Assembly: GCF_002189065.1 (NCBI RefSeq)
Contig: NZ_BDMN01000172.1
Coordinates: 1 to 33,512, forward strand
DNA length: 33,512 bases
From: Bathymodiolus platifrons methanotrophic gill symbiont
GTDB taxonomy: Bacteria > Pseudomonadota > Gammaproteobacteria > Methylococcales > Methylomonadaceae
Direction of reading: 5' to 3'
Within the stretch, counting starts at the first letter, position 1, and each line of letters begins with the position of its first letter. Positions 1-33,512 of this stretch are shown one piece after another. Position numbers and translations under genes: made by a program. Under the pieces are notes generated by a model that did not search any database, had not been told where the DNA came from, and saw nothing but the letters and a program-made list of their open reading frames with translations.

Positions 1-113
1 CTATCGCTCAGACTCCGACAAAACAACCGGCCCTACGGCTATCGCGGACTGAAAATCTTCACTTCGCTAAAGCTCCGTTTCCAGGATTTTCAGCGGAGGC
101 CGTTTTGTTTGTA
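1..113 (+). repeat. Dispersed repeat R1, copy 1
   Basis: This stretch is closely related to 17655-17757 (same orientation) and, in reverse orientation, to the segments around 4301-4345, 5468-5525 and 7023-7055. Shared words include CCCTACGGCTATCGCGGACT and CCGTTTCCAGGATTTTCAGC. The copy begins at the window edge, so its left limit is unknown. It can be read as protein in one frame, but the copies carry different indels, so it is better seen as a non-coding dispersed element. No transposase is visibly linked to it. Confidence 0.75.
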
Positions 114-511
114 TAATCAATGAGTTAACATCTTTTATTATACAGTAAAAACAGGTCTCATTCATCATTAACCTGTTGTTTTTTAAGTAAATTCAAGGGT
201 TTTAGCAAACGGAATGCCAGTGTTATTAGGGAATGCTAACATTTATTAAAAATAAGCACTAACTAATATTCTTATGCTTTAAAAACTAGGAAACTTCAGT
301 CACTTAATAAACTGAAGTTTCCCAATAATTATTTATGGTAAAATTGAAACTATGCTACAACTATATGAAAAAAATAGTCTTTTCATTCGTTTCAAATGCT
401 ATTGCCTAAGGGGAATTAAGTAGGGGGTTGCTATAAACATGGCAAAACCACCTAAAATAAACCTCGATACACCAGCATTGTGTATTTCAGCTACTCAATA
501 ATTGGAAAACT
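114..511. other. Gene-poor stretch downstream of the par operon
   Basis: No convincing gene is present. A perfect 12-bp inverted repeat lies at 289-300 and 311-322 (GGAAACTTCAGT and its complement, 10-nt loop), and its core AAACTTCAGT recurs near 508-517 at the end of the parB-like gene. The palindrome could be a weak terminator or part of a centromere site. One very short reading frame with an ATG at 439 (20 codons, ends 501) starts MAKPPKINLD and might be the cut-off beginning of another gene, but this cannot be shown. Confidence 0.4.
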
Positions 512-1138
512 TCAGTTAATAAACAACTTTTTTAATTGTTTTTGCGTAATATTATTGACCAATAAATCTATCAATTGTTTTTTTGTCATTTTATTAAGAC
601 GTAGTATCTCATTATCGATGTTTTCATCTTCACCATTATCATTGGTACTAGGTTTTAACTCGGAAATTATTTCTTTAACATTGTTCAATGAGGGTTTATG
701 AATTTCTGATACACGCTCATATACAATATCAGCAACATCCTCTAATTTAGGAGCAGACATAATATACCCGGCACTAATAGGTATATTACCTAAAGGTCTC
801 TTATCATTAAAAAATCTTGATAAATTCATCAGGTGTGTTGCCATCTGTCCTGTAAGCCGTTCGTTAAACTTTAACGAACGCCATGCACCGAACTCATTAT
901 TACTTGAAAATCGTTTTCTAGCTTCCAGCAATATTAACCCTTTTAGTATGTGAGACTGTCTATCAACATCTACATACTGTTCAGCAAGATTATCTAAGGA
1001 TAATCCTGATAAATTAATTTCATGATGTTGTTTATCTAGTTTTTTTTTCTCAGCTTTATCTGCAAACTCTTCTGTTTTTTTTTCAATTTCATTTTTTGTT
1101 AATGACTCTGTGTTTTTATTACGATGTTTAAATGTCAC
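512..1138 (-). CDS. ParB-like partner protein of the ParA operon (unrecognised family)
   Basis: A 208-residue soluble protein encoded directly behind parA; the two genes overlap by about 11 bp, which suggests translational coupling. The N-terminal 50 residues are strongly charged and rich in Lys and Glu. Residues about 60-125 (YVDVDRQSHILKGLILLEAR through the SAGYIMSAP segment) have the look of a helical DNA-binding module of the kind seen in plasmid DUF3102-like proteins. The C-terminus is again charged, with a K/Q/L-rich tail. Position and size fit the small second partition protein that binds a centromere and stimulates ParA. No ParB nuclease-type or RHH motif is obvious, so the role is inferred from context. 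A palindrome that could be its site or a terminator lies downstream at 289-322. Confidence 0.6.
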   Translation of the reverse strand: MTFKHRNKNTESLTKNEIEKKTEEFADKAEKKKLDKQHHEINLSGLSLDNLAEQYVDVDRQSHILKGLILLEARKRFSSNNEFGAWRSLKFNERLTGQMATHLMNLSRFFNDKRPLGNIPISAGYIMSAPKLEDVADIVYERVSEIHKPSLNNVKEIISELKPSTNDNGEDENIDNEILRLNKMTKKQLIDLLVNNITQKQLKKLFIN

Positions 1139-1778
1139 TATTCAACACCTCATTTATGACTGAATTTATTTCAATTTTTGCTTTTGTATTATCAAATTCA
1201 ATTACTCCCATTCCTCGACCTGAAGAAATTGAATCCCTATATACTTTACGCTCTCGAATGATAGTAGATAATAAATATATATCTGGATACTCACTAAAAA
1301 ATCTTTGGGCATCTTCTGATTCATTAATAATAGGATTAGTTGGCCCCATTGATAACACAGCAAAAAATTTTAACGTTGGATTTAATTCTTCTTTAACATC
1401 TGAAACCATATCTCGCATAGTTGGAATTGTATCCAGATCAAACTGAGAAGGTCTCACTGGCATAAGAAAAACATCAGCAGCGACTAATCCTGTTCTTAAT
1501 TCTCTTGAGTCTCTACCAGCAGCATCAACAATAACATATTCATATCTGCTATTTAAATCTACCAAGGAAGCTCTTATGTTGTCATATTTTTGTATACAAT
1601 TAACAATAGGTAATTTTGGATTTTCAGATCTATCTTCAGCCCAATTACTTGATGATGACTGACGATCAGTATCTACAAGAACAACATCTTTGCCTTGAGT
1701 AGCCAATGCAGCAGACAAATTAACTGATATGGTAGATTTACCAACTCCACCTTTTTGACTACCTATCAATATGATCAT
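1128..1778 (-). CDS. parA: ParA-family partition ATPase
   Basis: A small ParA/MinD-type ATPase of about 216 residues. It begins MIILIGSQKGGVGKSTISVN, with the deviant Walker A box KGGVGKST containing the signature lysine, followed by a Walker A' region (VVLVDTDRQ) and a Walker B-like strand (YEYVIVDAAG). There is no N-terminal helix-turn-helix, which fits the short type Ib plasmid ParAs that move DNA with a small partner protein. An ATG at 1788-1790 would add four residues, but the ATG at 1776-1778 has a GGAG at a good distance, so the shorter start is preferred. The gene is followed by and overlaps its putative partner (512-1138). The IS200-like element sits just upstream and may have displaced the original promoter. 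Confidence 0.88.
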   Translation of the reverse strand: MIILIGSQKGGVGKSTISVNLSAALATQGKDVVLVDTDRQSSSSNWAEDRSENPKLPIVNCIQKYDNIRASLVDLNSRYEYVIVDAAGRDSRELRTGLVAADVFLMPVRPSQFDLDTIPTMRDMVSDVKEELNPTLKFFAVLSMGPTNPIINESEDAQRFFSEYPDIYLLSTIIRERKVYRDSISSGRGMGVIEFDNTKAKIEINSVINEVLNSDI

Positions 1779-1799
1779 TTCATACTCCATGATTTGTAA

Positions 1800-2440
1800 T
1801 GTTTAATTAACTACCACGCTTATAAAACGTGGTTTAAATTCGACCTAGAAGGCCGTTCTCAGCAAAACCCCTGTCGGGGCCTTGCTGAAATAAGATTCAA
1901 GTTGTTCCCAATATTTTAGTGGTTATTTATTTTCTTGGAATTTTACATACTTTCTTATCATTTCTGCATCCATACCTACGGTATCAACACAATAACCCGC
2001 CGACCAAAAATGATTCCCCCAATACTTCTTTGTTCGCAAGCTGGGAAACTTCTGGAAAGCTTGAATGGCAGTCTTACCTTTTACTCTTCCAACTAAATTT
2101 GATACTGAAACCTTTGGTGGTATTTTTACAAGTAAATGGACATGATCAGCCTGAACATTTAATTCGATGACTTCACATCCCGCTCTTTCGGTATGTGCAT
2201 AAATGCTTTGATAAACATACCGTCCAAGATCTCCTTTTAAAATTTTATAACGATACTTTGGCACAAAGACAATATGGTACTGGCAAAACCAGACCACATG
2301 TGATAATTTTTGGAATCTGCTCATTTGTTTCTCCTAGTTAAATTGCGGGAACAACTTAACTAATTGATACTCTTGAGCAGACCTTTACGCAAAGCTTTTT
2401 TACCCCCGCCCACAGGGCGCGGTTATCTAAGTTGTAATAT
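1800..2440 (-). mobile_element. IS200/IS605-type insertion sequence
   Basis: A single tnpA gene is flanked by subterminal hairpins instead of inverted repeats, as is usual for this superfamily. On the tnpA-distal side there are stems ACCACG/CGTGGT (about 1813-1834) and CAGCAA..CCCC/GGGG..TTGCTG (about 1860-1888); on the proximal side there is an imperfect hairpin around 2401-2423. Exact ends are not certain because IS200 elements make no target duplication. It lies between the parA start and the first recognisable codons of a DUF3800 gene, so it probably removed or separated that gene's start. Confidence 0.7.
1923..2324 (-). CDS. tnpA: IS200-type TnpA, Y1 HUH transposase
   Basis: A 133-residue protein of normal length for TnpA of IS200. 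The HUH metal-binding motif is visible as ADHVHLLVKI (residues about 59-68), and the C-terminal helix carries the probable nucleophilic tyrosine in IRKYVKFQ. Such proteins work as dimers and cut and join single-stranded DNA at hairpins near the ends. An AGGAG lies close upstream of the ATG at 2322-2324, supporting this start. The reading frame is complete, so the element may still be active. No tnpB is present. Confidence 0.93.
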   Translation of the reverse strand: MSRFQKLSHVVWFCQYHIVFVPKYRYKILKGDLGRYVYQSIYAHTERAGCEVIELNVQADHVHLLVKIPPKVSVSNLVGRVKGKTAIQAFQKFPSLRTKKYWGNHFWSAGYCVDTVGMDAEMIRKYVKFQENK

Positions 2441-2443
2441 AGT

Positions 2444-3026
2444 GATTATATTGTCTACGTTGATGAAGCCGGCGATCATAACCTAAGCCATATTGACTCT
2501 AACTTCCCTGTTTTTGTTTTAGCATTTTGTATCTTTGAAAAAACACAATATATCAACCAAACAACTCCGAAACTTCAGCAATTTAAATTCACTTATTTCG
2601 GCCATGATATGACTATTTTGCATGAGCGAGAAATTCGTAAATCAATCGCTCCCTTTAATATTTTGCAAAATGCAAAAGTACGTCAAAGCTTTATCACTGA
2701 ACTAAGCCAGATCATTGCTGAAGCGCCTTTTACTTTAGTGGCATCATGCAGATAAAAATAATTTTATTGATCGTAGAGGCTCAACTGATAACCCTTACCA
2801 TGTTGCCATGCAATTTGGGCTTGAACGGATTTTTTACTTTCTAAAAGGTAAACAACAAACAGGCAAAAAAACACATATTGTCTTTGAGCGCAGAGGACGT
2901 AAAGAAGATGATGAATTAGAACTAGAATTTCGTCGTTTATTAGATAAAAGCCAAATAAAGGGAATGGCGAAAAGTTTAGATATTATATTTGCATTAGGGC
3001 TATTTGCCCTGTATTCCGACTTTTAG
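2444..3026 (+). pseudogene. DUF3800-family protein, frameshifted and truncated
   Basis: Translation from 2444 gives DYIVYVDEAGDHNLSH, the characteristic N-terminal Asp-rich motif of DUF3800 proteins, which are often found in phage-defence and mobile regions and are suspected RNase-H-like nucleases. A stop at 2753-2755 interrupts it, and the homologous reading resumes one frame over at 2751 (DKNNFIDRRGSTDNPYHVAM onward). The second half runs to about 2995 (KSLDIIFA) and then changes to unrelated sequence before a stop at 3026, so the C-terminal part with the usual conserved QxADL-like segment is missing. The IS200-like element abuts the N-terminus. The gene is therefore broken at the start, middle and end. 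Confidence 0.7.
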
Positions 3027-3043
3027 TCGCCAGTCTCTCTAAT

Positions 3044-3064
3044 CCACCCGCTTTTAGCGGGTGG
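3044..3064 (+). terminator. Strong hairpin, probable terminator
   Basis: An 8-bp perfect stem CCACCCGC/GCGGGTGG with a 5-nt TTTTA loop is followed by TTGTTT. It sits just after the DUF3800 remnant and before the convergent gene on the minus strand. Confidence 0.5.
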
Positions 3065-3108
3065 TTGTTTAGTGCCATTTTAAGTTGGCTGTCCCGTGAT
3101 TTCGAGTT

Positions 3109-3929
3109 TTACTTTGGATGTCTTACTGTAGGTAGATGACTTCCAAAATATCCTATTGATACTTTATTGTTGTTAAAATCCGCTAGAATGTGCATTCTTT
3201 TAGCATCAGGGAAATTTTTGACGTGTTTTTCAAAGAGTTTTTTCCTAAAGTCGGATGTTTAAATTCTCTTTGCCTCGCATATTTTTCATTCTCCAATGTT
3301 GCACTGCTTTCACCAGAAATAGTTAGCTCAGAATTTAACTTTAAATCCTCTATATCATTAGAGATCAAGATTGCCTTGTTAAGTTTTTTTAATGCTTCGA
3401 TAATTTTATGAAAATCATCTACGGTAACAGAAGGAGATTTAAAATTTTTTAATGCAGAATTGCAAAATATAAGATTTGGGAAATCCTTGTTATCTTGCAA
3501 AACAAGGTCTCCAAGGTAGTTTTTGTTTTGCGGTCTTTCATTCTCTAACTCAGCTATATAAGCTTTTAAGTGTTCTAAAGATGATATATTCGGCACATCA
3601 ATTAATTGTTCTTTCCATTCCTCGTTTTCTTCCCATTGTCTTACAATCGATATTGGATTTGATGCCCAGTTATTATGTGATAGAAAGCTTATTGCGTGTG
3701 AGTCAATATTAGAAGCTACCCCCAAGCTTGTTACCTCTAGGTTTCTATCACTCGAAAGCATAAATAACATGCCGCTCAAGGCCTCACGTTTATCTTCTTC
3801 AAGCTCAATTATAGGGCAGTGAACTTTACTGATAACATTTTTTACAATTAAAGAGATGTTCTTATCAATATGATTAATCCATTCTCCGAATATAAAACCT
3901 TCGGCGTAATTTAAAGGGTTCTGTCGCAA
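3109..3929 (-). pseudogene. Unknown protein with C-terminal LFEKHVK..RMHIL..GHxxT-like tail, frameshifted
   Basis: Not recognised as a named family. The first 235 or so residues are open from 3929, followed by a divergent tail. A one-base loss in a run of six T at 3238-3243 (A on the coding strand) explains this: restoring one base gives a continuous reading KKLFEKHVKNFPDAKRMHIL and then SIGYFGSHLPTVRHPK, ending at a stop at 3109-3111. The restored tail resembles that of many small uncharacterised proteins in defence islands that end in a hydrophobic HIL/HFF strand and a GxHLPT-like segment. The start codon lies inside an IS6-type end (3917-3929), so the natural N-terminus is also lost. Its neighbour is a methyltransferase remnant, so a former restriction or toxin gene is possible but not shown. 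Confidence 0.55.
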
Positions 3930-3945
3930 GTATTGCGACAGAACC
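3917..3945. repeat. Minimal IS6-type palindrome: two 13-bp ends around 3 bp
   Basis: GGTTCTGTCGCAA is followed by GTA and then by its exact complement TTGCGACAGAACC. The 13-bp sequence is the same as the terminal repeats seen at 7170-7182, 17230-17242, 28551-28563, 28903-28915, 29690-29702 and 29758-29770. This copy looks like an element whose whole interior has been deleted, and it separates two truncated genes. Confidence 0.85.
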
Positions 3946-3960
3946 GATGATTTACAAAGA

Positions 3961-4314
3961 GAGTATATGCAAAAAAGCTATTATCTTGGAGGTGGTAAAA
4001 CTGGAATGGCTCGCCGCTTATCCTTGGATGAACCCAGCCTTACTTTAACCTGTTCTCCAGCCCAAAAACAAACAGAAAGATGCCATCCTACGGAAACACG
4101 GCCGCTTACTGTGAGGGAATACGCAAGAATACAAACATTTCCAGATGATTGGGAGTTTCTAGGCTCAATGAGCCACCAATATAAACAAATAGGAAATGCC
4201 GTGCCTGTGAATTTGTCCCACGCTATAGGCCGTAGTTTAGTTGGGTTGTTAAATAATATTACCGAGCATGAAGCTAACAATCAAAAATTCACGAACCCTA
4301 GAAACGGAGCATAG
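3961..4314 (+). pseudogene. C-terminal remnant of a C5-cytosine DNA methyltransferase
   Basis: About 100 residues match the end of Dcm-type methyltransferases. Motif IX region RPLTVREYARIQTFPDDW and motif X region QYKQIGNAVPVNLSHAIG are clear. The catalytic PCQ loop, the AdoMet motif I and the target recognition domain are all absent, so the protein cannot methylate DNA. The 5' end is cut at the IS6-type palindrome (3917-3945). The frame is open from the ATG at 3967, but that start is only what is left. The last residues (NPRNGA) are read from repeat R1. The missing part is not elsewhere in the window. Confidence 0.85.
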
Positions 4315-4375
4315 CGAAGTGAAGCTTTTTAGACCGCGATAGGCAACGCTGTGGATAAAGAGGGAGGTTCAGAAA

Positions 4376-4438
4376 ATGACAAAAGCTCATCAAAAAGGAG
4401 TTAGACTAAGGACTACGAACCAAATACAGTACTTTTAG
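4376..4438 (+). CDS. Possible leader peptide, unit 1
   Basis: A 20-codon reading frame (MTKAHQKGVRLRTTNQIQYF) has a strong Shine-Dalgarno GGGAGG eight bases upstream. Its counterpart in unit 2 (5552-5629) has the same first 13 codons but a 4-bp insertion changes its tail and stop. Such a short frame may be a translated leader or only chance. Confidence 0.25.
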   Translation: MTKAHQKGVRLRTTNQIQYF

Positions 4439-4457
4439 AAACACTATAGGACAAAAA

Positions 4458-5444
4458 ATGAAAACTAAACTAATGACAGCATCAACGGTGCTGCTTTTAT
4501 TATTCAACACCGGGGGACAAGCGGAAGATATCTTACCCAACGCAGTTGTTGGAGGCTGGGGGAACTTTAACCCCCTTACAGCAGGTGGTGATGATGTAGT
4601 ACTGGATATAACGGAGGAACGAAAGGAAGAAGAACGTAGAGCTCACGAAGCTAGGGCAGAAGCAGAAAGAGCCCGCTTAGCAGAACTTGCTAGAATAGAA
4701 GAAGAGAAGAAAGAGGCTCGTGCTAACGACATATATCCAGAAATTTATGTGACAAGGGCTAAAGTGTTCCGTTTATATAGAGATGAACTTGTGGATCTTC
4801 ACCGTACGTTCTCGTATTACCCTGAATTCACGGGCTGGCATGTCTTCCAGACATATGGACCTTCAGATACGGTTATGGAGATATATCATAACGGAGAGTC
4901 AATTGTCAATGAAGGAAAGAGCGATGGGGATGATGGAGACAATTATAACGAGCTTCAACATAAGTATCTTGAAGCTGGGGAGAGATATGTAATCCAAGTC
5001 TATCTAGAATATAAATCTGATGTGGGGGATGCAATCTTGAATGTTAGGCTTCAAGAGCACTTAAACGATTTAGATACCCCCCTGACTCTAGGATTTGCCA
5101 AGAAATTTTGGCTATCTACAGACGACTATGACCAGACTCACTTCACAACTACGTTTACTCCTGAAACTACGGGTCGGTATAACATAGAGACTTACAGTGC
5201 TGATGAAGATACCGTGATGGAGATATATCACCCTGACGGATACTCTATGGTCGCCTCGGGTGAGAGTGACGGAGACAGGGGTGTCGATAATGAGGAATTA
5301 CAAGTCAAGACGTTTGAGGCGGGTAAGACCTACACAATCCAAGTATACATGCAGGATTCTGACAACGACGGTTACGCATGGGTACATGTTTGGCGTAGTC
5401 CTTGGCATCCGCTTAACTGTAGTTTAAGCAAAAAATGTTATTGA
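4458..5444 (+). CDS. Secreted two-domain PPC-like protein, copy 1
   Basis: A 328-residue exported protein. Residues 1-22 form a signal peptide (MKTKLMTAS, a Leu-rich core, then GGQA before EDILPN). Residues about 55-95 are an Arg/Glu/Ala-rich coiled-coil segment. Two related beta-rich domains follow, about residues 98-197 and 214-315. Both contain DTVMEIYH, then an acidic SDGDxG loop, NELQ/NEELQ, and a Y(V/T)IQVY strand. This resembles pre-peptidase C-terminal (PPC) and similar beta-sandwich domains, in which acidic loops often bind calcium. No enzyme domain is present, so a structural, adhesive or binding role is more likely than catalysis. AGGA precedes the ATG at 4458. It is one of two tandem copies; its C-terminus (LNCSLSKKCY) has two cysteines that could form a disulfide. 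Confidence 0.75.
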   Translation: MKTKLMTASTVLLLLFNTGGQAEDILPNAVVGGWGNFNPLTAGGDDVVLDITEERKEEERRAHEARAEAERARLAELARIEEEKKEARANDIYPEIYVTRAKVFRLYRDELVDLHRTFSYYPEFTGWHVFQTYGPSDTVMEIYHNGESIVNEGKSDGDDGDNYNELQHKYLEAGERYVIQVYLEYKSDVGDAILNVRLQEHLNDLDTPLTLGFAKKFWLSTDDYDQTHFTTTFTPETTGRYNIETYSADEDTVMEIYHPDGYSMVASGESDGDRGVDNEELQVKTFEAGKTYTIQVYMQDSDNDGYAWVHVWRSPWHPLNCSLSKKCY

Positions 5445-5551
5445 AAAATTTGGCTTCCCATCCGCTGAAAATCCTGGAAACGGAGCATAACGAAGTGAAG
5501 CTTTTTAGACCGCGATAGGCAACGCTGTGGATGAAGAGGGAGGTTCAGAAA

Positions 5552-5629
5552 ATGACAAGAGCTCATCAAAAAGGAGTTAGACTAAGGACTATGAACCAAA
5601 TAAATACAGTACTTTTAGAAACACTATAG
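5552..5629 (+). CDS. Possible leader peptide, unit 2
   Basis: A 25-codon reading frame with GGGAGG upstream. Its TAG stop at 5627-5629 overlaps the Shine-Dalgarno of the secreted-protein gene starting at 5638, an arrangement that would allow translational coupling. In unit 1 the leader stops 22 bases before the gene start. Confidence 0.25.
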   Translation: MTRAHQKGVRLRTMNQINTVLLETL

Positions 5630-5637
5630 GACAAAAA

Positions 5638-6621
5638 ATGAAAACTAAACTAATGACAGCAGCCGCGTTGATGATCTTATTCAACACCGCGGGGCAAGCG
5701 GAAGATATCTTACCCAACGCAGAGGAGGGAGGTTGGGGGAACTTTAACCCCCTTACAGCAGGTGGTGATGATGTAGTACTGGATATAACGGAGGAACGAA
5801 AGGAAGAAGAACGTAGAGCTCACGAAGCTAGGGCAGAAGCAGAAAGAGTCCGCTTAGCAGAAATTGCTAGAATAGAAGAAGAGAAGAGGGAAGCACGCGC
5901 TAACGACATATATCCAGAAATTTATGTGACAAGGGCTAAAGTGTTCTGTTTATATAGAGATGAACCTGTGGATCTTCACCGTACGTTCTCGTATTACCCT
6001 GAATTCACGGGCTGGCATGTCATCCAGACATACGGGCGCGGTGACACCGTTATGGAGATATATCATAACGGAGAGTCAATTGTCAATGAAGGAAAGAGCG
6101 ATGGGGATGACGGGCAGGATAATAACGAGCTTCAACATAAGTATCTCGTAGAGGGGGAGAGATATGTAATCCAAGTCTATCTACAAAGTAAAACTAATCG
6201 GGGTAGCATCATCTTAAATGTTTGGGCTCAAGAACCTCTGGAAAAACTATATGACCCTTTAAAATTGGGACTTGCTAAGAAATTTTGGCTATCCACAGAC
6301 GACTATGACCAGACTCACTTCACAACTACGTTTACTCCTGAAACTACGGGTCGGTATAACATAGAGACTTACAGTGCTGATGAGGATACCGTGATGGAGA
6401 TATATCACCCTGACGGATACTCTATGGTCGCCTCGGGGGAGAGTGACGGAGACCGAGGTCTCGATAATGAGGAATTGCAAGTAAAGTACTTTGAGGCGGG
6501 TAAGACCTACACAATCCAAGTCTACATGGAGGATTTTGACAACGATGGTCACGCATGGGTACATGTCTGGTCTAGTTATTGGAGCCCACTTAACTGTAGT
6601 TTAAGCAAAAAATGTTATTGA
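5638..6621 (+). CDS. Secreted two-domain PPC-like protein, copy 2
   Basis: The 327-residue partner of 4458-5444, with the same order: signal peptide (cleavage after GQA), coiled coil, and two repeats of the DTVMEIYH..SDGDxG..ELQ..IQVY domain. Differences are clustered: the signal peptide core (TAAALMILFN instead of TASTVLLLLFN), the residues before GGWGNFNPL, a glycine-rich YGRGDT turn in domain 1, and the linker between the domains (EPLEKLYDPLKLGL against EHLNDLDTPLTLGF). Domain 2 is almost the same as in copy 1. Mosaic divergence like this fits duplication followed by substitutions or partial gene conversion. The stop overlaps the start of a specificity-subunit remnant. Confidence 0.75.
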   Translation: MKTKLMTAAALMILFNTAGQAEDILPNAEEGGWGNFNPLTAGGDDVVLDITEERKEEERRAHEARAEAERVRLAEIARIEEEKREARANDIYPEIYVTRAKVFCLYRDEPVDLHRTFSYYPEFTGWHVIQTYGRGDTVMEIYHNGESIVNEGKSDGDDGQDNNELQHKYLVEGERYVIQVYLQSKTNRGSIILNVWAQEPLEKLYDPLKLGLAKKFWLSTDDYDQTHFTTTFTPETTGRYNIETYSADEDTVMEIYHPDGYSMVASGESDGDRGLDNEELQVKYFEAGKTYTIQVYMEDFDNDGHAWVHVWSSYWSPLNCSLSKKCY

Positions 6622-6645
6622 AAAATTTGGCTTCCCATCCGCTGA

Positions 6646-7012
6646 GGTGGGACAATAAATTTTCCAGCTTAGAAGGGCTGGCGACGCATTTACGTGACAA
6701 GCTATTCCCCACTGAAGGCGGAGCGATAGCTCATATTTATTTCAAAGACTATTCTAAAGAAAATATAACTACCCCATTACCTGATGAACAAAAAAAATAG
6801 CTGATTGTCTATCCTTCCTTGACAACTTAATCACCGCCCAAGCTCAAAAAATAGAATCACTCAAAGATCATAAGAAAGGCCTGATGCAGCAGCTATTCCC
6901 TGCTGAAGGTGAAGCTGTTCCTAAATTGCGCTTTCCTGAGTTTCGGGGTGCTGGGGAGTGGAGTAGTGAAATCCTTGAAGATGTATATCATTTAAAAGGA
7001 ACAAACTCTTAA
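6646..7012 (+). pseudogene. hsdS: C-terminal remnant of a type I restriction specificity subunit
   Basis: Translation gives a segment ending TTPLPDEQKK, and after a one-base shift in a run of A near 6795 it continues IADCLSFLDNLITAQAQKIESL, KDHKKGLMQQLFPAEGEAVP and KLRFPEF. This is the conserved coiled coil plus the start of the next target-recognition domain of HsdS proteins of the EcoR124/type IC kind. Only about 120 residues survive, and the N-terminal recognition domain is missing. It is not a copy of the specificity gene at 21894, whose conserved helices differ. It begins where the tandem duplication ends. Confidence 0.75.
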
Positions 7013-7293
7013 AATCAGGGAAACGTAGCCTAAGCGAAGTGATGATTTTAAGCGAATGATCAAAAAAGGGCAAATGATCGGAGGAGATGGCTTGTCTCCT
7101 GCAGGACAGTTTTATTCATTAGCCGCATAAAGACCGGTTATGGCAGGTTTTTATGCCCACAATAAACTTTTGCGACAGAACCTGTGATCCACCTTTTATT
7201 GAAATTGAGAATTATGATAGCAGATAACGTCGGGAAGGGAGACTTATGCGACAGAACCATTTTCAATACTTAACGGTGACATAGCCTTAAATT
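7013..7293. other. Intergenic repeats with IS6-type ends
   Basis: Bases about 7023-7055 hold a reverse-orientation scrap of repeat R1 (CCTAAGCGAAGTGATGATTTT). Bases 7115-7182 are a 68-bp IS6-end sequence, nearly identical to 29703-29770, closing with TTGCGACAGAACC. A further end, ATGCGACAGAACC, lies at 7246-7258. No gene is seen. Confidence 0.7.
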
Positions 7294-8208
7294 TTATCCA
7301 TTAACCTTATACGATTGTTTAACCAATGACATTAAGTAATCAATATCCTCTAAATTATCTAATACAAATTCACAGTCACCGTTCCCCCAAGTTCCAATGT
7401 TAGTTACATCTCTAACCATTTTTTTGTAATCGTCAATTTTTGAGTACTTCAAATTTATAAATGCCTTAATCTTTGATTTCAAAATGACGACATCAATAAT
7501 GTTTTTCTTATTACCAACAAAAGCAATAGATTGTTTATTTGGTTTAACAACGACTTCGCCCAAACCCAAAGTTTCTAATTTTAGGTTCTCATAAATATCA
7601 ATTATGTTTGTTGGCTTATTATCTAAATGATCTGATTCAGTATAGGTCTTAACTTCTTTTGAAACTGTTAATATAGTTGAATCGATAGTTGATATAGTGT
7701 TGATGCTTTCCGTTTGTTGGTTAGCCTTAATTGGCAAATACATTACAGTGTCGTTTTCAAATTTCTTTATTTCCCACAACTCAATTGGTAAGTCTTTGAA
7801 GTTTATAGACTCCTTTTGGTAAACGGTGTAGGTAGGTGAAATAAATATCACCTTTGATTGAGACCAATCCACATCATCCTTTTTGATACTCTTATCCATC
7901 AACTCATTGTACAAAAGAACAAATTCTGCTTTATTATTGAGTAGTAGTGACAAATATGAGTATCCCTGGTCAATTACAGAAAAGTTTTTGGTATTTTTAT
8001 ATTCAACTATTACAAATGAGTTAGTTAGTAAATCGAAACACAAACTATCGATTCTAAAGCTGTTCAATGAATATTCGCTTTTGACAAATTCTAATCCAAA
8101 TACCTTATTCATATTGGACTCAGTAAGAAGTTGAATATCCTTCTCTAAGCCAAATTTTTGTTCATTGATTTGATTTAGAGAATTCTCCTTAAATGAAAAG
8201 TTTTTCAC
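7294..8208 (-). CDS. DUF5655-like protein with PD-(D/E)XK nuclease-like N-terminus
   Basis: A 304-residue soluble protein starting at a GTG (8206-8208). Residues about 45-90 have a nuclease-fold pattern: FRIDSLCFD with Asp54, then FVIVEYKN with Glu69 and Lys71, then DQGYSYLSLLL, matching the D-ExK-Q spacing of PD-(D/E)XK enzymes. A threonine/serine-rich linker (about 165-195) follows, and the C-terminal 100 residues (LGLGEVVVKPNKQSIAFVGNKKN to GNGDCEFVLDNLEDIDYLM) look like a DUF5655 domain. The family is often annotated only as a predicted transport protein and is common in defence islands. Both sides are bounded by mobile sequence, but the frame is intact. Nuclease activity is an inference from the motif. 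Confidence 0.65.
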   Translation of the reverse strand: MKNFSFKENSLNQINEQKFGLEKDIQLLTESNMNKVFGLEFVKSEYSLNSFRIDSLCFDLLTNSFVIVEYKNTKNFSVIDQGYSYLSLLLNNKAEFVLLYNELMDKSIKKDDVDWSQSKVIFISPTYTVYQKESINFKDLPIELWEIKKFENDTVMYLPIKANQQTESINTISTIDSTILTVSKEVKTYTESDHLDNKPTNIIDIYENLKLETLGLGEVVVKPNKQSIAFVGNKKNIIDVVILKSKIKAFINLKYSKIDDYKKMVRDVTNIGTWGNGDCEFVLDNLEDIDYLMSLVKQSYKVNG

Positions 8209-8605
8209 CTATAAATCTCTCTTTGTATCAGTGCCGTTTGTGTTAGCCCTGTTCTCACTTAATCACCCCTAATTATCATACCTGTAATGCCCGCAGGGCG
8301 CATTTTGCAAATTCTGAGACATACTTGTTCATGTGGACAATATATTGGCTCCCTACGGGACGTATTGATAAAGCATGGATAACGAAAAGATGTTATCCAC
8401 CCCTTACCAACACTAACCAACACATTCTCCACAATCACTGTCAATTACAGCAATATGGTTTCTCTTAAACCGCGCTCCGCGCATCAATAATAATCAATTG
8501 TATCTTTTATAAGAATAAAGAGATAGATAGTACAGCCATTTACCCCCTAAGGAAGGCTCAACAATCCCTTTCACAGCTCCCCCTCCGAAAAACTGCTAAA
8601 AAAAC

Positions 8606-10139
8606 CATCAGTGTTCCCCTATCAATTGAGGCCGTGAAACTAACCTCGCCACAAGAGAGCTCATAAAGCACTGTAAAGACATTCCTGTTATTATTGCGTT
8701 TTGAACTGCCCGAATGGTATACGAGCTGATACGAGATATTCTTGCCTGGAAAAATAATGGATTCACAAAACGATCTCGTTTTTGAGCCTGTTGCTGCCTT
8801 ATCTCCAGAGCCTCGCTATATTTTTTATCCGATGGATGAATCAATTCTGGCTGTTGTGTTTTTGAAATCTCTTCAAACACGCGCATTAAATTATAGCTCA
8901 TTGCAGTCAGGCGCATTTGATTTTCAAGTGAGCGGGTATTGGAAGACCAAGCTTTAGTTTCCTTGAAATTACTTTTAGTGTTATTGAATGTCTTTTCAAT
9001 CGTCCATCGCTTGAAATACAGCATGGCAATGGTTCCAGGGTTAATAGTCATTGGCAAGGTTGTCACAAACCGGTGAAGTTTTCCGGTTTCTGGATCACGG
9101 TAATCCACCACGTTAAATTTGATGCCCTTGTTTTCGTACACACTGTATGCTTCAACCCCTGTATTGATCTCATGGCGGGCGTCAAAAGGGATAGACTCAA
9201 CCAGAGTCGCAATTGAATTTTCTTTTAGCATTGAAATCATGTAATTAGCATGTCGTTTCTGCCGATCCCACCAGGCAAAGTCGGTGACGGCTTTATCGTA
9301 GACATAGAGATGTTTCTGAGAGCTGTTATTTCCCTTGTTTTGCTTTTCAATATGATCTCGTAACACAGGTATTTCTTGATGTCTCTGAGTTCCGTTTGTC
9401 ACCAGACAAAGAAATCTGAGCAACCCACTTCTGAGATTCAACGCGTAAATCCCCCCGGCCGCATAAACTTTCCCCTTGCTGTTTTTTTCAGTATGGCAGG
9501 CATGATCAATAAAATGTCCATCCGCTGCTTCTATGGTGTATTCGTCAAGTTCCGGGAATGCTTTAAGATAATCAATGCCTTGCGATAGAAGTGTTTCAGC
9601 GTGAAGATGATAGCTCTGCTGTTCAAATGCCTCAAGCATACTTGTTCGTCTATGCGACTTCAGTGATTTAAAATACGTTGAGTGGGGAAGTAGCTGGCCA
9701 TAAATCTGTTCATTGGTTTGGAGGAAATGGCGACCACTATCGACTACACTGATACAGCGTAATAACCCAAGGCGAATAAAGTCGATATCCTTCAACTCTG
9801 GGCATGAACGAGCCCACAAAGGATGACGCTCTGCTAACAGGGCACGTTCCATACTTTCATTGCAGTGTTGGTGAATATGTTCAAAGAGTGGTAGGTCTTT
9901 AAGCATGGGTGATATCCGTTTATGAGGTGATTAAAACGGAAATTTTTAGAAAAACTTTTTCGGCAATTGCAAGTTTTATTTGAAATTATTTGTTGTTTTT
10001 TTACGGTGCCTACAGAGTATCTATTTGCTGTTATAAGTGATTAAAATCAAAAAGATGGAAATATTCGAGTGGTGCTACCTTCAGGTAGGTTATAGGCTGC
10101 TTTGTTTAGGTACTTCTTCTTTCAATGGGAACACTGATG
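8606..10139 (-). mobile_element. Complete IS4-type insertion sequence, 1534 bp
   Basis: The ends are exact 13-bp inverted repeats: CATCAGTGTTCCC at 8606-8618 and GGGAACACTGATG at 10127-10139. They are flanked by the 8-bp direct repeat AAAAAAAC at 8598-8605 and 10140-10147. The uninterrupted paralogous arm at about 16447-16454 has one copy of AAAAAAAC in the same sequence context, which proves the insertion point. The element carries one transposase gene and about 220 bp of non-coding DNA on its right side, where nothing further is recognised. Confidence 0.95.
8608..9906 (-). CDS. tnp: IS4-family DDE transposase
   Basis: A 432-residue intact transposase. It shows the IS4 family Y-(2)-R-(3)-E-(6)-K signature as YFKRWTIEKTFNNTK in the C-terminal third, and catalytic-core strands EAADGHFIDHA (first Asp) and YVYDKAVTDFAWWD (second Asp). 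Its stop codon lies inside the inverted repeat at 8606-8618, so the gene runs to the very edge of the element. The protein would cut and paste the element by the DDE mechanism. The intact frame and perfect ends suggest recent activity. Confidence 0.93.
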   Translation of the reverse strand: MLKDLPLFEHIHQHCNESMERALLAERHPLWARSCPELKDIDFIRLGLLRCISVVDSGRHFLQTNEQIYGQLLPHSTYFKSLKSHRRTSMLEAFEQQSYHLHAETLLSQGIDYLKAFPELDEYTIEAADGHFIDHACHTEKNSKGKVYAAGGIYALNLRSGLLRFLCLVTNGTQRHQEIPVLRDHIEKQNKGNNSSQKHLYVYDKAVTDFAWWDRQKRHANYMISMLKENSIATLVESIPFDARHEINTGVEAYSVYENKGIKFNVVDYRDPETGKLHRFVTTLPMTINPGTIAMLYFKRWTIEKTFNNTKSNFKETKAWSSNTRSLENQMRLTAMSYNLMRVFEEISKTQQPELIHPSDKKYSEALEIRQQQAQKRDRFVNPLFFQARISRISSYTIRAVQNAIITGMSLQCFMSSLVARLVSRPQLIGEH

Positions 10140-10472
10140 AAAAAAACAGAGAATATCAGCTTGAGTTTCTGTGTATCTTGGAATCGTGTTACTCGAGTTT
10201 TCAAGTCCCTTTCACAACCGTTACGCTCTGCGCGTTACCAGATATATAAAATATCCGCCCCTGCTCCAAACGCGCCACCTTTTGCACTATAAAATTCAAA
10301 TCTCGCAATCAAAACGGCTATAAGCTTGCGACTTCTACTTTATACAAAAAATGCCTTATGGGTTACCTTAGCAAAGTCCTTGATCGGCAACGCTGTCCTG
10401 ACCTATCCCAAAACATCTTGAGTCCAAAATAGGGGCTGAGCTTGTAAAGAAGAGAGAGAAAACTTGAAATGC

Positions 10473-10503
10473 TTAACAAATGAGAGACTAATTAAGATAT
10501 AAT
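10473..10503 (+). promoter_or_regulatory. Probable promoter of the left-arm small RNA
   Basis: A perfect TATAAT at 10498-10503 lies 19 bases after TTAACA (10473-10478). The same TATAAT in the same context occurs at 16805-16810 in the right arm. Confidence 0.45.
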
Positions 10504-10509
10504 TAGTAT

Positions 10510-10632
10510 TCGTTTGATTGCAAGAGTGTGTCTCTTACTTTCAAGCTGTGCTGAGTGACTGTAATCACTCATACACAACCTTTAATAAAGGCAAAAAAAC
10601 CTAAGCACTTAAAAATGCTTGGGTTTTTTTTT
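10510..10632 (+). ncRNA. Candidate structured small RNA, left arm
   Basis: Between a TATAAT box and an intrinsic terminator lies about 120 nt with no reading frame but with several hairpins: AAGAG/CTCTT (10522-10536), GAGTGA/TCACTC (10553-10570), CCTTT/AAAGG (10579-10591) and the terminator stem AACCTAAGCA/TGCTTGGGTT followed by T8-9. The right-arm copy (16817-16937) keeps every stem while loops change, and a C-G pair in the terminator stem is exchanged for a U-G wobble. This is what selection on RNA structure looks like. A copy-number-control RNA for the nearby rep is a reasonable guess. Confidence 0.5.
10598..10632 (+). terminator. Intrinsic terminator of the left-arm small RNA
   Basis: A 10-bp stem AACCTAAGCA/TGCTTGGGTT with an 8-nt loop is followed by a run of T to 10632. 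A second stem-loop (AAGCCC/GGGCTT type with an inner AACTTT/AAAGTT stem) follows at about 10638-10672. Confidence 0.8.
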
Positions 10633-10890
10633 GCCTTTTAGCCCTAAACTTTAAAAGTTCGGGGGCTTGTTTCTAAACCTGAAAGAGGAAATATCAGATT
10701 TTATTACCAATAACTTTAGCTCATACAAGCAAGACATAGCAAGTTTAGCTGTAGTTTAGACTTCTAATAAGTCCTTTAGAGATTTGTTCTTGGCTCGTCA
10801 TCCTCCTAAGTTCATGAAACATGGGGGCGTTCTGTCATCGCTGTTCATTTACTAAATAAAGGGCAGTGATGACCAAGTTTTAGTTCTATC

Positions 10891-11352
10891 GCAAAAAAAA
10901 GAATGAGACATTATTACCTCCCCTCTTGGGTATGCAGCTCACTCGCGCCATAAAACAAGACCTACTCTCCCCCGCTATCCGAGCATATCTCACTCTCGCT
11001 TTACATCCCAACAGGTGTTCTTGGTGGCTTTGTCGTACAGACTTAATTGTGCCGTAAGGTTCAGTTGTTAGTTTATTACAGAGCAAGGTCCTACACCCCA
11101 CGTATTCATTGAAAAAGGGGACAGATAAGCTGTTTATACAACACAACCTATTTATCTGTCCCCTTTCCCGAAAACACGAGGGGGCTCCAGACTTCACTAT
11201 ATTTTTGAGTGGGTAGACTGGGTGAAGAGATCTAATCGTGGGATTATTAATTCAATACAACAGAACCGCAAAGCCGGCATGGGTTAGACCGGTGTCTGTT
11301 TTTTTTATAAGTGGGGCAGGGGGCTTGGTTTGGGGATAAGTGTAAAAATATC
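10891..11352. other. Non-coding stretch with a decayed rep fragment
   Basis: Bases about 11056-11205 are a decayed copy of the part of rep around 14445-14580, including the GGGGACAGATAA/TTATCTGTCCCC palindrome (11113-11168). The rest (10891-11055 and 11206-11352) holds no gene or known element that can be recognised. An open frame on the minus strand (10886-11197) crosses the palindrome and is not considered real. Confidence 0.6.
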
Positions 11353-11535
11353 TTGAAAAAGACTTGCAATCCAAAATATAGTAGCTATTATACTATATAA
11401 TAGCTGTGAGAAACAGCTAGACATATGGAATAAGTCCTGCTCCCCATCAAAATAAATTAATGGGGAGCAGGACTTATTTTTACTACGCGCTATAAAGAGG
11501 AAACCTTAGCCGGGAGATTCTTTATAGAGCTTTAA
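11353..11535 (+). promoter_or_regulatory. Structured rep leader: promoter, palindromic operator, attenuator-like hairpin
   Basis: A promoter TTGAAA (11353-11358), 18 bp, TATAGT (11377-11382) is followed by a perfect 9-bp inverted repeat GCTATTATA/TATAATAGC at 11384-11404, suited to a dimeric repressor. Then come a hairpin TAGCTG/CAGCTA (11401-11419), a 19-bp perfect stem (11429-11447 with 11460-11478) followed by TTTT, which has the form of an intrinsic terminator, and a 9-bp pair CTATAAAGA/TCTTTATAG (11490-11498, 11519-11527) just ahead of the coding region. The order promoter, terminator, rep suggests copy-number control by attenuation. Confidence 0.6.
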
Positions 11536-14500
11536 TTGCTAGACAACTATGAGGATAACACAGAGCATCTAACAAGATTTTCTAAAATCTACAAATACAT
11601 TATATCATGTATTTCAAGAAAGTCTAGTTGTTCTGCTAAAAGCATGAATAAACTACATAAAAACACACAAAACGACCCCATTCAAGATAACACCGATTGT
11701 GCCACAGGGGTATCTACATCAAAAACAAAACGTCGAGCGAACCCTGCACCTGATTGTGAAGGCATCGGCAACGTTTCATACATGCGCCGGGTAGGCAATC
11801 CTAACAATCACTCTAATCAATCACTTGATGATGTTATTGATCTGATTAGATCGCATAAATATAAGCCGGTTACTCAATCATTAAGGGATTTGCGAGAGAA
11901 AAGTGAGAAAGCTTATAAAAAACAAAAGGCGATTCATTGTGAGGCTGTTAGCTTCAACGGTACATTCAAGTTAGGTCAGCCCGTAAAAAATGGGACTTTC
12001 GAGAAGTCGAGCGGTTTATTGATTGTAGACCTAGACCATCTGGAAGATGTTCACTTAGCTAAGTCGGACTTGATAACAAAACCTAATATTGTTTTTTGCT
12101 TTATCAGTCCCTCGGGCGATGGTTTAAAGCTAGGCGTTCGGGTTGATGCTAGCCTAATTAATAACGATGCGGACTTTAAGCAGGCTTATTTTCAGATAGA
12201 GTCGCTATTTAAAACATGGGGATATGAAACGGATCCCGCTTGTAAAGATATTAGCCGCAAGTGCTTTTTGTGCCATGATGCGGATGTTTTTTATAATCCT
12301 GATGCAGATATTTACAAGCTTAACCCATTCCAAGAGATAGCCCCCAAAGCCCCTCCAATAAGCAAAGAATACACGCCCAACAGCAACGAAGGCGACTGCC
12401 TGGAAAGCTGTATTAACACCATCTTAAATGCAAAGCCAGGCGAACGCCACGCGGCAAGGCTCAACGCAGGGAATGCACTAGGGCATTATGTTGCTAGTGG
12501 GAAGTTGGACGTAAAAAATGAGGATGATTATATCAACGCCCTCATTACTGCCAGCGATCAGATTGCAGGTAATGATGATGACCGTACCCGCGAAAAAGAA
12601 AATAAAGCAATCAAGGGTGGTTATCAGTATGGACTATTACACCATTCCGAGCCGGAGGCTTGGGAATACAACAGCGATCTGACTTTACTAAAAAATATCG
12701 AGAGTATTCCGCTACCAGCCCCAGACAAGGCAGTTTATTCAATCATTGCGAAAGCCGTACAGGCTCACCCTATAATCTCATATAAAGACACTATAACCGC
12801 GCTAGAAGATAGGATGGGATGTAAGCTGTCAGGTAGATACAAAGCACGGCTTAAAAAGCTACTTAGGAAACAGGACAAGGCTACGCGCAAATATCACACG
12901 GTGACGACCGATAGCCTGCCTGAATTCGACATAAACAGCGATGACGCAGCAAGTCGGATGCTGTCTGAATGGTATAACGCTATTTTTGTTGACATGCGGC
13001 CGATGGGTTCAGGTAAAACTTTATTCACCGCGTTATTATGGGCATATCTCCAAATGAACAATAAAGCTTTTGGCTACGTTGCCCCCCGTGTATCAATTAT
13101 TGCGGACATAGCAAATAGGCTAGATATTGAACATTATAACGAAGTTAGTCCGGGGGAGTTGTTCCAGTCATTGGCCGCCTGTGTGAATAGTGCAGTAGGA
13201 AGGGAGCATTTATTAAGCTTCTTTCGGCAGGTTGACTGTATTGTACTGGATGAATTTAAGCAGATAGTTGAACATATCGTGCGAGGTCCCTTTAATAATA
13301 GATCAGAGGGCTATGATTTGTTAATTGATATTATTAAGACTGTCCCGGTGGTTTATGTTGCTGATGCTGATATGAATGACCGTATGATTGAGATATTAAA
13401 AAGCACAGGTAAGCCAATGTTTAAGATAAAAGGGAGCGAGCGAAAACCAACTGCAACAATAAAGCACACCACCCCCAAAATTGCTAAAAGCGAATTTCTA
13501 AACCGTGTGAAAGCGGGTAAGACTGGCTTGTTCCAATGTGATTCTCTCAGTACTGCTAATATTGCCTATGAGGACGCTAAAGCGACAGCTCCCGCAGATT
13601 ATAAAATATTGCTGGTACACGGAAAGAATAAAGATGAGTTTGAACAAGCGGCTTACTTAAAGAGTCCTAATGAAGTTGGCAAGCAATATGATTTAATAAT
13701 TTTGACACCGGTTGTATCTAGCGGGTTTTCTATCGAGCTTGAATATGATTTTCATGTGGGTGTATTTAGTGGCCAGTTATCACCTACTGAAATAATCCAG
13801 ACTTTGGGACGTAACAGAAAGGCTAAGGATATTATTCTTGGACTCTCACCAAAGCGAAAACAGAAGCCCTTGAGTGTCACCGAACAAATAGCAGGCATCG
13901 TATTGGCCGAAAAGCGTATGAAATCTACAGATGGCCAGCTAATACACGAGCCAAATGAGTTTGACAAAGTGGCCGCAGGCATCATGGAAGAGTATGAAAG
14001 GTCTTGCGAACGTTTTGCACATACCACCTTGTTAATATTGGAGCAGAAAGGTTATAAGGTTGAAGCGCTGGAAGAACCAGAGAGCCTGATTATTATCAAA
14101 GGAACGGCTAAAGCGGTAAAGGCTAAGCATGTCCAAGATGTGATTCAAGCGGATTCTATTTCCGATAGAGAACACAGTAATTTAAAAAAGTCATCGAAAG
14201 TTACAGAATCCGATCACAACGCAATAGAGAAGTTTGAATGTAGAGAGCAACTAGCACTCGGAGAAGAGGTTTCAGAGAAGGATATTCTATTGTGGAATGG
14301 TGGAACGCTAGAACCTGTCCTCAAGAGATTTGAGATAGTAAACGAGAGTCCAGACAATACGCAATTACTAGATGAATATGAGAACGCAACGAGGATAGCC
14401 CCTAAAGACCGGACTTATGCCACTAGCCAAATGATAATATTTTATTCAGTTATGAGTTTATTACAGGGCAAGGGGATACAGCCCCCGTGTTCATTGAAAA

Positions 14501-14898
14501 AGGGGACAGATAAACTATCTATAACAAACAACAATGTTTATCTGTCCCCTTCCCCAGAAAACACGGGGATATCACTACAGCGTTATGATGCGGAACGAAT
14601 AAAAGCCGCTATTGACTATTTGCAAGCCAATTATCAGGAGGTACACGCCGCCGGGCTAGGCAATTTCAAGGCTGTTAATCGAAAGTTAGACACACGTACA
14701 TTAGGACAATTTTTAAAGAGATTCGGGCTGAAACATAAGCGCGTAGGCAAAAACCTCGCGGGGAATTACCAGATAACTGAGGACTCATTAATTCAAATGC
14801 AGGATATTAATAAACGCCGTAAAGCAAAGAAAATCAGTGCCTTTAATCGGGCGTGGGGGTGGCATAACCAAAAAGAACAAACAAAGATGGCTGCCTAA
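11536..14898 (+). CDS. rep: CyRepA-like plasmid replication primase-helicase
   Basis: About 1120 residues. The N-terminal part (residues about 75-260) matches the BT4734/VirE N-terminal type of primase-related domain, with GLLIVDLDHLE and SPSGDGLKLGVRV, where the aspartates would bind metal. The middle is an SF2-type helicase resembling the herpesvirus origin-binding protein family: Walker A MGSGKT (about residues 493-498), DEAD-like VLDEF, a motif III-like VADAD, and TLGRNRKA as motif VI. This combination is typical of CyRepA1-type plasmid replication proteins. The start is unsure: the frame opens with TTG at 11536, and the first ATG is at 11644; neither has a clear Shine-Dalgarno. A palindromic 31-codon insert lies at 14479-14571. 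The C-terminal 60 residues are basic. Its transcription is probably governed by the structured leader upstream. Confidence 0.8.
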   Translation: MLDNYEDNTEHLTRFSKIYKYIISCISRKSSCSAKSMNKLHKNTQNDPIQDNTDCATGVSTSKTKRRANPAPDCEGIGNVSYMRRVGNPNNHSNQSLDDVIDLIRSHKYKPVTQSLRDLREKSEKAYKKQKAIHCEAVSFNGTFKLGQPVKNGTFEKSSGLLIVDLDHLEDVHLAKSDLITKPNIVFCFISPSGDGLKLGVRVDASLINNDADFKQAYFQIESLFKTWGYETDPACKDISRKCFLCHDADVFYNPDADIYKLNPFQEIAPKAPPISKEYTPNSNEGDCLESCINTILNAKPGERHAARLNAGNALGHYVASGKLDVKNEDDYINALITASDQIAGNDDDRTREKENKAIKGGYQYGLLHHSEPEAWEYNSDLTLLKNIESIPLPAPDKAVYSIIAKAVQAHPIISYKDTITALEDRMGCKLSGRYKARLKKLLRKQDKATRKYHTVTTDSLPEFDINSDDAASRMLSEWYNAIFVDMRPMGSGKTLFTALLWAYLQMNNKAFGYVAPRVSIIADIANRLDIEHYNEVSPGELFQSLAACVNSAVGREHLLSFFRQVDCIVLDEFKQIVEHIVRGPFNNRSEGYDLLIDIIKTVPVVYVADADMNDRMIEILKSTGKPMFKIKGSERKPTATIKHTTPKIAKSEFLNRVKAGKTGLFQCDSLSTANIAYEDAKATAPADYKILLVHGKNKDEFEQAAYLKSPNEVGKQYDLIILTPVVSSGFSIELEYDFHVGVFSGQLSPTEIIQTLGRNRKAKDIILGLSPKRKQKPLSVTEQIAGIVLAEKRMKSTDGQLIHEPNEFDKVAAGIMEEYERSCERFAHTTLLILEQKGYKVEALEEPESLIIIKGTAKAVKAKHVQDVIQADSISDREHSNLKKSSKVTESDHNAIEKFECREQLALGEEVSEKDILLWNGGTLEPVLKRFEIVNESPDNTQLLDEYENATRIAPKDRTYATSQMIIFYSVMSLLQGKGIQPPCSLKKGTDKLSITNNNVYLSPSPENTGISLQRYDAERIKAAIDYLQANYQEVHAAGLGNFKAVNRKLDTRTLGQFLKRFGLKHKRVGKNLAGNYQITEDSLIQMQDINKRRKAKKISAFNRAWGWHNQKEQTKMAA
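14479..14571 (+). repeat. Palindromic element inserted in frame in rep
   Basis: A 93-bp block lies between direct repeats GGGGATA (14472-14478 and 14565-14571). It has an outer stem CCCCGTGTT/AACACGGGG and a long inner stem AAGGGGACAGATAAAC/GTTTATCTGTCCCCTT. Length 93 is a multiple of three, and it encodes a low-complexity loop with KKGTDKLS and YLSPSPENTG. Removing it joins QGKGI to SLQRYDAERI in frame. Related palindromes lie at 11113-11168 and 15045-15105, inside other fragments of rep. Confidence 0.75.
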
Positions 14899-14904
14899 AA
14901 AAGG

Positions 14905-15123
14905 CATCGAAAGTTTCAGAACTAATATGAAGGGACAATAAAGATAGCCCCTAAAGACCGGACTTATGCCACTAGCCAAATGATAATATTTTATTCAGTT
15001 ATGAGTTTATTACAGGGCAAGGGGATACAGCCCTCGTATTCATTGAAAAAGGGGACAGATAAACTGTTTATACAACACAACCTATTTATCTGTCCCCTTC
15101 CCCCGCAAACACGGGGGTATCAC
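14905..15123 (+). repeat. Fragment of a second rep copy
   Basis: Bases 14938-15123 repeat 14391-14575 of rep almost exactly (AGCCCCTAAAGACCGGACTT and onward, through the palindrome). Just before, 14905-14925 resembles 14189-14210, so this piece is a deletion derivative of a second rep gene. In the palindrome the outer stem has changed by a wobble pair and one mismatch, while the inner stem remains perfect over 15 bp. Confidence 0.85.
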
Positions 15124-15125
15124 TA

Positions 15126-15204
15126 CCCTGCGTCCGCCACAGACTGTGAGCACAAAGCAGCTCAGTCATGGCTACCACAAATGGCTCTACGGCTATTCGG
15201 GATA
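15126..15204 (+). repeat. Dispersed repeat R2, copy 1
   Basis: A 79-bp sequence beginning CCCTGCGTCCGCCACAGACT and ending GGCTCTACGGCTATTCGGGA matches 31854-31930. It contains the inverted pair TGAGC/GCTCA. It sits exactly between the rep fragment and the recombinase fragment. Confidence 0.85.
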
Positions 15205-15426
15205 TTCAAAGCATGGAGTCAAAATTTAGGGCATGAACAGGTTTTAACAACTCTCCATAGCTATGGAGAGGTGCAACAATCTAGGCAAGGGGAGATTATC
15301 CAGCAATTAAGCACTCCGCGCGTTGAATCTGTTACTCAAAGTGCTGCTAAGATTATCCAAGCTGTTAAGGAACATATAAATGCACAACAGGGGGGTAACT
15401 ATGAGTTAGTTTACAGTAAGATATAA
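15205..15426 (+). pseudogene. C-terminal remnant of a tyrosine recombinase (integrase)
   Basis: The 73 residues starting FKAWSQNLGHEQVLTTLHSY match the end of phage and island integrases, including the catalytic His in NLGH and the nucleophilic Tyr in HSYGEV, followed by the typical tail RQGEIIQQL. The N-terminal DNA-binding and core regions with the catalytic arginines are missing. The open frame extends upstream through repeat R2 and the rep fragment only by chance. The fragment suggests that an integrative element once lay next to the replicon. Confidence 0.8.
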
Positions 15427-16149
15427 TGCCTGTTTGATAACGTCAGCATCAAGTCCTTGTCCACTCAAGGCGGTGCTGGCTAATGGTTTTTTTTATAAAG
15501 CGTGGTAGTTAATTCCCGATTCAGAATCAAAAGGGCGCGGTTAGGAAAAACAAACCTAGCGGCGTATACAGGCGTTTTTATCATAAAAACATACCCTATA
15601 ACCCTTGAGGTGTGTATTGCCCCACAAGGCTCTTTACGTGGCTAGATAACAACGAATGGCAAAGAGTTTGCAGGTTACAGTTGATTTTTACACAAACATT
15701 TGTTCTTTTGCGACAGAATCACGGAGGAGCCCTGTAGGGTTTGAGTGTTGGTTTAAGAGGTGTTTTGGAATAAAGATTTTAAAGCGGGCTACAAGGGTTC
15801 TTGAGGGGAGATACTTAGTATGTAGGGGGATCTGTTTAAGGGGCTTAAAAGCGATATTAAGCCCCTTAAAAAAGAAACAGGAGCCATGTGCTACCGAAGA
15901 GATTAGAGTCTCAGTGGTCTAATGAAGAATCCTATTCAGAGTACTCGGATTCAAGTGTTGAAATATCAGACTCGCCCAAAATATGGGATTCCACATTTGA
16001 CGGATATACGCGTGAAAAAGTTACTTTCTCTAAGGGCTAAGACTCTCCAAAAATTAAGGTCTAAAAGGGGTTCCCCTTAATTATCTTCTGGGAGACAAAA
16101 CCCATTCAACCATTTTAGGAACGCGCAAATTCCTAAATTTAGTCCCCAG
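15427..16149. other. Gene-poor region with MITE remnant and inverted repeat
   Basis: Bases 15668-15720 are the right part of the short IS6-type MITE seen whole at 17177-17242, in the opposite orientation, ending TTGCGACAGAATC. A perfect 14-bp inverted repeat TTTAAGGGGCTTAA / its complement lies at 15835-15848 and 15857-15870 with an 8-nt loop; it is not followed by T, so it is probably not a terminator. A 50-codon frame from the GTG at 15888 to 16040, with AGGAG just ahead, codes a Ser/Glu-rich peptide with YSEYSDSSVEISDSPK. It may be a small real gene, but no family is recognised. Nothing else is seen. Confidence 0.5.
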
Positions 16150-16226
16150 AAATGCTCGCAGGGCGCATTTCTGAAAATTCTGAGATATCCCGTTCATGTG
16201 GGGAATATATTGGCTCCCTACGGGAC

Positions 16227-16278
16227 GTGTTGGTAAGGGGTGGATAACGTCTTTTTGTTATCCACCCCTTACCAACAC
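16227..16278 (+). promoter_or_regulatory. 22-bp perfect palindrome with DnaA-box-like ends, candidate origin
   Basis: Bases 16227-16248 and 16257-16278 are perfect complements (22 bp) with an 8-nt loop, GTCTTTTT. The inner part of each arm reads GTTATCCACC, one mismatch from the DnaA box TTATCCACA. Directly after it ACCAACAC is repeated with 2-bp spacing. The left-arm copy at 8362-8413 keeps the right half and has a degenerate left half. A replication origin is plausible, but not proven. Confidence 0.45.
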
Positions 16279-16816
16279 TAGCCAACACATTCCCCACAAT
16301 CACTATCAATCACAGCAATATGATTTCTCTTAAACCGCGCTCCGCGCATCAATAATAAATAGTATTATTGATGGTACAGCCATGTATAGCCCCTAAGGCA
16401 GGCCTACGAATCCCCTTTCACAGCTTCCCCCTCCCACGACTGCTTTAAAAAAACAGATAATATAGGCTTGAGTTTCTGTGTATCTTGGAATCGTGCTACT
16501 TGAGTTTTTAAGCCCCTTTCACAGTCGTTACGCCCTGCGCGTTACCAGATATAATAAATATATCCACCCTTGCTCCAAACGCGCCACCTTCTGCATTATA
16601 AAATTCAAATCCCGCAGTCAAAACGACAATAAGCTTGCGACTTTTACTTTATGCAAGAAGTGCCTTATGGGTTACCTTAGCAAATATCCTTGATTGGTAA
16701 CACGGTCCCGACCTATTCCAAAACATCTTGAGTCCAAAATAGGGGCTGAGCTTGAAAAGAGAGAAGAAAAACCGAAATGCTTACAAATGAGAGGCTAATT
16801 AAGATATAATTAACAT

Positions 16817-16937
16817 TCGTTTGAAAGAAAGAGTCGTTCTCTTACTTTCAAGCTGTGGTGAGTGTTAGAATCACTCATACACAACCTTTATTAAAGGCAA
16901 GAAACCCAAGTACTTAAAAATGCTTGGGTTTTTTTTT
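16817..16937 (+). ncRNA. Candidate structured small RNA, right arm
   Basis: Counterpart of 10510-10632. TATAAT lies at 16805-16810. The first hairpin is extended here (GAAAG.AAGAG / CTCTT..CTTTC), the second keeps GAGTG/CACTC with a new loop, and the third becomes CCTTTATTAAAGG. The terminator stem AACCCAAGTA/TGCTTGGGTT with T8-9 closes it at 16937. No reading frame is preserved between the two copies. Confidence 0.5.
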
Positions 16938-17176
16938 ACCTTTAAGCCCTAAACTTTAAAAGTTCGGGGCTTGTTTCTAAATCTGAAATAGGAAATATCA
17001 TATTCTATTGCCGATAACCTTAACTCATACAAGCAAGATATAGCAAGTTTAAGACTTCTAATAAGCCTTTTAGACATTCTCTCTTGGCACGTTCATCCCC
17101 CCAATTTCATGAAGCATTGGGACGTCCTGTTATAGCTGTTCATTAACCACATAAAGGGCAGTGATGACCAAGTTTT

Positions 17177-17242
17177 GGCTCTGTCGCAAAAAACAAATGT
17201 TTGCGTAAAAATCAACTGTAACCTTTTTTTATGCGACAGAAC
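17177..17242 (+). repeat. 66-bp IS6-type MITE
   Basis: It starts GGCTCTGTCGCAAAA and ends TTATGCGACAGAACC, so it has 13-bp terminal repeats with one or two mismatches. Partial or decayed copies lie at 15668-15720 and 27375-27441. The ends match the IS6-type remnant at 29352-29702, so that family is the likely source of the transposase. Confidence 0.85.
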
Positions 17243-17392
17243 CAAGGTGTGGACTTTTCGACTGAATCACAAATTTTAGATTTACAACTGGATGCATTAT
17301 TAGAGGCAGAGGTTTTATCTGAACATCTTTATTATCATGTATGGTGTTTGACAGAACCCATGAATAGTCAGTGGAATACTATTGAACAAGAA
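17243..17392 (+). pseudogene. Internal fragment of an unrecognised gene
   Basis: About 50 codons (VDFSTESQILDLQLDALL, then EAEVLSEHLYYHVWCLTEP) lie open between the 66-bp MITE and a truncated second MITE. The mixed hydrophobic and acidic composition looks like a real protein fragment, but no family is recognised. Both ends were cut by mobile elements: the frame starts in the IS6-type end and stops inside the MITE at 17411-17413. Confidence 0.4.
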
Positions 17393-17447
17393 CAATGCCT
17401 TCGCCACTTTTAATTTAAGCCAAAAATGACAATCTTACACCTATATA
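17393..17447 (+). repeat. Left half of the IS1634-type MITE
   Basis: This matches the first 55 bp of the complete MITE at 19547-19667, from CAATGCCTTCGCCA onward, with one mismatch in the terminal repeat. It breaks off at CTATATA, where unrelated sequence follows. Confidence 0.85.
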
Positions 17448-17757
17448 CCCAAACTACTTGAAGCGGGGAGTCGCTATTTTTGCGAAAGCTTGTTTTGGGC
17501 ATCCCAGCCCAAGCAAGCAGCAAAAACTTAACGCGACCACTTATGCCTCCGGCGGCCCCGATTCGTCCTCGTCACCTCGTCCCGACCCAACAAGGGGTCG
17601 GAACATAGGCTCCAAATGACTTGACGCCGTGTCGGATGGCCTTTTATTTTGTCTCCACCTTCGCTAACGCTCAGACTCCGACAAAACAACGGCCCTACGG
17701 CTATCGCGGACTAAAAATCATCACTTCGCTTAGGCACCGTTTCCAGGATTTTCAGCG
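17448..17757. other. Intergenic repeats including R1 copy 2
   Basis: Bases 17448-17654 have no gene; they include CCCAAACTACTTGAAG and short GC-richer pieces such as CCGACCCAACAAGGGGTCGG, an inverted pair. Bases about 17655-17757 are repeat R1, copy 2 (GCTCAGACTCCGACAAAACA and onward), which runs into the transposase fragment after CAGGATTTTCAGC. Confidence 0.6.
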
Positions 17758-17908
17758 ATTGAAGAATGTTTTTCAGCTAGAGCACTCTAAGCATCGGTCT
17801 CTAACAAATTATATGATCAATATCCTTGCCTGTTTGGTGGCCTATTCATATCAAGAAAAAAAGCCAGCTCTTAAGTTAAGAAGAGAGGGTTTACTGCCTT
17901 TGTTATAA
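17755..17908 (+). pseudogene. C-terminal remnant of an IS982-like transposase
   Basis: About 50 residues (RLKNVFQLEHSKHRSLTNYM then INILACLVAYSYQEKKPALK) resemble the conserved end of IS982-family transposases, where a xLEHSKHRS segment with a glutamate is followed by a hydrophobic helix ending in a KKP motif. The rest of the gene is missing, and upstream lies repeat R1. The family call is moderate because only the tail is available. Confidence 0.55.
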
Positions 17909-17976
17909 TTCCTTATCCCGAACTCAGGTTAAAATAGCGTAAGAAACCATAAAATTATTGAGCAGGCACTATAAAA

Positions 17977-18955
17977 ATGATAAAGAAAAATGAACGGACA
18001 ATATTGTTTCTCGACCTGCATATTGATCTCAAAACGACTTCACCTAAAATTAAAGGGTTGCGTAATAATTTTACCCTAACTGAATTATTTAGAAAAATTG
18101 AAGCTATCCGAGAAGCAAATAACGTCAATATAATTAGTGGTTCAGAAGATAACAAAACAGAAGTTTATTTGGCGGATATTAAATATGATTCTGAAATTTG
18201 TTGTTGGATATTACTGGTCAATATTACTGATACGACATTAGCCGATGAAGTTCACAGGGAGATTGGTGGTAATGACGATACTCGAAAAGTTAATGCTAAA
18301 AAGAATGGTGTAGGTACTGATTTTTCATCACACATAATCATAAAACCTGATCCCGAAGCAAATGGAAGTTGGCTCGCATTATATGAACAATCGCCTGCTT
18401 TACCAGTAAGACTAGTTTCCAGTTATCTAAATAAGTTATTAAGAAGAATAGCAAAAGAAAATAAAGACGATTTTGAGACTGACCACCCTAAAAATACTGT
18501 AGATACAAAAGGGGGAGTAAAAAAAATTAATACCTACTGTCATTGTCATTTTTACGGCCATATCTCTAAGCAATTTGAAGTCACTGACCCTTATTACAAG
18601 TAACATAGATAGCGTTGTCGGTTATGACGCTCAAAATCACAAGAGTATAAAAGAGGTTCAGCTACCAATAAAAATAGATAAAGTTGAAATATTAAAAGCA
18701 GGAGGTAATTTCAAACTTATGGATCGTATCAGAAATAATGATGCAAAGGCCATGAATATGGAATCAATCAAAATTTCATTTAAAGACGATGGTGATATTT
18801 CCCATACTGCCGAAATAGACACCAATACAGGAAAATTAATCGGTTCTGAAAATTACGTTAAAAAGATTAAAATCACAGATTTTAAAGATTTTTCAGCAAC
18901 GTCTGTAGACCAGATATATAAACCAATCATCACTAAGATGTTAGAGCATATTTAG
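17977..18955 (+). pseudogene. Unknown soluble protein of a two-gene unit, frameshifted
   Basis: Two overlapping frames (17977-18603 and from about 18575 to 18955) join into one protein of about 325 residues if one base is corrected near 18578-18585: the first reads HFYGHISKQFEV, and the second continues SLTLITSNIDSVVGYDAQNH. The N-terminus is TILFLDLHIDL; the centre has LPVRLVSSYLNKLLRRIAKE. No family is recognised with confidence. The stop is 2 bp before the ATG of a membrane protein at 18958, so the two form an operon. Size, domain-poor sequence and membrane partner resemble two-gene phage-defence systems in general layout. An assembly error at the frameshift cannot be excluded. Confidence 0.5.
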
Positions 18956-18957
18956 AT

Positions 18958-19530
18958 ATGAAAAGATATAAAGTGATTGTTTATCAGTTAACAAGACCAA
19001 TCTCATATTTATTCCTAAAACACCCCGCGGGAAAGGTCTACAACTGGATAATACCACTTATCCTAACTGTAATCAGTTTAGCCATTTTAGTGTTCTTAAC
19101 TGAAATAAGCGATGTTGTTGGTGAAAATGGTTTGGTTGAAAATTTAACTGATTTTGTAATTAGTCTTCCAGGTTTTTTAATTACCGCCCTAGCTGCAATA
19201 GCTACTTTTAACCGACCAATTATTGATCAAGAAATGATTGATGCTCCAACTATTAACATCAAGGCTGGTAATACAGAGTTAGAAGATCAAGCACTAACAC
19301 GTAGAGACTTTCTTTTACGCTTATTTTCGTTTTTAACGGTAGATAGTATATTTCTAATTATTTATGCAAAAGTTGGATCAATCGCATCTGTTCCCAGCTT
19401 TTTAGAAACTCAATACCATATCGCTGAATGGGTTTTCGCAGGTATATTTATAACAATATTTTGGCAATTGCTTACTCTTTTGCTTTTTGGAATGTATTAC
19501 CTCTGTGAACGGTTAAATTTAAATATATAA
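18958..19530 (+). CDS. Four-helix inner-membrane protein of the same two-gene unit
   Basis: A 190-residue protein with four likely transmembrane helices, at about residues 30-49 (WIIPLILTVISLAILVFLTE), 64-83 (DFVISLPGFLITALAAIATF), 117-137 (LFSFLTVDSIFLIIYAKVG) and 153-178 (VFAGIFITIFWQLLTLLLFG). A conserved-looking cytoplasmic stretch lies between helices 2 and 3: FNRPIIDQEM, a hydrophilic spacer, then LTRRDFLLRL. It is closely coupled to the upstream gene. No transport or enzyme motif is visible. It could be a membrane effector or sensor of a defence unit. It is not assigned to Kiwa, whose gene order and sequences could not be confirmed here. Confidence 0.6.
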   Translation: MKRYKVIVYQLTRPISYLFLKHPAGKVYNWIIPLILTVISLAILVFLTEISDVVGENGLVENLTDFVISLPGFLITALAAIATFNRPIIDQEMIDAPTINIKAGNTELEDQALTRRDFLLRLFSFLTVDSIFLIIYAKVGSIASVPSFLETQYHIAEWVFAGIFITIFWQLLTLLLFGMYYLCERLNLNI

Positions 19531-19546
19531 AATCGGTTATAAGACA

Positions 19547-19667
19547 CAATACCTTCGCCACTTTTAATTTAAGCCAAAAATGACAATCTTACACCTATAT
19601 AAATCAACCGCTTATAGGCTGTAAAATTCATAAAAATGAGTGTATTTTCATTTTGGCGAAGGTATTG
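19547..19667. repeat. Complete 121-bp MITE with IS1634-type ends
   Basis: Perfect 14-bp terminal inverted repeats CAATACCTTCGCCA (19547-19560) and TGGCGAAGGTATTG (19654-19667) are flanked by the 6-bp direct repeat AAGACA (19541-19546 and 19668-19673). The right end of the IS1634 remnant at 24773-24786 differs by one base, TGGCTAAGGTATTG, so an IS1634-family transposase probably moved it. Bases 19674-19833, between the MITE and the next gene, hold no recognised feature. Confidence 0.92.
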
Positions 19668-19833
19668 AAGACAAACCAATGATTAGTTTTAAAGAAGATT
19701 GACCTACTTTGCAAATGCCGTAACCAGAAAACCAAGAACAAAAACACCGCATAAAAAGGCGGCAGAATAGGGCAGGTAGTAAAACCATCAATATTTTCTA
19801 CCTAACTAAATTACAAAACCCATAAAAACAAAA

Positions 19834-21891
19834 ATGGACATCATCCAAACGATACTCAAAGACAGTAATTACCATCTTGCACTGTTCACAAAAAAGGAAA
19901 TAGAAGACTTACAAGAAACTATCTTTACCAAAATAACCAGAGGCAAAGAAACCCCCTATATAAATTGTATCGTTCGTAAAAAGGATATTCAGCTAAAACC
20001 AGAAGAAATTGTCCGCCAACTTTATGCGGCAAGACTTATCAATCAATATGGCTACACTAAAAAACGCATAAAGTTTGAATATTCTGTTACTTTTGGTAGA
20101 GAAAAGAAAAGTGCTGATATTGTCATTCTTGATAAAGATCGCCCTGATGCTGCCTATATCATTATTGAGCTAAAAAAGCCCAAGCTCAAAGACGGAAAAA
20201 ACCAGCTTCGTTCATATTGTAATGCTACGGGCGCATCTATCGGGGTATGGACAAATGGTGAGCAAATATCCCATTACCACCGTAAAGACCCTAATTACTT
20301 TGAAGACATCACTGATATTCCCAAGGAAAGGCAAAGTCTTAAGGATATATTGAGCGAACGCTTTACCTTAAAAGACCTCATCATCAAGGACAAAATCGCC
20401 AATGAAAGAAAATCCTTGAAAGACATCATTCTTGAAATGGAAGACGAGGTTTTAGCTAATGCTGGTGTGGATGTTTTTGAGGAAGTTTTTAAACTGATCT
20501 TCACAAAACTTTATGATGAATATGGAAGTAAAAAAGACAAGGCGAATATTGAATTTTATCTTGACCAAAATATTGATGATGAAGAAAGAGTGGATTACGA
20601 CAAGCTCAAAGAATCTCTTATCGGGCTAAATGATAAAAAATTCCGTGTCATGGAGTTTAGAAATACAGGGCAAACAGACACTGAACTAAAAAACAAAATT
20701 CAAGAACTGTTTGATGAAGCAAAAAACCAGTGGACAGGGGTTTTCCCTGATAGCTCAAATTTTGAGCTATCAGGGAGTCATTTATCGGTTTGCATATCCA
20801 GTTTTCAAGATGTGAAATTGTTTAATTCTAATCTTTTGGTCGTAGATGAAGCCTTTGAATATTTAGTCAACAAATCCGCTAAAGGTGAAAAGGGGCAATT
20901 TTTCACCCCTCGTCATGTCATTGATATGTGCGTGCAAATGCTCAACCCTAAACGGGGTGAGTATATGATTGATACAGCTTCGGGAAGTTGTGGTTTTCCA
21001 GTCCATACTATTTTTAAACTCACCGGACATCTTTTTACGAATGCGGAAATCCCAGAAGAAGAAAAGCAGCATGTTCTTAACATATTTGGTATCGACTTTG
21101 ACGAAAAAACGGTCAGGGTTGCACGAACATTAAACCTTATTGCGGGAGACGGTGAAACCAACGTATTGCATCTAAACACGTTAGATTTTGACCGTTGGAA
21201 TGACAAAACAGAAAAAGATAAAAAATGGATTAACACCTATGGAAAAGGCTTTAATCGGCTCGAAAAACTTCGCTCTGAAAAAGACGAAGATAAGCACTTT
21301 AATTTTGATATTTTAATGGCGAACCCTCCCTTTGCAGGAGACATCAAAGAAAGCCGTATCCTGCACCAATATGAACTTGGCTTTAAGGAAAACGGAAAGG
21401 CACAAAGCAAAGTCGGGCGGGATATTCTCTTTATTGAAAGAAATCTGGACTTTTTAAAGCCGGGGGGACGCATGGCAATTGTTTTGCCACAAGGTCGATT
21501 TAATAACACATCTGATAAACATATCCGTGAATTTATAGCACAGCATGGGCGTATTCTGGCGGTGATAGGTTTACACGGTAACAGTTTCAAACCCCACACA
21601 GGCACAAAAACTAGCGTTTTATTTGTTCAAAAATGGGATGATGAGCTATGCCCTAAAGTCGATGACTACCCGATATTTTTTGCCGTAAGTGAAAAGGGCG
21701 GAAAGGATAATTCAGGCGATTATATCTATGTGAACAACGGTAACGGACAATACAAGTTAGATAAAAACGGACATTTGATTGTTGACCATGACTTACATAA
21801 TCATGATGGAGAATTGCAAGATGGTATCGCAGAAGCTTTTATTGAGTGGGCGAAAAATGAAGAATTATCGTTTTTTGGTGGGGGAGAATAA
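19834..21891 (+). CDS. Nuclease-methyltransferase fusion (HsdR N-terminal domain plus N6-adenine methylase)
   Basis: A 685-residue restriction-modification protein. Residues about 55-150 form an HsdR-N-like PD-(D/E)XK nuclease domain: SADIVIL with Asp95, then IIELKKPK with Glu112 and Lys114, then QLRSYCNATGASIGVWTNGE. A helical linker follows, and then the N6-adenine methyltransferase domain: a region YLVNKSAKGEKGQFFTPRHV, AdoMet motif I DTASGSCGF (380-388) and catalytic NPPF (497-500). There is no helicase or translocase domain. Together with the adjacent specificity gene, 2 bp downstream, this is the layout of BcgI-like type IIB enzymes, where the fused subunit both cuts and methylates as the specificity subunit directs. 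Motif I has Ser-Cys where many enzymes have Gly-Thr/Gly. The ATG has no strong Shine-Dalgarno. Confidence 0.85.
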   Translation: MDIIQTILKDSNYHLALFTKKEIEDLQETIFTKITRGKETPYINCIVRKKDIQLKPEEIVRQLYAARLINQYGYTKKRIKFEYSVTFGREKKSADIVILDKDRPDAAYIIIELKKPKLKDGKNQLRSYCNATGASIGVWTNGEQISHYHRKDPNYFEDITDIPKERQSLKDILSERFTLKDLIIKDKIANERKSLKDIILEMEDEVLANAGVDVFEEVFKLIFTKLYDEYGSKKDKANIEFYLDQNIDDEERVDYDKLKESLIGLNDKKFRVMEFRNTGQTDTELKNKIQELFDEAKNQWTGVFPDSSNFELSGSHLSVCISSFQDVKLFNSNLLVVDEAFEYLVNKSAKGEKGQFFTPRHVIDMCVQMLNPKRGEYMIDTASGSCGFPVHTIFKLTGHLFTNAEIPEEEKQHVLNIFGIDFDEKTVRVARTLNLIAGDGETNVLHLNTLDFDRWNDKTEKDKKWINTYGKGFNRLEKLRSEKDEDKHFNFDILMANPPFAGDIKESRILHQYELGFKENGKAQSKVGRDILFIERNLDFLKPGGRMAIVLPQGRFNNTSDKHIREFIAQHGRILAVIGLHGNSFKPHTGTKTSVLFVQKWDDELCPKVDDYPIFFAVSEKGGKDNSGDYIYVNNGNGQYKLDKNGHLIVDHDLHNHDGELQDGIAEAFIEWAKNEELSFFGGGE

Positions 21892-21893
21892 AG

Positions 21894-23327
21894 GTGAAGA
21901 TTTCTATTCTTAATAAGAATGAATTAGAAAATGAATTTACAATTGGCGCAGAATTTTATCAGCCTTACTATGTCCAAAAAGTAGATAAAATAAAAAGTAA
22001 AAACAACGTTTATTTACTTGGTAATTTATGTTTCTTAATTACAGATGGAGATCATAGCGCAACTCAATACACCGATGATGGGATCTTATATCTTCTAAGC
22101 GAATCTGTAAAAGAAGGTTATATTGATACCAATATAAAAAGATATATTTCTAGTGACTTGCACAACTCACTTAAAAGATCAAAATTAAAACCTAGGAATA
22201 TCTTACTCACAAAAACAGGGGTCTATTTCGGAAAAAGTGCTGTAATACCAGATGATTTCCCCGAAGCAAATACAAGTGCCCATGTAGGAAAGTTTGTAGT
22301 AAAAGAAGAAATTATTAACCCCTATTATCTTTCTACTTTTTTTAACTGTGAATACGGTTACTCCCAGCTTAGAAGACGTGGAATAAAGGCATCACGCCCC
22401 GAAATAAAATTGATAGAATTCTTTGATATAAAAGTATATGTTGCAGCTAAATATTTCCAAAATATAATAGAAAAAACAATAAAAAAATCAATTGCTATTT
22501 TAGACGAATCCAAAGAGAAAATTGATTTTTCTAAAAATCTACTTCTATCTGAACTTGGAATAACTAACTGGCAACCGAAACACAAATTATTTTTTATTAA
22601 AAACTATTCTGATACTGAACAATCAAAGCGCATCGACGCGGAATATTTCCAGCCAAAATATGATGAGATCATCAATGCTATCAAAGCCTATAAGGGCGGT
22701 TGGGATGCGCTCGGAAACCTTGTTGATGTTAAAAAAAGTATTGAAGTTGGACGCGGGGAATATCTCGATGAAGGCATACCATTTGTGAGGGTAAGCAACA
22801 TTAGTCTCTTTGAACTATCAGAGGGAAAATATATCTCGGAACAGCTCTACGCAGAACTAACGCAAGATGAACAGGACATACCATTTGAAAAATCCAAAAC
22901 CCATCAACCACAACAAGGCGAGATATTATTCAGTAAGGATGGTTCTCCAGGAATTGCCTATTATCTAAAAGATAAGCCTCAGAAAATGGTTGTTTCTGGA
23001 GGCATATTGCGTCTCCAGAGTAAGGCAGACACGATAAATAATGAATATCTTACCTTGGTACTGAACTCTGTTTTAACACAAGAGCAGGTAAAGCGTGATG
23101 TCGGTGGTTCTATTATATTGCATTGGCGACCTGAGCAAGTGAAAGAAACAATCATTCCTATTCTACCACAAGCTCAGCAACTACAAATACAGCAAAAAAT
23201 TACTGAATCTTTCGAACTACGCAAACAATCAAAGCAACTTCTCGAAAATGCTAAACGAGCCGTTGAAATAGCTATCGAACAAGATGAAAGCAAAGCTATT
23301 CAGTGGTTAGATGCTCAATTAGTCTGA
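21894..23327 (+). CDS. hsdS: Restriction-modification specificity subunit with two recognition domains
   Basis: A 477-residue HsdS-type protein starting at GTG with GGGGGAG just upstream inside the methylase gene end. Residues about 1-190 form the first target-recognition domain and about 240-445 the second. Each is followed by a helical spacer (the first contains IIEKTIKKSIAILDESKEKI, the second LQIQQKITESFELRKQSKQL) of the type that forms the antiparallel coiled coil. DAEYFQPKYDEI at the start of the second half mirrors GAEFYQPYYVQK at the start of the first, showing the internal duplication. It should give the upstream nuclease-methylase its DNA specificity, probably for a bipartite site. 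Confidence 0.88.
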   Translation: MKISILNKNELENEFTIGAEFYQPYYVQKVDKIKSKNNVYLLGNLCFLITDGDHSATQYTDDGILYLLSESVKEGYIDTNIKRYISSDLHNSLKRSKLKPRNILLTKTGVYFGKSAVIPDDFPEANTSAHVGKFVVKEEIINPYYLSTFFNCEYGYSQLRRRGIKASRPEIKLIEFFDIKVYVAAKYFQNIIEKTIKKSIAILDESKEKIDFSKNLLLSELGITNWQPKHKLFFIKNYSDTEQSKRIDAEYFQPKYDEIINAIKAYKGGWDALGNLVDVKKSIEVGRGEYLDEGIPFVRVSNISLFELSEGKYISEQLYAELTQDEQDIPFEKSKTHQPQQGEILFSKDGSPGIAYYLKDKPQKMVVSGGILRLQSKADTINNEYLTLVLNSVLTQEQVKRDVGGSIILHWRPEQVKETIIPILPQAQQLQIQQKITESFELRKQSKQLLENAKRAVEIAIEQDESKAIQWLDAQLV

Positions 23328-23392
23328 ACCTCATTAACAAAGCTTTTTGTCAAGCACCATATATAATCATAAATCAGACTAATGAGGGTAAC

Positions 23393-23440
23393 ATGAGTAA
23401 TACGCGTAGAAAGATCGACCTTAGTAGCCTTAAATTTTGA
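23393..23440 (+). CDS. Very short possible peptide upstream of the Panacea gene
   Basis: ATG AGT AAT ACG begins a 15-codon frame (MSNTRRKIDLSSLKF) with GAGGG nearby upstream. It ends 10 bp before the next ATG, which itself has GAGG. It may be a leader or chance. Confidence is low. Confidence 0.2.
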   Translation: MSNTRRKIDLSSLKF

Positions 23441-23450
23441 GAGGTAACAC

Positions 23451-23962
23451 ATGAATACGTTGGTGAACCAAAGTGTGTAGTAGCGCATTAGCTAATTTCT
23501 TTATAGATAAAGCAAAAGAAGAATGCATTATTATGTCTAACCTAAAGTTGCAAAAGCTTATGTTTATTGGTTACGGATGGACTCTAGCACTTATTGATAA
23601 AGATTTAACGGAAACCGAGGGCTTGGCAGCATGGCCCTGTTCTTCCGTCAATTTATCACCAAATGAAATGTTATGGTGACACTCCCATAACAAAACCGGC
23701 AATGGATTATGATAGTGATGAAAATAAAGTTTACATCCCCATCATTCAAGATAAGTGTGTAAAAGAAATACTTGAAAAAGTATGGGGGATTTACAAGTCA
23801 TTTTCAGCATGGTCATTAAGAAATTTAACGCATAAAACAGGTTCTCCGTGGGACTCATCCTTTGAAAGAAAGTCAATGTTTATTGATATTCCAGAAGAAG
23901 AAGAAGAAGTAAAGGAATACTACACAAAATATATTACTGCCTTGCTGGATGAGGATGATTAA
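23451..23962 (+). pseudogene. Panacea-domain (DUF4065, SocA-like) antitoxin, frameshifted
   Basis: The ATG at 23451 has GAGG ahead, but the frame stops after nine codons. One base further, the frame reads SSALANFFIDKAKEECIIMS, then LKLQKLMFIGYGWTLAL and LAAWP, the Panacea hallmark (xLKLQKLxYYxxGW then AAWxxGPV). A second shift near 23630-23640 leads to GPVLPSIYHQMKCYGDTPIT, the expected continuation. The remainder reads to 23962 with the usual C-terminal helices (SAWSLRNLTHKTGSPWD). Panacea proteins act as antitoxins for many unrelated toxins. The stop overlaps the ATG of the next gene by one base, which suggests that gene was its toxin. Two frameshifts make it inactive unless they are sequence errors. 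Confidence 0.75.
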
Positions 23963-24675
23963 TGAATACTGATTCAACCCTTTTACAAAGGCTAAAAAAC
24001 ACAAAGACAAAAGAACTGACAAAAACAGAAAAACATCGCTGTGCAAAGGTTGAAGATGCCTATGACCATGAACTTATAAAGCAATCTAAAAACAGAGCTA
24101 TGCTTGGTAAATTTTTAGTCTTTTTTGTAATGGGCATTTTCTTAACGCTTGGTTTACTGTTTATCTTCATGATTTTTCTTTATGGTCGTGGGCTTGTTGG
24201 TGATTGCTTTAAGCTAGAAGGGCATTACATTATTGGTGGCAACACCGACCCAGAAGAACTTAGTGACCAGGAAGTTGTGAACGTTTACAAGGAGCAATAC
24301 CAGGTCGAAAGGGGATTTCGTTTTCTCAAAGACCCCCTGTTTTTTGTCTCGTCATTATTTGTTAAAACACCCCAGCGTATCATGGCATTATTAATGGTCA
24401 TGCTGTTATCGTTGCTGGTATATGGCATTGCCGAAAGACGTATGCGGGCTTGCCTGGCCTCACAAAAGGAAACGTTGCCCAATCAAATTCAGCAGGCAAC
24501 AGAAGCGCCGACTTTACGCTGGGTATTCCAGTTATTATTGGGCATTCATTGCCTTAAAATATCGACGGAAAATCAGTCACATCAGATGATTGAAGGACTT
24601 ACGCCTTTGCGAGAGAAGATTTCATTACTCTTTGGCCCGACTGTGGCTGAAATATATCAACTTTCTTATGGGTAG
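23962..24675 (+). pseudogene. Membrane protein (candidate toxin) fused to an IS1634 transposase tail
   Basis: The first 75 or so residues are a host-derived protein: a charged N-terminus (LQRLKNTKTKELTKTEKHRC) and one long hydrophobic helix (FLVFFVMGIFLTLGLLFIFM, about 52-71). From about residue 78 (CFKLEGHYIIGG) the frame continues as an IS1634-family transposase C-terminus with YQVERGFRFLKDPLFF, the YxxxRGFRFLKDP signature of the E region, to the end. The catalytic first half is missing. The fusion is in frame and open for 237 residues, but was probably created by insertion and deletion. Overlap with the Panacea antitoxin remnant suggests the original gene encoded a membrane-acting toxin. 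Confidence 0.65.
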
Positions 24676-24786
24676 CACCCGCTCAATGTGAGGAATGACG
24701 AGGTGCCGAGTCGGTTGTTTTAAAATGGCTGAAGCTCCATGGGTAATCAGGTATGTTTTAGAAGCTTCATTTTGGCTAAGGTATTG
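24200..24786 (+). mobile_element. 3' remnant of an IS1634-family element
   Basis: It contains the transposase tail (see the fusion gene) and ends with a terminal repeat TGGCTAAGGTATTG at 24773-24786, matching the MITE at 19547-19667. The left end is lost; the breakpoint lies inside the membrane-protein gene at about 24195. Confidence 0.7.
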
Positions 24787-24846
24787 TTATAATGGGGTCA
24801 AAAGTGCCCCTCCCCCGGAACTTTGGTAAATTAAATAAGAGGTCAT

Positions 24847-25596
24847 ATGAAAGCTATAGTTATAGGGATTTTGTTAGCCCAATCCATCTCGTTTGCATTT
24901 GCGGGATTTGATCCGGATGTAGAAAGAAACTCAAGTAATTCTAAAATAAATGAGCATTATATAGCTATAAATGCCACGGATATTAGTAATCTAGCCGCGC
25001 ATATTTCGGATAATAAACGTGACATTGGGCATATCTTCCCGCCTATCCCGAAGAATCGCACCAAACATCTTATGCTGAAGCATTGTACTGGTACTCATGT
25101 TTTACACTGGGGGGATTGTCCAACCTACTCTCTCGGGGATTCAGGTCCCGCAGGAGGTATGGTGTTTCAGGTTTCAAAGGATAAAGAACACGGCTTAGAA
25201 CTTCAAGTTATTGATGGAGATTATCAGTGGGGTTGTGATGGGACATATCTTCCCAACGCGGCACACAATAACATTGGAGCTGGGATGATAAATACTGCGG
25301 TAATCTTAGATTCAGAGTGTAAAAGTACCGATGGCTCTACGACAGCAGCTGAGGTGGTTTCTAATTATTCGCACGGTGGATTTAGTGACTGGTACTTGCC
25401 CTCAAGAGGTGAGTTATTTCTAGCATATGAGGTTTTATACCCTAAAGCCCCTAAGCCTGACAGGGATGAGCATATATATTGGTCCTCTTCTGATTATGGA
25501 AATGATAAAGCTTGGACTGTAGATGGGATAGCGGGGGAAAAGACTCAAGACTACAAAGTTACCCCCAACTTCCTCGTTGCTATTCGTTCATTCTAA
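24847..25596 (+). CDS. Secreted DUF1566-like protein 1
   Basis: A 249-residue exported protein with signal peptide MKAIVIGILLAQSISFAFAG, AGAGG as ribosome site, a helical N-terminal spacer (residues about 25-65) and a C-terminal DUF1566-like domain. The domain shows the family hallmarks in order: HCTGTHVLHWGDCPTYSLGD (a Cys pair), SGPAGGMVFQVSKDKEHGLE, WGCDG, GGFSDWYLPSRGEL, IYWSSSDY and a final VAIRSF. The family resembles C-type-lectin-like and formylglycine-enzyme-like folds and is thought to bind ligands. It is the first of four tandem paralogues and may share a promoter with the second, 17 bp downstream. It starts right after the IS1634 remnant. Confidence 0.75.
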   Translation: MKAIVIGILLAQSISFAFAGFDPDVERNSSNSKINEHYIAINATDISNLAAHISDNKRDIGHIFPPIPKNRTKHLMLKHCTGTHVLHWGDCPTYSLGDSGPAGGMVFQVSKDKEHGLELQVIDGDYQWGCDGTYLPNAAHNNIGAGMINTAVILDSECKSTDGSTTAAEVVSNYSHGGFSDWYLPSRGELFLAYEVLYPKAPKPDRDEHIYWSSSDYGNDKAWTVDGIAGEKTQDYKVTPNFLVAIRSF

Positions 25597-25613
25597 CTAA
25601 CTAAGAGCTGCTA

Positions 25614-26387
25614 ATGAAAATTCCAACATTAAATAATAACACTTTGATGAGCGGTGTCTTTTTTGTCACCGCGTTATTCAGTCATTTTGCTATAGCTGAT
25701 ACTACAGATGATACGACTGCGAGGGTCATAAAGAATTCTGACAATATTGCTAAAAATAAAGGTGAGCTAGAGAAGGCCAAGAGTGCCGTTGAAATTATGG
25801 CTGATAGGGTTCAGAGGTTAGCGCCTCTTCCTCACAATGAAAGACCACAAGAACAGTTTATGTGGCTTTGTAAAGACAGTGATTATCCTCAGTGGGGGGG
25901 GTGTGAAGACATCTACAAGGTGGGGGACACGGGACCCGCAGGCGGAATTGTCTATTATATTACCGATGATGGACAGCATGGCTTAGAAGTGGGCTTAGAG
26001 GACTTGGGTCCCGCAGACTGGGGCTGTGATGGAACCGCTATTCTTAAGGCTCAAGGGAACGATGCGTTAGCAGTCGGGAGGGGTAAAGAAAATACAGATG
26101 CAATTTTAGCAGGCTGCTCTTCACAAAGTTCAGCAGCATACTTGGCATCTAATTACTCGAGTAACGGTATCGCGGGTTGGCACTTGCCTTCTTTAGATTC
26201 CTTGAATTTAATATTCGAAGAGATCTATCAAAATGGATTGGGAGAATTTAACGGGAATCATCAGTTTTGGTCATCTTCAGAGTACGACGTACATATTGGC
26301 ATGCTGAAAGACTTTGATGGTGGTTCTGGGCATGAATCTAAGTCGTCATCGGACGGGATTTCAGTTAGACCTGTTCGTCCTTTCTAA
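25614..26387 (+). CDS. Secreted DUF1566-like protein 2
   Basis: A 257-residue paralogue with a longer signal segment (MKIPTLNNNTLMSGVFFVTA, cleavage probably after AIA), a coiled-coil spacer (residues about 35-75, RVIKNSDNIAKNKGELEKAK) and the DUF1566-like domain: LCKDSDYPQWGGCEDIYKVG, DTGPAGGIVYYITDDGQHGL, DWGCDG, GIAGWHLPSLDSL, FWSSSEY and a C-terminal ISVRPVRPF. This is the best match of the four to the family consensus. Only 17 bp separate it from protein 1. Confidence 0.78.
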   Translation: MKIPTLNNNTLMSGVFFVTALFSHFAIADTTDDTTARVIKNSDNIAKNKGELEKAKSAVEIMADRVQRLAPLPHNERPQEQFMWLCKDSDYPQWGGCEDIYKVGDTGPAGGIVYYITDDGQHGLEVGLEDLGPADWGCDGTAILKAQGNDALAVGRGKENTDAILAGCSSQSSAAYLASNYSSNGIAGWHLPSLDSLNLIFEEIYQNGLGEFNGNHQFWSSSEYDVHIGMLKDFDGGSGHESKSSSDGISVRPVRPF

Positions 26388-26443
26388 CCCACGTATAAAT
26401 ACAGACAGCCCAAGTATGGTTATTAAATGAAAGAGGATAATTT

Positions 26444-27361
26444 ATGAGTTTTTTTAAACTGGCATTCCTATTGATCTTATCAGGGGTGGCCGTCTCAGCA
26501 GTGGCATCTCAGATTGAAAATAATACTGCTGAGATTGCAAAAAACACCAGTGCAATAGCAAAATATAAGGAAGATATTAAAAAAACCGAAACATCTTCAG
26601 CCGATAATAAGAGGGGTATCAAAAATAGTAATATCCCACCTTTTCCGGAAGATAAAATCAACTCATTGGCTCTAAGGCTTTGTCCAGGTAGTGATGAACC
26701 TCAATGGGAGGAATGTGAGTCTAATCCAGGCGAAGATGGGGATGATACCACCTCTAATAACTTACCTGCGCATTGTAAAGATATGTCTAAAGTGAGATCT
26801 GATGATAGAACACCAGAAACCGCCAAAACCTTATCAAAACTCCAAAATACTGATTGTGCTCTTGAGTATAAAGTAGGTGATATTGGACCTGTAGGGGGGG
26901 TTGTAATTCATGTTACATATGATGGTAAGCATGGTATCGAAGCATCTACTGACCGAATAGAATCAGCGGCTTGGGGCTGCTCTAAGACTTATGTATTGGG
27001 TGCTGATGCAGTAACTATTGGAAGTGGCCTTGGTAATTTTAACAGGATGATACGGTTTGAATGTGATGGAACTTTTTCAATGACAGGTCATGAAACATAT
27101 AATATTGCTTATAATGTGACTATATTTATGAAGAATAATTTTGAGGACTGGTATTTGCCAAGTGTCGATGAGATGATTATTCTTGTTGATACTTTTAATA
27201 AAAAAGGTATTCAAATTCCTAGAAAACATTACTGGACCTCTTCACAAAATGATACCGAGAACGCATCAGCTATTTATGTTGATAATGCCAGTGAAATAGT
27301 GCGCCGAAAAACTCGTAAAAAAACACATCATTTTCCTGCTATACCTGTAAGGAATTTTTGA
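26444..27361 (+). CDS. Secreted DUF1566-like protein 3
   Basis: A 305-residue paralogue with signal peptide (MSFFKLAFLLILSGVAVSAV, cut near ASQ), an asparagine- and lysine-rich spacer with heptad-like repeats (NNTAEIAKNTSAIAKYKEDI), and a domain that differs from the others. About 50 residues (NPGEDGDDTTSNNLPAHCKD and onward) are inserted between the first Cys-W-Cys pair and YKVGDIGPVGGVVIHV. The later motifs WGC, FEDWYLPSVDEM, YWTSSQ and IPVRNF are kept. GAGGA precedes the ATG. It is followed by a short MITE and repeat R3, so it ends the first three-gene run. Confidence 0.72.
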   Translation: MSFFKLAFLLILSGVAVSAVASQIENNTAEIAKNTSAIAKYKEDIKKTETSSADNKRGIKNSNIPPFPEDKINSLALRLCPGSDEPQWEECESNPGEDGDDTTSNNLPAHCKDMSKVRSDDRTPETAKTLSKLQNTDCALEYKVGDIGPVGGVVIHVTYDGKHGIEASTDRIESAAWGCSKTYVLGADAVTIGSGLGNFNRMIRFECDGTFSMTGHETYNIAYNVTIFMKNNFEDWYLPSVDEMIILVDTFNKKGIQIPRKHYWTSSQNDTENASAIYVDNASEIVRRKTRKKTHHFPAIPVRNF

Positions 27362-27374
27362 TAATGGCCAGGAG

Positions 27375-27483
27375 GATTCTGTCGCAAAAAACAAATGATT
27401 TTGTGAAATCAATTGTACTCTATTTCTTTTGCGACCGCTGTCAGCCCCCCGAAGTATGATAGTCTCCAGAACAGGCGCGCCTG
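27375..27483. repeat. Decayed IS6-type MITE and dispersed repeat R3
   Basis: Bases 27375-27441 resemble the 66-bp MITE of 17177-17242: GATTCTGTCGCAAAAAACAA at the left, a decayed TTTTGCGACCGCTG at the right. From 27434 to 27480, CGCTGTCAGCCCC, then ATGATAGTCTCCAGAA and GGCGC, match in reverse 31985-32030 inside the ATPase-gene insert (R3). A 12-bp perfect palindrome CAGGCGCGCCTG lies at 27472-27483. The 73 bp before the next gene hold nothing recognised. Confidence 0.65.
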
Positions 27484-27556
27484 ATTACGATAATATAGTG
27501 CTAATGCGGGGAAGAGATAGAGTCTTAATCAAATTTCTAAACATAGGATATAATTA

Positions 27557-28501
27557 ATGAACATTCTAAAATCAAAAAAACTAATCTTGGTTATATCGCT
27601 AATAACGAGCCTCATAATAACCAACTCAGTATCTGCTAATACTCTTCAGGGAGCATTGGATGAGACTAATCAGTCTATTTCAGAAGTTTTTTGCCCTGAA
27701 TTACTAGCCAATGGTCAGTGTAAGTATGATATTGGTGATCCTGATGTAGATAATATTTTCAAAGAGTATTATAGCAAGTTGCTTGAGGATGATACTCTCG
27801 CGGAGTCTTATAGGCATTTAAAAGATTACTATAACTATTCAAAGGGGATTCCTCAGAATATTCTAGCTATCTCTTGCCCTAAATTACTAGCCAATGGTCA
27901 GTGCGCATATGACATTGGGGATAAAGGGCCTGCGGGAGGTGTGGTCTTCTATGTAACTGATGATGGCGAACATGGGTTCGAAATGGCTCCAGAGAATCAA
28001 TTCACTTATACACCTTGGGTGATAGATAAGTCAAAACTTTGGGGTTGTGATGGTGTTATGGTTCCCGGTACAGGGGACTTGGGTGTTGGGAAAGGCAGAT
28101 CGCACACACAAGCTATCCTAGATAATTGTGAAGCCCCCGAGGGTGCCATACTCCTTGCCCAGATGGCTCATGATTACACTCTTAATGGATATAGCGACTG
28201 GTTTATCCCCTCGCTAGGTGAGCTACTCTTAATGCGCACAAACTTATATGTGGACAGAGATTACGACTTTGAGTCACGTCTACTAGTGAGTTCAAGTGAG
28301 GACAGATTCTATCATGCGGAGAACATGAAGAGTTCACTGGCTGGAGAGGGTTCCGCCGATGATTTCATAGACCCAATAGAACCCTTTAGAGGTGTGTGGA
28401 GGGTAAAATTCTATTTTAAAGACCGTAGTGATATTAGAAAAATAACTAGAGCGGCGTCTAAAGAGTGGGGTCTATCAATGCGAGTTATTCGAGAATTCTA
28501 A
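27557..28501 (+). CDS. Secreted DUF1566-like protein 4, with internal duplication
   Basis: The longest of the four at 314 residues. It has a signal peptide (LILVISLITSLIITNSVSA then NTLQG). A segment CPELLANGQCKYDIGD is followed by about 50 helical residues and then CPKLLANGQCAYDIGDKGPA, so the start of the DUF1566-like domain is duplicated. The second copy continues normally: GGVVFYVTDDGEHGFEMAPE, LWGCDG, GYSDWFIPSLGEL, VSSSED, and ends SMRVIREF. The W of the usual WSS motif is replaced by V. The hairpin CCAGCC/GGCTGG (28507-28536) shortly after the stop could end the transcript. Confidence 0.75.
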   Translation: MNILKSKKLILVISLITSLIITNSVSANTLQGALDETNQSISEVFCPELLANGQCKYDIGDPDVDNIFKEYYSKLLEDDTLAESYRHLKDYYNYSKGIPQNILAISCPKLLANGQCAYDIGDKGPAGGVVFYVTDDGEHGFEMAPENQFTYTPWVIDKSKLWGCDGVMVPGTGDLGVGKGRSHTQAILDNCEAPEGAILLAQMAHDYTLNGYSDWFIPSLGELLLMRTNLYVDRDYDFESRLLVSSSEDRFYHAENMKSSLAGEGSADDFIDPIEPFRGVWRVKFYFKDRSDIRKITRAASKEWGLSMRVIREF

Positions 28502-28550
28502 CGCTGCCAGCCAAGGAGAGCGTTAGCGAGGGCTGGGTAGCCCCCCAGGG

Positions 28551-28915
28551 GGTTCTGTCGCAAACGATAAGTATTTGTGTTAAACCGGCTATAAACCTGT
28601 TTTTATGCCTCTCATGAAAAAAGCATCATGCAGGAGAATATACTATTACCGGTTATGTCGCAAAAAATAGATATTTGTGTAAAAATTAACTGTAACCTGT
28701 TTTTATGCAACCAATGGATAAGACACCATCCAGGAGAAAAACTTTCTCATCCCATCCGATAAACTAGTGGGAAAGTCAGGTGCCATATGACATTCGTGAG
28801 AATAATCACTTGAAAAGTCTCCCACTTTTTAGTTGAACATGCGAACCTTCTTTGGCTGAAATTTAATCTTATGATCGTAGGTAATAGGGTGACTTTGTTT
28901 TTTTGCGACAGAACC
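28551..28915 (+). mobile_element. Tandem IS6-type left ends and a deleted 265-bp IS6 derivative
   Basis: GGTTCTGTCGCAA at 28551 and GGTTATGTCGCAA at 28651 are exactly 100 bp apart and are followed by similar sequence (TATTTGTGTAAA, AACCTGTTTTTATGC, CATxCAGGAGAA). The second opens an element that closes at TTGCGACAGAACC (28903-28915), a total of 265 bp. Inside, ATGGATAAGACACCATCCAG resembles the start of a transposase gene that soon meets stops. The right end touches a truncated membrane-protein gene. This looks like an internally deleted IS6 copy with a partial second left end beside it. Confidence 0.65.
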
Positions 28916-29343
28916 ACCCATTCTTTGCAGGCATTATGATGATGGGTATACATAGAGCTGTCGATGCGCCTGTCAGTTATAAAATGACATTTTCTTATTT
29001 CAGTTTTACCTTACGCATTATTCTTGCAGTCATTTGCATGTCAGTTTTAATTGTCTTGGGATTTGTATTACTTGTTATTCCTGGAATATACCTATCAATT
29101 GCTTATAGGTTTATGGTACACCTTATTATCGATAAAAAAATGGGGGTTTGGGACGCTATGGAAACATCACGCAAAGCAGTTACCCAACATTGGTTCAAAC
29201 TATTTTTTACGGGTGTATTGATAATATCAATACACGTAATAAGTGCAATTCCTCTTGGTATTGGTTTGATCTGGACTATACCGATGCATGTAGCGATACA
29301 AGGCATCCTTTATCGTAGAATTTTTGGGGTTGAGTCTGTTTAG
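28916..29343 (+). pseudogene. 5'-truncated membrane protein (BPSS1780/DUF2189-like)
   Basis: About 140 residues remain. They begin HPFFAGIMMMGIHRAVDAPV directly after the IS6-type end (28903-28915), and the frame runs back into that end with no natural start. Transmembrane helices are at LRIILAVICMSVLIVLGFVLL, FFTGVLIISIHVISAIPLGI and GLIWTIPMHVAIQGILY. The motif MGVWDAMETSRKAVTQHWFK and the end IQGILYRRIFG are typical of bacterial multi-helix membrane proteins of the BPSS1780 or DUF2189 type, whose function is unknown. The missing N-terminal part would hold further helices. Confidence 0.6.
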
Positions 29344-29351
29344 CATATACA

Positions 29352-29702
29352 GGTCGTTATGGATAAAAGTGGCGCTAACTATGCAGGATTAGCCAATATT
29401 AACCTCTTGTTAATCCTAGCAGGGTTTACCACCATGATCGACATATTACAGGTTAAATATTTGAATAACATCATCGAACAGGATCACCGCTTTATCAAAA
29501 AAATAACAAAACCGATGATGGGCTTCAAAGCGTTTCACTCCGCTCAAGCAACTATTGCTGGAATTGAAACAGCACATATGATCCGAAAGGGACAATTGTC
29601 TGAGGAAAATATGCCTGCTTATAAGCAGTTTATGGCTTTAGCAGGATAGTTACGCCTGAAGACCAGGAGGTCTGCGCTTTTGATAATTATTGCGACAGAA
29701 CC
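29352..29702 (+). pseudogene. 3' part of an IS6-family transposase with the element's right end
   Basis: The residues from MDKSGANYAGLANINLLLIL through NNIIEQDHRFIKKITKPMMG to AYKQFMALAG match the second half of IS6-family DDE transposases. The second catalytic Asp (MDKSGAN) and the Glu (IEQDHR) are visible; the N-terminal half with the first Asp is gone. After the stop (29647-29649) the sequence continues to the terminal repeat TTGCGACAGAACC at 29690-29702. This is the only recognisable coding remnant of the family whose ends are scattered through the window. Confidence 0.85.
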
Positions 29703-29913
29703 TTCATTAGCCGCATAAAGACCGGTTATGGCAGGTTTTTATGCGCACAATAAACTTTTGCGACAGAACCGTTAAACTCCAGACCTAGAAAGTGTTTGGG
29801 ATTTAAAACGCCTTATGAGGTGTTTTTTGAGAATACTGCCGTTGATGTCAGTAAATTAGGGGTGGTGCACTTATGAGTCGAATCCACCAGATTATTTTTA
29901 AGGGGCGTGAGGA
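29703..29913. repeat. 68-bp IS6-end repeat and gene-free leader of the ATPase gene
   Basis: Bases 29703-29770 repeat 7115-7182 with one or two differences and close with TTGCGACAGAACC. The inner part has an inverted pair GCATAAAG/TTTTATGC. The remaining bases to 29913 have no gene. A GTGAGGA stands ahead of the ATG at 29914. Confidence 0.8.
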
Positions 29914-32854
29914 ATGAATTCTGTCAATGTTATAAACACCTCCATGGAAGATGAGGCATCCGAAACACAGGTTCTTGCGGATATAGTCACTTGGTCAAGG
30001 AGCTGTACTACATGGCAACGGGACGCCTTACGCCGGTTGTGCAGCAAGGAAAAGTTGGATCAGGATGACCTGGAAAGCCTGATGGCAATCTGCAAGGAGG
30101 AGCAGGAAGGCGACCCAATAACATCCGATCATATCCGTGATCCGGATGCTTCCAGTGCCGAGGTGTCGCTTACCAAGCTGCACAACCTCAAGCATGTTAA
30201 CGCCCTTCAACCCGGTGAAACCCTGACTTTTAAGAAATCAGGGTTGACGGTGATCTATGGGGATAATGGAGCCGGAAAATCCGGCTATGCCCGCGTCTTA
30301 AAGCAGGCGTGTCGAGCGAGACTGCCAAAGGACGATATTGTTCTGCCAAATATCTATTCAGCGCAACGCGACACACCGCAGGCTGAAGTTGGTTTTCTTT
30401 TTAGCGGGCAAAACCAGTCCGTTGTGTGGAAGCAGGGAGCCGCAGCGGATTCAAGATTGACGGCAATCAGTGTCTTTGACAGCCGTACAGCGGCGGTTCA
30501 TGTTGATGCTACCAATGATCTAGCCTATACTCCCCTGCCCTTACGAATCATGGCCGCTTTGGCCGACACCTGCAAAACGATCAATGACAAGTTGGATGAT
30601 GAAATCAGGGTGATCAAAAACCAAACCCCTGCCATTCTGAGAAACCCTGAATATGCACCGGATACAGAAGTAGGAAAACTACTGTCTGGCCTTTCCGCCA
30701 AGACCCCTGACACAAATGTAGAGAAATTGGCTGGGTTATCTGAAGCTGAGGAATCTTGGCTAAAAACACGTGCAGCTGATCTTGCAAACGATCCCGCACG
30801 GGTAGCCCGCCAGCTTCAAGCTCAAAAGACCAAGATAGATAAAGCAGAGGAACGTCTCAATGCCTTAGCAAAGGCCGTCAGTGACGAAAACATTGCTAGT
30901 CTTCATCGGCTCTGCATGATGCCTATACTACAGCCCGTACAGCGGCAACCCTTGTGTCAGCAGACCTGTTTTCAGATGAGCCGTTACCCGAAGTTGGATC
31001 AGATGTTTGGCGATCCCTTTGGGAAGCCGCCCGCACCTATTCCAATAAGCTGGCATATCCCGAACGTGAATTTCCAGCCACTGGTGATGATGCGCGGTGC
31101 ATTCTATGCCATCAGACATTAAGCCCCGAAGCATCGGGGCGATTGAGTCGTTTTGAATCCTTCGTATTAGATGAGAGCAAGAAACGCGAGGATAAGGCTC
31201 GCAAATCATACGAGTCTGCCCGTTCGTCTATGCTGGAAGCCCGCATATCCAAGCAGGATGTGCAGGAGATAGTTTCCGTGATCCGGGACGGGTTGGATGA
31301 TGCGGAGCTGGCGAAAACCATCAAGCGGTGTGCTATCACAAATAAGTGGCGACTCCGCTCGATCCTCAAAATGGTTGAAATGAAAGATATTATCATTCCG
31401 ACACCGATTGCAATAGTGCCAGATGAAGCCATGGCGACACATACGCAAGAATTGGAAAAACGGGAAAACAGCCTACTGTCTGAGAATGGTTCGCCAGAAC
31501 GAAAAGCTCTGATAGCCAAGCATCAAAAACTGGCTGCACGCAAATGGTTAGGCAGAGTGAAAACCGATGTACTAGATCAGATCGAGCGACTGAAAACCAT
31601 TGAAACACTTGAAACGCTACAAAAAACAACAGTCACCAGAAAAATTACCACCCTTAGCACTGCCCTTGCCAAACGTCTTGTGACGGATAGGCTTAGCGAT
31701 CGGTTTGCCCAGGAGGCTGAAAAGCTTGGAATCGCAGAGCAACACGACATAGAGCTGAAACATGCTAGGCGCGCCATGCTACCTCACGAAATTCCGGGAC
31801 TCCTGTCGCCGTAATTCGTTCACCTACGCAGCGAATAGGAGATGCTCCAGCCGCCCTGCGTCCGCCACAGACTGAGCACAAAGCAGCTCAGTCATGGCTG
31901 CCTCAAATGGCTCTACGGCTATTCGGGATAAAATTTTAGCCTCCCTCGCGCGCTATTGCGCACTTCGGATTGGCAAATTTCCCTGCGCCTTCTGGAGACT
32001 ATCATCCCGTCCGGGGCTGACAGCGGCGGACTACTGCTGGAATTCCTCTGTTCCATGTTCGCATGATTAGCAAGCCGGATGAGCCAGTAGGTAAGATATT
32101 GAGCGAAGGTGAGCACCGCTGCGTGGCACTGGCCGCTTTTCTTGCGGAACTGTCCACCCTTGAAACATCATCCGGGATCGTCTTTGATGACCCCGTTTCA
32201 TCGCTTGATCACATTCACCGGGACAGAGTTGCCGAGCGGCTGGCAACAGAGAGCTTGAAGCGTCAGGTAGTGATTTTTACGCATGACATAGCCTTTCTGG
32301 TGTTGCTGGAAGAGACCTGCCGGGAGACAAGAGATCGTGCAGCCATTCCGATTGCATACCGGGTTGTTAGCCGTGGCGCAGATGCCGCCGGGTTCTGCAA
32401 TACCGAGCCGCCTGCTAATGTTCTGCCCGTCGATAAAGTGGTTAAGCAGATGCGGAAGCACTTGGCGAATGTGAAGATCCATCACGAACGCGGCGATCAA
32501 GCCAACTGGCGTCGCGAAGTTGGTTCTTTTGAGAAGGAACTGCGTGAGGCATGGGAACGGGCTGTCGAAGATGCGGTATCGCCTGTCATCAAACGCATGG
32601 CAAAGAAGGTGCAGACTGACGGACTGATCCGCCTCACCGTTTTTCAGGAGCAGGATTGCTTGGTTATGCGCGAAGCCTATGGACGTTGTTCGCAACTATT
32701 GCACAGCCAGCCCGGAGAGTTGAATCCGCGGCTTCAGACACCGACCGAGGTCGAAACTGAGATAACAGTCCTTGAAACATGGGTTCAGAACATAAAAGAC
32801 CGGCAGTCCAACGCGGATGCGATTAAAAGTACGGTGAATTTCTCAAAATATTAA
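29914..32854 (+). pseudogene. AAA/ABC-type ATPase with zinc-hook motif (AAA_13-like), broken twice
   Basis: Three pieces form one long protein of about 890 residues. Piece 1 (29914 to about 30915) carries Walker A GDNGAGKS (residues 116-123) and then coiled coil. A frameshift near 30912-30920 moves to HDAYTTARTAATLVSADLFS, which leads to a CxxC pair (CILCHQTL, 31098-31109) that could make a zinc hook like that of RloC/Rad50. A 251-bp insert (31796-32046) then interrupts it; without it, MLPHEIP joins PLFHVRMISKPDEPVG in frame. Piece 3 has the ABC signature LSEGEH (32099-32116) and Walker B GIVFDDPVSSLDH, and a conserved C-terminal region with LLHSQPGELNP. The family (PF13166-like) is frequent near restriction systems. 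No anticodon-nuclease motif could be confirmed. Base composition is visibly more GC-rich than the neighbours, suggesting separate acquisition. Confidence 0.8.
31796..32046. mobile_element. 251-bp non-autonomous insert in the ATPase gene
   Basis: The block lies between direct repeats AATTCC (31790-31795 and 32041-32046). Removing one repeat plus the intervening sequence restores the ATPase frame, which strongly supports a discrete insertion. Inside are repeat R2 (31854-31930, also at 15126-15204) and repeat R3 in reverse (31985-32030, also at 27434-27480). No transposase gene and no clear terminal inverted repeats are visible, so the mobilising family is unknown. Confidence 0.7.
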
Positions 32855-33512
32855 GAAGCTTTGGCCAAATTTCTCCAATATTCATCCCATTGATCATTTC
32901 CTCTGACCACTCTTAAAGCAAGCATGGGTTCAACGTTTTCAGATTTCCACCACGCCCCTGATAGTTTTAATCGTTCCTGAATAACATAACGGTGTGCGCT
33001 TTCTATTTCGCCTGAACCAATAGGCAAGTTTTTTTCTATCGCTCCTTTATAGTCGAGTTGCTCAGTACGGTTACTTAAATAGCGGTGACAAGATCGTACA
33101 GGGGCTTTAGAATTTTCAATCTCATCACCTTCTAAAAACGGGTTTAAATCATGAATAACAAGTGAGTGTTCATTGTTCTTTAAGCGTTTTTCCTGAACAT
33201 CCATCCAGTTTTTTTCATCATTGGCTGCGCATATTTTCGATGCTCCCCCTAAGTATTCGCAAACGTGATAAAAATCAACTAGGTAACTTGCCTGTGATCC
33301 AAACCTTTTTTTCATTTGATCTGCAATCCATGTTGCACCATCGCCAACACCATGTATTTGTGTATTGATACCCAGTCCTGCAGTGACCGCACAATTTAAT
33401 AATGAATGCCCTGCATCATCTACACTCCCTCCAAAAGTAGCATCAAATTTAGGTGTGATATTTCCTTCCTCATGAGCTAATGCTAAACGAGCCTCTTTCC
33501 AATGCAGTATTT
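32851..33512 (-). CDS. tnp: ISKra4-like transposase, 5' part outside the window
   Basis: The frame is open from the window edge to the stop at 32851-32853; the first 220 codons or so seen are its C-terminal part. An upstream ATG at 33315 is internal, because homologous reading continues beyond it: FDATFGGSVDDAGHSLLNCA, then IHGVGDGATWIADQMKKRFG. Further motifs are YLVDFYHVCEYL and GSGEIESAHRYVIQERLKLS, GAWWKSENVEPMLALRVVR, all typical of ISKra4-family DDE enzymes (Asp in FDATFGG, Asp in GDGATWI, Glu in SGEIESA). It converges on the ATPase gene and their stops overlap by three bases. It may be intact. Confidence 0.85.
   Translation of the reverse strand, partial: ILHWKEARLALAHEEGNITPKFDATFGGSVDDAGHSLLNCAVTAGLGINTQIHGVGDGATWIADQMKKRFGSQASYLVDFYHVCEYLGGASKICAANDEKNWMDVQEKRLKNNEHSLVIHDLNPFLEGDEIENSKAPVRSCHRYLSNRTEQLDYKGAIEKNLPIGSGEIESAHRYVIQERLKLSGAWWKSENVEPMLALRVVRGNDQWDEYWRNLAKAS

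Follow-up and report, generated by a model that had tools for sequence, protein, structure and literature searches.

A palindrome inside a plasmid-type rep gene from a methanotrophic gill symbiont: a candidate replication-origin element

Why would a replication gene carry a long nested palindrome within its coding sequence and still be read straight through it? The question is raised by the rep gene in a stretch of 33,512 nucleotides, hereafter the window (contig NZ_BDMN01000172.1), from the Bathymodiolus platifrons methanotrophic gill symbiont, for which a draft assembly in 613 contigs was used. From sequence comparison, we consider that the palindrome may be a cis-acting replication-origin element located in the 3' part of rep of a plasmid-type replicon, and we give this reading a probability of roughly 0.5.

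The palindrome and its host gene

The palindrome inside rep, denoted copy A, consists of two nested stems (Table 1). The inner stem, formed by AAGGGGACAGATAAAC (14500-14515) and GTTTATCTGTCCCCTT (14536-14551), is a perfect 16 bp closing a loop of 20 nt, and the outer stem, formed by CCCCGTGTT (14483-14491) and AACACGGGG (14560-14568), is a perfect 9 bp. The starts of the two GGGGATA words are spaced by 93 bp, that is 31 codons, and the rep reading frame is uninterrupted through the block. The first-pass annotation of this DNA had described just such a 93-bp nested-stem palindrome between GGGGATA words, with 31 in-frame codons and no stop in a CyRepA-like Rep, and this description of the stems, the interval and the open frame holds.

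Folding of palindrome A gave z values of -6.1 as RNA and -7.6 as DNA. In synonymous-codon shuffles of rep, 0 of 200 matched the inverted-repeat strength (span 40-56) seen in the 3' part of the gene (p=0.005), so codon composition does not account for the palindrome. Matches in an Rfam scan were confined to miRNA models from eukaryotes and to histone stem-loop models, all below gathering scores, and were taken as chance. A different hairpin close to the rep start (11570-11614) resembles the histone stem-loop model (E 0.0007, under the gathering score), probably by chance.

Rep is composed of a BT4734-like_N primase-type domain (Pfam, residues 136-253), a CyRepA1-type helicase (489-951) and then a C-terminal domain; the linker encoded with palindrome A, about residues 978-1012, lies between the latter two. 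The match to NCBIfam NF042913 (CyRepA1) reaches 197.5 bits against a cut-off of 200, and the protein is filed as CyRepA1-like. By tblastn, Rep is homologous to RepA of N15, phiKO2, PY54, VP882 and phiHAP-1 (E 7e-11 to 7e-42) in the helicase region only, and its N-terminus differs from that of telomere-phage RepA. The nearest paralogue, on contig C19 (L051:2209-5448), has the same helicase and C-terminus with a Toprim_3 domain in place of BT4734-like_N, and in relatives on C214 and in G016 BT4734-like_N is apparently joined in one gene to a VapE-like part that was read from the sequence. By its domain content the window Rep looks like a chimera. Exchange of the primase domain was noticed across the window, C19, L086 and L087; in the last two a BT4734-like_N part is seemingly joined to a VapE-like part. 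An AlphaFold prediction for Rep residues 861-1120 from two sequences had a pLDDT of 39 and was unusable.

Table 1 Coordinates of features in the window
Feature	Position	Strand	Remarks
Gene adjoining parA, possible ParB-like partner	512..1138	-	No Pfam match; similar pair on contig C331
ParA-type ATPase gene	1128..1790	-	Pfam AAA_31, 2e-22
Copy 0	11060..11181	+	Non-coding; lies upstream of rep; inner stem within 11115-11166
rep, 1120 aa	11536..14898	+	Pfam, NCBIfam; homologous to N15/PY54/VP882 RepA
Repeat block containing palindrome A	14375..14578	+	91-93% identical to copy B
Left GGGGATA word	14472..14478	+	
Palindrome copy A	14483..14568	+	Nested stems, 20-nt loop; coding, Rep residues about 983-1011
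Right GGGGATA word	14565..14571	+	
Tandem-duplication remnant of rep 14183-14208	14896..14921	+	rep stop TAA (14896-14898) at junction
Copy B	14924..15128	+	Directly past rep stop; non-coding (1-nt loop deletion); inner stem within 15049-15099

Copies around rep and in the symbiont genomes

The block is not single, which the first-pass annotation had missed: it is one of three copies around rep, all in the same orientation. Copy 0 represents about 120 bp of the ~200-bp repeat and is 83% identical. Copies 0 and B have a common loop, distinct from that of A, in which one nucleotide is lost, and this loss makes both of them non-coding. The remnant at the rep stop together with copy B points to a roughly 713-bp tandem duplication of the 3' end of rep with a 166-bp deletion. 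In the two most complete modules (the window and L041), copy 0 comes first, rep with its internal copy A follows, and copy B is last; recombinant copies join A with B (L042, L043) or 0 with A (L045). When copy A, which is coding, is compared with the non-coding copy 0, divergence is 7-12% in the inner arms, 34% in the loop and 19-45% in the spacers; one stem pair is compensated in L050. The covariation count over 27 copies did not exceed that of shuffles (1 double change). Since these copies are too similar to one another and gene conversion is possible, the stem-conservation line is weak, and shared ancestry or gene conversion could account for much of the conservation.

Past copy B, other copies are followed by a VapE-domain gene, and the window has another repeat from 15128 instead. 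We considered 15128 as the end of a mobile element and rejected it: in other copies the homology runs past this position into the VapE-containing module, and the break is peculiar to the window.

In the window genome, further copies of the palindrome lie on contigs C331 and C289, a diverged one lies inside the second rep gene on C19, and C66 has a 34-bp fragment. The C289 copy is non-coding and stands upstream of a small Lcl_C-type gene. The word AAGGGGACAGAT occurs nine times in this genome, eight times as an arm of four full palindromes and once in the partial copy on C66. Only one of the 60 relatives searched, the Bathymodiolus japonicus methanotrophic gill symbiont (G001), has matches to the repeat (13 matches), and its copies sit in rep modules; most of its rep copies are decayed, which we counted against the origin reading. 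The plasmids collection gave no match to the repeat DNA; the viral_contigs collection gave no relative of Rep and, when searched with the palindrome, just two unrelated contigs. At one locus (L049:3848-4474) the Rep C-terminus is fused in frame, at the 3' arm of the palindrome, to the N-terminus of an HTH_38 (IS30-like) transposase.

This distribution bears on the reading of the palindrome as a REP sequence kept by a REP-associated tyrosine transposase (RAYT); the first-pass annotation had found one of its words reminiscent of such repeats. GGGGACAG does resemble REP-type words, three genes of the window genome score above the RAYT cut-off, and a similar GGGGACAGAT palindrome occurs in one unrelated viral contig (L120). 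However, AAGGGGACAGAT is confined to rep-module palindromes and the one partial copy, no GGGGACAG lies closer than about 1.5 kb to any of the five best-scoring RAYT-type loci, no RAYT gene flanked by the palindrome was found in a close relative, and the Y1 gene of the window belongs to IS200/IS605 (147.7 bits, compared to 29 bits for RAYT). We reject this reading as extremely improbable.

Several other repeats and genes were recorded in the window. A repeat of roughly 295 bp (17464-17757), probably MITE-like, is 96-99% identical in many loci of the B. japonicus symbiont and on C331, and window positions 1-95 match its end. A 79-bp repeat (15126-15204) starts where copy B ends, is 95% identical at 31854-31930 and is present in several loci of the B. 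japonicus symbiont. At 16227-16278 an inverted repeat (GTGTTGGTAAGGGGTGGATAAC) has perfect arms of 22 bp that enclose 8 nt of loop; similar copies occur at 8362-8413 and at other places in the two genomes. Direct repeats of ~750 bp, 86% identical, flank the rep module (10140-10898 and 16447-17193). Small Lcl_C-related proteins, paralogous to one another, are encoded in clusters at 24847-28501 and in L050, with tandem arrays on C289. A type I restriction-like pair occupies 19834-23327 (HSDR_N_2 fused to N6_Mtase, then a probable specificity subunit without a Pfam match), and an AAA_23/AAA_13 gene at 29914-32854 is apparently split across three ORFs.

Insertion, by-product or conserved structure

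The first-pass annotation had read the block as a 93-bp insertion into an otherwise smooth gene. The C19 Rep, about 59% identical to the window Rep, contradicts this: it aligns gap-free through the block with homologous codons, and the peptide TDKLSIT is identical in both proteins while the DNA has diverged. The C19 gene has an inverted repeat, ACAGACAGAT..28..ATCTGTCTGT (shuffle p=0.015), with the same axis as that of the window; the symmetry axes are at 2990.5 and 2867.5 in the two genes, and their difference is the exact 41-codon offset. Both genes have the core GACAGAT/ATCTGTC, and adjoining it three consecutive pairs are changed on both sides with complementarity kept (GGG/CCC to ACA/TGT). 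The gap-free homologous codons and the hairpin on the same axis show that the block is older than the split between the window and C19 genes. A recent in-frame (RPE-like) insertion is thus rejected, on this paralogue and on the distribution of copies, and the right GGGGATA word is ruled out as the target duplication of a recent insertion by the same alignment. The annotation had named homologues with the same peptide in unrelated DNA as the sign of native coding sequence, and C19 comes near to this, with position the same, peptide partly conserved and DNA diverged.

The alignment of homologues that it had proposed gave a divided answer. Present without a gap in the closest paralogue, the block is absent in distant Reps: all eight that were aligned lack most of the linker, with 36 residues missing in a MAG Rep (L092) and a similar gap in seven phage and plasmid Reps. 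Distant CyRepA1/N15-type RepA proteins are without the roughly 30-36-residue linker, and an ancient gain may, on these alignments, have occurred. One form of it would be an in-frame insertion of a MITE- or RPE-like mobile palindrome before the window and C19 genes diverged from their ancestor, with copies 0 and B spread later. The shorter distant Reps would fit, as would copies outside intact rep genes such as that on C289. However, the repeat blocks reach well into rep coding sequence (14375-14482) with no consistent ends or target duplications, the distribution tracks rep modules, the tandem duplication accounts for copy B, and the C19 stem has different outer pairs and no shared element sequence. 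We find this insertion unlikely.

Sixteen rep genes, each scored in six regions, were compared with synonymous-codon shuffles for interrupted palindromes of span 40-56. In the 84-97% region of rep they were in excess among 14 relatives (Fisher 1e-4, a value that overstates the case as relatives are not independent) and among 8 less related genes (Fisher 0.04); the five other regions, serving as control, had no excess (p 0.3-1.0). Span, region and penalties were picked after a first scan that included 10 of the 16 genes, and the six genes added later gave p values of 0.025, 0.9, 0.29, 0.015, 0.025 and 0.025. Examples are TGGGGACACTTC..27..GAAGTATCCCCA in VP882, AGGGATACTTT..27..AAAGTATCCCT in pF010_1 and GTGGATCACGGTTTA..23..TAAAACGCGATCCAC in NAR688. 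Within the VP882 group, GGGAYACTT..AAGTATCCC recurs, with outer and inner pairs compensated between VP882 and pF010_1. N15, PY54 and phiKO2 were singly non-significant in the shuffle test (p 0.17-0.24), and the strict test found no palindrome in HFM1, the MAG or phiHAP-1. Inverted-repeat structure in the 3' part of rep is conserved across the family, though some members do not reach significance. The palindrome of N15/VP882-type Reps falls in the C-terminal tail and not in the inter-domain linker, so the positions correspond by analogy and not by homology.

These tests also weigh on a neutral account, in which a chance palindromic coding stretch and the debris of duplication and recombination have no cis function. 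Repeats, IS remnants and rep pseudogenes abound in the genome, recombinants between copies do occur, and covariation among close copies is non-significant. Nevertheless, the shuffle values of the window and C19 genes, the latter with its common axis and three compensated pairs, and the restriction of the excess to the 84-97% region make this account quite unlikely.

The ParA-type ATPase gene of the window is consistent with a plasmid-like replicon, and it raises the alternative that the dispersed inverted repeats are a partition (parS-like centromere) or regulatory site bound by the putative ParB-like partner of parA. Several copies around rep, a parA with a neighbour gene on the same contig, and a putative partition site annotated inside repA in the phiKO2 record are compatible with this. 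However, the phiKO2 site is merely 18 bp long and at the 5' end of repA, and the arms in the family are 20-28 nt apart in the 3' part of rep; we judge a partition site improbable.

A candidate origin element and related replicons

According to PMC10612081, which cites Ziegelin 2005, circular plasmid replication in PY54-type phages needs only repA. If repA alone suffices, an origin must be located in or at this gene. Ziegelin (2005) reportedly mapped a 212-bp PY54 origin to the 3' part of repA and described structural elements that N15 and phiKO2 conserve. The window palindrome lies at the matching place of a homologous gene, and an origin element would be its most likely role. Besides the decayed rep copies, the following weigh against this role: the non-significant covariation, the lack of individual significance in N15, PY54 and phiKO2, the absence of a palindrome in HFM1, the MAG and phiHAP-1 under the strict test, the tail position in N15/VP882-type Reps, and the choice of span and region after a first scan.

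As an origin element, the interrupted palindrome would be recognised by Rep, perhaps through extrusion as a hairpin or through binding of its two arms, and the helicase and primase domains of Rep would start replication there. The encoded peptide would be a variable linker that precedes the C-terminal domain, a place at which the protein can accept whatever sequence the DNA has to retain. Copying of the element downstream, as copy B within the tandem duplication, and upstream, as copy 0, would explain the three same-orientation copies that the most complete modules hold. We infer that the element functions and fires as an origin, that Rep binds it, and that copies 0 and B have a role.

We put forward more tentatively, as a possible but doubtful extension, that an origin in the coding sequence of its own initiator was then exported, giving one doubly constrained coding copy (linker and hairpin) and two non-coding flanking copies around a Rep that combines a BT4734-like primase domain with a CyRepA1-type helicase. 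If true, exported origin copies could control copy number or outlast the loss of rep. If the origin reading is right, the locus uses one stretch of DNA as both protein linker and origin, with the origin duplicable free of the gene; rep-internal palindromic origins would be a common trait of the CyRepA1/N15 RepA family, and the synonymous-codon test would find origins from sequence in many plasmids and phage-plasmids that lack an annotated one.

Three known systems can be compared. Rickettsia palindromic elements (RPEs), to which the first-pass annotation had likened the block, are also palindromic DNA translated in frame within a gene; they recur in many unrelated genes (PMC10969869). In contrast, no in-frame copy of the window palindrome was found in any unrelated gene: its copies keep to rep modules, the sole other context seen (C289) is non-coding, and homologous codons run gap-free across the block in the closest paralogue, hence no insertion polymorphism. 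We therefore reject RPE membership, and the interpretation of the annotation is partly supported overall. Plasmid Reps of the CyRepA1 type, such as Slr7037 of Synechocystis pSYSA (PMC9978351), have a helicase domain that the window Rep resembles, at a score just under the family cut-off. Priming in pSYSA has been proposed upstream of rep, in the ssr7036-slr7037 spacer, and not inside the gene (PMC9978351). The RepA replicons of N15, PY54 and phiKO2 and of VP882 and phiHAP-1 have a homologous helicase, and in many members the 3' part of rep holds an interrupted palindrome of ~50 bp. No protelomerase was found among the Pfam-scanned ORFs of the window, which are a subset of its ORFs on a contig that may be partial. 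Compared to the telomere phages, the window replicon has a BT4734-like_N N-terminus, a palindrome in the linker and not in the tail, two extra copies and a longer perfect stem.
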